Of a stretch of DNA of 64,000 nucleotides, positions 1 to 64,000 are shown in pieces. The position numbers were made by a program, and so were the translations under genes. Numbering within the stretch: the stretch's first letter is position 1; every line of letters begins with the position of its first letter. The notes under the pieces were generated by a model, which did no database searches, was not told the DNA's origin, and saw nothing but the letters and a program-made list of their open reading frames with translations. The stretch spans positions 1 to 64,000 of the forward strand of contig PBDA01000023.1 in NCBI GenBank assembly GCA_002718345.1, read 5' to 3'. Source of the stretch: Rhodospirillaceae bacterium (GTDB taxonomy: Bacteria > Pseudomonadota > Gammaproteobacteria > Steroidobacterales > Rariloculaceae).

Positions 1-762
1 ATCATAAGATCCATCCAAATAACCAACATCGTATGCAGTAGTAATGCCAACGCTATTTAAATAGTCATTAAAAGCTATAACCTCTCCCTTTCGCTCCTCT
101 AGAGTTTGACCAAAGGGAAAGTGTTCTAATGCAGCATTCATAACAGTTCGCCCATCTCTACTGCTAGTACGAATTACAGAACCTCCGTCATAGAGTTGAG
201 GAACTTTTGGTGCAATTTCATTAACTGCCAAAGTATTCATATAAAAAGTTCTATATGTTTTTTGTATGAATACTGGATTTTCAGGTGCTGCCAAATCAAG
301 TTCTTCTCGGGTAAATCCCCCTGGTTTATCTGCAAACTGCTGCTCATGCCAACCTCCCAAGATGAATACCCATTGACCTGGATCAAGGTCCTGTGCTCTT
401 TTTCTGATTCTTGTCAAAACCTCTTGACGGGAAATTACGCCATGGATGCGTGTCTCATAAGCAGCAAAATTTGTACCACGCAAATAATGAATATGATTAT
501 CAATTAAACCAGGTATTACAGTACGTCCTTCCATATTAGTAAGGACAGTACTATTTTGTGCTAATCCTAAAATCTCACTATTAGTCCCGACAGCAAGAAT
601 ATGTTCGCCTTGTATTGCTATTGCTTCTACAATTGAAAAACTGGAGTCGACGGTCAAAATCTTCCCGTTGTAGAGTATGCGATCAGGTACTTGCGCAGAT
701 CCCAAAGTTGGGAAAAATAATACGGCAAAAAAGTAAATTGACTTAGGTCTTTTCCAGCGCAC
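1..762 (-). CDS. Amidohydrolase family 3 (YtcJ-like), exported, 3' part outside window
   Basis: This is an unrecognised-start gene: the frame opens at a GTG (760-762) preceded six bases upstream by a good AGGAG site (769-773), and 254 codons run open to the window edge. The product begins with a Sec-type signal ending near residue 23 (LGSAQ), then a beta-sandwich segment (RILYNGKILTVD) and the amidohydrolase block PGLIDNHIHYLR, where His90 and His92 would be the first metal ligands. Family members are metal-dependent hydrolases of amide or related bonds; the substrate is not predictable. The gene at 52343-53968 shares the same PGLIDNH-HY block and is a paralogue. It is divergent from the MBL-fold gene at 906. 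The C-terminal metal ligands cannot be checked because the gene is cut. Confidence 0.88.
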   Translation of the reverse strand, partial: MRWKRPKSIYFFAVLFFPTLGSAQVPDRILYNGKILTVDSSFSIVEAIAIQGEHILAVGTNSEILGLAQNSTVLTNMEGRTVIPGLIDNHIHYLRGTNFAAYETRIHGVISRQEVLTRIRKRAQDLDPGQWVFILGGWHEQQFADKPGGFTREELDLAAPENPVFIQKTYRTFYMNTLAVNEIAPKVPQLYDGGSVIRTSSRDGRTVMNAALEHFPFGQTLEERKGEVIAFNDYLNSVGITTAYDVGYLDGSYD

Positions 763-817
763 TTTGGGCTCCTGTGAATTATTTTCAGACTGATTCTACA
801 GACTTAATCACTAAAGA

Positions 818-889
818 GGGTGCAAGATCACCCTAATACAGACTAGCATGCTAATGTTTAACATAGCTTGCCAGTCTGTTGGCTTTTTT
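818..889 (+). promoter_or_regulatory. Structured leader with terminator-like hairpin upstream of the MBL-fold gene
   Basis: Two consecutive hairpins are visible. The first pairs GGGTG (818-822) with CACCC (829-833) around a six-base loop. The second pairs ACAGACT (838-844) with AGTCTGT (873-879); inside it GCA/TGC and GCTA/TAGC also pair with small mismatches. A run of six T (884-889) follows after TGGC. That is the form of an intrinsic terminator on the plus strand, and it ends only 16 bases before the ATG at 906. No plus-strand gene lies upstream, so it may act as a transcription attenuator in the leader or end a short untranslated RNA. This is inference from structure only. Confidence 0.5.
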
Positions 890-905
890 ATATAGGGAGA
901 AAAAT

Positions 906-1835
906 ATGAAAGTAAAGTCTACAAGTAAATTTAATCAAATAATCGTTTGGATTATTGCTCTAAGTTGCTTTGTCACTACTTTTATTGCTCAAGGCCAGAC
1001 ACAATTTGAAAGACGTCCGATTACGAATGCAGAATGGCTGCAGCCATTTCCTCCTGTGAGAATTATTGGAAATCTCTATCACGTGGGAACATATGATTTA
1101 GCTTCTTATCTAATTACAACTTCTGAGGGCCATGTTCTTGTCAATACGGGTGCCTATGACTCAGCAGAACTTATTAGGGAGAATATCGAAGAACTAGGCT
1201 TTGCATTTGAGGATATAAAAATCCTTCTTACACAACAAGCTCACTGGGACCATGTGGCTGACCTTGCTTCTATAAAAAGGGCTACTGGTGCTCGAATGCT
1301 GGCTCACGAAGGCGATATTGCAGCACTAGAAGATGGTGGAAATACGGACTACCGATTCCCAGAAGGAAGAGGAGCACATTTCGAACCGGTAGAAGTTGAT
1401 GAGCAACTACAACACGGCGATACAATAGAACTTGGAGAAACAGTGATTACCCTACACCATCATGGCGGTCATACCCGTGGTGCCAGCAGCTTTACATTTG
1501 ACACCACTGATGACGATGGAGAGATCTACTCAATCCTTATTGTAAACATGGGCACAATAAATAACGGTGTTTCATTACTCGATATGCCTGGATTTCCAGA
1601 TATCGCAAGCGCTTTTGAATCGACTTATGCTGCACAGAAATCTCTATCCAGAACTATTGATGTTTGGGTCTCATCTCATTCCCGTCATTTTGACTTACAT
1701 GAAAAATTCTCTCCAGGTGATACTTATGATCCATCTAGGTTTATGGACCCAGAAGGATACAGGGAAAAAATCAGATTCTATGAAAACGCCTATTTAGCCC
1801 AGCTTCAAAGAGAAAGAGAAGAAGCTTCTGAATAG
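906..1835 (+). CDS. Exported MBL-fold hydrolase, subclass B3-like with Gln in the zinc site
   Basis: The 309-residue product starts at ATG 906, chosen over an in-frame codon at 879 because AGGGAG lies just upstream and because 879 falls in the leader hairpin. A signal peptide (about residues 1-31, ending IAQGQ) directs export. The metallo-beta-lactamase core carries Q111-A-H113-W-D115-H116, then HHHGGHTRGASSF and, near the C-terminus, SSHSRHFDLHEKF. This His-x-x-x-Phe-x-Leu ending resembles subclass B3 beta-lactamases. The position usually occupied by the first zinc-binding His is Gln, as known for GOB-type enzymes. True beta-lactamase activity is not established; lactonase or other hydrolase functions are equally possible in this family. 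Confidence 0.88.
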   Translation: MKVKSTSKFNQIIVWIIALSCFVTTFIAQGQTQFERRPITNAEWLQPFPPVRIIGNLYHVGTYDLASYLITTSEGHVLVNTGAYDSAELIRENIEELGFAFEDIKILLTQQAHWDHVADLASIKRATGARMLAHEGDIAALEDGGNTDYRFPEGRGAHFEPVEVDEQLQHGDTIELGETVITLHHHGGHTRGASSFTFDTTDDDGEIYSILIVNMGTINNGVSLLDMPGFPDIASAFESTYAAQKSLSRTIDVWVSSHSRHFDLHEKFSPGDTYDPSRFMDPEGYREKIRFYENAYLAQLQREREEASE

Positions 1836-1842
1836 AAAAATA

Positions 1843-1936
1843 TGGCGGAGGTGGATGGGAATCGAACCCACCAGCCGGGGTTAACCGGCTCACTGGTTTT
1901 GAAGACCAGGGGAGTCACCAGACTCCATTCACCTCC
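1843..1936 (-). tRNA. selC: tRNA-Sec (anticodon UCA)
   Basis: The minus strand folds into a 94-nt selenocysteine tRNA. The acceptor arm pairs GGAGGTG with CACCTCC, with an A/C opposition at the eighth position, followed by G and an encoded CCA. The D stem is six pairs (GGAGTC/GACTCC) closed by a four-base loop, a hallmark of bacterial tRNA-Sec. The anticodon loop is CT-TCA-AA on a CTGGT/ACCAG stem. A long variable arm (AGCCGG/CCGGCT) and a T arm with TTCGATT follow. It starts nine bases after the selB stop, so it is probably transcribed with selAB. A T-rich stretch (TATTTTTCT) follows the CCA end. Confidence 0.95.
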
Positions 1937-1945
1937 ATGTTTTAC

Positions 1946-3850
1946 TTACTGATGATCACGTAAACGACGCACACTTCCAGTACGGACCGTTATACCTGTC
2001 GCATCTAAATGTTCTAAAAGCGGAATAATGTATTTTCTGCTTGCGCTCAAATAATCTCGCACTTCAGAAACAGTAAACCCCGTCGGATAAGGAAATTGTT
2101 TTTTAAGCTTACATCGAACATCATGTATTACATCACGATGCAGAACGAAATTACTGGAACGGTCATAGGTTTTTAATCGAATCAGTGTGCCAATTTCACA
2201 TAACAATCTATAAGCATCTTGACGATCATTATCTTTTATTACCTCATCAACCGATGGAGGCGTCAAATTTCTAGTCTTATAGATTTGTTCAAGCTCAATC
2301 GCAACTTTCTGTTCACTTTCAGAAAGACTCTTGAAGGGATCAAAATTTGGCCGACTGTATACATTGCTATCTTCACGCAGCTGTCCTTCTGACGTAAGTT
2401 CTTTTATTGCCTGTGACAAAACACTATTAGCTATTTGTTTTGTTAAAAATTTAGAGAGACTACCAACAGTTAGCCCTCTTTTTCTTGGGTTTTTCTTATG
2501 ATAAGAATCAATACAGGACAGAACATCACCTTTCAAAACCTTATAAATAGTTTTATCAATTATTTTCAGCTCGCCCAGTGCAATGGTATTAGCACTTTGC
2601 GCCAATAAAGACATTTCTTTAGGTGAAATCCCAAGCTCTTTTCTAATAACTTCAATCTCCAGCCCTTGCATCCCAGCTGACTTCAAAGCTGCACAAAGAC
2701 TCTCAAACAAATCTCCATCAACAACACTATTAAGTCGGTTAATAACTGACTCATCAAAACGCCTATGTCGATTTGGGTTTAAATCTAGTATCTCTCCGCC
2801 TCCTATTGTAAAAATGGGAGAAAGACTTCGAATAATAAAACGCTCAGTTTTATGTGTCACAACATCACTTTGACATCGAAGTTGTACCAACCCAGAAGAT
2901 CCGGGTTCTATAGACGGCTTATCAATTAAGCGCACCTTTGCTACAACATCAGTAGCTCCAAACAATACCCGAACTAATTCACCATTTTTTAAATCGTCAG
3001 TAAGGTTGTTTAATAAGCTAACTTTGACATCAAGTCTTTTCGTAGCCTTAAGAAAACCAGGAGTTCCTATAACGCTACCTCGTTTTAATTCATCTTTTTT
3101 TATATTCCTAAGATTGACAGCAACTCGTTGGCCAGGCATAACCTTATCAACGTATTTGTTATGGTTTTGCAACCCCCTGATTGTAGCTATTCCTCCATTT
3201 GGAAGAATTTCTACAGATGTGCCATTTTGAAGAGGCCCTAACCTTAAGGTACCAGTAGCAACTAACCCAAACCCCTGCATGGAAAATACTCTATCAATAG
3301 GCAAAAAAGAACCTTCTGTATTCATTTTCGGCAAGGAGGATTTTACCTCGAGCAGTTCACACTCCCTTTGCAACTCAGGTATTCCTTTACTTTTAACCGC
3401 TGAAGTTTTAATAACAGGTGCTGACTCCAGAAAAGTCTCTGACACAAACAAACCAACCTCTTTCTCAACCGCATCCAGTTCCTCTTCAGTAACTAAATCA
3501 GTTTTAGTTAACACTATCAGACCCCGATCAATTCCAAGTAGTTGAGCAATATCAAAGTGCTCCCTAGTCTGAGGCATAATTCCTTCATTTGAGGCAACAA
3601 CTAATAGAACACCGTCAATAGCAGTAGCACCAGATATCATCGCCCGAATAAAATCTTCGTGACCAGGCACATCAATTAAATCAATAACAGAATGGGGAAA
3701 TTGAAGATAAGAGAACCCGAGTACGATGGAAAGCCCCCTCTCTTTTTCCTCTTTTAACCGATCTGTTTCAATACCAGTTAGAGCCCTAACAAGTGCTGTC
3801 TTGCCATGATCAACATGGCCAATAACTCCTAGCGTTAGCTGGCTTATCAT
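1946..3850 (-). CDS. selB: Selenocysteine-specific elongation factor SelB
   Basis: The 634-residue protein has the EF-Tu-like GTPase motifs in order: GHVDHGKT (residues 11-18), the switch segment DRLKEEKERG, DVPGHED (60-66) and TKTD (115-118). The beta-barrel domains follow and the last 250 or so residues are the winged-helix region that in SelB binds the SECIS hairpin of the mRNA. SelB delivers Sec-tRNA(Sec) to the ribosome at in-frame UGA codons. The start codon overlaps the end of selA by four bases (ATGA), implying translational coupling, and tRNA-Sec follows the stop by nine bases. Length and motifs fit a complete SelB. Confidence 0.96.
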   Translation of the reverse strand: MISQLTLGVIGHVDHGKTALVRALTGIETDRLKEEKERGLSIVLGFSYLQFPHSVIDLIDVPGHEDFIRAMISGATAIDGVLLVVASNEGIMPQTREHFDIAQLLGIDRGLIVLTKTDLVTEEELDAVEKEVGLFVSETFLESAPVIKTSAVKSKGIPELQRECELLEVKSSLPKMNTEGSFLPIDRVFSMQGFGLVATGTLRLGPLQNGTSVEILPNGGIATIRGLQNHNKYVDKVMPGQRVAVNLRNIKKDELKRGSVIGTPGFLKATKRLDVKVSLLNNLTDDLKNGELVRVLFGATDVVAKVRLIDKPSIEPGSSGLVQLRCQSDVVTHKTERFIIRSLSPIFTIGGGEILDLNPNRHRRFDESVINRLNSVVDGDLFESLCAALKSAGMQGLEIEVIRKELGISPKEMSLLAQSANTIALGELKIIDKTIYKVLKGDVLSCIDSYHKKNPRKRGLTVGSLSKFLTKQIANSVLSQAIKELTSEGQLREDSNVYSRPNFDPFKSLSESEQKVAIELEQIYKTRNLTPPSVDEVIKDNDRQDAYRLLCEIGTLIRLKTYDRSSNFVLHRDVIHDVRCKLKKQFPYPTGFTVSEVRDYLSASRKYIIPLLEHLDATGITVRTGSVRRLRDHQ

Positions 3851-5235
3851 CTGACTATCTGGCGAAAAGCTCTAACTACATCATTGGTATCTTCAGATAA
3901 AATTGTTCTTGGATCGATTATAAGTTTCCCTTTATTAACTCTTGCAACCAAGGGTGGATCAGATTCACGCAATATTCGAGCTAACTGACCAGCACCTAAA
4001 TTAGCAAATTCAATGTGTAATACTTTAGTTGGTATCTCAGTCATTGGTAATACACCACCTCCACCATAACTCACATCCGAAACAACTGAACCGGAAAGTC
4101 CTGGAATTTTTTTTAACTGACGTAAAAGATTTCTAGCACGTCGATCAATAATTCTCACATCCTCATTAATCATACGAAGTACGGGCACCCTTTCAGCAGG
4201 ATTATTTGGCGGAATATATAACCGTAAAGTTGCAACTAAAGCAGCAAGTGATAATTTGTCTATACGAAACCCTCTAAGTAATGGATTATTTTTTATTGCA
4301 TCTATGAGCGTAGACCGACCTAAAATAATTCCTGATTGAGGGCCGCCTAAAAGCTTATCGCCACTAAACGTAACAATATCAGCTCCATCAGCTATACTTT
4401 TTTTCACTGACTGCTCAGCAATAGAATCGCTGGCGCACATATCTACTAAAGTGCCACTTCCAAGGTCCTGCATAAAAATTAGTTCATTTTGATGAGAAAG
4501 ATCAGCAAGCTCTCTAGAAGTAGCTTTTTCGCTGAAACCTATAATTTTATAGTTACTTGGATGAACCGAAAGTAGGACACGACTATCACTTGATAAAGCA
4601 CTGGCATAATCAGAAATCCTAGTTTTATTTGTAGTGCCAACTTCCACCATGCGGCATTCACTTTTCTTGATAATATCTGGGATACGGAATGAACCACCGA
4701 TCTCAACCAACTCGCCTCGAGATACAATGACTTCTCGATGTGCTGCTAAAGTTGAGAGAGACAATATAACCGCGGCAGCGCAATTATTTACCACCAAAGC
4801 TGCTTCGGATCCTGTCAATTGACATAGCAAAGACTCCACATGCCGGTAACGGGAACCCCTTTGACCGCTACTCAAGTCCATCTCAAGATTTGAATAACCT
4901 CGAGCGACACGAGAAATTGCCTCTATTGCTTCTTCAGCAAGCGGAGCTCGGCCAAGATTTGTGTGAATGATAATTCCTGTTGCGTTTATTACTTTACAAA
5001 AACTTGGAAGGCGTCTTCTTAAAATATCAACTCGTATAAGTGCCGCATACTGTGGACTATAAAAATCTGGAAGTTCATCTAATCCATTATCAATCCCATC
5101 GCGCACCTCAATTAGATGCTGACGCATAACCTCCGATACCTCATTTCGCGAAAATTCTGCGATTAAAGTAGTACCTATCTCCGAGTTCAGCCATTTGTCA
5201 ATGGCGGGGAGTCGCTTGAATAGCTCTTCAGACAT
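3847..5235 (-). CDS. selA: L-seryl-tRNA(Sec) selenium transferase SelA
   Basis: SelA is a PLP enzyme that converts seryl-tRNA(Sec) to selenocysteinyl-tRNA(Sec) with selenophosphate. The 462-residue product has the expected length. The PLP lysine is Lys294 in SGDKLLGGPQSG, matching the family position, and the segment INATGIIIHTNLGRAPL near residue 83 is typical of bacterial SelA. It ends in TGA that overlaps the selB start. A neighbouring selD (selenophosphate synthase) is not present in the window, so that gene must lie elsewhere if the pathway works. The ribosome-binding site before the ATG is weak. Confidence 0.96.
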   Translation of the reverse strand: MSEELFKRLPAIDKWLNSEIGTTLIAEFSRNEVSEVMRQHLIEVRDGIDNGLDELPDFYSPQYAALIRVDILRRRLPSFCKVINATGIIIHTNLGRAPLAEEAIEAISRVARGYSNLEMDLSSGQRGSRYRHVESLLCQLTGSEAALVVNNCAAAVILSLSTLAAHREVIVSRGELVEIGGSFRIPDIIKKSECRMVEVGTTNKTRISDYASALSSDSRVLLSVHPSNYKIIGFSEKATSRELADLSHQNELIFMQDLGSGTLVDMCASDSIAEQSVKKSIADGADIVTFSGDKLLGGPQSGIILGRSTLIDAIKNNPLLRGFRIDKLSLAALVATLRLYIPPNNPAERVPVLRMINEDVRIIDRRARNLLRQLKKIPGLSGSVVSDVSYGGGGVLPMTEIPTKVLHIEFANLGAGQLARILRESDPPLVARVNKGKLIIDPRTILSEDTNDVVRAFRQIVR

Positions 5236-5351
5236 ATTCTGCTAAATTATTTGGCCAGAAAATAGCTATCTTACACTGCTCCACTAACACATCAGCAGAG
5301 TATTTTGTTTTTTAACTACTCTTGAGATACAAAAATTTAGAAGGAAAAACA

Positions 5352-7586
5352 CTAGAACCGAAATGTATAGCTCAATTTAATATTTAAGTCAGCCAACATG
5401 GATCTATATTTATCGATACGATTAAGGTCTTGTAAATTGTGATTCAAAACTATAAAAGCTTCTCGGCCCGCCTGTGGAATCCAATGTAACCTGCTATTTA
5501 TTCCAATTGACTCAGAATCATTATCGTATTGAATGAGATTTGCCCAAGAAAGGGTGTTAGAAAAAATCGTATCAATTCCTAAACGGGCTAGACGCAAGGA
5601 AAATGCACCATTAGGCAATTCAATATCGTTATGGTTATACGACACGAAACCTCGAAAATTTTTCGTTGGATACCAAGTAAACTGAGCCTCAATATTTTCT
5701 CTTTCTCCGTCAAAAAAAGTACCACGACGATAAACAAGGGTTGAAGACAACTTTCTAGACTGTTCAGATTGCAACCGAAGTGCTGTATCAGAGTAAGAGT
5801 ATTCGCCTATAGGGACTGACACAGGTTTTATTCCAGAACTAGACCCTGGGTCCCAAATTTGAAATGGCTCGTTTAAGACCTCTCTGTTTCTTGTATGCAA
5901 AAGACGAATATTATCGCCAGCCTGGTTATGAAAATTAATTACTCTCCAATTAATAACCTCGCTTTGTAAGCCCCCTTCAATCAGGTCTACACGCTGCCAT
6001 CCTAAATAACTGAATATCATTCTAACTTTTGATGTTTGTGGGTATCTTTGAAACCAACCTATCTCAGCTGAACTGTCTCTAATGCCAGCTCGATTCAAAT
6101 AACCCATTGCCGGATTAAAATTTGACTGCACTTCCTTAAAACCGGCAGACGCTCGCAAACCACTTGTGCCAGGCAAACGAAAACGGACTCCATAAGCAGC
6201 ATCATCACCAACTAAACCAGTTGTCTTAGTTTGTTGATACCAAGCCTGTGCCTCAATTGGTTTACCTCCAGGAAGGCGTGTGTTTAAGTAGCGGAAATCC
6301 ACTCCAGCCAGATTGTTCTCCAAGTTTGAATGAGGATCTCCATGAGTTGTAATAAACCCTAACGACGACTCTTCCAATACATTAAGTGATGCACGGCCTA
6401 CAAATAAATTTGTAGGATCAACATCGCCAGAGGCAACCTGCCTTATAGCTAGTGATCCTAGACTCCATGGGCCAATGCGACCACTCACCTTGCCGCCATA
6501 GTCTAAATCTACGGGTTGCCCTGAATCGCTTAGTCCTACTGTACGTGAAAAAAATGGCCTCGCATTTTGATCCAGGACGTTTGATAACTGATGAAATCCT
6601 CCCAAACCACCTATACCGCCAAACTCAAAGGCATCAGCATCTTGTAGAAAAAAATCACGCTTTTCTGGAAAAAACAAACCAAAACGAGAAAGATTAACTT
6701 GCCTGTCATCAACCTCAGTCGCAGAAAAATCTGTGTTAATAGTTAATGAGCCATTAAGAGAAGGAGTTATACGATAAAAAACATCGACTGAGGGCTCAAA
6801 GTCTCTACTGCTACTTGAAGTTGCAAAGTCTTTACTATCTCTTAAGCTCAAGGAGGGCACTACGTCCAAACCACGTCCCTGGTCTAGCCCCTGAAACCCT
6901 ACAATACGTCCAGAGATAGCTGGTGTTTGATTTCGGTTTCTAGAAACCCATGCCATTCTTTCATTCTTTGCCTGAGCTCTACGCCCAAAATTAATTCCCC
7001 AAGTATCATTTTCTTCATCAAAAGAGAGAGTTTTAAAAGGAATAGCCATTTCTGCAACCCAACCATACTCTGTCTGCGTGGCTGCTGCTGACCAGATGCC
7101 GCTCCAATTCCATTGCATTTGGTTAGGACCGACAAACAAACCCTCGCGCCTCACACCATTAGGGTTAATCTGGAATTGATACCCATCACGACCGTTATTG
7201 TATGGATCAAGAATCACGAAAACTTGGTCGTCTTCTTGAATATCAGCACCTTGCCTCAAGACATTTGCACGAACTTCCTGACTATCGTACAAACGTGCAG
7301 CAACATATAACGCATCCTTATCATAGGCGACATAAAACTCGCTCTTTTCTGATGCCTCTGCATATTCAATTGGATCCGTCTGATGAAGATCAGAAACAAT
7401 AGTTGCTTGATCCCACATCTCATCATCAAGTAGGCCATCAATTGTGGGTGGATTTAAAACTTGCTGTATATGAACTGACTTCCTAGGCTCTCCTTCAATT
7501 TGCGCTTTTACACTAGTACAACTCAGGATGAGCAAAAATAACCCCAATATAATCAGAATAAAATCTTTTTTCTGATTAGTGATCAT
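5352..7586 (-). CDS. DUF5916 outer-membrane protein with N-terminal CBM9-like domain
   Basis: The 744-residue product starts with a hydrophobic signal ending near SVKAQ (residue 29). Residues about 40-220 form a CBM9/DOMON-like sandwich (PPTIDGLLDDEMW, YVAYDKDALYVAARLYD). The remainder is an amphipathic, aromatic-rich region typical of a beta-barrel, with SRFGLFFPEKRDFFL as a recognisable DUF5916 block and a terminal Phe that fits recognition by the BAM machinery. The function of DUF5916 proteins is not known; surface binding or passage of a polymer is a guess from the sugar-binding-like domain. It lies upstream of selA on the same strand with a 116-bp gap, so it may or may not share a transcript. 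Confidence 0.85.
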   Translation of the reverse strand: MITNQKKDFILIILGLFLLILSCTSVKAQIEGEPRKSVHIQQVLNPPTIDGLLDDEMWDQATIVSDLHQTDPIEYAEASEKSEFYVAYDKDALYVAARLYDSQEVRANVLRQGADIQEDDQVFVILDPYNNGRDGYQFQINPNGVRREGLFVGPNQMQWNWSGIWSAAATQTEYGWVAEMAIPFKTLSFDEENDTWGINFGRRAQAKNERMAWVSRNRNQTPAISGRIVGFQGLDQGRGLDVVPSLSLRDSKDFATSSSSRDFEPSVDVFYRITPSLNGSLTINTDFSATEVDDRQVNLSRFGLFFPEKRDFFLQDADAFEFGGIGGLGGFHQLSNVLDQNARPFFSRTVGLSDSGQPVDLDYGGKVSGRIGPWSLGSLAIRQVASGDVDPTNLFVGRASLNVLEESSLGFITTHGDPHSNLENNLAGVDFRYLNTRLPGGKPIEAQAWYQQTKTTGLVGDDAAYGVRFRLPGTSGLRASAGFKEVQSNFNPAMGYLNRAGIRDSSAEIGWFQRYPQTSKVRMIFSYLGWQRVDLIEGGLQSEVINWRVINFHNQAGDNIRLLHTRNREVLNEPFQIWDPGSSSGIKPVSVPIGEYSYSDTALRLQSEQSRKLSSTLVYRRGTFFDGERENIEAQFTWYPTKNFRGFVSYNHNDIELPNGAFSLRLARLGIDTIFSNTLSWANLIQYDNDSESIGINSRLHWIPQAGREAFIVLNHNLQDLNRIDKYRSMLADLNIKLSYTFRF

Positions 7587-7622
7587 TAAAGATATCGTTC
7601 CATACTAAAAAAAAGCACAATT

Positions 7623-7701
7623 AAAGTTCTATAATCAAAAAAACTTAGAAACTTCAGTTAGAACTTTGATCATAGTTCGAAAACTACTCACGTTAGAACT
7701 T
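7623..7701. repeat. Short direct and inverted repeats upstream of the DUF5916 gene
   Basis: The non-coding stretch 7587-7804 contains GTTAGAACTT twice (7657-7666 and 7692-7701), 35 bases apart start to start. AAAGTTCT (7623-7630) is the inverted copy of AGAACTTT (7660-7667). This spacing could reflect a regulator-binding region for the DUF5916 gene that starts at 7586, but no known operator is recognised and chance is possible in such AT-rich DNA. Confidence 0.3.
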
Positions 7702-7804
7702 AAAAATAATTCATTCTTGTAATACGTGATAAATTGAGAAGCACACTTGGCACTGAAAGCTCTCTAACTAAATTAGGATCATCACATATAAGCAGGGCTA
7801 ACAA

Positions 7805-10699
7805 TTAGTTTACATGGTTTGTAAGAGCAGCATCTAAAACCTTAGCAACATGCAAACCTTCACGAGAGCTTCCATCACGAATCTGACAACGACAGCTTGT
7901 CCCGTCTGCAACTACAAGGGTATCGTCACTAGCTGCTCGGATAGCTGGCAAGAGATCTAGTTCAGCCATTTTTATAGAGGTATCGTAATGTTCAGCCTCA
8001 TAACCGAACGCACCAGCCATCCCACAACAGCTGGACTCTATCGTTTTAACATTAAGATTAGGTATCCATCCAAGAACTTTTTGCACTGTAGACAACAAAC
8101 CAAATGCTTTTTGATGACAATGCCCATGAACCAAAGCCGAGGATTCCTCTAGTGCAGATAAATCAAGTTTTAATCGACCTGCTTCCTTTTCTGAAATCAA
8201 AAATTCCTCAAAAAGCATCGATTGCTTTTCTAAAGCTTCCAGGTCTTCACCAGGAAACATTGCACCAAATTCATCACGTAATGACAGAAGACAAGATGGT
8301 TCCAACCCTACTATTGGCAGCCCTTGTTTAACATATGGCATCAAAGTATTTAGCACACGCCGAGCTTCCTTCTTAGCTTCATTAACTAGTCCACTACTAA
8401 GAAAAGTCCGCCCACAACATAACGGGCGTTTCCCATCCGTAGGAGTTGGAGTAACCACGGTGTATCCAGCAGCCTGTAGTACTCTAACTGCAGCTTTTAA
8501 ATTTTCTGGTTCAAAAAACCTGTTAAAAGTATCAGCAAACAACACTACTTCGGAACCTTTAGAAGGCCCATGATTAGCTACACCTTTAAATATATCCCGT
8601 CGCCATAACGGTATAGTTCTTTCAGGAGCCAAGCCAAAAATTCGTCGACGCAACCCCCTAAATATGGAAATATTCTGCAAATTAAACAACCAAGAAAATC
8701 TAGCTGCCAAACCTGCATAGCGAGGCAAATACGCAACCATACGAGTTCTTAAACTAATTCCATTTTTTTTGTGGTATTGATTAAGAAACTCAATCTTCAT
8801 TCGTGCAACATCAACTCCAGTTGGACACTCACGCTTACAACCTTTACAACTCACGCACAACTCAAAAGTTTTATACATATCCGATGATGTCATAGCGTTG
8901 GGCGAGATCTGTCCCGTTAATGCTAATCGTAATGCGTTGGCACGCCCCCTAGTGAGATGTTGTTCATCTTTTGTGACACGGTATGAGGGGCACATCACAC
9001 CAGAACCAAATTTTCTACAAGTGCCGTTGTTATTACACATCTCTGTGGCACGGTAGAGACCACCCCATGCTGACCAATCTAACGCATCGTCACGGGCAAC
9101 AGGATTGTACTCAATCGGGAAGCGGGTTAGAGACCTATCATCCATACGAGGAGGATCGACAATTTTCCCCGGATTAAATCGGCCGTTGGGATCAAAACAT
9201 TGCTTAACCTCACCAAAAGCATTAGCAATTTGCGTGCCGAGCATCGACTCGATAAATTCCGATCGTACAATTCCATCGCCATGCTCACCGGACCAAGAAC
9301 CTTTAAATTCCCGAACTAGCTCATGTGCTGCACTTGCTATCTTCCGCAACTGTACAAGCCCAAGGTCAGTTTTTAGATTTAAGATTGGACGAACATGCAA
9401 ACATCCCACAGAAGCATGGGCATACCATGTACCAGTAGTCCCATTTTCAGAAAAAACGTCTGTGAGGCGTGATGTATATTCAGCCAAATTCTCGAGCGGT
9501 ACAGCACAATCTTCAACGAAAGAAATAGGTTTGCCATCACCCTTCATGGACATAACAATATTTAATGCGGCCTTTCGAACATTCCACATTGAACGTTGCA
9601 TTGACTCATCTTCAGCACGAACAACACCTCCTGGATAACCCAAATCTCCCATAACTTCTTCCAAGCGGTTAAGCTTTTGAAGCTGTTCATCTAAGTTTTC
9701 ACCCGCGAACTCTACAATGAGCAGCGCGGCTGTGTCTCCGCGCATAAAGGTTGATATCGCACTATTAAACTCAGGATTCTCAAGTGCCAAATCAATTACA
9801 GTTCGATCAATTAACTCTACCGCTGCTGGCCCAAGTTCAACTAATGTCTTAGTCGATTCCATCGCGGCTGAAAATGTTGGGAAGTGGCATACACCTGCAA
9901 CCTTGTGTGACGGTATTTTCTGAAGTTCTAAACAAACTGAATCAAACCAAGCAAGTGTTCCTTCAGACCCTACTAATAAGTCTGATAGCCTCGAATCTGG
10001 TCTGCCGAGTCGGTTAAGATTATAGCCTGCGACATTGCGCAAAACTTTAGGCAAGCGCCTATCCATTTCCTCTTTCTCGCGCTCATAGAGTGATTGCATC
10101 TGCGTATAAATATTAGCTACCCGGCCTTGGCGGGTATTAAGAACACCCTGTTGTAATTGTATTTTTTCACCATCAGCTAATAAGGCATCAACTCCCTTTA
10201 CGTTATCAACCATCAATCCATAACGGATAGAACGGGCGCCTACACTGTTATTGCCGGTCATTCCCCCAATCGTGGCTCTACTAGAAGTTGAGACGTCTAC
10301 TGGAAAAAATAAGCCATGCGGTTTAAGAAACTCATTCAAATGATCTAGAACAATCCCGGGCTCAACGATTATTTCACGTTTTTCCTTATCAAAATGACGG
10401 ACTGATGTCAGATACTTACTACCATCCAACACGAGTGCTTTGCCAATGGTTTGACCACATTGCGAGGTCCCACCGCCTCTTGGTAAAACTGCTATGTCTT
10501 GTTCCGCGGCAATCTGTAAAGAACGAGAGACATCCTCTGCATTTTTGGGAACTACTACTCCTAGTGGAAATACCTGATACATTGATGCATCGGTGGCATA
10601 ACGACCACGACTGAGGGAATCGAAATAAACCTCACCCTCCAGCTCAGACATCAACTGCCTAGCAATTGGAGTATCTAATACGCGATCAACCTGTTCCAC
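7805..10699 (-). CDS. FAD-binding and Fe-S-binding dehydrogenase (D-lactate / D-2-hydroxyacid type)
   Basis: The 964-residue protein fuses a VAO-type flavin half and an iron-sulfur half, as in YdiJ-like D-2-hydroxyacid dehydrogenases. The N-terminal FAD-binding domain shows PRGGGTSQCGQ and GGMTGNNSVGARS. The C-terminal half has a ferredoxin-like cluster motif CVSCKGCKRECP near residue 613 and two CCG-domain signatures (CCGRTFLSSG near 761, SCCGMAGAFGYE near 888). The likely reaction is oxidation of a D-2-hydroxy acid such as D-lactate, glycolate or 2-hydroxyglutarate with electrons passed to the respiratory chain. The start is GTG, preceded by AAGGAAGG. It is the last gene of a minus-strand block with a GntP permease and an aminotransferase. 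Confidence 0.9.
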   Translation of the reverse strand: MEQVDRVLDTPIARQLMSELEGEVYFDSLSRGRYATDASMYQVFPLGVVVPKNAEDVSRSLQIAAEQDIAVLPRGGGTSQCGQTIGKALVLDGSKYLTSVRHFDKEKREIIVEPGIVLDHLNEFLKPHGLFFPVDVSTSSRATIGGMTGNNSVGARSIRYGLMVDNVKGVDALLADGEKIQLQQGVLNTRQGRVANIYTQMQSLYEREKEEMDRRLPKVLRNVAGYNLNRLGRPDSRLSDLLVGSEGTLAWFDSVCLELQKIPSHKVAGVCHFPTFSAAMESTKTLVELGPAAVELIDRTVIDLALENPEFNSAISTFMRGDTAALLIVEFAGENLDEQLQKLNRLEEVMGDLGYPGGVVRAEDESMQRSMWNVRKAALNIVMSMKGDGKPISFVEDCAVPLENLAEYTSRLTDVFSENGTTGTWYAHASVGCLHVRPILNLKTDLGLVQLRKIASAAHELVREFKGSWSGEHGDGIVRSEFIESMLGTQIANAFGEVKQCFDPNGRFNPGKIVDPPRMDDRSLTRFPIEYNPVARDDALDWSAWGGLYRATEMCNNNGTCRKFGSGVMCPSYRVTKDEQHLTRGRANALRLALTGQISPNAMTSSDMYKTFELCVSCKGCKRECPTGVDVARMKIEFLNQYHKKNGISLRTRMVAYLPRYAGLAARFSWLFNLQNISIFRGLRRRIFGLAPERTIPLWRRDIFKGVANHGPSKGSEVVLFADTFNRFFEPENLKAAVRVLQAAGYTVVTPTPTDGKRPLCCGRTFLSSGLVNEAKKEARRVLNTLMPYVKQGLPIVGLEPSCLLSLRDEFGAMFPGEDLEALEKQSMLFEEFLISEKEAGRLKLDLSALEESSALVHGHCHQKAFGLLSTVQKVLGWIPNLNVKTIESSCCGMAGAFGYEAEHYDTSIKMAELDLLPAIRAASDDTLVVADGTSCRCQIRDGSSREGLHVAKVLDAALTNHVN

Positions 10700-10774
10700 A
10701 TCCCTTCCTTATTACTACACCAACCAGGTATTTTAAAAAGTTGCTAACCATAGGCGTTCACTTAATCAGGAAAA

Positions 10775-11842
10775 TCAAGAATCCTTGCGATTACGAGCAA
10801 GCCAACTATCAACTAATTCAACTGTCTGATCTACATCAGCAGAATTCATCCCTTGCGAAGCCCCTAGGGCCTGAACCAGTTTATCCACCCTTTCAATATA
10901 AGGAGCACCAGCAGCTAGAGCTCTTGCAGCAGAAGATGGTTTCTGCAGAGAAAGGGCAGCATTAGCATATTTCTCAAATGGGACAAGATCATTTGGGTCT
11001 GCCCCAAGCTTTACGCATAGATCAGCTACCCAGTTGTACACACCTTCCGAGACTGCAAGGTCAGAATGAACTGCCTCACGGATCGGACGCATTTCCTCTG
11101 CCTGTACACATCGGTAATTACCAGCCAAAAGCATGCACCACTTGGCAAGTGGTACAAACACGGATTCATGCACTCGCAACTTAACTGGCAATTCCACTAC
11201 GCCACTCTCAGTTTCGTAACGAATCCCCTGTATATCCCGCTCTATCTGCTGAAGAATGTCAGTGTCGCCTTGTTCTTGAAACCTTGCTGACTTGAAATTT
11301 GTGGGTAATCCCACCTGAAGGACATTACATTTCTCTTCTGGTGGTCGAAAGGCCTGCGGGTCTGGGCTGCATAATGTTATGCGCGAGGGATCCACGTTAT
11401 CCCATACTGACGGGTCAGTATAGGCATCACTAATTGTGGCAGCGTCCACACCAGGAATACGCCTAATAAAACTTAATGGAGGCATGTTCATAATAGACAT
11501 ACAAGGCCTCCTAGATTCGCCAACCTTACCAAGCAAATCCTTGACAACAGGGACACGATATTGAGGCTCCTGCATTGCAAGGACTATCAAATCATAATCA
11601 GAGGGATTAGCTTCCTCTGGCCCACCAGCAGTGACAGTTCCTGACATCTCTTTTGTATTAAGCTCAACTGGCTGATCAAGGCCTCGAACTGGCAATCGAA
11701 TGATTGCACCTTCATTATTAATGAGTTCTGCTTCTTCGGGCAGACAAACAAGATGAGCAGAATGGCCCGCAAGAGCAACCTTTGCTCCAAGTAATGAGCC
11801 ATAAGAGGCACCAAAAAAAAGAATATTAAATTTGTCAGTCAT
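10775..11842 (-). CDS. PanE/ApbA-like NAD(P)-binding dehydrogenase
   Basis: The chosen start (ATG 11842) gives MTDKFNILFFGASYG and has GGGAG upstream; an extra 11 codons further up lack a ribosome-binding site. The N-terminus is a Rossmann fold in which FGASYGSLLGA replaces the common GxGxxG, and DYDLIVLAMQEPQ follows near residue 90 as in ketopantoate-reductase relatives. The C-terminal helical part (PLAKWCMLLAGNYRC) is also of that type. It probably oxidises or reduces a hydroxy/keto acid pair. True ketopantoate reductase is unlikely because no pantothenate genes are near and the glycine motif is altered. It sits between the FAD/Fe-S dehydrogenase and the GntP permease. Confidence 0.7.
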   Translation of the reverse strand: MTDKFNILFFGASYGSLLGAKVALAGHSAHLVCLPEEAELINNEGAIIRLPVRGLDQPVELNTKEMSGTVTAGGPEEANPSDYDLIVLAMQEPQYRVPVVKDLLGKVGESRRPCMSIMNMPPLSFIRRIPGVDAATISDAYTDPSVWDNVDPSRITLCSPDPQAFRPPEEKCNVLQVGLPTNFKSARFQEQGDTDILQQIERDIQGIRYETESGVVELPVKLRVHESVFVPLAKWCMLLAGNYRCVQAEEMRPIREAVHSDLAVSEGVYNWVADLCVKLGADPNDLVPFEKYANAALSLQKPSSAARALAAGAPYIERVDKLVQALGASQGMNSADVDQTVELVDSWLARNRKDS

Positions 11843-11939
11843 TTTCACTCCCGTTGTAATCGAATTGCCAGCCACAAGACTGATTATTCCATTAATGTTT
11901 TTTTAATGTCTTGTTGAAAAATATTGAGCAATTCGATTG

Positions 11940-13307
11940 CTAAATTAAGCCTGCTCCCCACATAGCACAAACTGCCAAAAATGATGTTATACCGCCTACA
12001 AGCGTTACTCCGCCGTAGCCTAGAATTCCATCTTTTGCATCAAATCCGCTGAGGGAAGTACAAACCCAGAAATAACTGGAATTGACATACTTGATGATTA
12101 CTGAGCCACTTGCACCCGATAGCATTGCAGCCTCCGGTGATAGGCCTAGAGTACCCAGCATAGGAGCTACAAGTGCGCCCGCTGTAATGACACCTACTGT
12201 GGTGGACCCGGTAATCATGTTGCCGATAATCCCTATAACAAATGGCAAAAGTATGGATGGCAGTCCATAAGCGGCAAAAAAACCAGCAATAGCGTCTACG
12301 GCTGGTGTTGCCTTTAACACCTCACTTAAAGATCCCCCAAGTCCAGTTACTACCAGAATCATCGCGGAAACACGAAGAGCTTCTTCAACCCATCCGTTTT
12401 TTGCATCCTTTCGATGCTCAGGAGTCTTAATATTTCTATAAGCAAGCCAAACACCCACACTAAGCGCCATCACAGGCCAACCAATATAAGCAAGCCCTAC
12501 TCTAATAATGTGGTCTTGCTCCAGAAAAAGCCTAGAAACACTCTGAGCAGAAATGAGTAATATGGGAACAGCGATTGGCGCATAGGAACTTAAAACACTA
12601 GGTAAAATGGTCTCTGGGTCGTCTTCCAAGAAGTTGTCCCCAGCGTATTTTTCTGCAGGCATTATTTTTATTCTTGGTCCAATAAAAAATTGACCATAAA
12701 TCCAACCTGCGAGAGCACCAACCAAGCAAGCAATGCTACCAAATATGATGGTAGCTCCAATATCAGCCCCAACTAATGCAGCAGCTGCCAGAGGGCCTGG
12801 CGTTGGCGGAACAATAGCATGAGTTAACTGGAGGGCACCGACTAATCCTACCGACATAACAGCCACTGTAGTTCCCATCATCTTTGCAGCCGAATGCACC
12901 AATGGGTTTAGTATGACGTAGGCAACATCTGCAAAAATCGCGACCCCGAGAATTAGGCCAGTTAAAGTTAATGCTAAAGGCATCCGTTTAGAGCCAACCA
13001 CGTGTACCATTGAACGAGTAATCGTTTGGATTGCACCTGTATGACGCAGCGCCTCAGCAATAATTGATCCCAGGACAATTACCACACCGATAGACCCAAG
13101 AGTTGCACCAAAGCCGGCCTCAAAAGCATCAATAAAATTGTTTTGCTCAACCCCTGGTATCACTCCAAAAATTAACAGTGGCACCAACAATGCAAGAAAA
13201 ACATGCCATCTCCATTTGGCGATAAGAAACAGCAACAAAATAATCACGCCTAGAAAAGCTAGTAGGGCCAATAACGGACTTGTTACGACTGCTGTAGAAG
13301 GATCCAT
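11940..13307 (-). CDS. GntP-family permease
   Basis: The 455-residue integral membrane protein has about 12 hydrophobic segments and family blocks such as VPPTPGPLAAAALVGADIG and TGSTTVGVITAGALVAP. GntP proteins are proton symporters for gluconate and related hydroxy or keto acids at the inner membrane. The start lies three bases after the stop of the aminotransferase gene upstream, so the two are almost certainly one operon. Together with the following dehydrogenases this suggests import and oxidation of a small hydroxy acid such as glycerate, lactate or gluconate; the exact substrate is not readable from the sequence. Confidence 0.92.
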   Translation of the reverse strand: MDPSTAVVTSPLLALLAFLGVIILLLFLIAKWRWHVFLALLVPLLIFGVIPGVEQNNFIDAFEAGFGATLGSIGVVIVLGSIIAEALRHTGAIQTITRSMVHVVGSKRMPLALTLTGLILGVAIFADVAYVILNPLVHSAAKMMGTTVAVMSVGLVGALQLTHAIVPPTPGPLAAAALVGADIGATIIFGSIACLVGALAGWIYGQFFIGPRIKIMPAEKYAGDNFLEDDPETILPSVLSSYAPIAVPILLISAQSVSRLFLEQDHIIRVGLAYIGWPVMALSVGVWLAYRNIKTPEHRKDAKNGWVEEALRVSAMILVVTGLGGSLSEVLKATPAVDAIAGFFAAYGLPSILLPFVIGIIGNMITGSTTVGVITAGALVAPMLGTLGLSPEAAMLSGASGSVIIKYVNSSYFWVCTSLSGFDAKDGILGYGGVTLVGGITSFLAVCAMWGAGLI

Positions 13308-13310
13308 ATC

Positions 13311-14483
13311 TTACCCGCTGTTTTTAATCAAATAATTTAGAGCCGCTTGCACGCCACCAGCATTAAAAGGGATATCCGATAACGACAACCCCATCTCAAC
13401 TCCTGAAAGCGTACCTGCCAACATTAACTCATTGAACCAACCAAGATGCCCGATCCTGAATACTTTCCCTTTAACTTTACCTAGTCCAGTACCCAACGGC
13501 ATATCAAAATTTTCAAGAATTATTTGCCTGAGACCATCAGCATCATGACCCTCTGGAAGTAAAACGGCTGTTAAAACATTGCTATATTCGCTGGGATTAA
13601 TGGCCAAATTTTCTAAGCCCCAAGTATCAACTGCTCGTCGAGTCGCCTCAGCTAACCTTGCATGACGAGCAAATGCATTATCCAACCCCTCCTCAAATAA
13701 CATATTCAAAGCTTCATCAAGCCCAAAAAGAAGGTTAGTGGCTGGCGTATAAGGGAAAAAACCATTGCTATTGCTTTCTAAAATCGGGCTCCAATTCCAG
13801 TAAGACTTTGGTAATTTTGCATCAGCTGAAGCCTTAATTGCCTTCTGATTTATGGCATTAAAACCAAGACCCGGAGGCAACATAAGTCCTTTTTGCGAGC
13901 CCCCAATAGTTACGTCCACACCCCACTCACTATGCCTATAATCAACAGATCCAAGCGAGGAAATTACATCCACTAACAAAAGAGCAGAATGGTTTGCTGC
14001 GTCAATCGCCTGACGTACCTTGAAAATATCACTAGTAACTCCAGTAGACGTTTCATTTTGAACAACTGCTACTGCTTTTATGGATTGGCTCTCATCAGTT
14101 TTTAGTTTCTCTTCAATTATCTGCGGATCTACCCCATGACGCCAATCCCCAGGTACAAAATCAACATTAAGCCCAAATCTAATGGCAATATCACGCCACA
14201 ACACGGCAAATTCACCTGTCTCCACCATCAAAATCGTATCGCCCGGGGAAAGAGTATTTACCAATGCTGCCTCCCATGCGCCTGACCCTGATGACGGGTA
14301 AATAATTACGTGATCTTCACACTTAAAAACTTTCTTCACCCGTTCAAGTAGTCCCCAAGTAAATTCCTTAAAGTCAGGACCACGATGATCAATAGTAGGT
14401 TGATCTATTGCACGCAAAACTCTATCCGGAACATTGCTTGGACCCGGAATCTGTAAAAACTGACGACCGTATCTTGTTGTCAT
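13311..14483 (-). CDS. Alanine/serine-glyoxylate aminotransferase family protein
   Basis: A fold-type I PLP aminotransferase of 390 residues, full length for the family. QIPGPSNVPDRVL at residues 11-23 is the typical opening; Asp172 in VDVISSLGS contacts the PLP ring and Lys198 in GGSQKGLMLPPG is the PLP lysine. Members transfer the amino group of serine or alanine to glyoxylate, giving glycine. The gene leads the minus-strand operon with a GntP permease and two dehydrogenases, consistent with glyoxylate, hydroxypyruvate or related keto-acid metabolism. Serine versus alanine preference is not decided here. Confidence 0.9.
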   Translation of the reverse strand: MTTRYGRQFLQIPGPSNVPDRVLRAIDQPTIDHRGPDFKEFTWGLLERVKKVFKCEDHVIIYPSSGSGAWEAALVNTLSPGDTILMVETGEFAVLWRDIAIRFGLNVDFVPGDWRHGVDPQIIEEKLKTDESQSIKAVAVVQNETSTGVTSDIFKVRQAIDAANHSALLLVDVISSLGSVDYRHSEWGVDVTIGGSQKGLMLPPGLGFNAINQKAIKASADAKLPKSYWNWSPILESNSNGFFPYTPATNLLFGLDEALNMLFEEGLDNAFARHARLAEATRRAVDTWGLENLAINPSEYSNVLTAVLLPEGHDADGLRQIILENFDMPLGTGLGKVKGKVFRIGHLGWFNELMLAGTLSGVEMGLSLSDIPFNAGGVQAALNYLIKNSG

Positions 14484-14687
14484 TTGCTTACCATTATTTT
14501 TCTAAAATCTTAATCAAGTGCCTGTTGCAGGCGCGACAGTACCATATCCTTAAACAACACGGGCACATGCATCACAGTCAATTGTTATTTTGGGTGACAT
14601 AATAAAGCACTCAAATAGATAGCAGCCAGCGAGAATTGCCTGATTTGACGTATAGTATGCGCACTTACGGTTAATAGGAGGGCCTCA

Positions 14688-15467
14688 ATGGCCAATGCAG
14701 TCTACGCTGAACACAACAATGATATCGCAACTGTTGTACTGAATAGGCCAGACAAGCTTAATGCGATGGATGGAGAAAGCTGGCTTCTTTTAAATGAGGT
14801 CATGACTGATCTCAATGAAAATAACGATATCCGCTGTGTTGTTGTGCGCGGTGTGAACAGCAAAGCTTTCTCGGCTGGATCAGACATTTCTGCTTGGAAG
14901 GAACAGCGCACGACACCAGAGGATGTTAGGAAATACAGTGAAGATATGGAAAACACCCTGGATACTGTTTTTGCTTGCCCCCATCCAGTTATAGCTGCCA
15001 TCAATGGGGTGTGTATGGGCGGAGGGCTCCTTATTGCAAGCACATGCGACCTGCGTATTTGTGGTGAATCAACGAGGTTTGGTGTGCCTATCAATCGTCT
15101 TGGCATGACAGTATCTTATGCAGAACTTGGTGCGCTAAGCCGCATAATTACACCGTCTGCTGCTTTGGAAATTCTCATTGAAGGGAGTGTTTTTGGAGCT
15201 GAACATGCCAGACATCTTGGGCTTATCAACAAAGTCGTTCCAGATACAGATGTTGAACAAGCTGCCTATAAGCTTGCCCAACAGATATCTGAACGAGCAC
15301 CACTTGTGAACCGTTGGCATAAAAAGTTTATACATAGGTTAATGGACCCAACGCCATTAACTGAAGAAGAAATAGAGGAAGGCCATGCCGCGTTTGAAAC
15401 AGAAGATTACCAAACTGGATATCAAGCCTTCTTGAACAAAAAGAAAGCCACTTTTAAAGGTCGTTAA
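14688..15467 (+). CDS. Crotonase-fold (enoyl-CoA hydratase/isomerase) protein lacking both catalytic Glu
   Basis: The 259-residue protein has the crotonase oxyanion-hole segments FSAGSDISAW (residues 61-70) and INGVCMGGG (105-113). In typical enoyl-CoA hydratases a Glu follows GGGC and a second lies in FGxPE; here these positions are Leu115 (GGGLL) and Ile135 (FGVPI). Hydration by the standard mechanism is therefore unlikely; decarboxylase, isomerase or thioesterase chemistry is known in such variants. A strong GGAGG precedes the ATG. A class III CoA-transferase follows after five bases, so the two probably act on the same acyl-CoA. Confidence 0.88.
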   Translation: MANAVYAEHNNDIATVVLNRPDKLNAMDGESWLLLNEVMTDLNENNDIRCVVVRGVNSKAFSAGSDISAWKEQRTTPEDVRKYSEDMENTLDTVFACPHPVIAAINGVCMGGGLLIASTCDLRICGESTRFGVPINRLGMTVSYAELGALSRIITPSAALEILIEGSVFGAEHARHLGLINKVVPDTDVEQAAYKLAQQISERAPLVNRWHKKFIHRLMDPTPLTEEEIEEGHAAFETEDYQTGYQAFLNKKKATFKGR

Positions 15468-15472
15468 CGAAA

Positions 15473-16687
15473 ATGAATAAATCCGATTCGGGTCCACTTC
15501 AGGGACTTAAAGTTATTGAATTAGCCCATATCATGGCAGGTCCAGTATGTGGCCGGATGCTTGCAGATATGGGTGCGGAGGTCATAAAGGTTGAACGGGT
15601 ACCGGAAGGCGATGCAGCCCGTGGATTTGCACCTCCCCTTGTCGAGGGGGAAAGCGCTGCCTTTATGATGATGAACCGAAACAAACGAGGCATTGCAGTA
15701 AACCTTAAACATGAAGAAGGGCGAACCATCGTTGAAAGCCTCTTGAGTGATGCCGATATTGTGATTGAAAACTATCGCAAGGGAACTATGGAGAGACTTG
15801 GCCTTGGTTATGAAAAACTCAGAGAAAAGAATCCCGGACTGATTTATTGTGAAATTTCTGGTTTTGGGAGAACTGGGCCGTATGCAGACCTCGGTGGATT
15901 TGACCTAGTAGCTCAAGGTTATAGCGGACTTATGAGCATTACAGGCGAAAGTACTGATCGACCACCAATGAAGTGTGGACCTCCTGTGACTGATATCGGC
16001 GCAGGAATTCTGGCGACTATGGGGGTCTTGGCAGCTTACGCACAACGCTTAAAAAGCGGCGAAGGACAAAAAGTCGATACATCTCTTTTTGAGGCTGGGA
16101 TTACACTAACCTTTTGGCAGTCAGCGATCGCTCTTGCTACAGGCATATCTCCTGAACCAATGGGTTCAGCGCATCCTCTAAATGCGCCTTACGAGGCTTT
16201 TGAAACCTCTGATGGCTGGATCACAATTGGCGCATCTAGCGAATCTACCTGGCAAAGACTCCCGGCCGTACTGGGGTTGAAAGAACTGTTGGAAGACACA
16301 CGGTTTATAAAAAATATAGACCGAATGCGTAACCGAATGGTGCTTTACGAGGAGCTCGCACCAGCTTTCAAAAAACGTAAAACTGATGAGTGGTTAGGAC
16401 TACTAAAAGATGCAGGTGTGCCTGCAGGACCAGTCTTGGATATATGCGATATGCTGAAACATCCCCAAACACTAGCACGAGAAATGGTTGTGCAGACCAA
16501 GCACCCAAGTATAGGGCCCATGGATACAATTGGTTTTCCAGTAAAGTTCAGTGAAACGCCAGCCAAAATCATGAATGGCGCGCCACGTATAGGAGAAGAC
16601 ACTTCTGAGGTACTTACTGAGTTAGGTTATTCAAAAGAAGAGATTGAGCGTCTAATAAAGGAAGAAACTGTTATAGCAATCACTTAG
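15473..16687 (+). CDS. Class III CoA-transferase (CaiB/BaiF family)
   Basis: The 404-residue protein has the standard N-terminal block KVIELAHIMAGPVCGRML, the MMNRNKRGIAVNLK segment near residue 65 and FDLVAQGYSGLMSITG near residue 143. These enzymes move CoA between an acyl-CoA and a carboxylic acid. Known relatives use formate/oxalate, carnitine, bile acids or C4-C5 dicarboxylates as acceptor. The gene is five bases downstream of the crotonase-fold gene and is probably translated from the same mRNA. The pairing recalls carnitine-type CoA pathways, but no carnitine genes are seen. Confidence 0.92.
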   Translation: MNKSDSGPLQGLKVIELAHIMAGPVCGRMLADMGAEVIKVERVPEGDAARGFAPPLVEGESAAFMMMNRNKRGIAVNLKHEEGRTIVESLLSDADIVIENYRKGTMERLGLGYEKLREKNPGLIYCEISGFGRTGPYADLGGFDLVAQGYSGLMSITGESTDRPPMKCGPPVTDIGAGILATMGVLAAYAQRLKSGEGQKVDTSLFEAGITLTFWQSAIALATGISPEPMGSAHPLNAPYEAFETSDGWITIGASSESTWQRLPAVLGLKELLEDTRFIKNIDRMRNRMVLYEELAPAFKKRKTDEWLGLLKDAGVPAGPVLDICDMLKHPQTLAREMVVQTKHPSIGPMDTIGFPVKFSETPAKIMNGAPRIGEDTSEVLTELGYSKEEIERLIKEETVIAIT

Positions 16688-16776
16688 ACAAAAAGACACA
16701 CATTCACTATTCCTAGGTTACAGATGAGTTAAAATCAAGTAAAAAGTTAAGAAGTGACTATAAACGGAGCGACAAG

Positions 16777-17154
16777 ATGCAAACAAATATAACCTCATTG
16801 CTTATAGGAATACTGACTACGTTCAGCTTTTCTAGTGTTATTTGGGCACATCATTCTCATGGCAATTATGAGATGACCGAATACACGCATCTTGCTGGTA
16901 CAGTAATGGAACTACACTGGATGAACCCTCATACATGGATCTATCTTGAGGTAGAAAATGGTAGTGGTGAAGCTGAAGTGTGGGCTTTGGAAGGAGGAAG
17001 CCCGGGTGCTTTGCTAAGAGGTGGCTGGGAACCTGATACTGTTGAAGCTGGCGATGAAATCACAGTCCGATGCCACAGACTCAAAGATGACTCTAATGGA
17101 TGCCTACTAGGTTTTCTGACTCCGCCAGGTGGCGAAGAAAAAGAATTTGATTAA
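16777..17154 (+). CDS. DUF6152 exported protein, short form
   Basis: A 125-residue protein with a signal peptide (about 1-25) followed directly by HHSHGNYEMTE. The conserved DUF6152 features are the His-rich mature N-terminus, the segment GTVMELHWMNPHTWIYLEV, and a C-terminal GDEITVRCHRLKD strand. The fold is probably a small periplasmic beta-barrel of the OB type; function is unknown. CGGAG before the ATG supports the start. A longer relative lies at 59983-61014. It precedes an exported MBL-fold gene by 38 bases. Confidence 0.82.
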   Translation: MQTNITSLLIGILTTFSFSSVIWAHHSHGNYEMTEYTHLAGTVMELHWMNPHTWIYLEVENGSGEAEVWALEGGSPGALLRGGWEPDTVEAGDEITVRCHRLKDDSNGCLLGFLTPPGGEEKEFD

Positions 17155-17192
17155 TTTTGTAAGCTCCTGTCATAGCTAAACAGATAAAAAAT

Positions 17193-18038
17193 ATGCATCA
17201 AAAAACCTGTAGAGCTTTCTTACTTAGTGTATTTATTTTCTTAACATCAACATCATCAATATCACAACAAAATCAACGTAGAGACATTAGTTATCAGGCA
17301 TTAGAGCCATTTCAAATTTTTGATAATCTCTATTTTGTTGGAATTAAAGCTGTTGCTAGCTATGTAATTAAAACCACCGAAGGGTTGGTTCTCATAGATA
17401 CTCTTGATGGATTTGATGGTTTCACAGATCGCCTTCTTCGCAATATTCATTCTGTTGGGTTAGACCCGAACGACATCAAATACGTCTTAATACTTCAATC
17501 TCACCGTGATCATTATGGCGGTGCCCGCCAGCTACAAATGCATATTGATGCACTTTTTGGAGCAAGCCAAGAAGATTGGGAAGTGATAGCTAAAAACCTC
17601 GGTGAAGATACGCCGCGCATGGACATCGTTTTAGAAGATGGCGGATCAATAACATTGGGAGATACTACAATCCACTTTGAACATACCCCCGGACACACCC
17701 TTGGCACTACATCGCTGCGATTCTCAGTGTTTGATGAAGGTCGAGAACACCTTGCCTATTTTCATGGTGGTTCAGCTCTTCGCACAGATGATCCAGAAAA
17801 AATTCAAATTTTTATTGACGATTTAGAACGAATTAGGCAGATTCCAGACATAGAGGTACAAATCATAAACCACCACGACATACATGCGTCTGGTGCCGAT
17901 GATTTGTTTACTAGGGCGGAACGACTAAAAAATAGATCTCAGGGTGCACCCCACCCCTGGGTCGCACCAAGTGAGTTTCAGCAATGGCTTAATGAGTTAA
18001 TTGCTGACTCATACGAACGATTGAGACAGGTACAATAA
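17193..18038 (+). CDS. Exported MBL-fold hydrolase, B3-like with Gln in the zinc site
   Basis: The 281-residue product has a signal peptide (about 1-25) and an MBL core with Q102-S-H104-R-D106-H107-YGG, then HTPGHTLGTTSLRF and INHHDIHASG near the C-terminus. The first zinc-binding His is again replaced by Gln, as in the protein at 906-1835, but the two differ in length and in the C-terminal region, so they are not recent copies. The ribosome-binding site is weak. Probably a periplasmic hydrolase; the substrate is unknown. Confidence 0.86.
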   Translation: MHQKTCRAFLLSVFIFLTSTSSISQQNQRRDISYQALEPFQIFDNLYFVGIKAVASYVIKTTEGLVLIDTLDGFDGFTDRLLRNIHSVGLDPNDIKYVLILQSHRDHYGGARQLQMHIDALFGASQEDWEVIAKNLGEDTPRMDIVLEDGGSITLGDTTIHFEHTPGHTLGTTSLRFSVFDEGREHLAYFHGGSALRTDDPEKIQIFIDDLERIRQIPDIEVQIINHHDIHASGADDLFTRAERLKNRSQGAPHPWVAPSEFQQWLNELIADSYERLRQVQ

Positions 18039-18098
18039 TTTGCGTTTGATAGTGGACGACAAGCAAAGAAACAATTTCCAAACTAAAGGAATACAAAA

Positions 18099-18689
18099 AT
18101 GATTACTACAATACTCCGACAAACTATCTTAAGTATCGTTTGTGGGCTAATGGCAATGACTCTTTTTGCTGAACCCGCTACATTTGATATTGACCCACGA
18201 CATACGTTTCCTTCATTTGAAGCAGACCATCAGGGTGGAATATCAGTTTGGCGGGGGAAAATAAGATCAACATCTGGGACAATTGTCATTGACCGAGAAG
18301 CACAAACTGGGACCGTCGACATCTCTATGGACATGAACACCATTGATTTTGGCATGGATGCGATGACAGATCATGCTAAAGCGGACGACATACTGGATGT
18401 GGCTCAGTTTCCCACAGCCACCTACACCGGCTCACTAACAAAATTTACTAAACAAGGTGAGCCGACTGCAATTGAAGGCCAACTAACATTGCATGGAGTT
18501 ACTAACCCCCTTGACCTAACAATTAACACTTTCCGTTGTCAAACCAATAACGGCGGAAGATACGTCTGTGGGGCCGATGCAACTGGAACTTTTGACCGAG
18601 ATGATTACGGTGTCACATTTGGCCAAGCTGGTGGTTTTTTGATGTATGTAAATCTTCAAATCCAAGTTGAAGCATTTTTAAGAGAATAA
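18099..18689 (+). CDS. YceI family periplasmic protein
   Basis: The 196-residue protein has a cleaved signal ending near LFAEP and then the lipocalin-like YceI domain: FDIDPRHTFPSFEADH, SGTIVIDREAQTGTVDISMD, and LHGVTNPLDLTI. YceI proteins bind polyisoprenoid or similar hydrophobic ligands in the periplasm. The gene is preceded by AAAGGA at good spacing. It contains a Cys pair (RCQTNNGGRYVC) in the region of the fifth strand. It lies between an exported MBL-fold gene and a lipoprotein amidohydrolase. Confidence 0.9.
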   Translation: MITTILRQTILSIVCGLMAMTLFAEPATFDIDPRHTFPSFEADHQGGISVWRGKIRSTSGTIVIDREAQTGTVDISMDMNTIDFGMDAMTDHAKADDILDVAQFPTATYTGSLTKFTKQGEPTAIEGQLTLHGVTNPLDLTINTFRCQTNNGGRYVCGADATGTFDRDDYGVTFGQAGGFLMYVNLQIQVEAFLRE

Positions 18690-18706
18690 TCCCAGACAAC
18701 TATTGA

Positions 18707-18744
18707 TGCTGCTGGCCAAAAGATCTTACCTGTGGCCAGCAGCA
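18707..18744 (+). terminator. 12-bp perfect hairpin in the yceI-like/amidohydrolase gap
   Basis: TGCTGCTGGCCA (18707-18718) and TGGCCAGCAGCA (18733-18744) are perfect inverted arms with a 14-base loop. The structure lies just after the YceI-family stop (18689) and before the amidohydrolase gene (18804). No T run follows (GTAAATAATG), so it is not a classical intrinsic terminator. It may protect the 3' end of the upstream mRNA, weakly attenuate read-through, or be a binding site. Confidence 0.5.
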
Positions 18745-18803
18745 GTAAATAATGCATAACAAGCTCGTTTGTATCCAGCCAAAAACAATAATTAGGAGAA
18801 GGA

Positions 18804-20135
18804 ATGATGAGTTGGAAAAGGTTAATTCTGTTTTTTCTGCCTTTAGTTGTTTCATGTGCTCAACAAGAAACACCTGCTAATCAACAACTCGGGGTAGAAG
18901 GCGAATCATCAGATGTCATCCTCTTCGAAGGTGCAAGAGTTATTGTTGGTGACGGAAATGTACTTGAGAATGCATCTTTTTTGGTTGAAAACGGTCATTT
19001 TTCTCAGATAGGAACATCGGGGACTATTGATGTACCTACTAACGTACTCCAGGTAAATGTCTCAGGAAAAACTATTATCCCAGCCTTGATAGATGGACAC
19101 GGTCATCTTGGGTATTCAGACGTAGGTGCTAGAACAGACGTCCGAACTAGCTACTCGCGTGAAAACATTATTGATCATCTTCAGCGACATGCTTATTACG
19201 GAGTCAGTGCCACGATGAGTATGGGAATAGATCCACTTTCAATGGCTGAACTTCGAGAATCGGCAATAGACAACGCCGCTCGATTCTTATGGGCAGGACG
19301 TGGGATTGGACGTCCAAACGCTGGCCCTGGAGCTACAGACCGCAGAGATGTACCTTTTGGTATCGATACGGTTGAAGAAGGAATTGCTGCGGTTCGTGAG
19401 CTTGCAGAAACACAAGTAGATCTAGTAAAAATATGGGTCGACGACCGAAACGGCACGGTTGAAAAACTTACACCAGACCTTTATACCCCTGTTATAAAAG
19501 AAGCTCACCGCCTCGGACTCAAGGTGACAGCCCATATATTTTACCTTGACGACGCGAAAGACCTTTTACGAGCAGGGGTAGACGGTTTTGCCCATGGGAT
19601 AAGGGATATTGATGTCGATGAAGAATTCATGGAATTGCTTGCCAACCGACCATATACATTTTTGATGCCAAATCTACCGAATAGCGGCTCAACAACAATA
19701 GATGACCTCCCTTTCTTTGCTCAAACATTGCCTGCCGCTGGAGCAGAGATAATGAGCACAGAAATTTCTGAGTCTACGACCCATCCTAGATTTGCAGTTG
19801 AATCAAGAAATCTTAAGCGCATGTATGACGCGGGGGTGCCGCTGATAATAGGAACAGATGGGGATGGTGCGGGTTGGGACATACACGAGGAGATTGCTGA
19901 TATGGTACTGGCTGGTGTGAGTCCTGCAGATGCTATTGAGTCTGCAACTAAGAATGCAGCAGAACTTTATAGGTTGCATGATCTAGGAACTATTTCAGTC
20001 GGCAAGAGTGCAGACTTTGTTATTTTAGATTCAAATCCCCTTGAAGATATAAAAAATACCCGAGCAATTTCAAGCGTTTACATTAGAGGCAAGGAAGTGA
20101 ACCGCACAGCATTAGCAGCCAGTTGGACTGAATAA
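18804..20135 (+). CDS. Lipoprotein amidohydrolase (imidazolonepropionase-like)
   Basis: The 443-residue protein has a lipoprotein signal (LVVSC, lipidated Cys near residue 19), so it is membrane-anchored and faces the periplasm. The TIM-barrel amidohydrolase motifs are PALIDGHGHLGYSD (metal His-x-His), VKIWVDD (probable Lys bridge), TAHIF and DGFAHGIRD (two His), and IGTDGDGAGW (metal Asp). The enzyme should hydrolyse a cyclic amide, ester or peptide-like bond using metals. GGAG precedes two adjacent ATG codons; starting at the second would shorten the protein by one residue. The substrate is unknown. Confidence 0.9.
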   Translation: MMSWKRLILFFLPLVVSCAQQETPANQQLGVEGESSDVILFEGARVIVGDGNVLENASFLVENGHFSQIGTSGTIDVPTNVLQVNVSGKTIIPALIDGHGHLGYSDVGARTDVRTSYSRENIIDHLQRHAYYGVSATMSMGIDPLSMAELRESAIDNAARFLWAGRGIGRPNAGPGATDRRDVPFGIDTVEEGIAAVRELAETQVDLVKIWVDDRNGTVEKLTPDLYTPVIKEAHRLGLKVTAHIFYLDDAKDLLRAGVDGFAHGIRDIDVDEEFMELLANRPYTFLMPNLPNSGSTTIDDLPFFAQTLPAAGAEIMSTEISESTTHPRFAVESRNLKRMYDAGVPLIIGTDGDGAGWDIHEEIADMVLAGVSPADAIESATKNAAELYRLHDLGTISVGKSADFVILDSNPLEDIKNTRAISSVYIRGKEVNRTALAASWTE

Positions 20136-20170
20136 ACTGACTCTTTTAAAAAAATGATAAAGAAGTAATA

Positions 20171-20467
20171 ATGTCCAAAATTTCCCTAGTAGTTACTGTT
20201 AAAGTCAAAGCAGAGTATAGAGAAAAACTGAAACCGGCTATGTTGGAAAACGCCAAACAGTCTGTTAAGGAAGATAACTGCCATCAGTTCGATGTCATAG
20301 TCTCTCAAGACGATAAAAACACATTCATGTTTTATGAAGTGTATACGGATGAACAGGCTCTAGCAGATCACCGCCAAACGAAACATTTTTTAAATTACTG
20401 GAACCTCATGCAGGAACTAGGAGATAACGTAGAACGCGAGGCACAAATATTCAAACAATTAACTTAG
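20171..20467 (+). CDS. Small ABM-domain monooxygenase-like protein
   Basis: A 98-residue cytoplasmic protein of the antibiotic-biosynthesis-monooxygenase (ABM) fold, similar in form to YgiN-like quinol monooxygenases. Visible features are VTVKVKAEYREKL at the start, CHQFDVIVSQDD in the middle strand and FYEVYTDEQALADHRQT, the usual dimer-interface block. These cofactor-free enzymes oxidise aromatic quinols, but several relatives have other roles. It follows the lipoprotein amidohydrolase by 35 bases and ends inside the stem of a strong terminator. Confidence 0.85.
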   Translation: MSKISLVVTVKVKAEYREKLKPAMLENAKQSVKEDNCHQFDVIVSQDDKNTFMFYEVYTDEQALADHRQTKHFLNYWNLMQELGDNVEREAQIFKQLT

Positions 20468-20500
20468 CCGCCTGTATCAGCAGGCGGCTATTGTTTTATT
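20465..20500 (+). terminator. Intrinsic terminator (10-bp stem)
   Basis: TAGCCGCCTG (20465-20474) pairs perfectly with CAGGCGGCTA (20481-20490) around a six-base loop, and TTGTTTTATT follows. The stem starts at the stop codon of the ABM gene. It also lies just past the stop of the convergent minus-strand gene (20496), so it may end transcription from both sides, although the T run favours the plus strand. Confidence 0.9.
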
Positions 20501-21389
20501 CAACTAATTCCCGGTCTATTCCAGCAGACGTTTCAATTGACTTGCATACTGCAGATGTATCCAGATGCCCTAATCCTTGAGCAATTGCAGCATTTAACTT
20601 CTGCCGTGCAGACACGTAAAGTTCGATTGGCGCTTTAACTGTGGCAGCATGCTCGGTGATAATTGATGCGTCTTTCTCAAACACATCAAACATTGTACCC
20701 CCGCCTTCACGATAATCTGACTTAGCCATCATTGCCCCACGTACTTCTAACATCTTTGATCCACCTGCTCCTTTGATAAGCACGCTTTGTATAAGCGATG
20801 GGTCTAATCCTGCTTTTTGTCCCATCACAATGCATTCAGCTGCAGCAACCACGTGAACATGAACTAGATAATTAGCACAAAATTTCATTCGGCTTCCATT
20901 ACCAACTTCTCCACAATAGAAATTAGTTGCAGTAAAACCTTCTAAAATTGGTACACATTTCTCATAAGCCGTTTTATCCCCACTGACATAAATGGAAGCA
21001 ACCATGTTTATCAACATTGGAGGTGTACCACTAATTGGCGCATCCAGAAGAATCTTACCGCCGCTAGCAAACAGCTCTGCCGCCTCAAGATTTTCTGCAA
21101 CATTTAACGTACTGCACTCAAGCATTATTTGGCCCGGTTTTGCGTGGTCTAAAACATCAGAAACCACAGACTGCAAAGCGGCAGCATTAGGAAGTGAACA
21201 CGCAAGAATATCTGCTTTTTCAGAAACATCTGTTGCAGAAGATGCTTTCTCTAAGCCTAACTCATCTAAAGCATCCATACATTCTGGTTTGATATCGTAG
21301 CCAACAACATCAAAACCATTCTTAAGCAGATTTCCCGCTATGTTACCGCCCATTGGGCCTAACCCAATTACTCCAACCTTTAAACTCAT
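20496..21389 (-). CDS. 3-hydroxyisobutyrate dehydrogenase family oxidoreductase
   Basis: The 297-residue protein has the family opening VGVIGLGPMGGNIAGNLLK (NAD(P)-binding), the substrate-binding segment LLDAPISGTP near residue 115 and the catalytic Lys region GNGSRMKFCANYL near residue 170. Members oxidise beta-hydroxy acids (3-hydroxyisobutyrate, tartronate semialdehyde, 6-phosphogluconate relatives). GGAGGG precedes the ATG. It is divergent from TRAP system 1 and separated by 115 bp, so the two may be co-regulated and the enzyme may act on the imported substrate. Confidence 0.92.
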   Translation of the reverse strand: MSLKVGVIGLGPMGGNIAGNLLKNGFDVVGYDIKPECMDALDELGLEKASSATDVSEKADILACSLPNAAALQSVVSDVLDHAKPGQIMLECSTLNVAENLEAAELFASGGKILLDAPISGTPPMLINMVASIYVSGDKTAYEKCVPILEGFTATNFYCGEVGNGSRMKFCANYLVHVHVVAAAECIVMGQKAGLDPSLIQSVLIKGAGGSKMLEVRGAMMAKSDYREGGGTMFDVFEKDASIITEHAATVKAPIELYVSARQKLNAAIAQGLGHLDTSAVCKSIETSAGIDRELVE

Positions 21390-21504
21390 ACTGTGACCCT
21401 CCTAACGCGCCTATTAACCTAATATAATGATTGCTATTGTAATCCAACAATCGGATTTATATAGTTCCTACTGAATATAACCCGATGATACGCAAGGCAG
21501 TGTC

Positions 21505-22584
21505 ATGAAAATAAGAAGAAAAGGGTCCGCCCTTTCGTCCGTATTAGTCTTAGTAACAGCAATCTATCTCTCTACTTGCAGCACAGCTCAAGCAGATAGA
21601 ATCATGCTTAGAATAGCAACTGGCCATCCGCCTGGTGTTGTTTACGCTGGCCTGATGAAAGATTATTTCCAAACAGAACTTAAAAATCGTGTTGAGTCAC
21701 GCACCGAGCACACTGTTAACTTTATTGAAGGCTATAGCGGGTCAATTGTTAGAACTTCAGAAACTCTAGAGGGAGTTCAAAATGGGATTGTTGATATAGG
21801 TGGCTTTTGTTATTGCTTTGAACCTTCAAACCTACCTTTGCACGCGTTTCAAGTTATGCTGCCTTTTGGCACCATGGATCCAACAGTAAGTTTAAGTATT
21901 GCGCAGGAAGTGTATCGGGAAGTGCCTTTTTTAACTGAAGTCTTTGAACAGCAATTCAATCAGAAGCTTTTAGCGCGTATTGCTGATGCTGGCTATAACT
22001 TAGTCACCTCTTTTGATTGGAGCACGATTGAAGACTTAGAGGGAGTCAAAATTGCTGGTGCTGGGCTAAATTTAAATTGGCTACGTTACGCAGGCGTCAC
22101 ACCCGTCCAAGCTGCTCTTCCTGAAGCCTATACGGGACTACGAACCCGTGTCTACGAAGGTTGGGTTGTCTTTCCAAGCGCAGTAGTTCAATTAAAGCTT
22201 TATGAGCCCAGTCCTTACTACACCATGATCGGTTTTGGATCGATGACTTGGCATGGCCTAACCATCAACCTAGATACATGGAACCGACTGCCAGCAGATT
22301 TCCAAGAAATTCTTCTGGAAGTGTCATCAGACTTTGAACAGAGAACTGGCTCCAATAATCTTGAACGTTACAGTAATGACGTAGCAACCATTGATGAACT
22401 AATCACAGTAAATAAACTAAGTCCGGAAGTTCGCAGACAATGGGCTGAATCACTTAGAGATTGGCCAAGAGAGATGGCGGCAGAACTTGATGCACAAGGC
22501 TTACCGGGAACACAGGTCCTAGAAACTACATTAAATTCAGCAGAAAAACATGGCTACATTTGGCCTGTTCGTTATCAGCTTTAA
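21505..22584 (+). CDS. TRAP transporter binding protein (DctP type), CxC subfamily, system 1
   Basis: A 359-residue periplasmic binding protein with an N-terminal signal (ending near AQA, residue 30). It is a TRAP DctP-family protein by its order in front of DctQ and DctM genes and by segments such as SETLEGVQNGIVDIGG. Two features stand out: Cys102-Tyr-Cys104 in GGFCYCFEP, and KIAGAGLNL near residue 182 where canonical family members have K-x-R-V with the carboxylate-binding Arg; Ala184 sits at that position. The protein at 46177-47256 shares both features and is a paralogue. The substrate is unknown and may not be a simple carboxylate. Confidence 0.9.
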   Translation: MKIRRKGSALSSVLVLVTAIYLSTCSTAQADRIMLRIATGHPPGVVYAGLMKDYFQTELKNRVESRTEHTVNFIEGYSGSIVRTSETLEGVQNGIVDIGGFCYCFEPSNLPLHAFQVMLPFGTMDPTVSLSIAQEVYREVPFLTEVFEQQFNQKLLARIADAGYNLVTSFDWSTIEDLEGVKIAGAGLNLNWLRYAGVTPVQAALPEAYTGLRTRVYEGWVVFPSAVVQLKLYEPSPYYTMIGFGSMTWHGLTINLDTWNRLPADFQEILLEVSSDFEQRTGSNNLERYSNDVATIDELITVNKLSPEVRRQWAESLRDWPREMAAELDAQGLPGTQVLETTLNSAEKHGYIWPVRYQL

Positions 22585-22669
22585 TAGATTTATTATTTTG
22601 TTTGACCTAAATAATTTTATCCGCACCTAGGCCAGCACATAGAAAAATATTACGAGCTTTATTTACAAG

Positions 22670-23206
22670 ATGATTTCTATAATCAAGTTAAGTGAGCAAA
22701 TTACTAAAATGCTCATGGTTCTTGCAGCCGGTTGGGCATTCTTCCTAACGTTTATCATCATTACAGATGTCATAGGACGCACGGTTTTTAACACACCAAT
22801 CTATGGTGTTCCTGAGATAGTAATGAACTCAATCGTAATGATTGTTTTTCTCCAAGCCGGCTATGCTATTCGAAGCGGTTCAATGCTACGCGCTAACTTT
22901 TTAGCCAAAAACTTCCCTCCATCTATAAGCCGGTTTGTGCTCACACTTGGATACCTTTTAGGTGCGATATTTTTCTTGATGATTCTGTTTGGAAGCTGGG
23001 ACTCTGCTATACATGCATGGGTTGCCGGCGAATACGAAGGTGAAGGTGCTCTGCGCGTGCCAGCATGGCCAACTCGTTTTACGATTTTGTTCGGCAGCTT
23101 GATAGCAACAATCAGCTATCTGCTTATGGCCTACATAGAGATATTTAAACCAAGCCAGGTTGATGCTGAAGCGGAATTAAAAGCTAAATCGGATAATGCT
23201 GCTTAG
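22670..23206 (+). CDS. TRAP transporter small permease (DctQ type), system 1
   Basis: A 178-residue inner-membrane protein with four hydrophobic segments. The family block IIITDVIGRTVFNTPIYG follows the first helix, and GEYEGEGALRVPAWPTRF precedes the last. The same EYEGEGALRVP block occurs in the paralogue at 44642-45142, marking the two systems as a distinct TRAP subfamily. DctQ pairs with DctM to form the membrane part. It lies between the DctP and DctM genes with short gaps. Confidence 0.92.
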   Translation: MISIIKLSEQITKMLMVLAAGWAFFLTFIIITDVIGRTVFNTPIYGVPEIVMNSIVMIVFLQAGYAIRSGSMLRANFLAKNFPPSISRFVLTLGYLLGAIFFLMILFGSWDSAIHAWVAGEYEGEGALRVPAWPTRFTILFGSLIATISYLLMAYIEIFKPSQVDAEAELKAKSDNAA

Positions 23207-23223
23207 AACATAGGCAATCAGAA

Positions 23224-24573
23224 ATGTTTGACGTAAATATTGCAACCGTTTTGATTCTAAGCCTACTAGTAATGGTCGCACTCGGCGTTCATATTGCAAT
23301 CGCTCTTGGAATGACTAGCGCCCTAGGAATTTTTCTTATTACCGGCGGTAATTTTGATGTTGTTATTGCAATGCTAGGTAGCACAGCCTATGAATCATTG
23401 CGTGCATATGAATTTGCTGTAATTCCTCTTTTTATGCTAATGGGGGAATTCATTGGTAAATCTGGTGCAGTAACTGACGTTTACCAAGCGATTCATAGGG
23501 GTCTAAAACGTATTCCTGGTCGTCTGGCCGTAGCCACTTTGCTAGGCAACGCAATTTTTTCTTTTGTGACTGGAGTCAGCATCGCCTCGGCAGCTGCCTT
23601 TTCTCGCATTGCCTATCCTGAGATGAAAAAGTTTGGATATAACCGAGGGTTTGCACTTGGCACTGTGGCTGGTTCAAGTTGCCTTGGTATGCTTATTCCT
23701 CCCAGTGTTTTAATGATTGTGTGGGGTCTTCTCACCGAAAGATCTATCGGCCAAATATTTCTTGCCGGCGTTTTCCCTGGTCTGTTACTTGTAAGTCTGT
23801 TTGTAATATACGTATTAGCCACTGCCATACTTCGACCTAACCTAGTTGGTGCAACTAGTCCACCGATTGAAACAAAAATATTGCCAGAAGATTCCTCGCC
23901 AGATGCAAGCACCACACAAGTCTGGGGTAGTGCTTTGGGTATTACCTTTGTTGTAGTAGCTGTTTTAGGTGGCATCTGGTTTGGTATTTTTACTCCAACC
24001 GAAGGTGCTGGAGCTGGCGCATTTATTGGACTAGTTATGGCTATTGCCAAAGGCATGCGTACACGAGAAATTATTGATGCAATTTTGTCTGTTGGTCGAA
24101 CTTCTGCACCAATACTTTTGTTATTAGTTTCCGCTGCACTATATTCTCGAACCTTGGCTATGACAGGTGTGTCTACAGCCATTCAAGACACTTTTCTTGG
24201 CACCGACATGTTGCCTTGGATGATTATTGCAGCGATGGTAGGAATTTGGTTTTTGCTCGGTATGGTGATTGATTCGATCTCAATAATGTTACTAACCGTG
24301 ACAATTTTTGAACCTATTGCTGTAAGCCTAGGATACGATCCAATTGCCTTTGCAATCATTGGCATTCTTGCCATTGAAGCTGGCCTGCTGACGCCACCGT
24401 TTGGGCTATTGGTCTACACAGTAAAAGCTGCCATCCAAGATGATGATGACAGTATTTCTGTAATGGAAATTTTTAGAAGTTCAACGCCGTATTGGATAAT
24501 CATGCTCACAGGAATGATTGCAATTGCCTCTTATCCAAAAATTGCAACTTATTTGCCTGATCTGATATTTTAG
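23224..24573 (+). CDS. TRAP transporter large permease (DctM type), system 1
   Basis: A 449-residue protein with about 12 membrane segments. IPLFMLMGEFIGKSG near residue 75, GLASAAAFSR-like ASAAAFSRIAYPEM near 125, and LGMLIPPSVLMIVWG near 155 are characteristic of DctM proteins. It should carry out sodium-driven uptake with DctQ and the binding protein at 21505. It closes the plus-strand TRAP operon; the next gene is convergent and only 22 bases away. Close similarity to 43278-44597 is visible across the whole length. Confidence 0.94.
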   Translation: MFDVNIATVLILSLLVMVALGVHIAIALGMTSALGIFLITGGNFDVVIAMLGSTAYESLRAYEFAVIPLFMLMGEFIGKSGAVTDVYQAIHRGLKRIPGRLAVATLLGNAIFSFVTGVSIASAAAFSRIAYPEMKKFGYNRGFALGTVAGSSCLGMLIPPSVLMIVWGLLTERSIGQIFLAGVFPGLLLVSLFVIYVLATAILRPNLVGATSPPIETKILPEDSSPDASTTQVWGSALGITFVVVAVLGGIWFGIFTPTEGAGAGAFIGLVMAIAKGMRTREIIDAILSVGRTSAPILLLLVSAALYSRTLAMTGVSTAIQDTFLGTDMLPWMIIAAMVGIWFLLGMVIDSISIMLLTVTIFEPIAVSLGYDPIAFAIIGILAIEAGLLTPPFGLLVYTVKAAIQDDDDSISVMEIFRSSTPYWIIMLTGMIAIASYPKIATYLPDLIF

Positions 24574-24595
24574 ACCTGATTTTTAAAAAACTCCG

Positions 24596-25579
24596 CTATT
24601 CTAACTCCAACCCCCAAAATTCAATGGCATTCGTTCTGCCAATTTTAGTTCTATCCTCATCAGATATAACCGGTGTTTTATCGTACCAACCGGCTGCATC
24701 TTGCATGGTTTCAAAAGGATAATCAGCAGAAAAAAACAAACGCTCAGCTCCCATTACGTCTAGCGTATTTTTAAATGCTGGGTCATTGTAAAACCCGCTT
24801 GTGGTTACAAAAAAATTATCCAAAAAAATCTCTCCTAATGGTCTTGTTCCACGGTAACCGCGTGGTGAAAAACGCATACGGGCATCTATTCTCCACAAAG
24901 CATGAGGTATAAATTCTCCCAAATGCCCAATTACCAATCTCAAATTTGGATAATCATCGAATAATCCAGAACCACACAATCGTAGAGCATGAATAGATGT
25001 TTCTACAGCAAATCCCCAAGGCGCACTCATTAACCATGGATGTCCTTCATAATTCTGGGCATGACTAGGAAGTTGCATCCTAGGATGAAGATAAAATGGA
25101 ACATCTAACTCGGAAACAGTTGCCCAAAATTCTCTGTATTCTGGTATGTCATAGTAAATGGCAGAATCATGAGAATCCTTCTGGGTAAACCCATTGACCA
25201 TCGCCCCTTTAAAACCAAGCTCTGTTACACAGCGGGTCAATTCATACGAGGCTGCTTCAGGATCCTGCATCGGCAATGCAGCAAGTCCACCATAGCGATC
25301 TGGATGCTTATTCACAGCATTAGCAATAGTGTCGTTCGCTTTTTTAGCAACGCTTATTGCTTCAGTTGTATCCACTATACCTTGCACACCAGGCGCATTT
25401 AATGACTGAAGTGCAAATTCAATCCCTGTCACATCCATGTTATCCAAACGCCGAGAGCCCATATCAAGTATCTGATTAGTAAAGTCATCCCAGCGACCAG
25501 ACTCTCCAGCAAAACTCTTCGTTTCTTGGAGAGTTTCCTCAATAGCCATATGCTCTTCAAATGCAATTTTTCCTTTCAT
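24596..25579 (-). CDS. Amidohydrolase-2 decarboxylase, gamma-resorcylate decarboxylase-like
   Basis: With the start at ATG 25579 (GAGGG upstream) the 327-residue protein opens MKGKIAFEEHMAI, the EEH metal motif of non-oxidative aromatic decarboxylases. Further family blocks are QSLNAPGVQ, LAALPMQDP, FYLHPRMQLP (metal His), VIGHLGE and FFSADYPFE (metal Asp). By recollection of the family the sequence resembles gamma-resorcylate or 2,3-dihydroxybenzoate decarboxylases, which remove CO2 from hydroxybenzoates using a divalent metal. The neighbours give no further proof of an aromatic pathway. A longer upstream extension (to 25663) has no ribosome-binding site and was not used. Confidence 0.85.
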   Translation of the reverse strand: MKGKIAFEEHMAIEETLQETKSFAGESGRWDDFTNQILDMGSRRLDNMDVTGIEFALQSLNAPGVQGIVDTTEAISVAKKANDTIANAVNKHPDRYGGLAALPMQDPEAASYELTRCVTELGFKGAMVNGFTQKDSHDSAIYYDIPEYREFWATVSELDVPFYLHPRMQLPSHAQNYEGHPWLMSAPWGFAVETSIHALRLCGSGLFDDYPNLRLVIGHLGEFIPHALWRIDARMRFSPRGYRGTRPLGEIFLDNFFVTTSGFYNDPAFKNTLDVMGAERLFFSADYPFETMQDAAGWYDKTPVISDEDRTKIGRTNAIEFWGLELE

Positions 25580-25715
25580 CGGAGAAAACCCTCTTCTACA
25601 GTTAATTAATTTAGGTACTAATAGAGCAAGTCTCACTAACTTTGCACAGGGAATCGTGCCCAATCGAGTGTATTATCACATGTGATCCACAAGAACGTTA
25701 AATAGGACCTATAAG

Positions 25716-26894
25716 ATGCCATGTAAAACACAGTATTTAAGTTCATTAGTTTTAATTTGCCTTTTCTTAGAACTAATGAATGTAGCTACAGGGCAAGTAC
25801 TAGAAGCTGATATTCCTTTACAACAGCGTGCTACCAACTCACCGACAACTGTTTTTGCAGAACCTAACCTGATCGATATACCACAATTCATTGTTGACCC
25901 ATTCTGGCCAAAACCACTACCTAACAACTGGTTAATTGGACAAGTTTCAGGGGTTCATGTCGACACAAATGACAATATTTGGGTTATACAAAGGCCTAAA
26001 TCCCTAACCGAAAGAGATATGGGTGCAATGCTCACTCCTCCTATTAGCAAATGCTGTTTCCCCGCACCTCCCGTTCTACAGTTTGACCAAAGCGGAAATT
26101 TACTTCGTGCGTGGGGTGGTCCAGGTGAGGGGTTTGACTGGCCAAGATCAGAGCATGGCATACATATCGCTAATGGTTTCGTCTGGCTTGCAGGCAATTC
26201 AGAGGGAGATAATCAGATTCTGAAATTCACGATTGATGGTGAATTTGTCATGCAGATTGGCACACCCGATGCTAGTAGCGGAAGTAACGACACGGAAAAC
26301 TTAAATCGTCCAGCCGATCTTTTTGTAGATATTGAAGCCAGTGAAGTTTACGTTGCTGATGGCTACGGTAATCGACGCATTATTGTTTTTGATACTGATA
26401 CAGGAAACTACAAACGACATTGGGGAGCTTACGGCAATATTCCGAATGACGAAGACATCCCAGCCTATGACCCATCTGCTAGCCCATCACAACAATTTAG
26501 TAACCCCGTGCATTGTGTTGAAATCTCAACTGAGGGGTATGTTTACGTCTGTGACCGCACCAATAATAGACTACAAATTTTTAAAAAAGATGGTAGCTTC
26601 ATTTCTGAAGTAATCTATGAACCAGATACCCTGTTGAATGGATCAGTTTATGATATTGCTTTCTCCTTGGACTCAGAACAAAAACTAATATTTATGGTTG
26701 ACGGAATGAATAATGAGCTGCGTATCATCGACCGGATATCAAATATAACTCGTGCGCGTATCGGTCGAACAGGACGCTCAGCAGGACAGTTTTACTCCGT
26801 ACATGATGTCACTATTGATTCTCAAGGAAATTTGTATACAACCGAAGTACAAACAGGCCAACGAGTACAAAAATTTCGACGTCTTAGCCAATAG
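25716..26894 (+). CDS. Exported NHL-repeat six-bladed beta-propeller protein
   Basis: The 392-residue protein has a signal peptide (to about VATGQ, residue 27) and then a propeller with NHL-type repeats, visible as VSGVHVDTNDNIWVIQR, GVDLF-like RPADLFVDIEASEVYVADG, PVHCVEISTEGYVYVCDR and VHDVTIDSQGNLYTTE. Related proteins include the lyase domain of peptide amidation enzymes and SMP-30-like lactonases, but no catalytic set is certain here. It starts a plus-strand group with a cyclase-family hydrolase and a molybdenum hydroxylase. Function: unknown periplasmic binding or lyase/hydrolase role. Confidence 0.82.
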   Translation: MPCKTQYLSSLVLICLFLELMNVATGQVLEADIPLQQRATNSPTTVFAEPNLIDIPQFIVDPFWPKPLPNNWLIGQVSGVHVDTNDNIWVIQRPKSLTERDMGAMLTPPISKCCFPAPPVLQFDQSGNLLRAWGGPGEGFDWPRSEHGIHIANGFVWLAGNSEGDNQILKFTIDGEFVMQIGTPDASSGSNDTENLNRPADLFVDIEASEVYVADGYGNRRIIVFDTDTGNYKRHWGAYGNIPNDEDIPAYDPSASPSQQFSNPVHCVEISTEGYVYVCDRTNNRLQIFKKDGSFISEVIYEPDTLLNGSVYDIAFSLDSEQKLIFMVDGMNNELRIIDRISNITRARIGRTGRSAGQFYSVHDVTIDSQGNLYTTEVQTGQRVQKFRRLSQ

Positions 26895-26995
26895 TTTTGG
26901 CTATTAACCAGATAAACGATACATAAATCTAGTTGACAGCTTTGCTGAGATCATAACTAATTAGGGATAGCAAAAAACTTAAACCGAGGATTTTC

Positions 26996-27964
26996 ATGCC
27001 AAGACGATATAACGAAAGTAATCTAGATATGAACATTCTTCGCGAAACAGCGGAGAAATGTAAAAACTGGGGGAGATGGGGTCCAGACGATGAGATAGGC
27101 ACTCTCAATTTCATTAGCCCAGAGGACATTATTGCCGCGGCCAAACTAATTCGCAAAGGAAAAGTCTTTTCACTTGGACTTAACTTTGACAATAAAGGGC
27201 CTCAGGTCGGGCTTTGGGGAAATCGTTTTAATCCAATTCATACAATGACAGCAACTGGTACAGATGCAGTTGCTGGAAACCAAGATGACGGTAAATTGCG
27301 CTATGCAGATGACATGATTTCTTTGCCACTACAATGTGGAACACAGTGGGACGCTCTTGGTCACATTTTTTATGAAGACAAAATGTGGAATGGCTACGAC
27401 GCTAGGCTTGTCGATAGTAACGGTGCCAAAAAAAATGCAATAGATAAAATTAAGGATCGCGCTGTAGGAAGAGGAGTTTTGCTCGATGTAGCGAAACATG
27501 TTGGAGTGGAATCAATAGAGGAAGGAATGGCTGTTACTAATGAAGATCTTAACAACACAGCAGAAGCACAAGGCATAGAAATAAAACAAGGCGACTTTGT
27601 GATTGTTCGTACCGGAATGATGGGTAAATGTCTTAGAGAAGAAGACTGGGGCGGATATGCAGGTGGCGATGCTCCAGGCCTCGCCTTTGAAACAGCTGAG
27701 TGGATTCACGAGAAAGAAATTGCTGCTATATGCACGGATACTTGGGGTTGCGAGGTCAGGCCCAATGAAACCACTGAAGCACAACAGCCCTGGCACTGGG
27801 TTGTAATTCCTATGATTGGTATAACAATGGGTGAAATTTTTGTTGTTGATGATTTGGCAGATGATTGCGCTGAGGATGGGGTCTATGAGTTCTTCTTTTG
27901 TGCACCACCACTTCCTATCTCTGGCGGCTGTGGGTCACCGCTTAATCCCATTGCGATAAAGTAA
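26996..27964 (+). CDS. Cyclase family protein (kynurenine-formamidase superfamily), Gln-variant metal site
   Basis: A 322-residue protein of the cyclase/formamidase family (PF04199 type). The family metal motif HxGTHxDxxxH appears here as Q113-C-G-T-Q117-W-D119-A-L-G-H123, so both N-terminal His ligands are Gln while Asp and the last His remain. The rest is full-length, including CTDTWGCEVRPN and PWHWVVIPMIG. Members hydrolyse formamides, lactams or cyclic ketones. GAGG precedes the ATG at good spacing. It lies 117 bases before a molybdenum hydroxylase gene, suggesting a shared oxidative pathway. Confidence 0.86.
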   Translation: MPRRYNESNLDMNILRETAEKCKNWGRWGPDDEIGTLNFISPEDIIAAAKLIRKGKVFSLGLNFDNKGPQVGLWGNRFNPIHTMTATGTDAVAGNQDDGKLRYADDMISLPLQCGTQWDALGHIFYEDKMWNGYDARLVDSNGAKKNAIDKIKDRAVGRGVLLDVAKHVGVESIEEGMAVTNEDLNNTAEAQGIEIKQGDFVIVRTGMMGKCLREEDWGGYAGGDAPGLAFETAEWIHEKEIAAICTDTWGCEVRPNETTEAQQPWHWVVIPMIGITMGEIFVVDDLADDCAEDGVYEFFFCAPPLPISGGCGSPLNPIAIK

Positions 27965-28081
27965 CCATCAAAAATGTATATCTTGACTTGAGATAATCTA
28001 AGAGGTGATCCTTAAAGTACTGTTGATTCGTTCCACAATGCTAATGATCAGCGAGCAATAAAAAGCTCGGAGGGATAGGAA

Positions 28082-30490
28082 ATGACTTACTCTTTGCTTG
28101 GAAAAAATTTTATTCCACCTGATATTGAAGCAAAGGTTACTGGTAGAGCGAAGTATGCAGAAGACTTTCGTGTAGAAGGGATGGTCTTCTGTCGTCTTTT
28201 TCTGAGTCCAGTTCCCCATGGGTTGGTGAAAAATATCGAGGCTAGCGAAGCCCTGGCCATGGAAGGCGTGATCGGGATACTGACTGCTGATGAGGTTCCG
28301 TCACATCCGGCAAACCCAATACTCACTAATGAACCAAAATACATTGGTGAACCAATTTTAGCTGTTGCTGCTGTGGATGAAACTACAGCAATGGATGCAT
28401 TAGATAAAATTCAAGTAGAAATAGAACCTCTGGATTTTGTCGTAGATCCCCTTGATAGTCTCTATCCGGGAGGACCAAATGCCCGAACTGAAGGAAATGC
28501 GGCTGTTAGAGGAACTCCAACAGAAGTTATTAAATGGACGGCCCAAGATTTTGCAGCCGTGCCAGATGACGTTCTTCCAATGGATGGTCAAGCGTTTGAA
28601 GAATGGTCCTTTGGAGACTTAGAAAATGCTTTTGATAATGCTGCCTTGGTGCTGGATGAGACCTTTGTTACTGAGGCAAATTCCCATCACTCTATGGAAC
28701 CGCGCAGTAATATGGCTTATTGGGAAAATGGACGCTGCCATATCTTTGGCTCAGGCCAAAGTCAAACATTTAATATGCCAGTTTTGTCCCGTCTTATTAA
28801 CGAACCAATTGAAAACATTCGCTATGTGGGAGAATTTTGCGGAGGAGGCTTTGGCTCAAAAGGAACCTCCTACCCCGTGCAAGCAATTCCAGCCTTAATG
28901 TCGAAAAAGATTGGGCGTCCAGTAATGATGCGTATCAGTCGTGCGGAAGAATATTACTTAGGTGTCGCGCGCGGGGGTTTTCAAGGAAGGGCCAGACTAG
29001 CCTTCCGTGAAGATGGCCGCATTACTGCAGCAGACATTTACATAGTGCAAGACGCTGGAGCAACACCAGGATTTTGGGATTTTCGAGCTGCAGCTGAATA
29101 CGTAGCTGTCACATATACTCCTCTCTCCATGCGTATGAGCGCTGTCCCTATTCATACAAATACCGTCCCTCGTGGCCCCCAAAGAGGGCCAGGCCAAAAC
29201 CAGATGGCTAATGCAATGGAACCACTTATTGATAAAGCGGCCAACCAATTATCGATTAGCAAATTAGATATCAGAAAAATCAATGCTCCAACTCACGATT
29301 CATTAGTAGCTGAGGAACACGGCAATCTTGTGCCGCTCACAAGTGCATTTATGAATGAAGCCTTGGAAAGAGGCGCTGAAATGTTCAACTGGACAGAAAG
29401 GAGCGCTAGAAGCGGACAAAAAAACGGCTCGAAGGTTACAGGAGTTGCAATAGGACAAGGTTTTCACCCTGCAAGCTTCTCCGGATTTGACGGACTAATC
29501 CGACTAAGTCCAGAAGGTAAACTACACATTCATACTGGCGTGGGCAATCTAGGTACTTATTCCCATACGGGGACCTCGCGTGTTGCTGCTGAGGTTTTAA
29601 AATGCAATTGGGAAAACTGTCTTGTCATACGTGGCGACTCTAACCTTCATCTTCCATGGAATTCTGGCCAGTTTGGTAGTAATACAAGTGGAACTATAAC
29701 TAGAACAGCTTATGCTGCTGCCATTAATGCCATTGAGAAATTAAAAGAAATTGCTGCTATAGATATGGGTGGAACTGTTGACGATTATGATATCGGAGAT
29801 GAAAGAGTATTTCGAAAAAATGATTCATCGTTAAATATGACCTATGCGGCTGCGGCACAACGAGCTATTGAACTTGGTGGAAAGTTTAGTGGAGAAGAAA
29901 TGCCTGATGACATCCACCCAATAACCAAATCAGCAGTGCGTGGGCTTGCAGGTACAGGATTGATAGGTGTTGCCAAAGATAATCTTGATCCGGGCGGACT
30001 AACACCAGCACTAGTAGCAGGCTTTATGGAAATAGAGCTAGACATTGAGACCGGGAAATTGGACATTATCGAATACGTCGCTGTAGCAGATTGTGGAACG
30101 GTTGTTCACCCACAGGGTTTAGCAACGCAGATCAAAAGTGGTGCAGTAATGGGTATAGGCCATGCCACTCTCGAACGAATAATCTACGACCCACAAACAG
30201 GCCTACCAGGCAATATTGGTTTTTATCAGGCTAAGCCACCTTCTTATCTTGACGTTCCATCTAATATGCAAGTGGCCGCATTGGATGAACCTGACTTTGT
30301 TAACCCAGTAGGTGTAAAAGGGGTGGGAGAACCTGTGATGGGAGCTGCCTCTGCAGCTTTAGTATGCGCAATTTCAGATGCGCTTGGTGGGCATTACTTT
30401 AACCGCACACCAATTGTTAGAGACATGATCGTTAATGCTTCGGCAGGGCAAGCACAAAGTCATAAACCACTTCAAATAAATACAGCGTAA
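28082..30490 (+). CDS. Xanthine-dehydrogenase-family molybdopterin-binding subunit (orphan)
   Basis: The 802-residue protein is a full-length large subunit of the molybdenum hydroxylase family. It has KVTGRAKYAEDF at the start, GEFCGGGFGSKG near residue 257 (molybdopterin dithiolene contacts), PRGPQRGPGQNQMANAMEP near 360, and GVKGVGEPVMGAAS near 745 with the catalytic Glu in GEP. Such enzymes hydroxylate N-heterocycles or oxidise aldehydes or CO with water as oxygen source. The usual FAD and 2Fe-2S partner genes are not next to it and not elsewhere in the window. GGAGGG precedes the ATG. Confidence 0.93.
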   Translation: MTYSLLGKNFIPPDIEAKVTGRAKYAEDFRVEGMVFCRLFLSPVPHGLVKNIEASEALAMEGVIGILTADEVPSHPANPILTNEPKYIGEPILAVAAVDETTAMDALDKIQVEIEPLDFVVDPLDSLYPGGPNARTEGNAAVRGTPTEVIKWTAQDFAAVPDDVLPMDGQAFEEWSFGDLENAFDNAALVLDETFVTEANSHHSMEPRSNMAYWENGRCHIFGSGQSQTFNMPVLSRLINEPIENIRYVGEFCGGGFGSKGTSYPVQAIPALMSKKIGRPVMMRISRAEEYYLGVARGGFQGRARLAFREDGRITAADIYIVQDAGATPGFWDFRAAAEYVAVTYTPLSMRMSAVPIHTNTVPRGPQRGPGQNQMANAMEPLIDKAANQLSISKLDIRKINAPTHDSLVAEEHGNLVPLTSAFMNEALERGAEMFNWTERSARSGQKNGSKVTGVAIGQGFHPASFSGFDGLIRLSPEGKLHIHTGVGNLGTYSHTGTSRVAAEVLKCNWENCLVIRGDSNLHLPWNSGQFGSNTSGTITRTAYAAAINAIEKLKEIAAIDMGGTVDDYDIGDERVFRKNDSSLNMTYAAAAQRAIELGGKFSGEEMPDDIHPITKSAVRGLAGTGLIGVAKDNLDPGGLTPALVAGFMEIELDIETGKLDIIEYVAVADCGTVVHPQGLATQIKSGAVMGIGHATLERIIYDPQTGLPGNIGFYQAKPPSYLDVPSNMQVAALDEPDFVNPVGVKGVGEPVMGAASAALVCAISDALGGHYFNRTPIVRDMIVNASAGQAQSHKPLQINTA

Positions 30491-30529
30491 TCAATTATTG
30501 GCTGCCTTCGGGTTCTGTAAATAGAGGCT

Positions 30530-31654
30530 TTAGTCTAAATAGAATGCCTCTGGGTCAATTGGCAGCTCAACTTCTTCGCCAAGCCTGGCAGATCGGTCCA
30601 TTGCCATGGTCATTAGCAAGTTTCTATGTCCGTCAGCGGCAGAAGCATGCGGTGATTCAATACCCAACATGATTCTAGTAAACCAAGAGATTGTTTCCTC
30701 CTTCATGGGACCCCATAGCTGGTCATTCCAAATATCGCCAGGAGGATAGCTAGTCAAAAAGTCTACATGGCGTTCCATAGGAGGCTCAAAACCTCGGGTT
30801 CTATAACCAGCAGGAAGAGATTCCTCTGTTGCTAACACAAGATCTCGGTGGGTATCTTCTACGTCTATAACACCCTTAGTACCAACAATACCAATCTCAA
30901 TTCCATAAACAGCACCTGGCCAAACAACTGGTAATGCCCAACTTATATTCATTGAAAAAATAGTTCCATCTTCCATGGTAAAGACCCCGAATGTAGAGTC
31001 CTTTGTGCCAAGCGAACCAAGCACCTTATCTGTAGAACGCGCATATACAGAGACTGGCACCTTCCCTTCCATTAACCACATAGACATATCTAAACTGTGT
31101 GTCCCAGATACAACCATTGGAGTGAGATTGTTTCTTTCAGTTGTTTTTTCAAGTGTCGCTATAGGCACCATACGATTCATTAAAGCGCGAGTTACAACTG
31201 AATGTACATCACCAATCTGGCCTTCATTTAAGCGTTCTTTAATAGTTAAAAAACGTCTACGAAAACGTTGTGTATAGGCAACGCATGCATCTACCTCTTT
31301 TTCATTAATTGCATTAAGTATCTGTGCCGATTCACGAGGATCGGTTGCAAGTGGCTTCTCTATAAATAGTTTGTGTCCACGGTCCACAGCCATAAGCGCA
31401 GGTGCTGTATGGCGATTCTCATCAGTAAGTACCATTACAGCATTTACTTCTGGTCGATCCAGCAATTCCTCAAAAGATTCAGTAAAAAAATCTGCTTTTG
31501 TATCATCGGCCAGTTGTTTGCCAACTTCAGGTTTTTCGTCACAAAGACCTAGCCATTCAACGCCAGGGAACTGTCGTGCAAATTTAGCGCGGATTCGCCC
31601 GATTGTGCCACAACCGATAATTGCGAGACCTATATTGTCCATCTTTTCAGTCAT
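30530..31654 (-). CDS. Gfo/Idh/MocA-family oxidoreductase linked to TctBA
   Basis: A 374-residue NAD(P)-dependent oxidoreductase. MTEKMDNIGLAIIGCGTIG at the start is the Rossmann opening and FIEKPLATDP near residue 97 is the family EKP motif with the catalytic Lys. Members oxidise sugars, inositols and sugar acids. The start at 31654 is preferred: CAGGAAA lies upstream and it overlaps the TctA stop by eight bases, which couples the two genes. A longer reading from 31714 lacks support. Likely acts on the compound imported by the TctAB permease. Confidence 0.92.
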   Translation of the reverse strand: MTEKMDNIGLAIIGCGTIGRIRAKFARQFPGVEWLGLCDEKPEVGKQLADDTKADFFTESFEELLDRPEVNAVMVLTDENRHTAPALMAVDRGHKLFIEKPLATDPRESAQILNAINEKEVDACVAYTQRFRRRFLTIKERLNEGQIGDVHSVVTRALMNRMVPIATLEKTTERNNLTPMVVSGTHSLDMSMWLMEGKVPVSVYARSTDKVLGSLGTKDSTFGVFTMEDGTIFSMNISWALPVVWPGAVYGIEIGIVGTKGVIDVEDTHRDLVLATEESLPAGYRTRGFEPPMERHVDFLTSYPPGDIWNDQLWGPMKEETISWFTRIMLGIESPHASAADGHRNLLMTMAMDRSARLGEEVELPIDPEAFYLD

Positions 31655-33155
31655 TGATAATTTCCTGTGGCTTCCCTCGCCTAAAGATACCGTCATAAAA
31701 AGTGTAAATAACAATCAATAGTAAGATCGTTCCAAGTTTGCGATCCCATAAAACATTGAAAAAACCACTGTCTTCAAAAACTAGCAATGCCCGCCTAAGA
31801 TTTTCATCTGCCAACGGTCCTAGAATTACTGCTAAAACAAGCGGCGCCAATGGAAACCCTAATTGATGCAAAACATATCCTAATAGCCCAGCAATTAGCA
31901 TCACATAAACATCAAAAAAACTAAGGTTAACCGCAAAAGAACCAAGGATACAAATGGGAAGAATCAAAGGCATTAATAGCGTTTTTGGCAAACTAAATAA
32001 TTTTACACACGGCTTTATTAGCGCAATTGCCATACCATACATAAAGAAATTGGCAATAATCAGACCGATGTAAATAAAATAAATGAGTCCAGGATTTTCA
32101 ATTTGGATCAATGGTCCAACGACCACATTTTTTAGTTGAAGAGCAGCAAGAATAGCTGCCGCTGCTGCATTTCCAGGTATACCAAGTGCTAGCGTAGGCA
32201 ACATAGAACCTCCAACATTTGCGTTATTAGCCACTTCTGCACATACAATGGCTTCGTAACTACCCTTACCCCATTTCTTTTTTTCTTCTTTTGATGCACG
32301 TCGCCTTCCAACATCATAAGCAAAAAAAGAAGCAACATTTGCACCAGCACCTGGAATCGCCCCAATGATTGTGCCAATGATCCCTGACCTAAAACTTGGC
32401 GCCATATACTTTTTAAAAGCCTGTAAAGATGGAAGAACTCGTCCAACATTTGATGGGATCTTCGGTGGGCTTTTTTGTGGCAGCACGCGCAGTATTTCTG
32501 ATATACCAAATAATCCTATAAGCACCGGTATAAAACCGATCCCATCACTCAAGTAAAAAGAGTCTAGAGTGAATCGGGAAACTCCATGAATAGCATCCAA
32601 ACCAACAAAAGAAATTAATAGCCCGATCCAACCAGAAATCCAACCTTTTATAGGCATATCCATAGAAGACATAGAGCCACAAATTGCAATTCCCCATAAG
32701 GAAAGAAGAAACATTTCCCATGAACGGAACTGCAAAGCGAGAAAAAGTACGGCTGGTATAAGCGCGATCAGCAAAAGTATGCCTACCCAGTTACCCAAAA
32801 AAGATGCGGAAATTGCAGTCCCTAAAGCAAGACCTCCATCGCCACGACGGGCAAGAGCATATCCCTCTATCATGGTTGGTACCGCATCAGGAGTACCAGG
32901 AATATTAACGAGCACGGCAGAGATTGCTCCACCAAACACACAGCCCGTATAGACACCCAGCATAAACATGATAGCTGCGGACTGTGACATGCCTACAGTA
33001 AGACCGATCAATAAAGTCATTGCCATCGTTGTGGAAAGGCCCGGCATCGCACCCCATAGAATCCCTAGAGTTACTCCAGAAAGACAGGTAACCCACAACC
33101 ATGGATTTTGAAGGATAATTAGAAACTGTTCCTGTATTTGCGGCAGTGCTTCCAT
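31647..33155 (-). CDS. Tripartite tricarboxylate transporter permease (TctA)
   Basis: The protein has about 12 membrane segments and family blocks GVYTGCVFGGAISAVLVNIPG near residue 70, split by hydrophobic runs, and GAIPGAGANVASFFAYDVG near residue 260. TctA is the large channel subunit of TTT transporters. ATG 33155 is taken as start; an in-frame TTG one codon upstream is less likely. TctB lies eight bases upstream and a Gfo/Idh gene overlaps the end. No TctC binding-protein gene is adjacent, unlike the second system at 39049-42066. Confidence 0.94.
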   Translation of the reverse strand: MEALPQIQEQFLIILQNPWLWVTCLSGVTLGILWGAMPGLSTTMAMTLLIGLTVGMSQSAAIMFMLGVYTGCVFGGAISAVLVNIPGTPDAVPTMIEGYALARRGDGGLALGTAISASFLGNWVGILLLIALIPAVLFLALQFRSWEMFLLSLWGIAICGSMSSMDMPIKGWISGWIGLLISFVGLDAIHGVSRFTLDSFYLSDGIGFIPVLIGLFGISEILRVLPQKSPPKIPSNVGRVLPSLQAFKKYMAPSFRSGIIGTIIGAIPGAGANVASFFAYDVGRRRASKEEKKKWGKGSYEAIVCAEVANNANVGGSMLPTLALGIPGNAAAAAILAALQLKNVVVGPLIQIENPGLIYFIYIGLIIANFFMYGMAIALIKPCVKLFSLPKTLLMPLILPICILGSFAVNLSFFDVYVMLIAGLLGYVLHQLGFPLAPLVLAVILGPLADENLRRALLVFEDSGFFNVLWDRKLGTILLLIVIYTFYDGIFRRGKPQEIIND

Positions 33156-33163
33156 CAAACAAC

Positions 33164-33754
33164 TCAGAAAGTCTCTGGCATTAGAATGCCAAAACCATAA
33201 CGAAAAATAATTGTAAGAGATTCAACTAACACGGTAGTAATGAGCAAACACTGAACTAAGGATCCTTTCCAAAATATTTTAAGAATATAGGTAACCATTA
33301 TTACTGAGATCACCTCATAACTGCTGATCTGATAATTAAATGGGATAAACGGTATACGAAAATCAATGTTTACGAACGCAACCAACAAAACATAGGCCAC
33401 GATAAGCACAGCAAGCAGCAGTCGTCGTTGTGCTTCTTCAGACCAATGCAAAATAGATGAGCTAATCGATACTTTACCCAGATTAGAAAGCGCTCCAGCT
33501 TGAATTGCTTGCACGGCTAGTATGAAAGCCATCAATAATAATGTAGCTCCTACTATAAATGGTAATAGGCCAGGCGCAGTATAAAGTGAACCTGGAACAC
33601 TGAGACGCAGCGAAAAAAACATAGTTAGCATTGCTAATAACCCCACCAGTGCCGCACCTAGAAGGTTTTTTCCTGGTGATATCATCTCCTCAGGACATTT
33701 AGCACTGCCTGATGGTGTTGTTTCTTCAACAGACATATTTTTTTGTGTTTTCAT
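33164..33754 (-). CDS. Tripartite tricarboxylate transporter small permease (TctB)
   Basis: A 196-residue protein with four to five hydrophobic segments, typical of TctB, which pairs with TctA. A polar N-terminal stretch of about 28 residues precedes the first helix. TctB-family assignment rests on size, membrane pattern, and position directly in front of tctA. The reading could also start at the second Met (33736). It ends in TGA eight bases before the TctA start, so the two are co-transcribed. The TctB-TctA-Gfo/Idh operon is divergent from the M24/dikinase/dehydrogenase operon. Confidence 0.88.
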   Translation of the reverse strand: MKTQKNMSVEETTPSGSAKCPEEMISPGKNLLGAALVGLLAMLTMFFSLRLSVPGSLYTAPGLLPFIVGATLLLMAFILAVQAIQAGALSNLGKVSISSSILHWSEEAQRRLLLAVLIVAYVLLVAFVNIDFRIPFIPFNYQISSYEVISVIMVTYILKIFWKGSLVQCLLITTVLVESLTIIFRYGFGILMPETF

Positions 33755-34128
33755 CTAATAATGGACGGAATGTGCCGAGGAAAATATAAAAAACTAGTCT
33801 CTTTGACACAAAAATAGCCCTCCTTTAGGTAATAACCGTAAGATCTATCAACGACCCCACTTCTGTTAACCATTTTTTTAGAGGGCATCTTATTAAAACA
33901 TTCTTACAAGACTCATTATCTCGTGCAACCCACATAATCCAGATGATCCGCCAATGGGTGTTTCATGTACTGATTAGCTAGCGTAAAATCTATCCTGACA
34001 GTTACTTGAAGTGCTCAAGATATTACTTTTTCAAGTAGCCGCGAACTACAGCACATTTTAAAACGAATGACATTGAGATGATGGGGCAATAATGACCCTC
34101 AGTTTTTTGCATCGATAGGGGATCAAGC
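33755..34128. other. 374-bp intergenic region between divergent operons
   Basis: This is the longest gap without a gene. It separates the TctB start (minus) from the M24-protein start (plus), so it should hold both promoters. No coding frame with a ribosome-binding site, RNA gene or recognisable promoter pair was found. The clearest structure is the inverted repeat at 34003-34037. A run of T (33870-33877 region) is not preceded by a stable hairpin. Confidence 0.6.
34003..34037. promoter_or_regulatory. 8-bp inverted repeat upstream of the M24 operon
   Basis: TACTTGAA (34003-34010) and TTCAAGTA (34030-34037) are perfect inverted arms with a 19-base spacer. They lie about 92 bases before the ATG at 34129 in the divergent intergenic region. 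This may be an operator for a dimeric regulator or a leader hairpin. No known family motif is recognised. Confidence 0.4.
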
Positions 34129-35412
34129 ATGGCGAATTTCGGTACAGTAGGATTAGATTGGCAGCAGCGAGTTAATTGGGACCGGCTGCGGACTTATAGA
34201 CTTGAAAGAGCTAGAGAAAAAATGAAAGCTCATGGACTTGGCGCATTGGTACTTATGTATGATGAAAACGTGCGCTACGTCACAAGCACAATGACACCAG
34301 GATGGAACAGACTAAAACCTGGGCTACGCTATGCGATGCTCTGTGGAGATGATCCACCCGTTATATTTGAGCAAGGTGACATCGGAATGCAAATCGAGAG
34401 ACACTCCCCCTGGATTCCACCTGAAAATGTTCGCTACTCCTATGCATGGATTAAAGGTGCTGCCGGTCCAGCATCAGACCAGCAGGTCAAGAAATTCACA
34501 AACGCCGTGCTTCAAGAAATGAAGAAAAGCAATGTTGCTGGTGAGAAAGTAGGAATTGATTTTGTTGATATCAATATCATAGGTGCTTTCAAAGAAGCAG
34601 GAATTGATTGGACTGATGGTATGAGCCCAATGATGGAAGCCCGTGCTGTTAAAAATGTCGACGAACAGGAATGCTTCCGCATTGTTGGCGCAATTGGAGA
34701 TGCAGCTCATTGGGAAACGATGAAATTCTTACGTCCTGGGCTAACTGAGAATCAAGTCACAGCCCATATCATGGAGTTTTTGTACAACATCCCTGGAATG
34801 GAAGACGTTGAGGATGTCATTGTGTCTTCTGGGCCAAACACCTGGCCAAACTGGAGAAACTTTTCCGACCGAATCATAAAACCGGGTGATATTGTCTTTA
34901 TGGACCTTGCAGCGCTCACATGGAATGGCTATAAATCCTGCTACTACCGAACTTATTGTGTAGGTAAGGAGCCATCACAAAAACAGAAGGATATATATGC
35001 TTTAGCGCTAGAATGGCTCTATAAGGCCATCAATGAGGTAAAGGTCGGCGCAACAACTAAAGATATTGCTTCAGTTTGGCCCTCTGCAAAAGAGACTTGG
35101 GGCTATGAAGAAGAGGATCAGGCTGCAGCTAATCTTTGGGGGCATGGCCTAGGGCTAGCTCAGTATGATCCACCTGTAATATCTCGAATTTGGTCAATTG
35201 ACCATCCGATTGATATTAAGGAGGGAATGACTTTTGCGCTTGAGACACAGCATGGAATCCCATTTGAGTACGGTGTTCGCATAGAAGAAATGCTGATCGT
35301 TCACAAGGATCATACCGAGATAGTTTCAAACTTCCCGGTAGAACAAATTACTGTTGTTGACCCAATCCCAGGCTATGCGGCACCAGACTCACGAGACCGC
35401 AAACTAGTCTAG
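34129..35412 (+). CDS. M24-fold protein (aminopeptidase P/creatinase family) with altered metal site
   Basis: A 427-residue pita-bread-fold protein with creatinase-type N-terminal domain and M24 C-terminal domain. Metal-site positions read Asp259 (FMDLAAL), Cys271 in YKSCYYRT where the second metal Asp is usual, His339 (GHGLGL), Glu372 (FALETQ) and Glu386/387 (RIEEML). Loss of the second Asp argues against an ordinary di-metal peptidase; creatinase is a known metal-free member, and other members such as DMSP lyase or ectoine hydrolase show the fold's range. AGGGGATC precedes the ATG. It leads a tight operon with a dikinase-like protein (11-bp gap) and a dehydrogenase. Confidence 0.87.
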   Translation: MANFGTVGLDWQQRVNWDRLRTYRLERAREKMKAHGLGALVLMYDENVRYVTSTMTPGWNRLKPGLRYAMLCGDDPPVIFEQGDIGMQIERHSPWIPPENVRYSYAWIKGAAGPASDQQVKKFTNAVLQEMKKSNVAGEKVGIDFVDINIIGAFKEAGIDWTDGMSPMMEARAVKNVDEQECFRIVGAIGDAAHWETMKFLRPGLTENQVTAHIMEFLYNIPGMEDVEDVIVSSGPNTWPNWRNFSDRIIKPGDIVFMDLAALTWNGYKSCYYRTYCVGKEPSQKQKDIYALALEWLYKAINEVKVGATTKDIASVWPSAKETWGYEEEDQAAANLWGHGLGLAQYDPPVISRIWSIDHPIDIKEGMTFALETQHGIPFEYGVRIEEMLIVHKDHTEIVSNFPVEQITVVDPIPGYAAPDSRDRKLV

Positions 35413-35423
35413 TTCTGGAATTA

Positions 35424-36719
35424 TTGAGCTCAAAGGATGGTTTAGTGGGAAGGTATATTGTCCCGCTCAGTGATGCTGAGGCGGTTGAAATTGATCGCTT
35501 TGGTCCTAAAGCTGCTAATTTGGCGGCCTTAGGACAAGCTGGTCTTCCTATTGCTAATGGTTTTGCTCTAGATGCCTCCGCATACAAACTTCAGTTAAAA
35601 GCGCTGGGCTTGGAAGAAACAGCGCATAAAGTTTTTAGTACAGAGGGTATGGATGCTAGGCGTAATGCACTTGAAATTAAGCTCGGCTTGCTAGATCAAC
35701 CAATCACTGATGAACTCATAGAGCCTCTTATGGAAGCGTGGGAATCGATAATGTCGAATCCTGATAATCTTGGCGTCGTCAGATCTTCTGCATTGGTTGA
35801 GGATAGGTTTGGATCCAGTTTTGCCGGGCAATTTGAAAGCTTTCTTGGCCTTGAAAATAAAGAGGAGTATCTGACAGCAATACGATCATGTTGGTGTGCA
35901 TTATGGGCAACCCGTGCGCTTCGCTATATGGCAACACATAACCTAGATCCAGCTGAAACCGGTATGGGACTCATTATCCAACCATTAGTTAATGCCAAGA
36001 TTTCTGGTGGTGGGCTCAGTAAGACCTCAGAAGGTGACATGCTAATTAATGCAACCTTAGGGTTAGGATCTGCTATTGCCCAAGGTGAAGTAGTACCGGA
36101 TCGGTATCGGCTCTCGCGCGAAGGCAAGGTATTAGAAATAGCTGCTGGCAGAAAATTCCAAGCAGTAGGCTGTACACATCACGGCACACAGACTGTCAGT
36201 AATAAAAAAGCTACTGAACCATGTCTATCTGAAAACCAGATAAAAGAGCTTGGAGAATACCTACGCACAGCTGAATCTGTAGTTGACGGGCCAGCTGAAA
36301 TCGAATGGTCATTAGATGATGACGGATTTAAGTTGCTTCAAGCTAGGCCACTCCACATAGAAACTGAGCATGCGCCTGATCAGATTTGGGATCAACACCC
36401 ACGACTAAGAGGTCACCCTGCGGGTGTTGGTTGGGGAACTGGTAAAGCTTGTGTAGTGAATTGTGAATGTGAGCTTAGTCGAGTTGGTCCTGGGGATGTC
36501 TTAATAACCAAGGTACCAGGACCTGCGCTTGCTGGGATTCTGCCCCAGGTTTCTGCCGTAATAGCAGAGCTAGGTGGCAGTACATCTCATCTTGCTTCGC
36601 TTGCTAGAGAACGAGGTATTCCAATGGTTTTAGGCGTACTTGATGCCACATCTAATATTCCAGATGGTTCTATCGTTGCAGTAGATGGAGTCGCTGGAAT
36701 CGTCCGCTGGAAACAATAA
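35424..36719 (+). CDS. Truncated PEP-synthase-like dikinase (ATP-grasp plus swivelling His domain)
   Basis: The 431-residue protein has only two of the three PEP-synthase domains. Residues about 15-325 are the PPDK-type ATP-binding domain (GPKAANLAALG, VRSSALVEDRFGSSFAGQ, IEWSLDDDGFKLLQARPL). Residues about 340-431 are the mobile phosphohistidine domain with GGSTSHLASLARERGIP, whose His should carry phosphate. The PEP/pyruvate barrel is absent. Split or acceptor-swapped relatives such as phenylphosphate synthase and rifampicin phosphotransferase suggest phosphorylation of another acceptor. The first possible start is TTG 35424; GTG 35445 with AAGGA upstream is a good alternative. Confidence 0.86.
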   Translation: MSSKDGLVGRYIVPLSDAEAVEIDRFGPKAANLAALGQAGLPIANGFALDASAYKLQLKALGLEETAHKVFSTEGMDARRNALEIKLGLLDQPITDELIEPLMEAWESIMSNPDNLGVVRSSALVEDRFGSSFAGQFESFLGLENKEEYLTAIRSCWCALWATRALRYMATHNLDPAETGMGLIIQPLVNAKISGGGLSKTSEGDMLINATLGLGSAIAQGEVVPDRYRLSREGKVLEIAAGRKFQAVGCTHHGTQTVSNKKATEPCLSENQIKELGEYLRTAESVVDGPAEIEWSLDDDGFKLLQARPLHIETEHAPDQIWDQHPRLRGHPAGVGWGTGKACVVNCECELSRVGPGDVLITKVPGPALAGILPQVSAVIAELGGSTSHLASLARERGIPMVLGVLDATSNIPDGSIVAVDGVAGIVRWKQ

Positions 36720-36736
36720 CTCAGATAGGTATCTAA

Positions 36737-37726
36737 ATGTCAAAAGCTAAAGTTGTCCTCACCGATTATGTTTGGGAATCACTTGATATTGAGGAAGAAA
36801 TTCTTGGAAGCATTGCTAATATCATTCCACTTCAGGTAACGGAGCCAGAAGCTTTTTTTCCTGAAGCAACAGACTGTGAAGCCTTACTAAATACCTATGG
36901 TGGCCCGATAACTGCAGATACCATGGCACGAATGCCAAATTGCAAGATTATCGCCCGATATGGAATAGGCGTTGATACGATAGATTTAGACGCTGCAACT
37001 GAAGCAGGAATCATTGTTACTAATAACCCTACATACTGTGTTGAAGAAGTAGCTGAACACACGTTAGCCATGCTTCTTACATGTGCTCGAAAAATTTCAT
37101 TCTACGATCGCCTTGTACGCAATGGTGAATGGTCTGTGCCTCCAGGAAAGCCAATGTTTCGCTTAGCAGGCTCAACCATTGGCCTAATAGGCTTCGGTAA
37201 TATTGCTCGACGTGTTGCAAAAGGCGCTTCTAGCTTAGATATGCAAGTTCTTTACTCTGACCCATTCGTTGAAGAAGGGCAGTTTGATGCTCCTGGGGAA
37301 AAAGTAGATTTCGATGACGTTCTAAAGAATTCGGATTACCTTTGTATTCATGCGCCGCTCACTTCCGAAACCCGTGGAATGATAGGAGCAGAAGAATTTT
37401 TACAAATGAAAAAAACAGCTTTTGTAATTAATTGCTCTCGTGGTCCAATTATTAATACCGAAGCATTGGTCAATGCACTCGACGACAGACAAATTGGTGG
37501 CTGCGCCTTGGATACAACTGATCCAGAACCTCTACCAATAGATCATACGCTTCAGTCACGCGAAAATGTCATTATTAATCCTCATGTTGCCTGGTATAGC
37601 GAACAAGCAATGGAAGGACTGCAACGAGGTGCGCCTAGTGAGGTACGCCTCGCTCTTGAAGGAAAATGGCCAACTAACGTCGTTAATCAGGCTGTAAAAG
37701 AAAATAATCGTGCCGGCATTAAGTAG
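36737..37726 (+). CDS. D-isomer-specific 2-hydroxyacid dehydrogenase (CtBP type)
   Basis: A 329-residue NAD-dependent dehydrogenase. IIARYGIGVDTIDLDAA near residue 75, the NAD-binding GLIGFGNIARR near 150, the Arg in NCSRGPIINTEA near 233, Glu in TTDPEPLP near 262 and His in NPHVAWYSE near 282 give a complete catalytic set. Members interconvert 2-hydroxy and 2-keto acids, for example glyoxylate/glycolate, hydroxypyruvate/glycerate or phosphoglycerate. It ends the three-gene operon, 17 bases behind the dikinase-like gene, so its substrate is likely the product of the other two enzymes. Confidence 0.92.
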   Translation: MSKAKVVLTDYVWESLDIEEEILGSIANIIPLQVTEPEAFFPEATDCEALLNTYGGPITADTMARMPNCKIIARYGIGVDTIDLDAATEAGIIVTNNPTYCVEEVAEHTLAMLLTCARKISFYDRLVRNGEWSVPPGKPMFRLAGSTIGLIGFGNIARRVAKGASSLDMQVLYSDPFVEEGQFDAPGEKVDFDDVLKNSDYLCIHAPLTSETRGMIGAEEFLQMKKTAFVINCSRGPIINTEALVNALDDRQIGGCALDTTDPEPLPIDHTLQSRENVIINPHVAWYSEQAMEGLQRGAPSEVRLALEGKWPTNVVNQAVKENNRAGIK

Positions 37727-37764
37727 CACTTATAACCTACATTATTTCCTTATCTTATTCTTGG

Positions 37765-38952
37765 CTAAGGAGCCATTAGCTTAAAGAGATTACCATCACC
37801 ACGACGTCCGTCCTCAAGGACCCAGATGGCACCATCCGGACCTTGCTCAATATCTCTAATGCGACGACCCTCCACTTCAAGTCTTTCTACCTCTTGAGCT
37901 GATTCGCCGTCAAACTCTACCCTAATGATTGCCTGTGAAGACAAGCCACCAATGAATGCATCACCATTCCATTCAGGGAATTCGCTACCGCTGTAGAACA
38001 TCAGACTAGATGGAGATATTGCTGGAACCCAGTAAGCCGAAGGCACATCAAACTCAGGGTGTAAATCATGATCAGGAATTTCTAACCCATGATCCCTGAT
38101 TGCTGCAGCAGTACGATAAGAAAGCGGATGATCAGGTATAGACTGAGTATCATAATGATCTCCATTTGACACAATTGGGTAACCAAAATTTGCGCCTCGT
38201 TCGATCATATTCAGTTCATCACCATGTTTCGGGCCCATTTCTATATTCCACAACTGACCTTGTGCATCAAATGCAAGGCCCAAAGGATTACGGTGGCCTA
38301 AAGACCAAATCTCAGCTGATACGCCTCCACGGACATTGAATGGATTATCGTTTGGAACAGAGCCGTCCATATTTAATCTCACGACCTTTCCAATATTAGT
38401 ACCTAAGTCCTGAGATGGATCAAACTTCTGACGGTCACCAGAGCTAATCCATAAATAACCATCTGGGCCAAAAGCAATGCGATGTCCATAATGTCCCTGA
38501 CCAGTGACTTTAGGTATCTGCCGCCATAGAACATCTACATTTGTCAGCTCACCGCCATTTCCGTTTAAATTGAGTTCCGCACTAGCAACAGCTGCTCCAC
38601 TTGTATCGCCATCACCGGCCTCAACATAGCTTATGTACACGAGGTTATTTTCCTGGAAATCAGGATGCAGCACTACATCACCCATCCCACCTTGGCCACC
38701 ATAGCTAACTTCTGGTAAACCCGTGATTTCACCAATAGCTCCACTATCAGTATCCAACAATTTTATTGACCCCTCCCCCTCACTTATCATTAAGCGACCA
38801 TCAGGCAGAAACTCTAAGGCCCATGGGATATCAAATTGCCCATGCCTAGTTGTTGTGAAATCCGAGTTCTGAGCATGAAGCGGTCCATTAGTTCCACTGC
38901 ATGCAGCCAAAGTTAAAATCAAACAGCTTAGTATTTTTAGTTTTCCAGACAT
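37765..38952 (-). CDS. PQQ-dependent sugar dehydrogenase family lipoprotein
   Basis: The 395-residue product has a lipobox (LTLAACSG, Cys near 18) and a six-bladed propeller of the soluble aldose-dehydrogenase family. Recognisable blocks are PWALEFLPDGRLMISEGEG, QGGMGDVVLHPDF, GHYGHRIAFGPDGYLWISS (catalytic His region), HRNPLGLAFDAQGQLW and GPKHGDELNMI. Such enzymes oxidise aldose sugars using PQQ and calcium in the periplasm. No PQQ synthesis genes are in the window. GGTGAAAA precedes the ATG. It is convergent with the dehydrogenase gene at 36737. Confidence 0.9.
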   Translation of the reverse strand: MSGKLKILSCLILTLAACSGTNGPLHAQNSDFTTTRHGQFDIPWALEFLPDGRLMISEGEGSIKLLDTDSGAIGEITGLPEVSYGGQGGMGDVVLHPDFQENNLVYISYVEAGDGDTSGAAVASAELNLNGNGGELTNVDVLWRQIPKVTGQGHYGHRIAFGPDGYLWISSGDRQKFDPSQDLGTNIGKVVRLNMDGSVPNDNPFNVRGGVSAEIWSLGHRNPLGLAFDAQGQLWNIEMGPKHGDELNMIERGANFGYPIVSNGDHYDTQSIPDHPLSYRTAAAIRDHGLEIPDHDLHPEFDVPSAYWVPAISPSSLMFYSGSEFPEWNGDAFIGGLSSQAIIRVEFDGESAQEVERLEVEGRRIRDIEQGPDGAIWVLEDGRRGDGNLFKLMAP

Positions 38953-39048
38953 TTTTCACCTTCCAAACGGGCAAGTAGTAATCCGAGATTGTTAGTTTAC
39001 AACCAATCTGCCTGTTTTCTAAATATTATGGCCCTTAACTTAGTAAAA

Positions 39049-40020
39049 TTACTCATTATTGAAGCTGTTAGCCAGCTCTCGATAATCACGAGATTGTTGT
39101 ATTCGGATAGCCTCATAGGCTTTACCATCAAGATATTCAGTGTTCTCTCCTAATTGAGACATCATCTCTTGATAAGCTGTTTCCTGTTGCATTCTAGCAA
39201 ATGCCTTACGCAGAATTATAATTCTTTCCTCCGGAACGCCAATTGGCGCCATAACTACACGATGCATAAAACCCGTTGTTGGCGGGAGACCAATCTCCAC
39301 AAAGGAAGGTACATGCGAAATAAGTCTTTCACTACCAGCTGTTGCTAATATTTTGACTCGCCCAGCCTCTACATCCGCTGCTACTGTCGCAGGGAATGCC
39401 ATAGACATATCTACATCCCCGGCTAGTAAAGCTGCCTTAGCTGGCCCTCCTCCTCGGTAGGGCACCATTCTCAATTGAAGATCTAAATTCTTCATCACTT
39501 GCAAAGCTGGCACAAAAAGAGCTACCCACAAACCACTATGAGACATAGCTACATTACCAGTTGATAACTGTGCATGAGATTCAAGATCAGTCCATGTTTC
39601 ATAAACCCCATCAGCTCTCACAATGATTGCAATTTCTCCGTAATTCACTCTTGCAATGGGGATTAGATCCTTATTTGTGTCATAGACATTGTTACGAAAG
39701 GTAAAACGATGTAGTTGATCCCTGTAATTATCAGTAAACAATAACGTATGCCCATCCGGTTCGGAGCGCACTGCCTCAAGCGTTCCTTTCTGTCCAGCTT
39801 GCCCGGGAACTAGCTTTATTAATATTGGCTGTCCAAGATAATCGTCTAGAAAACTAGTGAAAACTCGAGCATTTAAGTCATTAGACCCACCTGCAGCATA
39901 CGGCACAATTAAAGTGATAGGTTTTGAGGGATAATTTTCTTGTGCTATCGAACTATTAATAAAAAAAACAAGCCCTAAAAAAAAATTTATAGAAATCCTA
40001 ATAATCCACTTAGCGCTCAC
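39049..40020 (-). CDS. TTT transporter substrate-binding protein (TctC/Bug family)
   Basis: With the GTG start at 40020 the product has 323 residues, a signal peptide ending near SIAQ, and the Bug-family opening ENYPSKPITLIVPYAAGGSND. Further family blocks are LVPGQAGQKGT and MVPYRGGGPAKAALLAGDVD. The start is set by the GTGA overlap with the TctA stop at 40017; a reading 43 codons longer has no signal peptide and lies inside tctA. The protein captures a carboxylate or similar ligand in the periplasm for the TctAB permease just upstream. Confidence 0.92.
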   Translation of the reverse strand: MSAKWIIRISINFFLGLVFFINSSIAQENYPSKPITLIVPYAAGGSNDLNARVFTSFLDDYLGQPILIKLVPGQAGQKGTLEAVRSEPDGHTLLFTDNYRDQLHRFTFRNNVYDTNKDLIPIARVNYGEIAIIVRADGVYETWTDLESHAQLSTGNVAMSHSGLWVALFVPALQVMKNLDLQLRMVPYRGGGPAKAALLAGDVDMSMAFPATVAADVEAGRVKILATAGSERLISHVPSFVEIGLPPTTGFMHRVVMAPIGVPEERIIILRKAFARMQQETAYQEMMSQLGENTEYLDGKAYEAIRIQQSRDYRELANSFNNE

Positions 40021-41522
40021 GCCTGCTCCCCTGCGATAGCTTTTTGACGAAACCTGTTCATTCTTGCGCCTAAAGTAACTCCTATAATAGGTGTTGCTAG
40101 CACCACTGCTGTCATCCCTAAACGCTCTACAAAAATAAAACGAAGCCAATCATCACCAGCCAAAGCTAACGTTTGACCAAAGGTATATTCCAATTCACGA
40201 CCAAGTATGAAACCCATAACCATTGGCGCAACATCAAATTTCGCGCTTCGTGCCGCAATACCAATCAAACCGAAACCTATCAGCGTGACAATATCAAAAG
40301 GGTTGCTGCGCGCAAGATAAGTGCCTGCAAAAGCCAGCATAATAGTAACTGGAATTAAAAGTGAACGCTTTATGGTTACAACTTTTGCAAATAACGGAAT
40401 TGTTAAATATCCAATGATCAAGAATAGAATATTTGCAAAAACCATCGCTATTAGAATTGCAAACACTATATCTCCATTTGTCTCCATAAGTGTTGGGCCC
40501 GGACGTAAACCTTGCATCATAAAGGCACCAAGCAGCAATGCAGTTACTGCATCTCCAGGTATTCCTAAAGTTAGCAATGGAACCATAGTAGGGCCATTGA
40601 CCGCATTGTTTGCGGCTTCTGCACCAGCCACACCGTCTAACTCACCTTTTCCAAAACGTTCTGGCGTATCTGATGAGTTTTTAGCAGCAATATATCCCAT
40701 CATAGCGGCTATGGGCTGACCAAGACCCGGAACCAGTCCGATACTTGTGCCTATTGCAGTAGAACGAAAAATAGTTCGGAGACTTCTTCGCAACTCAGAA
40801 AAATTTAAATGATCGCCGACAAACTGAGCAATACGAGAATTGGTTTGATCACCCTCTTTAACAGCTTTAAATATTTCAGGCAAAGCAAACAGACCAATCA
40901 ACATTGGGATCAAATGAAACCCATCATATAGTTGGTTTGTACCAAAGGTATATCTGGCTGCGCCAGAAAAGGGATCCGCACCGATAAAACCGAATAAAAC
41001 TCCCAGACAAAGCATCAACAGGCCTTTTATCACAGGGCCAGTTGAGGTAACAGAAATTATGACCAGACTTAAGAACATTACAGCCGCTATCTCCGGAGGA
41101 CCAAAACCCAAAACTATTGCTGCAACAGGAATAATCATTACAAGGGTAAAGAGGTCACTAAAAAGATCTGAGATTGCTGAAGCATACAACCCCATTTCTA
41201 GCGCCTTCCTAGGCTGTCCTTTTTTAGTCAGTTCATGACCATCAAAGACTGTAGCGATTGATGCTCCTGTACCTGGCATGGAAATCAATATAGCTGGGAC
41301 GCTTCCTCCATAAATACCTCCTTTATAAACGCCGATCAGAAACGGAATACCAATCAATGGATCGCCAACAAGAAAGGATATTGGCACTAGGACAGACATT
41401 CCCATGCTTGTTGTAAAACCAGGCAGTGATCCCATCAACATACCCAGTAATAACCCACCACTTATCCATATAAAGGTATCTATCCGAAGCGCTGCATCCA
41501 AGCCTGCTATAAGAGCTTCCAT
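40017..41522 (-). CDS. Tripartite tricarboxylate transporter permease (TctA), second system
   Basis: A 501-residue, about 12-segment membrane protein. GSLPGFTTSMGMSVLVP near residue 31, GVYKGGIYGGSVPAILISMPG near 64 (broken by glycines) and GLVPGLGQPIAAMMGYIAAK near 255 mark TctA. It follows TctB by seven bases and overlaps TctC by four (GTGA). The set is complete (B-A-C), in contrast to the TctBA pair at 31647-33754, and similarity between the two TctA proteins is moderate. Confidence 0.94.
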   Translation of the reverse strand: MEALIAGLDAALRIDTFIWISGGLLLGMLMGSLPGFTTSMGMSVLVPISFLVGDPLIGIPFLIGVYKGGIYGGSVPAILISMPGTGASIATVFDGHELTKKGQPRKALEMGLYASAISDLFSDLFTLVMIIPVAAIVLGFGPPEIAAVMFLSLVIISVTSTGPVIKGLLMLCLGVLFGFIGADPFSGAARYTFGTNQLYDGFHLIPMLIGLFALPEIFKAVKEGDQTNSRIAQFVGDHLNFSELRRSLRTIFRSTAIGTSIGLVPGLGQPIAAMMGYIAAKNSSDTPERFGKGELDGVAGAEAANNAVNGPTMVPLLTLGIPGDAVTALLLGAFMMQGLRPGPTLMETNGDIVFAILIAMVFANILFLIIGYLTIPLFAKVVTIKRSLLIPVTIMLAFAGTYLARSNPFDIVTLIGFGLIGIAARSAKFDVAPMVMGFILGRELEYTFGQTLALAGDDWLRFIFVERLGMTAVVLATPIIGVTLGARMNRFRQKAIAGEQA

Positions 41523-41529
41523 GGCTAAA

Positions 41530-42066
41530 CTAAAACGCTGGCAACAATCGAATTAATGGGGCAAGAAATTTTTGCACAATATCAACTTCAGGAAGTGCGG
41601 TACGAAGCACATGTGTTACCACAATATAAAAACCTACGGGCATAAAAGCACTAATAACAATGATCTGAATCAGGTTTCTATTCCCAACTAAAAAAGCTGT
41701 ACTCACCATCAAAAAAAACATAGTGGTAATAAAACCTAGGGTGACTAAAAGCAATGCAGATGTAATTGTGATTACTAAAAATACACACTGCCTCCAAAGA
41801 CCTTTAGAGATATTCATAACATTAATTAAACCCATTCGGGAACTTTCAATATTTTTTGAGCGGATTGCACTTAAAAGAAAAGAAAAAGAAACAATAACAG
41901 TACCCATTAATATCAGAATCGGAAAAACTCGAGAATTCATGGCAAGCAGATTGCTATCAAGGGGAATAGGTGGATCAACAATAAATTTGCCACTAAAAAT
42001 CAAAGCGAGAACCGCCAAAATAAAAACGACTAATGTAAATAGAAAATCTGCCTGACTTGGAAGCAC
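41530..42066 (-). CDS. Tripartite tricarboxylate transporter small permease (TctB), second system
   Basis: A 178-residue protein with four to five hydrophobic segments, placed directly in front of tctA. The start is GTG at 42066 with GGAGG four bases upstream, and no in-frame ATG gives a better start. TctB proteins are poorly conserved, so the assignment rests on topology, size and context. The Gfo/Idh gene at 42098 ends 31 bases upstream and is probably in the same transcript. Confidence 0.85.
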   Translation of the reverse strand: MLPSQADFLFTLVVFILAVLALIFSGKFIVDPPIPLDSNLLAMNSRVFPILILMGTVIVSFSFLLSAIRSKNIESSRMGLINVMNISKGLWRQCVFLVITITSALLLVTLGFITTMFFLMVSTAFLVGNRNLIQIIVISAFMPVGFYIVVTHVLRTALPEVDIVQKFLAPLIRLLPAF

Positions 42067-42097
42067 ATCGCCTCCCTAATATCTGTTATTAAAAGTT

Positions 42098-43159
42098 TCA
42101 GGCAACGGCAACTTTACTTAAAGAAGGCTCGCTTAAAGGCAAGCTGACAGCTTCATTAAGTTCTGCGGAAATATCTGCAGCCATATAAATCTCCATTACC
42201 CTTCTAGCTTTTTCGGCTGAACACATTTCAGGTCGGTCAAATGCTACTGCCTCAATCCAATGAACAGTTTCATTATGCATTGGGCCTGCAAAAACATGCC
42301 CTACCGGCTCTCCAGGCATAGTAGACATAGGCAACCTGATACCACTTTCCATTGAGTTAAAAATAACATCTCGGTGTGTGTCATCTATTACCAACATTCC
42401 AGTTGTACCGGTAAGTTCAATCCATGTACCGGAATAATTTGGATGCCCCGGTGGCATCGTCCAGCCAGCTCCAATATTTAAAATAACGCCATTATCCATG
42501 GTAATCATTATCCACTGTGCATCTTCAGAGCCTGTTATATCTTTCATCGCACCATAAACGGACTGGGAGTAAACCCTAACTGGTTTGGCTGGTTCCATTA
42601 GCCAAAGTACAAAATCAATATCATGTGTTGCTTCCATCGCTGCTGGAGAAAGCTTAATTCTTCCACTAATTTTTTTGCCCAGACCTCTTGTAAGATGCCG
42701 ACTAACCAACGCACAAACAGGGTCTCCAATAGTTTTTTCCATTAGACTTTTCTTGGCATATGCAAATTTATGATTAAAACGCTGAGAATAACCAATCGCA
42801 AACTTAAGATTTTTATCTTTTTGGATTTTAATTAGTTCATCTGCCTCATCCAAAGTTAAAGCCAAAGGTTTTTCTAAAAAAACATGCTTCCCTGCCAACA
42901 ACGCTTCTTTTGCCATTGTGTAGTGAGTAGTCTCGGGCGTGGCTGAAATAATTATGGTGTCTAAGGAATCATTAGAGATGATTTCCTTATAATTAGTAGT
43001 AGCTGAAGTTGGATTGGTTTCAGACACCACTTCCTTGAGTCGATCAGGGTTAATCTCAGCAATATGTAACTCATCAACAAGCGCGCTCGCAGCGCAGGTA
43101 TTTGCACGGATACCACCACACCATCCAGTCCCAATTATTCCTACCTTAATTTGCTCCAT
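42098..43159 (-). CDS. Gfo/Idh/MocA-family oxidoreductase linked to TctBAC
   Basis: A 353-residue NAD(P)-dependent oxidoreductase. KVGIIGTGWCGGIRANTC at the start is the Rossmann motif and VFLEKPLALTLDEAD near residue 93 contains the family Lys. The C-terminal part has the substrate-domain sheet. It resembles the gene at 30530 in architecture (both have a THDIDFVLWLMEP-like SL/ID-MW-LM block). Position ahead of TctB-A-C suggests it oxidises the imported compound, probably a polyol, sugar or sugar acid. It ends in TGA. Confidence 0.92.
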   Translation of the reverse strand: MEQIKVGIIGTGWCGGIRANTCAASALVDELHIAEINPDRLKEVVSETNPTSATTNYKEIISNDSLDTIIISATPETTHYTMAKEALLAGKHVFLEKPLALTLDEADELIKIQKDKNLKFAIGYSQRFNHKFAYAKKSLMEKTIGDPVCALVSRHLTRGLGKKISGRIKLSPAAMEATHDIDFVLWLMEPAKPVRVYSQSVYGAMKDITGSEDAQWIMITMDNGVILNIGAGWTMPPGHPNYSGTWIELTGTTGMLVIDDTHRDVIFNSMESGIRLPMSTMPGEPVGHVFAGPMHNETVHWIEAVAFDRPEMCSAEKARRVMEIYMAADISAELNEAVSLPLSEPSLSKVAVA

Positions 43160-43200
43160 ACTAATATTCTCTTTTTAATCCTACTAAATAAACATACGCC

Positions 43201-43234
43201 AAAATAAAACAATAGTCTTCTCACAGCTTATTGT
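43201..43234 (-). terminator. Probable intrinsic terminator of TRAP operon 2
   Basis: On the minus strand ACAATA pairs with TATTGT (arms 43229-43234 and 43209-43214), followed by TTTATTTT (43201-43208). It lies between the end of the DctM gene (43278) and the start of the Gfo/Idh gene (43159), both minus-strand, so it would separate the TRAP operon from the TctBAC operon. The stem is short and AT-rich. Confidence 0.45.
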
Positions 43235-43258
43235 ACGAGTTCGGCTAAATCGTAGCTA

Positions 43259-43279
43259 GAGAGCATAATGCATACTCTC
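43259..43279 (-). other. Hairpin overlapping the DctM stop codon
   Basis: On the minus strand GAGAGTATG and TATGCTCTC (with two G-T pairs) form a nine-pair stem with a three-base loop at the very end of the TRAP large-permease gene. No T run follows. It may protect the 3' end of the mRNA together with the terminator-like structure at 43201-43234. Confidence 0.35.
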
Positions 43280-44597
43280 AGAACATAAGGCTCGGAAGCC
43301 ATGTTGCAAGAGATGGGAAAAATAGAATGAGTGAGGCTACCAGCAACATAAGTAACCAGAAAGGTATAGAGCCTTTAAATATTTCACCAAGTGTTACCGA
43401 AGAATCTGGTACTGAAGATTTAACAGTAAAAATCAATAAACCCATTGGCGGAGTTAGAAGACCTGCTTCAATAACAATAATTCCATAAATAGCAAATGCA
43501 ATTGGATCAAATCCGGCTGAAATAGCGATTGGGGCAAAAATAGGAACAGTAAGCAAGATATCTGATATTGAATCAATTAATGCCCCTAGAAGTAACCAAA
43601 CAAGCGTCATAATCAGAATAAGCCCGAAAGGTGTAAGTCCGGTACCAATGACTAACTCTTGAATTAAAGTTATACCCCCACTAACAGCTAGTAATCGTGC
43701 ATACATTGATCCTGCAATCAACAAAAACATGATCGGTGCTGTATATCGACCGGCATTGTAAATAGCCTCTTTAAACTCCTTACTGCGCATACCCTTAGCG
43801 TATCCCAAAACGATACTACCAAGAGCACCAAAACCAGCTGCTTCTGATGGCGTAAAAAAACCTGCCCAGATACCGCCAAGCACCAATATTATTAATGAAA
43901 TAATGCCTAGACCACTGATAAGTTCAGTGCGCTGCATTACGTAACTTTTTCCAACATTCATACTATCCAGTGGCGGAGCAATTGAGGGGTTTATAAGTGC
44001 GGTTATGCTGCAATAAATAACAAAAGAAAAACCAAGTAATAAACCTGGTATGACTCCTGCTATAAACAACGCTCCAACTGAACCCTCAGTCAGAATCGCC
44101 CAAACTATCAGCAAGACACTAGGCGGAATCAGCATTCCTAATGAACCACTACCAGCTATAACTCCTAATGCGTAAGATTTTTTGTAACTGAGTCGACGCA
44201 TTTCTGGATAGGCGATGCGACTGAAAGTTGCTGCCGATGCGATAGCCACACCAGATACAGCAGCAAAAGCAGCATTACCAATCACTGTAGCAGCCGCTAG
44301 ACGACCGGGTAACTTATATAAAACCCGATCACAAAGTGTATATAGATCTTTAGCAGCCCCCGATCGGCTAATAACCTCACCCATGAGCATAAAAAGCGGA
44401 ATAACTGCAAGCGTATGACTACGAATCGAGTCATAAGCTGTGGAACCCAATATAGAAAGGGCAATATTTATATCGTCATAAGCCAGATAAACACCAATGA
44501 CGCTAGCCACTCCCAACGATATTCCAATTGGCACACTCAAAAAAACAAGGATGAGAAGGATCACCAACGAATAAAATATAACCTCAGGACCTAACAT
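43278..44597 (-). CDS. TRAP transporter large permease (DctM type), system 2
   Basis: A 439-residue membrane protein with about 12 segments and DctM blocks IPLFMLMGEVISRSG, ASAATFSRIAYPEM and LGMLIPPSVLLIVWA. These match the system 1 protein (23224-24573) nearly residue for residue in several stretches, so the two are paralogues. It follows the DctQ gene by 44 bases and ends the minus-strand TRAP operon in TGA, just before a hairpin and a likely terminator. Confidence 0.94.
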   Translation of the reverse strand: MLGPEVIFYSLVILLILVFLSVPIGISLGVASVIGVYLAYDDINIALSILGSTAYDSIRSHTLAVIPLFMLMGEVISRSGAAKDLYTLCDRVLYKLPGRLAAATVIGNAAFAAVSGVAIASAATFSRIAYPEMRRLSYKKSYALGVIAGSGSLGMLIPPSVLLIVWAILTEGSVGALFIAGVIPGLLLGFSFVIYCSITALINPSIAPPLDSMNVGKSYVMQRTELISGLGIISLIILVLGGIWAGFFTPSEAAGFGALGSIVLGYAKGMRSKEFKEAIYNAGRYTAPIMFLLIAGSMYARLLAVSGGITLIQELVIGTGLTPFGLILIMTLVWLLLGALIDSISDILLTVPIFAPIAISAGFDPIAFAIYGIIVIEAGLLTPPMGLLIFTVKSSVPDSSVTLGEIFKGSIPFWLLMLLVASLILFFPSLATWLPSLMF

Positions 44598-44641
44598 GAA
44601 GACATGCTCACTTTCTTTGGACCCTCAAAATTCTTTTGGCA

Positions 44642-45142
44642 TCAAGTAGCATCAGCACTTTCAATAAAAGACTCAATACGATCAGTCCAATCAAGGAAAA
44701 TCACGTGCAAATAAACATACGCCGCAAAAAGTGATGTAACAAAAACTAAAAACCTAACTGGATATGTTGGCACCCTAAGAGCCCCCTCACCCTCGTACTC
44801 GCTAACAGCTAAAGCTTCAACTGCCGGGCCCCAAGAACTAAACGCTGTCCCTAGAAAAAAAAGCAACCCAAGAATGCTAGCAAATGTCCTGAGAACTCGT
44901 TTCATATTCTTACCAAAAAAATCATACAGAATAGTGCTACGGATCATGCCACCACGATAAATGGCGAGTGGTAGCTGTAAAAACGTTATAGAAACAACAG
45001 AATTTTTGATAATTTCTGTAGCCCCTAAAAGAGGCTGACTAAAAAAATAACGCCCTAGAACATCTAAAAAAATAATCAAGCCAAGAACTAATACCCAGCA
45101 CGCAGAAACAATATGAATTGTTTGAGCAATTCTTCCAGTCAT
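44642..45142 (-). CDS. TRAP transporter small permease (DctQ type), system 2
   Basis: A 166-residue protein with four membrane segments, LGLIIFLDVLGRYFFSQPL after the first helix and EYEGEGALRVPTYPVRF before the last. The shared EYEGEGALRVP block ties it to the DctQ of system 1. It starts three bases after the stop of the Gfo/Idh gene upstream, which is strong evidence that the oxidoreductase is part of this transport operon. Confidence 0.92.
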   Translation of the reverse strand: MTGRIAQTIHIVSACWVLVLGLIIFLDVLGRYFFSQPLLGATEIIKNSVVSITFLQLPLAIYRGGMIRSTILYDFFGKNMKRVLRTFASILGLLFFLGTAFSSWGPAVEALAVSEYEGEGALRVPTYPVRFLVFVTSLFAAYVYLHVIFLDWTDRIESFIESADAT

Positions 45143-45145
45143 TGG

Positions 45146-46138
45146 TTAAACATCTACCCAATCACCGGTACTAACTGATTTGGCAATTGCCTCGAGCACC
45201 GCCACGTTGCCGATTCTCTGTTCATCAGTAAAACGATAAGCACCATGCCCTTCGACTGCATCAACCCATTCCTCTATATTCGCTCTGACAGGATCTTTTG
45301 GCTCGAATGTCTGGCTATGCTGAACCCCATCCTTTCCACAGGTAATCAAATGAGTTCGACCTCCTTCTTGAGGATGCGCATCGTCACGTGCTTCAACCCA
45401 CATCTCATTTCCAAATACTGTAAAACGACCATAGTAGGGAGTTGCAGAAATAGCTCCGACAAAACCGGTAGCACCACTTTCAAATCGAATCTGTACCGTC
45501 ACTACATCTCCTGTAGGTAAGGGCAGAACACGGCGTGCAGATTGAGCAACGACAGACTCAACAGGACCAAACATAGAAATAAATAAATCAGTCAGATGTA
45601 CGCCCATTCCAGTCATGCCAGCTGCCGGGGCCTCTTCTTGAGATCCTCGCCAGTTATCAGCCTCTACGGTTGTAAAAATACTGTGAGAAAAGTTAGCCTC
45701 AACGTGCATTTGTGTCCCTAATTCACCAGATTTAACTATCTTTGATATTGCTTCAAATGTTGATTCGTAGCGACGCTCATGGCCAACACCCATTACTATT
45801 CCAGCTTTATTCGTTGCAGCCAACATTTTTTCTATGCTTGCTTTTGAGAGAGACAAAGGCTTCTCGCAGAAAATCTGCTTGCCATGTTCGACAGCAGCCA
45901 ACACTTGGTCTTCATGTTGAGAGTGTGGAGTACACAAAATGACGGCATCCACTTCTGGATCCTGGAGCAGCGCTTGATAATCAGCCACTAGGGGTATCCC
46001 TTTCTCATCAGAAAAATCTTTGTGTCTATCAGGTCGACGGGCGGTCAACCGATTAACTTCGATCTTTTCACTTTTTTCAACTGAGTTCACCATATGGCGA
46101 CCCCACCAACCAAGTCCAACCATTGCAGCTTTGATCAC
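45146..46138 (-). CDS. Gfo/Idh/MocA-family oxidoreductase inside TRAP operon 2
   Basis: A 330-residue NAD(P)-dependent oxidoreductase with KAAMVGLGWWGRHMVNSV at the start and FCEKPLSLSKASIEKM near residue 91 carrying the catalytic Lys. The start is GTG at 46138, supported by GGGAGG at ideal spacing. It lies between the DctP and DctQ genes, 38 bases after the former and three before the latter. The unusual placement inside the transporter operon points to oxidation of the imported compound as the first cytoplasmic step. Confidence 0.93.
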   Translation of the reverse strand: MIKAAMVGLGWWGRHMVNSVEKSEKIEVNRLTARRPDRHKDFSDEKGIPLVADYQALLQDPEVDAVILCTPHSQHEDQVLAAVEHGKQIFCEKPLSLSKASIEKMLAATNKAGIVMGVGHERRYESTFEAISKIVKSGELGTQMHVEANFSHSIFTTVEADNWRGSQEEAPAAGMTGMGVHLTDLFISMFGPVESVVAQSARRVLPLPTGDVVTVQIRFESGATGFVGAISATPYYGRFTVFGNEMWVEARDDAHPQEGGRTHLITCGKDGVQHSQTFEPKDPVRANIEEWVDAVEGHGAYRFTDEQRIGNVAVLEAIAKSVSTGDWVDV

Positions 46139-46176
46139 TATTAGCCTCCCTAGCTATTTTCGAATCTAACAACCTG

Positions 46177-47256
46177 TCAATCGATAATGTAATCAACTGG
46201 CCAATCATAACCACTTTGACTAACCGTCTCGATATATGCGCGGACAATCTCAGAACCTGGCATACCCCTTGAGTCAGCCTCCTTGGCCATTTTATTTGGA
46301 AAATCACTTAATGAAAGAGCCCACTGAGCACGAACTTGGTCAGGTAATTCCCTAACCGTCGCTCCAGAATTTCGAAGATCCTGTAATCCAGTTATCTGCC
46401 GTTGATCTAAAATTTTTGCCGCCTCATTTTCATATCTACGCCCAACATCTAGGACAATATCACGCACCTCCGAGGGTAAACGTTCAAGGGAGCGCGTATT
46501 CATAGTAATAATGATTGCTCCTCCCATCGCTCCAAATCCTATCAGTGTGTAATAGGGAGCGGGCTCATGAAGTTTGTATGCAAAATAGGCAGAAGGAAAC
46601 ATTAACCAACCAGAATAAACACCCGTCTGCATAGCCATATAAGCATCCGGCAAAATGGATTGCACAGGTATTACTCCAGCAAGCTCTAACCACGGTAAGT
46701 TTGGACCAGCTCCTGCAATCTTCACTCCTTGCAGATCTACAACAGCCTCCCATGGCACACTTGAACCAAGGTGATAATTATCCCAACCATTTATAGCAAG
46801 CAATGACTGTCCATAGTTTGTTTCCATATGCTCATTCAACCATGGATGAGTATCATAAACTCTGCGAGCTGCCTTAATCCCTTCCTCAGCCCCCTCTGGA
46901 CCAAACGGCACGAAGTACTGAAAATTGTGCAAAAACATTTTGGCTGGCTCAAAACATGTACAAAATCCACCAATATCTAAAATTCCAATTTGAACAGCTT
47001 CAAGTGTCTCTGATACAGATGCAATGGAGCTTCCATAGCCTTCAATAATCCTTAATTCATGCTCAGTTTCTGCGGAGACTCGCCTCTTTAACTCTGGCAC
47101 CAAGTAATCTCGCAATACCCCAACATATACTGTTGGTCCAGCAGGATGCCCTGAACCAATACGCAAAGTGTAGAGTTCAGCTTTCGCATTAGAAGACCAA
47201 AAGAACTGTGAAACCACAGCCAAAAAAATCACAGCCCATGGCATACGTTGCAACAT
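46177..47256 (-). CDS. TRAP transporter binding protein (DctP type), CxC subfamily, system 2
   Basis: A 359-residue periplasmic binding protein, signal ending near AKA (residue 26). It matches the system 1 protein (21505-22584) in length and in many blocks: LRIGSGHPAG, SETLEAVQ, GGFCTCFEP with Cys99 and Cys101, and KIAGAGPNLPWL in place of the usual K-x-R-V Arg motif. The pair defines a distinct DctP group. Because the canonical carboxylate-binding Arg is missing, a neutral ligand or a different binding mode is likely. It leads the minus-strand operon. Confidence 0.91.
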   Translation of the reverse strand: MLQRMPWAVIFLAVVSQFFWSSNAKAELYTLRIGSGHPAGPTVYVGVLRDYLVPELKRRVSAETEHELRIIEGYGSSIASVSETLEAVQIGILDIGGFCTCFEPAKMFLHNFQYFVPFGPEGAEEGIKAARRVYDTHPWLNEHMETNYGQSLLAINGWDNYHLGSSVPWEAVVDLQGVKIAGAGPNLPWLELAGVIPVQSILPDAYMAMQTGVYSGWLMFPSAYFAYKLHEPAPYYTLIGFGAMGGAIIITMNTRSLERLPSEVRDIVLDVGRRYENEAAKILDQRQITGLQDLRNSGATVRELPDQVRAQWALSLSDFPNKMAKEADSRGMPGSEIVRAYIETVSQSGYDWPVDYIID

Positions 47257-47324
47257 AAAAACTAGCGCCTCAACCAGGGTTTCACATAAGCTCCATTTAA
47301 ATTCTCTATAGATAAACTAGGAAC

Positions 47325-48839
47325 TTAAATACCAACTAGCGATCTTGCTTCGCCCTGAAGTTCCACAATATGTAAGCCCGTGTTAGATCGGTCTACGGCA
47401 TAGATATACCCCCTATCATCAATGTTTACATTATTTGTCTGAATCGCTGAATCACATCGTTCTACCCCATTAACTTCAGCACACATCTCAATAGTGTTTT
47501 CTGTTGTCTCAGGAATGAAGTAAGCAACTTCTACAGGCTCAAAAGGATTCCTAATATCAACTGCGCGTATTCCTGCATTAAAATAAGAAAATACGGCTAA
47601 TGTTCGGTCAAAATCAGGGTGAAATGCGTCATGTACTGAGTGAGGGCCAAAACGACCACCATCATTACAAAAATCATGAGGATCATTTGGAACCTGGTAC
47701 GACGAAACAGGGAAAGGCTTATCCTCTTCTGTAATATCCAAAAAGAAAACAATATCGCGAACTCCTCTACAATAAATGGCGCTGCCTCCAGCCTCAGAAG
47801 GTACGATCAGAAAGTCCCTGATGGTAGTTTCCATCTCATTTTCATTGTCTGAGATTTCAAAACCCAGTAGCGGTTTTGCAGTGTGAACACCCCAATAACT
47901 AGGCATATCAAGCCGAGAGATTTGGGGGTAAAGAAGGTTTTCAGGGGTTGGCGAAAAAGGATCCTCTGAGTTTGGGTCACCATTTAGGAACTTGTCCCTA
48001 TCAAGTATCTGCAGTGTACCACTGTTACCGCTGCCATAACCTATATACATTCGATTACCATGGACGAAAGCTTGGTGTAATCCTGAAATAAAATGATCGG
48101 GAAATGGTCCACTTGCATCTGGCTCCCAACCTACGAGCCCAAAATCTCTAATATGCTTGGGCTCATCAGGATTACTTAAATCATAAACTTGCAAAGCCCT
48201 AGTAACACGCCAACCCTCTGGAGTGCCATTGAAATACCCAATTCCTGTTTCACATTCCCACTGGAGTTTATGCGTCTCTCTGTTGCCCCTACTAGACTCG
48301 GGACGGGATGAAAACCCTGTGACATCAATGGTTGACATAAATTCTGGTTCTGCAGGATTGGTGACATCAAACATTTCATAGGAAATCAGACCATTAGTTC
48401 TAACCATATAGACCCGATTGGGATCTCCTTGGGGCAAAACACTGCCGTCACAGATTTGTACATGCTGACTACCATTGGCCTCCAAGCCTGTCGGTGGTAA
48501 ATGCTTCAATAATGTTGGCGAGCTTGGATCAGTGACATCAAGAATTGATAAGCCATTAACTTCCATTAACTCAGTTTGAGGGTTATAGGACTGGCCTGCA
48601 TGTTGTCCAACAAAAAGGATCCTCCGATCGCCATAAGCATGAACCTCTGGTTGATATGCAGGACGAGCTTGAAGATCATGATGGCCGACCAACTGCATAT
48701 TCCAGGCCCTGGAATCCCTCTGCTCGCCTGAACCTTCAGAAAACTGAGCAACATCATCTTGTTGAGGACTGCAACCAGAAAAAAACATAGCAACGGATAA
48801 AGCAAATAAAGGTTTAATTAACCGAGTAAAGAGGCACAT
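47325..48839 (-). CDS. LVIVD-repeat beta-propeller lipoprotein
   Basis: A 504-residue protein with a lipobox (FFSGCSP, Cys near 23) and LVIVD-type propeller repeats such as LSILDVTDPSSPTLLKHL, YEMFDVTNPAEPEFM, LQVYDLSNPDEPKHI and IRAVDIRNPFEPVEV. These repeats are found in surface or periplasmic proteins of uncertain function. Several Cys residues (CDG, WECET, YCRG, DFCND, CAEV, RCD) could form disulfides in the periplasm. AAGGAATAG precedes the ATG. It is 68 bases upstream of the TRAP binding-protein gene on the same strand, but linkage of function is unproven. Confidence 0.83.
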   Translation of the reverse strand: MCLFTRLIKPLFALSVAMFFSGCSPQQDDVAQFSEGSGEQRDSRAWNMQLVGHHDLQARPAYQPEVHAYGDRRILFVGQHAGQSYNPQTELMEVNGLSILDVTDPSSPTLLKHLPPTGLEANGSQHVQICDGSVLPQGDPNRVYMVRTNGLISYEMFDVTNPAEPEFMSTIDVTGFSSRPESSRGNRETHKLQWECETGIGYFNGTPEGWRVTRALQVYDLSNPDEPKHIRDFGLVGWEPDASGPFPDHFISGLHQAFVHGNRMYIGYGSGNSGTLQILDRDKFLNGDPNSEDPFSPTPENLLYPQISRLDMPSYWGVHTAKPLLGFEISDNENEMETTIRDFLIVPSEAGGSAIYCRGVRDIVFFLDITEEDKPFPVSSYQVPNDPHDFCNDGGRFGPHSVHDAFHPDFDRTLAVFSYFNAGIRAVDIRNPFEPVEVAYFIPETTENTIEMCAEVNGVERCDSAIQTNNVNIDDRGYIYAVDRSNTGLHIVELQGEARSLVGI

Positions 48840-49067
48840 TTCTATTCCTTCTTTTTTGTTAGTAGCGTTTATAGTTACTCATCATCGTGCCTTACGCCCG
48901 CTTAGTCCAGAGCCTTTATCATCCTTAATCCCTAAAATACCAATAATATACAGACGACAATTGTGGCAAGAGTTACAATTAACGGAGGGAGCAATCAGTT
49001 ACATAGCGTATGCTGCTAATCCTAAACAAACCAAAAATTCGAATACTAAATTAGGGCCTAATCATCA

Positions 49068-49838
49068 ATGATGCAAAATCTTTTTTCTCTGACTGGAAAA
49101 AATGCTTTAGTTACTGGCGCATCGAGCGGAATTGGCAGACATTTCGCAGGAGTTTTAGCTAGCGCAGGAGCTCAAGTTATCGCTGGTGCGAGACGTACTG
49201 ACAAACTTGAAGAGCTTGTTAAAGAAATTGAAACTACTGGTGGCAGTGCGGTGGCTGTTGAACTTGATGTAACAGATCAGGCAAGTATTGATTCCATGTT
49301 TGAAAGAACCAGTGAAGCCACTGGGCTAATTGATATTGTTGTCAATTGCGCTGGTATTGTCGAAATAGGGGAATTCACAGAACTCGATGATTCCGCATGG
49401 GATAAAGTATTTTCAGTCAATCTGGATGGCCTACGTAAAGTTTCTCAGGAAGTGACTCGTCAACTGATTGTCGCTAAACGTCCTGGTGTCATCATAAATG
49501 TTGCTTCGGTAGCTGGCATGAATGCAGCGCCAGGATGGACTGTCTATGCCACTTCTAAAGCTGCCGTAATTCATCTAACGAAAAATATGGCTATCGAACT
49601 GTGGCGTCACAATATTAGAGTGAACGCTCTATGCCCAGGTTATTTTCCCACTGAAATGAATGAAGAGTTTTTTGCGAGTGAACAAGGCCAAAATTATCTT
49701 AAACGACTTCCTCCGCGCCGTACTGGAAATTTAGACGAATTAACAGGGCCCTTACTACTACTTGCTAGTGATGCATCAAGCTATATCACAGGAATTGCAT
49801 TACCAGTAGATGGCGGACATTCAATACGTTTGGTTTAA
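49068..49838 (+). CDS. SDR-family oxidoreductase
   Basis: A 256-residue classical short-chain dehydrogenase. LVTGASSGIGRHFAG near residue 16 binds NAD(P), NCAGIVEIG is the NAG-type block near 90, the catalytic Ser is in VASVAGMN, and Tyr-x-x-x-Lys is YATSK near 160. The C-terminal VDGGH is typical. The gene stands alone between two minus-strand genes. The ribosome-binding site is weak (TAGGG), and a short near-palindrome, ATTAGG-G-CCTAAT (49050-49062), overlaps the region just upstream. Confidence 0.92.
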   Translation: MMQNLFSLTGKNALVTGASSGIGRHFAGVLASAGAQVIAGARRTDKLEELVKEIETTGGSAVAVELDVTDQASIDSMFERTSEATGLIDIVVNCAGIVEIGEFTELDDSAWDKVFSVNLDGLRKVSQEVTRQLIVAKRPGVIINVASVAGMNAAPGWTVYATSKAAVIHLTKNMAIELWRHNIRVNALCPGYFPTEMNEEFFASEQGQNYLKRLPPRRTGNLDELTGPLLLLASDASSYITGIALPVDGGHSIRLV

Positions 49839-49876
49839 GCAAATCTGTTATTACGAATATATAGCTGCTGTAAAAT

Positions 49877-50911
49877 TTAGTTTTGTGCGGCTTTTAACCC
49901 TAGTCTTGCCAACGGTTCCACCATGGAGCCTAATTCAGAACCATATGCACTAGACGCATTTCCATCAATCGCTCTTTTCAAGACACCTTGGCAAATTGCA
50001 GCAAGTCGAAAAAATGAACAAGCGAGATAAAATGACCATGGACCTACCTCGTCAAATCCCGTTCGAGCACAGTATTGCTTTAAAAAATCTTCCTCGCTGG
50101 GGATACCTAACTCAGCAATATTTAGCTTGCCCAGCCCAGGTATTACAAGATCTCTTTCCATCCTACGTTGCATACATAAATAGGCCAAATCGGCAATTGG
50201 ATGACCAAGAGTTGATAGCTCCCAATCAAGGACACCTATTGCCTCTAGGCTCTGTGTATCGAAAATTATATTGTCTAAGCGAAAATCACCATGAATTAAA
50301 GAAATTTTCCCGTCATCTACAGGAACATTCTTAGATAACCAATTTATTAGTTCCTCCATAGACTCTAAAACCTGAGTTTCTGAAGAACGATACTGTTTAG
50401 TCCATCGATTAATCTGCCTCTCATAGTAATTACCAGCACTACCAAAGTCTTCTAAGCCAGATAGCTCGATGTCGATGGAATGAATAGCTGCTAAGACCCT
50501 ATTTCCCTCGTCATAAATACGATTTCTTTGTGTAACACTAAGCTCAGGCAAAGCAGGATCTACAAATACTGAACCTTCGACATATTCCATAACGTAAAAC
50601 CAGCTACCAATAATATTGTTGTCAGTACAAAGGTGGTATACCTGAGGCACTGGTACTTCGGTATCTGCAAGAGCTGACATGACTCGGTATTCACGATCTA
50701 CAGCATGCGCTGACCTAAGAAGTGCACCTTCTGGTTTACGCCTCAATACTAGTGATTGTTCTGGAGTATCTATACGAAAAGTTGGATTAGACTGTCCTCG
50801 TGGAAATTTATAAAGACTAATTGGCCCATGAAAGTTTTCAAGAAATTCCTCTAGATAATCTAATAAGAGAGAAATATCAATACCCTGCTCATCTTTCACT
50901 TTACTTAACAC
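49877..50911 (-). CDS. Phosphotransferase family protein (APH fold, acyl-CoA-dehydrogenase-linked)
   Basis: A 344-residue protein of the aminoglycoside-phosphotransferase/choline-kinase fold. LIHGDFRLDNIIFD near residue 200 is the catalytic loop and VLDWELSTLGHPIADLAYL the metal-binding DxE/D block. Proteins of this group occur next to acyl-CoA dehydrogenases (as in the fused ACAD10/ACAD11) and are thought to phosphorylate hydroxyacyl substrates. Here the GTG start overlaps the end of the acyl-CoA dehydrogenase gene by 11 bases; a second GTG at 50899 is an alternative. Confidence 0.9.
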   Translation of the reverse strand: MLSKVKDEQGIDISLLLDYLEEFLENFHGPISLYKFPRGQSNPTFRIDTPEQSLVLRRKPEGALLRSAHAVDREYRVMSALADTEVPVPQVYHLCTDNNIIGSWFYVMEYVEGSVFVDPALPELSVTQRNRIYDEGNRVLAAIHSIDIELSGLEDFGSAGNYYERQINRWTKQYRSSETQVLESMEELINWLSKNVPVDDGKISLIHGDFRLDNIIFDTQSLEAIGVLDWELSTLGHPIADLAYLCMQRRMERDLVIPGLGKLNIAELGIPSEEDFLKQYCARTGFDEVGPWSFYLACSFFRLAAICQGVLKRAIDGNASSAYGSELGSMVEPLARLGLKAAQN

Positions 50912-52106
50912 CCCACTGCCAAAATTGGCTATTCTCTTTAGCTAGGTTACGAGCAAGAACCATCTTATGGACCTCACTCGCTCCATCAACAAGTCGAGCA
51001 CATCGTGCATATCGATAAATCCTTTCAAGAACGGTGTCTTTTGAGTATCCACGAGCCCCATTGAGTTGAATAGCAATATCTACAACCTTATGCAGTGTGT
51101 CCGCTACTACAACTTTGGCCATTGAAACTTCTTTACGAGAATAATCACCCTGATCCAATTTCCAGGCAGCATGCATGGTAAGCAAACGGCCTACATGTAT
51201 TTCTAGGGCAGCTTCTCCTAACATCCACTGCACACCTTCATGTTCACTCAATTTCTTGTCGAACGCTTGGCGTTCACTAATGTAATCCTGCGCTATTTCT
51301 AAGGATCTTTTTGAAAGACCCAACCATCGCATACAATGAGTGAGGCGAGCTGTACCCAAACGAATCTGGGTCACTTTAAGCCCATCCCCTACTTCCATGA
51401 GTCTATTCTCATCATCTATCGTAAGCCCATCAAAACTTAACTCACAATGCCCACCATGTTCTTCAGGTCCCATAGTTGGAACTCGTCTTTCCAACTGCCA
51501 ACCAGGTTGGTCTCGATGAAATAAAAACGCTGTCAATCCCTTTCTAGGATCATCAGAAGTTCTAGCCACTAAAATAAAATGTTCTGCAATACCAGCTCCG
51601 CTTATAAACCACTTGCGCCCATAAATTTTCCATTGATTACCACTTTTTTCAGCACGAGTCTGCATCATTCCACCTGGGTCAGAACCACTTCCAGGTGCAG
51701 GCTCTGTCATTGCAAATGCAGACCAACACTTGCCATCTACCATCGGCTGAAGCCATGTATCTTTTTGAGACAAAGTCCCTATTTTCTCAAGCAACATCAT
51801 GTTGCCATCGTCTGGCGCATGAGAATTAAAGACCGTAGGCGCATAAAGTGAACGGCCCATTTCTTCATAGCAAGCAGCCATCCCAATTACGGGCAACCCC
51901 CCGCCACCTCTTTCCTTGGATACCTGTAATGCCCAAAGACCTTTAGCTTTGGCAAGCTTACGTAACTCATCTAGTATGGGAAGAAGCATGCTTTCATGTT
52001 CATCAAAGTTTTTAGGGTCATTCTCGAGGGGTAAGACATGCTCATCTACAAACTGTCGGATTTGTTTCCGGTAATTTTCAATGTTTTTTGGTAGATTAAA
52101 GTCCAT
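50901..52106 (-). CDS. Acyl-CoA dehydrogenase
   Basis: A 401-residue flavoprotein of the acyl-CoA dehydrogenase family. AFAMTEPAPGSGSDPGGM near residue 137 and GRKWFISGAGIAEH near 165 are FAD/substrate-binding blocks, and LVDGASEVHKMVLARNL near 375 holds a candidate catalytic Glu in the position typical of long-chain and ACAD10/11-like enzymes. It likely oxidises an acyl-CoA to its enoyl form. The gene overlaps the APH-fold gene downstream. A 12-bp perfect palindrome lies 17 bases upstream. Confidence 0.93.
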   Translation of the reverse strand: MDFNLPKNIENYRKQIRQFVDEHVLPLENDPKNFDEHESMLLPILDELRKLAKAKGLWALQVSKERGGGGLPVIGMAACYEEMGRSLYAPTVFNSHAPDDGNMMLLEKIGTLSQKDTWLQPMVDGKCWSAFAMTEPAPGSGSDPGGMMQTRAEKSGNQWKIYGRKWFISGAGIAEHFILVARTSDDPRKGLTAFLFHRDQPGWQLERRVPTMGPEEHGGHCELSFDGLTIDDENRLMEVGDGLKVTQIRLGTARLTHCMRWLGLSKRSLEIAQDYISERQAFDKKLSEHEGVQWMLGEAALEIHVGRLLTMHAAWKLDQGDYSRKEVSMAKVVVADTLHKVVDIAIQLNGARGYSKDTVLERIYRYARCARLVDGASEVHKMVLARNLAKENSQFWQWGVK

Positions 52107-52122
52107 AACGTTCTAGTCCCCT

Positions 52123-52134
52123 CATAAATTTATG
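52123..52134. promoter_or_regulatory. Perfect 12-bp palindrome upstream of the acyl-CoA dehydrogenase gene
   Basis: CATAAATTTATG reads the same on both strands and is 16 bases before the ATG at 52106. Its position in the divergent gap suggests an operator that would block the minus-strand transcript, but AT-rich palindromes also arise by chance. Confidence 0.35.
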
Positions 52135-52248
52135 AAACTCACTTATCATTCTCCCTTAGACGCTTTGCATAACCCTAAAGCTCTAATGGCCAATCATCAA
52201 AAAAGAATTCTCATATTCCTGCTTATCAAACTAACATCATGACCGTGA

Positions 52249-52261
52249 TAGACTGAGTCTA
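52249..52261. promoter_or_regulatory. Operator-like near-palindrome in the divergent gap
   Basis: TAGACT-G-AGTCTA is a six-base inverted repeat around a single G. It lies about 80 bases before the amidohydrolase ATG at 52343. A regulator site is possible; no family is recognised. Confidence 0.3.
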
Positions 52262-52342
52262 GTTAAATTTTTAATACTTTTTGGTAATAGTTCTTAATGG
52301 GAAGCGTACCACCGGTAGTTACATACGATCCAAAAGTTTGCC

Positions 52343-53968
52343 ATGAAAAATAACTTAAATTCATATCTCATTATCTTAGCAATATCCACTCTTACCCTGC
52401 ATACACAAGCATATGCACAGCTATGTTTTTCAAAAGACCTAGCGCTAATAAATGCTCATATATATACGATGGACCAGCAAAACTCCCTTGCTCAATCTGT
52501 ACTTATTAGTGATGGGAAAGTTGTAGCTATAAACCCAGAACTAGAATCATTCAACGAATGTACTGAGATCATTGACTTACAACAGAGAATTGTAATTCCA
52601 GGCCTAATTGACAATCATGTTCACTATATTCGAATTGCAAATCGCCCAGGCTATGACAACCGAGATTTAGAAAGAACAATAACAATTCAGGAGGCGCTAA
52701 ATTCAATCCAAAAGAAAACAGAGGTTGTGCCTGATGGACAATTAATTACCACCATTGGAGGTATTCGTCGAAGCCAATGGCATGAGAAGAGATTCCCTAC
52801 AAGACTGGAATTAGATTATGTGTCGCCCAGAAACCCTGTCTATCTTTCAGAACGAGGATCTGGCCCAGGACGCACTAACACAGCTGGTCGAAATCTTTTA
52901 CGTGAGCTTGGGGTGCCCGTTACAAATGATGGCTCTATTGCAGAGGGGATTGACACAGACATTGCCTATGAGGTGCTCGCTTCAAATATCACTAATGAGG
53001 ATCGCAAACGGCAATTGATCAATGTTGCTGATTACGTTCTATCACTAGGACTTACAACAGTAATGGATATGTCAGGTACAGTACCGGGAGTCGGTTATAT
53101 TGACCAAACAACTGGCTATGATTTTTTTCTTGATTTAGTTCGAAATAATCAACATAAAGTTCGAACAAGGATTTTTTTCCCTGGCTTTGATAGCAATATT
53201 GGATTAAGACAGCTCAGGGGTTTTCTTAACAATAAATGGCAAAATCATGGGCCAGATATGGCAAAAGTTGTTGGAATTGGTGAATGGTCCGTTAGACGTA
53301 ACCTTTTTAGCCAGCAACCCCTGGGACAAACAGCCCGATTAGCTCAAAGACTCATCGCTGAACATGGATGGAGCTATCATCAACATTTACACACACCGGA
53401 GGAAATTAGCGCTCACTTCGATGTCTGGGAAGAGCTGAATCAGGAGTTTGATTTATCAGCCTTACGGTGGACCCCTGGCCATTTGAGCTACATAACCCCT
53501 GAACTGATACAACGTGCGAAAGCAATGGGCCTAGGGCTGGGTGTACATGGACAACGATTTCATAGCGGCGCTCCTGGAGGACCACCTTGGAGGCTGGTGT
53601 TAGATAGCGCATTAGTTGCGGTTGGAGCTGGTTCGGATGGAGCAAGAATAAACTCCTTATCGCCATGGAATATGATCTATTACATGGTCACTGGACAGGA
53701 TATCTCTGGCAACTTGATTAATGATGGACAGCAAATAAGTCGATATGAAGCGGTTTGGCTGTACTCCTCGTACCAACAAGGATGGTTCACAAAAGAAGAT
53801 GATTTACTGGGTGGAATTGGGGAAGGCCGCTTTGCAGATATGGCAGTTTTGAGTGCAGATGTTTTCGATCCAATAGCAGTTCCTGAAGAAGAAATAAGAA
53901 AAATTAGATCTGTGCTTACTATTGTAAATGGTGAAATAGTTTGGGATACGGGAGAAATAGAGCGCTAG
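52343..53968 (+). CDS. Exported amidohydrolase family 3 (YtcJ-like)
   Basis: A 541-residue protein with a signal peptide (ending near YAQ). ALINAHIYTMDQQ is the beta-sandwich lead and PGLIDNHVHYIR near residue 91 gives the metal His-x-His. SYHQHLHTPEEI, WTPGHLSYI and GAGSDGARINSLSPW cover the later metal His and Asp positions. It is full length for the family and shares blocks with the partial gene at 1-762. The enzyme acts in the periplasm on an unknown amide- or carbamate-like substrate. The ribosome-binding site is weak. Confidence 0.9.
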   Translation: MKNNLNSYLIILAISTLTLHTQAYAQLCFSKDLALINAHIYTMDQQNSLAQSVLISDGKVVAINPELESFNECTEIIDLQQRIVIPGLIDNHVHYIRIANRPGYDNRDLERTITIQEALNSIQKKTEVVPDGQLITTIGGIRRSQWHEKRFPTRLELDYVSPRNPVYLSERGSGPGRTNTAGRNLLRELGVPVTNDGSIAEGIDTDIAYEVLASNITNEDRKRQLINVADYVLSLGLTTVMDMSGTVPGVGYIDQTTGYDFFLDLVRNNQHKVRTRIFFPGFDSNIGLRQLRGFLNNKWQNHGPDMAKVVGIGEWSVRRNLFSQQPLGQTARLAQRLIAEHGWSYHQHLHTPEEISAHFDVWEELNQEFDLSALRWTPGHLSYITPELIQRAKAMGLGLGVHGQRFHSGAPGGPPWRLVLDSALVAVGAGSDGARINSLSPWNMIYYMVTGQDISGNLINDGQQISRYEAVWLYSSYQQGWFTKEDDLLGGIGEGRFADMAVLSADVFDPIAVPEEEIRKIRSVLTIVNGEIVWDTGEIER

Positions 53969-53976
53969 CTTTCCTA

Positions 53977-54699
53977 CTAGGTATCCCAACTTTTACACCA
54001 TTTAATCTGCACTCGTTTCCACCATATTCTCACACCAGTTATAAAAAGAACTGTTGGCAGTAATCCAAAAATCACCCACAGGGTTCTTATTCCAAGCCCT
54101 CCAAAGCGACCGAAGTGTAAGTCAACAAGCACTAACAACAAGCCTTCTCCAGGCCTCTTAAAATCAGAAAGGTCTTTATCAAAAACATCAAAAAACCATT
54201 CAAATGGGCCAGGAAAAATAAAGTAGATACCTGTTACTGACCAACCTAATAAAAATAAGAGACTCCAAAATCCAATCACACTATGAAGATGCCAGCTAAA
54301 AAGTCTATGTTGGGAGTGACAAACAAATAAACTTTGTTTCCATTGTCGAACCCCAGGCCACCAAACAAATGCGCCAGTCAAAACCATAATTAAAAATAAT
54401 ATAGCTCCTATACCATTCAGGTCTCGTCCTATATTCCCCGCAAGTAGATTATCGTGAAGGTCCACAAACCACTCTAAAACAATTAGAGTAAGAGGGTATT
54501 CAACATTCTGTAACCCTTCTTTGGGCAAAAACCATCGCGTTAGTTCACGACGAAAAACAACAGCGCTGCCTGAAACGCTAATTACCATTACGTAAAGACC
54601 AAGTACCAAACCAAGCCACAAATGAATTTGATAAATCATCCGACGCAAGGGAACAGTTTGTGGCTGTCTAATCCACCGACTCCAACGAGAAATAGACAT
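53977..54699 (-). CDS. Short PepSY-associated transmembrane protein
   Basis: A 240-residue inner-membrane protein with four hydrophobic helices. IYQIHLWLGLVLGLYVM near residue 23, DLHDNLLAG near 82, SWHLHSVIGFWSLLFLLGW near 138 and DLHFGRFGG near 195 are typical of PepSY_TM proteins, in which paired His residues may bind heme or take part in electron transfer. Family members are often 350-500 residues; this one has the four helices but lacks most of the extracytoplasmic PepSY part. It is 19 bases after the amidase gene on the same strand. Confidence 0.85.
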   Translation of the reverse strand: MSISRWSRWIRQPQTVPLRRMIYQIHLWLGLVLGLYVMVISVSGSAVVFRRELTRWFLPKEGLQNVEYPLTLIVLEWFVDLHDNLLAGNIGRDLNGIGAILFLIMVLTGAFVWWPGVRQWKQSLFVCHSQHRLFSWHLHSVIGFWSLLFLLGWSVTGIYFIFPGPFEWFFDVFDKDLSDFKRPGEGLLLVLVDLHFGRFGGLGIRTLWVIFGLLPTVLFITGVRIWWKRVQIKWCKSWDT

Positions 54700-54718
54700 A
54701 CTCGAAATTTACTGCCTA

Positions 54719-56275
54719 TTAATTTAGAGGCGGCACAGTTAATGGAGGTTTGCGATGTTTAGTATACTGCTCATAAGAATAAGCTAAACGAATTATCTCT
54801 CCGTCCTCATAAGGACGACCCATAAATGTTAATCCGACTGGCAGATTGTCAGTTGTAAATCCTGATGGCACTACAATCGCAGGAACATAAATGAGAAAAG
54901 TATTTAAATGCGGTGCGCCCTTCGTATTAACGTATGGAGGATTAACACCATCTTGAATAAATGTCGGTTGATGTTCGACAGCCTTATAAACAATAGCGCT
55001 TAAGTCATTATCAGCCATTACTTTAAGCAAGTTATGCATTAACTGCTCACGCGCCAAAAGATAATCATAGTGAGTAGATGCATCCATTTCCCTTGAAAAC
55101 CGGGCCTGAGCATATTGAGTAATTTCTCCGAACATTGGATCCGCAAGCATAGTTTCTAACGATGCAAAGGGTTGATTAGCACTTCGGCTGAAATATTCTC
55201 TGAACGATTCCTCTCCAGCAGTTGGATTAGAACTACGCTTATTAAGCAATTCTTTTAAATCAGGAATCACTATAGGGTCAATGATAACTGCTCCCGCTTC
55301 CCTTAGTTCTGTAACAGACCTTTGGAATACCACATCTACTTTCAAAAAATCCTCAGATAAAGGTTCAGAATTAACCCCTATTGATTCACGTAAGATTCCA
55401 ATTCGTGCTCCACTTAAGCCTTCTGCATCTAGAAAACGCCGATAAGACCCTGAAAAATTCCCTATACCATGAGCTGTGAGAGGATCTTCTGGGTCATACC
55501 CAACCATCACATCTAAGAGTGTCACAAGATCCTCAACTGTACGAGCCATTGGACCTAGTTGACCAGCAAGCTGAGGCCACCCGGCAAAAACTCCAGCACG
55601 ACTGATAAGTCCTGCGCTCGAACGCATTCCAACAATGCTATTCCAGGCAGATGGACGACGAATGGATGCAAAACCTTCTTGACCTACTGCTAACGTAGAA
55701 AAATTGGCTGCAACACTCGCTGCTGAACCACCCGAGGATCCTCCAGAAGTTCTCTGTAGTCCATAAGGATTCCGCGTTGAACCAAAAAGTGAACCATGCG
55801 TGTCCCCACCTGCAAGCTCACCAAGAGTCACCTTTGCCAGAATAATTGCGCCAGCTGATTTTAATTTTTCAGTCACAAAAGCATCTCTATCTGGGAAATA
55901 TCCTCTGAAAAGATCAGACCCTAAAGTGGTTGGCAGGCCCATTACATCCATCTGATCCTTAAGAACAACAGGAATACCGTGGAGAGGCCCTACAAATCCA
56001 GAAAGACGAAAAACCTCATCAATTTTATCTGCCTCTTCAAGTGCTCTATCATTCATGGAAAGGATGGCATTAATTTCTGGCCCTTGCTGATCATATGCCT
56101 CAATCCGGTCAAGGTAAGCTTGGACTAGTTCTCTCGCTGTGAGAGAACCTGAAGCATAAGCCGTATGTATCTCAGAAATAGTTGTTTCAATTATTTCAAA
56201 TTGCGTTTGACTAAAAGCAATTGCAGGCAAAAACAACAGGCTCAAAAAAAACAAGGTCCTCAAAACATGCTCCAA
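54719..56275 (-). CDS. Exported amidase (amidase-signature family)
   Basis: A 518-residue protein with a signal peptide (to about AFSQ, residue 22). The catalytic triad of the amidase-signature fold is visible as Lys in GIPVVLKDQMD near residue 112, cis-Ser in RTSGGSSGGSAAS near 178 and the nucleophile Ser in GQEGFASIRRPSAW near 208. In most members this last block is GTDTGGSIRIPA, so the glycine-rich oxyanion loop is altered. The start is TTG: either 56275 or, with GGAG at better spacing, 56263. The product likely releases ammonia from an amide in the periplasm. Confidence 0.9.
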   Translation of the reverse strand: MEHVLRTLFFLSLLFLPAIAFSQTQFEIIETTISEIHTAYASGSLTARELVQAYLDRIEAYDQQGPEINAILSMNDRALEEADKIDEVFRLSGFVGPLHGIPVVLKDQMDVMGLPTTLGSDLFRGYFPDRDAFVTEKLKSAGAIILAKVTLGELAGGDTHGSLFGSTRNPYGLQRTSGGSSGGSAASVAANFSTLAVGQEGFASIRRPSAWNSIVGMRSSAGLISRAGVFAGWPQLAGQLGPMARTVEDLVTLLDVMVGYDPEDPLTAHGIGNFSGSYRRFLDAEGLSGARIGILRESIGVNSEPLSEDFLKVDVVFQRSVTELREAGAVIIDPIVIPDLKELLNKRSSNPTAGEESFREYFSRSANQPFASLETMLADPMFGEITQYAQARFSREMDASTHYDYLLAREQLMHNLLKVMADNDLSAIVYKAVEHQPTFIQDGVNPPYVNTKGAPHLNTFLIYVPAIVVPSGFTTDNLPVGLTFMGRPYEDGEIIRLAYSYEQYTKHRKPPLTVPPLN

Positions 56276-56405
56276 TCCAATTTATGCGTAAAAGATAATT
56301 TACACTAGATTTTAACTGTTTTTACTCTGAACGGCTTTTTTAGGTTGACACAAATGAACCTCTAGTAGATCGTAAACAATTAGCCAATTTTTCGAAGGAA
56401 AATTC

Positions 56406-57419
56406 ATGTCTAGACGACATTTTCTTAAAACTTCCGCCCTGCTGGGTGCAACTGGATTAGCGTTGCGGTTGGGGCCTGCAGACAGTCAAAATTCTCCCAA
56501 CTCAAACACCGTCGGTGAGCCGATTCACATTCGCATGGGAGGGTATGGTCCACCAACAACCAGTTTTAGTCTTGGCCTAAAAATTATAGGTGACAGACTG
56601 GAAGAGCAGTTTGGAGACGAGGTTAACGTAAACTACATCTATAACGTTATGGAATTGGGGTATGCCGGCCAAGATCTAAGATGGCTAGTGGATTCTGGCG
56701 TGCTTACGGTTGGGTACATGAGCATCTCTGATACACCTGAGCTTGAACTTGCTGCTCTACCCTTTTTATTTCCTGACACTACTACTGCTCGCGCGACAAT
56801 GGATGGTCCACTCGGACAAGCGGCAGCAAAAAGTCTTGAGTCAATTACCAATTACCGTGTTATTGGTTTTTTTGAAAACGGATTTAGACACATATCTAAT
56901 AATGTTAGAGCTGTTAGAACATTAGAAGATCTGCGCGGACTAAAAATTCGTGTTCGAAGTACAGAACAGATATCAACCTTTGAATTACTAGGTGTTGATC
57001 CACAAGTAGTTGAATTATCAGCAGCGGTTAGAGAAATCGAGCGAGGCTCTCTGGATGGCCAAGAAAATCCTTTTGCTAATACGATTACTTACAATATCTA
57101 CCCACATCAACGTTTCTACACAGCAACCTTTCATTCCTACTTATCTCGTCCGATTTTTGTACATGCTCCATCTTTTGATGCCTGGCCATCAAACATTCAG
57201 GCTAGTGTGATGGAAGCAGCAACAGAAGCTGTTCATTTTCAGCGAGCATTGCATGATCAAGAAGAAGAAGAAGCTCAGACCATCATACGAGAAGCCGGTG
57301 GGGAAATACTAGAACTCTCATCCACAGCCAGGGAGGAGTTTATAGCTGCAGTTGCACCGTTGTACGAGGAAGCCCAAACTCGATATTCACAAGAATTACT
57401 AGACATGGTGGGCTTATAG
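56406..57419 (+). CDS. TRAP binding protein (DctP family) with Tat signal, orphan
   Basis: A 337-residue binding protein. MSRRHFLKTSALLGATGLA is a twin-arginine signal, implying folding or cofactor loading before export. GLKIRVRSTE near residue 177 contains the canonical carboxylate-binding Arg, and ERGSLDGQENPF near 215 is the usual DctP block. No DctQ or DctM gene is adjacent, so it must work with permeases encoded elsewhere. It is clearly not of the CxC group of the two complete systems in this window. GAAGG precedes the ATG. Confidence 0.91.
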   Translation: MSRRHFLKTSALLGATGLALRLGPADSQNSPNSNTVGEPIHIRMGGYGPPTTSFSLGLKIIGDRLEEQFGDEVNVNYIYNVMELGYAGQDLRWLVDSGVLTVGYMSISDTPELELAALPFLFPDTTTARATMDGPLGQAAAKSLESITNYRVIGFFENGFRHISNNVRAVRTLEDLRGLKIRVRSTEQISTFELLGVDPQVVELSAAVREIERGSLDGQENPFANTITYNIYPHQRFYTATFHSYLSRPIFVHAPSFDAWPSNIQASVMEAATEAVHFQRALHDQEEEEAQTIIREAGGEILELSSTAREEFIAAVAPLYEEAQTRYSQELLDMVGL

Positions 57420-58076
57420 ATCAAACCTAGTCATAAGCTTGTCGTCTACCCAGACAGAAAAACGCTCCCAATAGCTGGGCAAACCCCCGCATGGATGCGT
57501 CACTTCTACCACTAGCCCGGTCTGACTCCTCCTCAGCGACATGGAATCTTCCTTGATACGAGTAATCAAACCTGTTTGTGTCCGGTAAATATAAAAAACA
57601 CTTGTTGTATCAATATCATTAAAGGTTGATGACCCATAAGTAGCATCAATAAGGAAGTTAAAAGCTCCCATTGATTTTGAGAGCCTCCCTATATCAAAAA
57701 ACGTATCTTTTTTGAGATCATGAGCGAGAATAGGTCTAAAATTCTGCTCATTAGTTGATCGGTAACGGCCTTCAAATCTATCCAAACGATACTGTGAATC
57801 CAAGCCTAATGCGAGTGCCCAATACTTCCATTTTATAAATTCAGCATCAAGGCGCCATTGATCACCTATTACTTGAAATTGCTCTTCTACACAAAAATCC
57901 CCAGTCCGCAATTTAGCAAGATAATGCTGATCATCAATCATGCTAAAACGCAGATCAGCTACTAATGACTCTGACGTCAAAGAGGAATAGGTATAAACCG
58001 ACGCAGACAAAAGAGCTATACATGAAATACCCAAAAGTAATATCACTACTATGGATGTGTTAATAAATCGTTTCAT
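57414..58076 (-). CDS. Conserved-looking membrane-anchored hypothetical protein
   Basis: I do not recognise this 220-residue protein with certainty. It has one N-terminal membrane helix (about residues 8-28), which would leave the rest in the periplasm. The remaining sequence is mixed beta-rich, with EEQFQVIGDQWRLDAEFIKW and GLDSQYRLDRFEGRYRS as the most distinct blocks. Two Cys (FCVEEQ and HPCGG) could pair. The gene is convergent with the TRAP binding-protein gene and the two 3' ends overlap by six bases. Confidence 0.7.
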   Translation of the reverse strand: MKRFINTSIVVILLLGISCIALLSASVYTYSSLTSESLVADLRFSMIDDQHYLAKLRTGDFCVEEQFQVIGDQWRLDAEFIKWKYWALALGLDSQYRLDRFEGRYRSTNEQNFRPILAHDLKKDTFFDIGRLSKSMGAFNFLIDATYGSSTFNDIDTTSVFYIYRTQTGLITRIKEDSMSLRRSQTGLVVEVTHPCGGLPSYWERFSVWVDDKLMTRFDL

Positions 58077-58312
58077 TGAAACTCTAGGCTGTCACTTTGT
58101 TAGTCTGGTGTCCAGCATTAATAGAATTTGCTACATGAGATATTGGAAGTTCTAATTTATGGAGCATAGAATGGGCCATAACAAGAATTAACACATTCCT
58201 TCAGTAAGTACACATAAATTCTTTAATTGAACTTGTATTACCAGAGAGTTTTAATTTAACTAAACAAAACTGATTGCTGATTGTGTTTATAAACCTTAAA
58301 AGGAGTCACTTA

Positions 58313-59944
58313 ATGTTGTGCTTAAGAAAATCTTTTATCAGCATAACCTGCATATTAGCTTTCATAGCTGGGTGCAGTAACTTAACTCAACCTCCGTTAA
58401 CTGCAAGTGATGTAAGTCTGACAAAAAACCCCAATCCTGCAGTGCCGCTTGCAGCAGTAATGAGAGTGACTACTGATGTGCCAACCAAACTAACTCTAAA
58501 TGTTAGTCACGGAGAAGAAAGCTGGAGCGTCACGCCAAATGCAGATATAAAACTTAGTCACGAGGTACCAGTTTTAGGACTAAAATCCGATAGAGTCTAT
58601 AGCATAGTAGCTGTACTTGAAGATATGGACGGGCGTACTGTTGAAACATCAGCCCAAGAATTTCAAACGCCTCCACTTCCTGACACATTTCCAACACCTG
58701 TAGTTACTGCTTTTGACACTTCTCGCATGGAACCAGGAGTTACGCTTTTCAATATTAATGGGCGTTGGGAGGCCAATGGAAATGCTACGCTTCAGAACCT
58801 CCCTGCTGTAGTTGTAGACGACCAAGGCGAGTTCATCTGGTACTACATCCCTGACGGCCATCGCGTCCATGATGTGCGTAGACTAAATAATGGAAATTTT
58901 GCGTACACGGTCTTACCTGGTCATAACCAACTCATTGAGATAGATATGTTAGGTAACATCCAGAGAAGATTTCATATGACCGGCGTGGCAAATGAGCTAA
59001 TTGAAGGAAGCATAGCCGTTGAAACGGACTCATTGCATCATGACTACGTTGAACTACCCAACGGAAATCTACTTTTAATGAGCTCAGAGTCCCGCGTTAT
59101 TGAAGACTGGTTAAGCAGTGAAACTGATCCAGAGGCGCCACGTGCACCAGCGAACGTTATCGGTGATGTGATTGTAGAAGTTACTCAGAATGGAGAAATA
59201 GTAAACGAATGGAAGCTATTTGATATTTTGGATCCCTATCGCATTGGCTATAACTCAACTAGCGAGAATTTTTGGAGAAACCACTATGGAGAGGAGGCAA
59301 AAAGTAAAGACTGGACACATGGTAATGCGATAATTTATGAAGAAAATGATAATTCATTTGTGATGTCTGTCCCGTACCAAGATGCTGTCATCAAGGTAAG
59401 CATGGACACTGGTGAACTTGTATGGATCCTTGGCAATCATGATAACTGGAAAGAACCATGGAGTGACAAGCTACTTAACCCTGTAGGAGACGTTGAGTGG
59501 TCCTACAAGCACCATGCAATCACACACACTGAAAATGGAACTTATCTCCTTTTTGATAATGGTGCTGCGCGCTCAAGTCCATACGACGACAAGATGTCCT
59601 TAGCAGATAGTTATAGTCGAGCCGTTGAATATGTCGTCAATGAACAAGCTATGGAAGTCAGCCAACCTTGGGTCTATGGCCCTAATCAGGAGCAATTCTA
59701 TGCGCGTTATTTAGGGGATGTCGACTGGCATGAAACAAGTAATACTGTTCTTATTAATGTGGGTGGAGCTGAAACGGACCTCGAAGGAGTAAACGTTGTA
59801 CCTTCAGAAGCTAGACGCTGGGCACAAATCATGGAAGTAACTCACACTACTGAACCAGAAAAAATATGGGAACTGCGCTTACAAGAAAATGAAATGGGTT
59901 GGTCAATCTATCGTGCTGAGAGAATTGCAAGTCTCTATCCGTAA
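58313..59944 (+). CDS. Arylsulfotransferase-family (AssT-like) lipoprotein
   Basis: With the start at ATG 58313, chosen because AAGGAG lies at correct spacing (a longer reading from 58274 has no such site), the 543-residue protein has a lipobox (AFIAGCSN, Cys near 22). An N-terminal Ig-like strand domain precedes a six-bladed propeller. His residues match AssT active-site positions: HHDYVELPNGNLL near 242, DWTHGNAIIYE near 335 and KHHAITHTENGTYLLFDNG near 395. AssT moves sulfate between phenolic esters in the periplasm without PAPS, but the acceptor here is unknown. Confidence 0.88.
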   Translation: MLCLRKSFISITCILAFIAGCSNLTQPPLTASDVSLTKNPNPAVPLAAVMRVTTDVPTKLTLNVSHGEESWSVTPNADIKLSHEVPVLGLKSDRVYSIVAVLEDMDGRTVETSAQEFQTPPLPDTFPTPVVTAFDTSRMEPGVTLFNINGRWEANGNATLQNLPAVVVDDQGEFIWYYIPDGHRVHDVRRLNNGNFAYTVLPGHNQLIEIDMLGNIQRRFHMTGVANELIEGSIAVETDSLHHDYVELPNGNLLLMSSESRVIEDWLSSETDPEAPRAPANVIGDVIVEVTQNGEIVNEWKLFDILDPYRIGYNSTSENFWRNHYGEEAKSKDWTHGNAIIYEENDNSFVMSVPYQDAVIKVSMDTGELVWILGNHDNWKEPWSDKLLNPVGDVEWSYKHHAITHTENGTYLLFDNGAARSSPYDDKMSLADSYSRAVEYVVNEQAMEVSQPWVYGPNQEQFYARYLGDVDWHETSNTVLINVGGAETDLEGVNVVPSEARRWAQIMEVTHTTEPEKIWELRLQENEMGWSIYRAERIASLYP

Positions 59945-59982
59945 CATTCATAACCGAGTCTGATTGAAAGGAAATACGAGCA

Positions 59983-61014
59983 ATGCACGCCAAAAAAATC
60001 ATTGGAATTCTGGCATTAATTATGTATCCCCTTTCAGGACTATCTCATCACAGTGTTGCTGCTAATTTTGATCAGACTATTACAGTGGAAATTGAAGGCA
60101 CTATTACTGGAATTTATTGGCAAAATCCACATGTCCTATTTACCCTGACACCCACAGATGAAAACCGTGGGACAGAATGGAGCCTTGAAACCCATTCGCT
60201 AAGCATTATGAAAAGAATGGATGTTTCAGAACCTTTTGTACAGATAGGTGATGAAATTAAAGCAGCAGGCTGGCCCGCAAGACAAGGTCAAGGTCTGTTT
60301 GTCAATAACATGTTACTTCCTGCGGGCAAAGAGTTTGTTTTTAGATTTGGTGCAGAACCAGCAGAATTACGCTGGTCTGATCAATTATGGGGAACAAATG
60401 AACGTTGGTTTGCTGAGTCTGGAGATTCCTCTGCCGAGGAAAGAGGAATCTTTCGTGTTTGGAGCACTACACTAGCTGGAGGAAAGGGTTTTTTTTGGCT
60501 ACCTGAATACCCTCTGACAGAGGAAGCAATAGCTAGAAAGGACACCTTCAACGCACTTACAGATAACCCTTTACTTGATTGTGCACTAAAAGGAATGCCA
60601 ACAATCATGAGCGCTCCTTACCCAATTGAATTTATAGATAGAGGAAAAACCATTGAACTCAGAATAGAAGAATACGATCTGGTTAGAACAATCCATATGG
60701 ATGGACAAACAATTACCAATCCAGAACATTCCCTGCTTGGGTATTCGACAGGTAGGTGGGACAATCAAACACTGATTGTTGAGACTAATGCTTCTAATTG
60801 GGGATATTTTAGAGGCACGGGCGAATACCCGCTCAGTGAAGATAGTGAGTTTATAGAACGATTTTCGCCAACAGATAATGGCAGTAGACTTCAATACGAA
60901 TTAACAGTAATTGATCCCACAGTCTTTACAGAACCTCTTGTTTTAGTAAAAAGCTGGATATGGCTGCCAGATGTAACAATTGACCCCTATGATTGCATCT
61001 CTCAATACCCATAG
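59983..61014 (+). CDS. DUF6152 exported protein, long form
   Basis: A 343-residue protein with a signal peptide (about 1-21) and mature start SHHSVAANF. The DUF6152 domain spans about 22-130 (EGTITGIYWQNPHVLFTLTP, GDEIKAAGWPARQGQG). A C-terminal extension of 200 residues has no recognised domain; WIWLPDVTIDPYDC near the end is notable. It is 38 bases after the AssT-like gene and on the same strand, so the two probably form an operon. The function is unknown. AAAGGAAA precedes the ATG. Confidence 0.83.
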   Translation: MHAKKIIGILALIMYPLSGLSHHSVAANFDQTITVEIEGTITGIYWQNPHVLFTLTPTDENRGTEWSLETHSLSIMKRMDVSEPFVQIGDEIKAAGWPARQGQGLFVNNMLLPAGKEFVFRFGAEPAELRWSDQLWGTNERWFAESGDSSAEERGIFRVWSTTLAGGKGFFWLPEYPLTEEAIARKDTFNALTDNPLLDCALKGMPTIMSAPYPIEFIDRGKTIELRIEEYDLVRTIHMDGQTITNPEHSLLGYSTGRWDNQTLIVETNASNWGYFRGTGEYPLSEDSEFIERFSPTDNGSRLQYELTVIDPTVFTEPLVLVKSWIWLPDVTIDPYDCISQYP

Positions 61015-61057
61015 CCTAAATTTGTAACTTTTAACTCACCATATGAAGATTTGAATG

Positions 61058-61810
61058 CTAACGCGCAGTCCAACCTCCATCGATCTTTAAACTGGCACCA
61101 GTCATCAATGAAGAATCTGTTGAAGCTAGAAACATGACCGCAGAAACAACTTCCCTAAGCTGACCAATTCTACCCATAGGAATACAGTCCAGTGCCCATT
61201 GCTTGAACTCTTTGTCTTCAAACATTGGTTCTGTCATTGGCGTGTCAATAAAAGTAGGGGCAACACTATTTACTCGAATGCCCTGTGGAGCAAGTTCTAC
61301 TCCCAGTGCTTTAGTAAGACCTTCTACAGCATGCTTTGTCATGCAATATGCAGTTCGGTTCTGCGCTCCAATATGGCCCATTTGAGAAGACATGTTAATT
61401 ATTGAGCCGCCTTTATTAGATCTTGACATCACTTTCACAGCACTTTGTGCTGTAAGAAACAGCGCACGCACATTTAACGCAATCATCTCATCAAGTGTTT
61501 TCTCTTGAAGATCAACAAATGGCTGTGGTGCGTTCATACCTGCATTATTAAAAAGAATGTCTAGGCAATTAAGCTTTTCTACCCTTTCTCTAAAAGAGTT
61601 TTTGCTGATGTCCTCTACCCAGATCTCTATGCCATTCCCTGATTTTTCCGCAAGCAACTTCAAGTCATTTTGACTTCTTGCCACTGCGATAACATGGGCA
61701 CCTGCCTGGACCATCGCTTCTGCACATGCCGCACCAATTCCTCGGCTTGCTCCGGTTATTAAAGCAACACGACCAGATAGATTCCATGTTGTAGTTCTAT
61801 TTTCATTCAT
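61058..61810 (-). CDS. SDR-family oxidoreductase
   Basis: A 250-residue classical SDR with [18 protein letters not shown] (NAD(P) site), [10 protein letters not shown] near 86, catalytic Ser in NMSSQMGH, Tyr-x-x-x-Lys as YCMTK near 152 and the end [10 protein letters not shown] strong AAGGAG precedes the ATG. It is divergent from the HisD-family gene at 61903 across 92 bp, suggesting shared control. Substrates could be a diol or hydroxy acid, but this is not decided. Confidence 0.93.
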
Positions 61811-61902
61811 TTGGTATCTCCTTCAATCAACATAGAAAACAGGATTGCAGTACAAGTCAACATTACCTAGCATGTGTTTGCCTCAGAACTTGGAGAACAA
61901 AC

Positions 61903-63180
61903 ATGGCGCGTTATCTTAAAAAGGGCAAGCCCCCTAATGAAATTGCCTTGGAAGATGCAAAAATTCGTCAAGCTGTAGAGAGCATCCTGCAAGAAATTGG
62001 TGCTAGAGGGGATAATGCTCTTAGAAATTTTTCTCAAAAATTTGACAAATGGTCCCCGAAATCATTTCGTCTGACTGAACAGGATATTGCCGCTTGTTAC
62101 CAAGAACTACCAAAACAGGTTATTGAAGATATTAAATTTGCACAGACTCAGATCAGAAACTTTGCCCAAGCACAAAAAGATGCATTACTCAATGTAGAGA
62201 TAGAAACCCTTCCAGGAGTAGTTCTTGGTCATAGGAATATTCCTGTTAACAGTGTTGGATGCTATGTCCCAGGCGGAAAATACCCTATGGTTGCATCAGC
62301 ACATATGAGCGTTGTGACTGCCAAGGTTGCTGGTGTAAAGCGGATAATTGCAGCAGCACCACCTCATAAAGGTAAACCAAGCGCGGCTATTGTTACTGCC
62401 ATGTCTCTTGCAGGTGCTAATGAAATCTATTGTTTAGGTGGTGTACAGGCCGTTGCAGCCATGGCCCTTGGCACACAAACCATTGACTCAGTTGACATGA
62501 TTGTTGGACCCGGAAATGCGTATGTCGCCGAAGCAAAAAGACAACTTTTTGGACGTGTAGGGATTGACCTTTTGGCTGGACCAACTGAAACCTTAATTAT
62601 TGCCGATGAAAGCGTGGATGGAGAATTATGTGCTACTGACCTCTTAGGGCAAGCGGAACATGGTCCAACATCACCTGCTGTACTATTGACGGATTCCGAA
62701 CAACTTGCCAAGGACACTTTAAAAGAGATTGACAAACAACTTGAAATACTTCCGACAGCAGAGATTGCTGGTGCTGCTTGGCGTGACTACGGCCAAGCGA
62801 TAGTTTGTGATAGCTTGGAAGAAATGATCAAAATTGCTGATGAAATCGCCTCAGAACATGTACAGGTCATGACCAAGGACCCAGACTACTTTTTAAAAAA
62901 TATGACTAATTATGGTGCATTGTTTTTAGGACCCGAAACCAACGTTTCTTATGGTGATAAGGTGATTGGCACTAACCACACACTACCCACAAAAAAAGCT
63001 GCTCGCTACACAGGAGGTTTATGGGTTGGCAAATTTATTAAAACCTGCACCTATCAAAAAATATCTGAAGAAGCTTCACTTCATATTGGCGAGTATTGCT
63101 CGCGGCTTTGCGACTTAGAAGGTTTCATGGGTCACAAGGAGCAAGCAGATATCAGAGTACGTAGATATGGAACCTCCTAA
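61903..63180 (+). CDS. Histidinol-dehydrogenase-family enzyme (HpsN-like or HisD paralogue)
   Basis: A 425-residue NAD-dependent enzyme of the HisD family. [18 protein letters not shown] near residue 122, [14 protein letters not shown] near 205, LLGQAEHG with zinc ligands Gln and His, ASEHVQV with the catalytic Glu-His, [13 protein letters not shown] with the zinc Asp, and GFMGHKEQ with the last zinc His are all present. HisD makes histidine from histidinol, but no other his gene is here; HisD-like sulfopropanediol dehydrogenase (HpsN) is an alternative. GGAG precedes the ATG. The divergent SDR at 61058 may act in the same pathway. Confidence 0.9.
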
Positions 63181-63279
63181 ATAGCAATTTAAGAAAAAAT
63201 TAACTCCTATTTCAAACGTGGGAGGTTAAAATCATCGGATACGGACATCCATTAATAAATCAAAAAGGGGAAAAATAAA

Positions 63280-63963
63280 ATGGGATTCTCACCTCGAGTA
63301 GTCATAATTACCTCAGCTCTTTTGGCTGGTTTCAGCCAGTTATCTCTTGCTCAAGATGAGAGCGCTGCGTACATGGTTACCTATATTGAAGTTGCGCCAT
63401 CTGCTACGGAAGAGGTAGCTCAATTAATAACAGACTATGCACAGGCAGGTGCTACTGCTAATGGCAATATGCACTTCCAAGCTCTGCAACGAATTGGAAG
63501 ATCAAGTCACTTTGCCCTAATTGAAACATGGGCTGATGAGGCCGCCCGAGACGCATACGCTAATTCAATGACTGCCATTCAATTTAATGAGTCCCTAGAA
63601 CCGCTTCTTTATAGCCCTGCCGATGCTCGACCTCATGGAGATCTTGCTACGGCAGCAGGAAGTAATGTGGGATCAAACGGTATTTTCGCTGTAACTCATG
63701 TGGATGTCACACCAAATAACACAGACATTGCTGTAGAACTTCTCAATACACTTGCCGATGCGAGCAGGGATGATGAAGGTAATGCTAGGTTTGATGTCCT
63801 TGTGCAGTTAAATCGTCGCAACCATATGACTGTGGTAGAGGCTTGGGAAACGCCTGCTGATCAAGAAACTCATTATGGCGAAGATCACACCAAGGCATTT
63901 CGAACAAGTCTTTTCCCCTTAAGTGGCGCTCTGTACGACGAACGACTATACCGCTCACTCTAA
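63280..63963 (+). CDS. Exported tandem-ABM-domain protein
   Basis: A 227-residue protein with a signal peptide (to about SLAQ, residue 24) followed by two ABM-type ferredoxin-like domains: residues about 32-105 (YIEVAPSATEEVAQLI, HFALIETWADEAARDAY) and about 132-210 (HVDVTPNNTDIAVELL, HMTVVEAWETPADQETH). Each repeat keeps the core pattern seen in the small protein at 20171-20467. Export of a fused ABM pair is uncommon; a periplasmic quinol or aromatic oxidation role is a guess. GGGG precedes the ATG. Confidence 0.85.
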   Translation: MGFSPRVVIITSALLAGFSQLSLAQDESAAYMVTYIEVAPSATEEVAQLITDYAQAGATANGNMHFQALQRIGRSSHFALIETWADEAARDAYANSMTAIQFNESLEPLLYSPADARPHGDLATAAGSNVGSNGIFAVTHVDVTPNNTDIAVELLNTLADASRDDEGNARFDVLVQLNRRNHMTVVEAWETPADQETHYGEDHTKAFRTSLFPLSGALYDERLYRSL

Positions 63964-64000
63964 AGCAGTAAGATCATTCGAAGCCTTAGAATTATTGGTA

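Follow-up and report, generated by a model that had tools for sequence, protein, structure and literature searches.

In the dikinases HpeHI, PpsAB and RPH, a swivel-domain histidine receives phosphate from ATP and hands it on to an acceptor in a separate domain (PMC12167813, PMC4844700). The metabolic dikinases described in these two reports have a dedicated acceptor domain, and small-molecule dikinases start other catabolic pathways (PMC12167813). VadK (Rv1127c) of M. tuberculosis autophosphorylates at a histidine and interacts with enzymes of the methylcitrate cycle (PMC13400623). The DMSP lyase DddP has conserved M24 metal ligands (PMC4108388). Here we compare these systems with a three-gene locus in a 64,000-nt stretch of DNA (hereafter the window) that encodes an M24-fold protein, a short dikinase and a 2-hydroxyacid dehydrogenase.

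The three genes lie in series on the forward strand. The first encodes a 427-aa M24/creatinase-fold protein (34129..35412; PF00557, 1.3e-37, with PF01321), the second a two-domain dikinase core of ATP-grasp and swivel phosphohistidine domains (35424..36719; PF01326, 8.9e-54, and PF00391, 6.2e-17), and the third a CtBP/PGDH-like NAD-dependent D-2-hydroxyacid dehydrogenase (36737..37726; PF02826, 4.2e-56). The initial annotation had proposed that they form one operon, and both the open reading frames and the recurrence of the linkage in relatives bear this out. It had also given the gap between the first two genes as 11 bp, which holds if the dikinase begins at TTG 35424 but becomes 32 bp if it begins at GTG 35445. 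In the alignment, conservation among relatives starts at about residue 8-12 of the TTG-start version, and an AAGGA-like motif lies 5' of the GTG; the gap may therefore be 32 bp, with GTG 35445 the more likely start as judged from sequence. A gap of 32 bp still fits an operon, and a consensus scan found no terminator-like sites in the gaps between the three genes. We conclude that the three genes are a real operon, one that recurs in many unrelated bacteria.

The dikinase comprises a PPDK_N domain (residues 25-321) and a PEP-utilizers mobile domain (356-425), and its chain stops after the swivel domain. The PEP-utilizers_C barrel (PF02896) gave no match in this 431-aa protein, in agreement with its original description as PEP-synthase-like without the PEP barrel. 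The residues of its two domains are intact: the ATP-grasp domain carries the PPDK_N signature of PEP synthase, the catalytic phosphohistidine domain has an invariant GGSTSH389 motif, and K29, R120, E294, Q306, R308 and H389 are invariant in 31 homologues that are 56-90% identical to the window protein. We take the roles of these six residues to be those established for PEP synthase and RPH. A structural search with the AF2 model (pLDDT 84) returned RPH and PEP synthase as best matches, with HpeI also among the matches. The RPH alignment spans ~850 columns and skips the middle RIF-binding domain; the similarity of the dikinase to RPH and PEP synthase is confined to their ATP-grasp and swivel parts. 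Along its full length it aligns with the N-terminal half of PEP synthase (PpsA; E = 1.6e-65 to 3.6e-68), and what it lacks relative to that enzyme is the C-terminal PEP/pyruvate-binding barrel. The best NCBIfam matches were likewise PEP synthase (222-230 bits) and RPH. Models of pyruvate phosphate dikinase scored 18-33 bits, over the swivel domain only (TIGR01828, 18; PRK05878, 33). By profile score, rather than by a tree, the short dikinase belongs to the PEP-synthase/RPH branch.

A complete PEP synthase is encoded on another contig of the same genome; therefore, the short dikinase is not the cell's PEP synthase. A free-standing PEP barrel as acceptor was considered and set aside, as the assembly, estimated to be 86% complete, held no PF02896 barrel besides that of the complete enzyme. 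The presence of an intact PEP synthase elsewhere could free a second copy to degenerate, and the short protein might on that account be a decayed PEP synthase, missing its C-terminus and lying beside its neighbours by chance. Against this, none of the catalytic residues varies among homologues that diverge to 56% identity, and several phyla share this architecture together with the same neighbour. Conservation and linkage refute decay, which we regard as vanishingly improbable.

With HpeHI, CreHI and PpsAB (PMC12167813) and with RPH (PMC4844700) the short dikinase shares its ATP-grasp and swivel phosphohistidine domains, and with the first three it also shares a catabolic setting. In HpeHI, CreHI and PpsAB one polypeptide carries the ATP-grasp domain and another the swivel domain with the acceptor part; here ATP-grasp and swivel are fused in one chain. 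The protein lacks a RIF-binding or phenol-binding domain, and its constant partner is the M24 protein, whereas two-component dikinases have an HpeH-type component. In consisting of exactly an ATP-grasp and a phosphohistidine domain, with no pyruvate/PEP-binding domain, it resembles VadK (PMC13400623). VadK derives from pyruvate phosphate dikinase, whereas the short dikinase is nearer to PEP synthase and RPH by profile score; the passages of the VadK report that were consulted describe no M24 partner. By these defining features, the short dikinase is neither HpeHI nor VadK.

The likeness to VadK nevertheless provides a rival account, in which the protein would be an ATP-sensing phosphohistidine kinase that modulates the M24 protein or another pathway enzyme and does not phosphorylate a metabolite. 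The two-domain architecture is identical to that of the M. tuberculosis protein, and by analogy with VadK such an architecture can be regulatory (PMC13400623), which counts against a catabolic role. However, the profiles do not identify a VadK orthologue (PEP synthase, 230 bits, against 18-33 for pyruvate phosphate dikinase), and strict tracking of one catabolic gene across phyla would be unexpected for a regulator. We consider a regulatory role quite improbable.

The M24 protein has Creatinase_N and Peptidase_M24 domains. Its AF2 model (pLDDT 86; three plasmid-record sequences were left out of the structure-prediction input alignment) matched DddP DMSP lyases best in the PDB, as the top four matches, followed by prolidases, ectoine hydrolase and creatinase. 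In the prolidase alignment, the sequence SCYYRT stands opposite the canonical SDxTRT; the position of the second Asp ligand is therefore occupied by C271. Thus, where M24 metallopeptidases have an Asp-Asp-His-Glu-Glu dinuclear site, this protein has Asp-Cys-His-Glu-Glu, and D259, C271, H339, E372 and E386 are invariant in the 32-35 M24 homologues aligned. The same five residues are kept both in the dikinase-linked orthologues and in those aligned homologues, from other bacteria and a haloarchaeon, that have no such linkage. The initial annotation had called the metal site broken; because the Cys is retained in linked and unlinked proteins alike, the putative site is better described, from these alignments, as altered, a Cys-type site that marks a wide family. 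The orthologues, drawn from several phyla, are at least 72% identical among themselves, and the unlinked homologues compared reach at most 42%. Conservation within the operon is highest for the M24 protein, whose median pairwise identity is 82%, against 64% for the dikinase. Public records label M24 proteins of the Cys type as Xaa-Pro peptidases, an annotation that is probably wrong.

We also considered a DMSP lyase identity for the M24 protein. The fold fits, being collinear with that of DddP over ~390 residues (TM ~0.79; residues 16-406 on 50-440). In contrast, sequence identity is 19-23%, the score is 88 bits against a 600-bit NCBIfam cut-off, and Cys271 replaces the second Asp ligand of the M24 site. 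The M24 protein is therefore not DddP. As for chemistry, the C-N bond cleavage first suggested for this protein is one guess only, since DddP, the nearest solved fold, favours a lyase at least equally. The window also encodes SelA, SelB and tRNA-Sec. Selenocysteine at the position of Cys271 was considered for homologues flagged with an in-frame stop and was rejected, as those that were aligned had no stop at position 271.

To place the operon in a wider context, the dikinase alignment was scanned against 84,980 species genomes, yielding 205 relatives, and the best 80 of the 205 were fetched and analysed. These 80 came from Beta-, Gamma- and Alphaproteobacteria, Acidobacteriota and SAR324. The initial annotation had looked to neighbourhoods in unrelated genomes for support and had allowed for the three genes being unlinked in relatives; instead, linkage was recurrent, with M24 upstream of the dikinase on the same strand in 72 of the 73 loci (best 80 of 205) whose contig reaches that spot. 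In the one exception, L057, the sequence follows that of its sister L066 as far as the M24 gene ends and then departs from it, close to a contig end. Within the window's own family, M24 orthologues 80-99% identical occur in 14 other genomes, followed by the dikinase wherever the contig continues. A reverse search starting from M24 covered two orders: that of L056, where 300 genomes yielded seven orthologues, and that of L114, where 297 genomes yielded two. All nine adjoin a dikinase; each count includes the known centre genome, and several of the others were already in the dikinase-first set. The M24-dikinase linkage is far from chance and amounts to near-obligate pairing. The dikinase tree intermingles Acidobacteriota with Betaproteobacteria, which suggests horizontal transfer, with binning errors also possible. 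Haloarchaeal plasmids carry homologues of both M24 (37%) and PPDK_N (30%), but an equivalent pair there was considered and rejected: the M24 locus inspected had no dikinase beside it, and the PPDK_N gene inspected is recorded as an ordinary full-length PEP synthase.

Pairing of genes need not mean coupling of enzymes. The M24 protein and the dikinase could catalyse separate steps on free intermediates, with no physical or mechanistic coupling, the acceptor site lying unrecognised elsewhere on the dikinase or on another enzyme. Co-occurrence in an operon is by itself no proof of a complex. Cys-type M24 paralogues also exist without an adjacent dikinase, so the fold can work without one. An M24-dikinase fusion was found in none of the loci (long ORFs proved to be N-terminal over-extensions), and a Zn-alcohol dehydrogenase gene stands between the two in 21 loci, about a quarter; both observations weigh against a joint module. 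Yet characterised metabolic dikinases have an acceptor domain (PMC12167813, PMC4844700), for which 431 residues leave no room, and most loci lack the intervening gene, leaving M24 as the sole near-constant partner. We judge uncoupled action to be rather unlikely.

The third gene product has the 2-Hacid_dh (PF00389) and 2-Hacid_dh_C (PF02826) domains expected of the CtBP type that had been proposed. It combines a Rossmann NAD domain with catalytic residues R235, E264 and H283, which are invariant in the alignment, and its PDB matches were 1wwk, McyI and CtBP. The NAD-binding fold, the Arg/Glu/His catalytic set and an AWYSE motif after the His liken it to the CtBP/PGDH group; against PGDH it scored 231 of 454 bits, and it reached no equivalog cut-off.

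Upstream of the operon and divergent from it, ORFs and Pfam matches confirmed the TctB-TctA-Gfo/Idh set that had been reported. All three genes are on the reverse strand: a TctB-like small transporter subunit beside TctA (33164..33754; PF07331, 1.1e-05, below the Pfam cut-off), which is conserved in family relatives; the large subunit TctA of a tripartite tricarboxylate transporter (31647..33158; PF01970, 4.4e-129), also conserved in relatives; and a Gfo/Idh/MocA oxidoreductase of recurrent cluster c5 (30530..31714; PF01408). In this first transporter TctA is certain, TctB is below cut-off, and TctC is missing beside TctB in the window; TctC directly adjoins TctB in several relatives. The suggested link to a transporter and Gfo/Idh extends to most own-family relatives, where the core is linked to divergent TctC/TctB/TctA and Gfo/Idh genes. 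Downstream, also on the reverse strand, ORFs for TctC, TctA and TctB form a second tripartite tricarboxylate transporter (39049..42066), adjoined by a second, inositol 2-dehydrogenase-like Gfo/Idh oxidoreductase of cluster c7 (42098..43159). A block homologous to this second transporter flanks the core in loci L023 and L026.

Among the 79 core-holding loci from the best 80 of the 205 relatives, a CtBP-type dehydrogenase was present in 59, a second, glyoxylate-reductase-like hydroxyacid dehydrogenase in 40, TctC in 26, Gfo/Idh c5 in 25, Zn-alcohol dehydrogenase in 21, Gfo/Idh c7 in 19 and an FAH hydrolase in 11; these counts are approximate, since genes beyond the core were called mechanically and GC-rich genomes yield spurious antisense ORFs. 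The Zn-alcohol dehydrogenase most resembles scyllo-inosose and threonine dehydrogenases, and the FAH member scored 456 bits against a 500-bit cut-off for 2,4-didehydro-3-deoxy-L-rhamnonate hydrolase. Because the neighbouring genes are of such kinds, we infer that the pathway degrades a hydroxylated carboxylic acid brought into the cell, perhaps one derived from a sugar or cyclitol. A literature search that lacked most subscription journals returned no report of this gene combination and no matching pathway.

Our preferred reading, to which we give only just short of an even chance, is that the genes form a module for breaking down an organic acid, probably a hydroxy acid, that the cell imports, with the dikinase phosphorylating a substrate that the Cys-type M24 protein handles. 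The catabolic nature of the recurrent partners (TctC, Gfo/Idh, 2-hydroxyacid dehydrogenase, Zn-alcohol dehydrogenase, FAH hydrolase) counts in its favour, as does a pairing that spans Proteobacteria, Acidobacteriota and SAR324 and gives the same result when the search starts from M24. Because the dikinase has only the first half of the machine and a near-constant M24 partner, the most economical acceptor would be the substrate of the M24 protein. In the sequence of steps that we infer, His389 of the dikinase would accept the beta-phosphate of ATP, and the dikinase, having no acceptor domain of its own, would pass it to a substrate bound or further processed by the M24 protein, either on that protein or just before binding. 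Phosphorylation would let a hydroxyl leave readily, after which the M24 protein could cleave the activated compound in a DddP-like lyase (elimination) or a hydrolase reaction. The product would be oxidised or reduced by the NAD-dependent CtBP-type dehydrogenase; the Gfo/Idh enzymes may also take part and, elsewhere, the Zn-alcohol dehydrogenase, the second hydroxyacid dehydrogenase and the FAH hydrolase. A more specific version, which we think unlikely, has the M24 protein serve as acceptor subunit in a two-component dikinase of a new kind: after docking onto it, the swivel domain would phosphorylate a substrate held at the metal site, giving an ATP-driven lyase.

The operon points to an undescribed catabolic pathway in soil, groundwater and marine bacteria that are mostly known from metagenome assemblies, and it provides three testable genes. 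It raises the questions of where a dikinase without an acceptor domain sends its phosphate, and why its partner is always a peptidase-fold protein with a Cys at the metal site.

The three-gene core, comprising the M24 protein, the dikinase and the CtBP-type dehydrogenase, is surrounded by a catabolic island of approximately 27 kb (20496-47256). The island carries three Gfo/Idh genes, and TRAP and tripartite tricarboxylate transporters are each represented by two sets. Six gene families of this island (c5, c7, c8, c9, c16 and c21) recurrently adjoin the core in other genomes. A xanthine dehydrogenase-type molybdopterin-binding large subunit is encoded on the plus strand at 28082-30490; no FeS or FAD subunit gene was seen adjoining it, and the gene is retained in close relatives.

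Families c25 and c28 are represented at 61058-63180, ~24 kb from the core, by an SDR gene and a gene resembling histidinol dehydrogenase. Members of both families are found directly downstream of the core in Hyphomicrobiales, together with a PF04199 cyclase of family c16 (loci L091, L112, L114 and L116). In 14 loci, mostly betaproteobacterial (L053, L056, L070, L081 and others), an ORF of cluster c11 is positioned opposite and downstream of the core; it was labelled PEP carboxykinase-like from its sequence rather than by family search.

In the alignment of dikinase homologues, swivel-domain residues 347-350 (approximately 36462-36473 in the window) form an invariant C-E-C-E motif, which was not seen in the rifampin phosphotransferase or PEP synthase sequences aligned. 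Among those of the best 80 of 205 relatives whose contig covers the position, L057 is the sole locus lacking an M24 gene adjoining the dikinase. In the region L057:1-1400, its similarity to L066 stops at the M24 stop codon, close to a contig end; this exception is either a real loss or an assembly chimera.

Genes for tRNA-Sec, SelB and SelA are grouped on the minus strand at 1843-5235, and their presence in the window indicates that the source organism has selenocysteine machinery.
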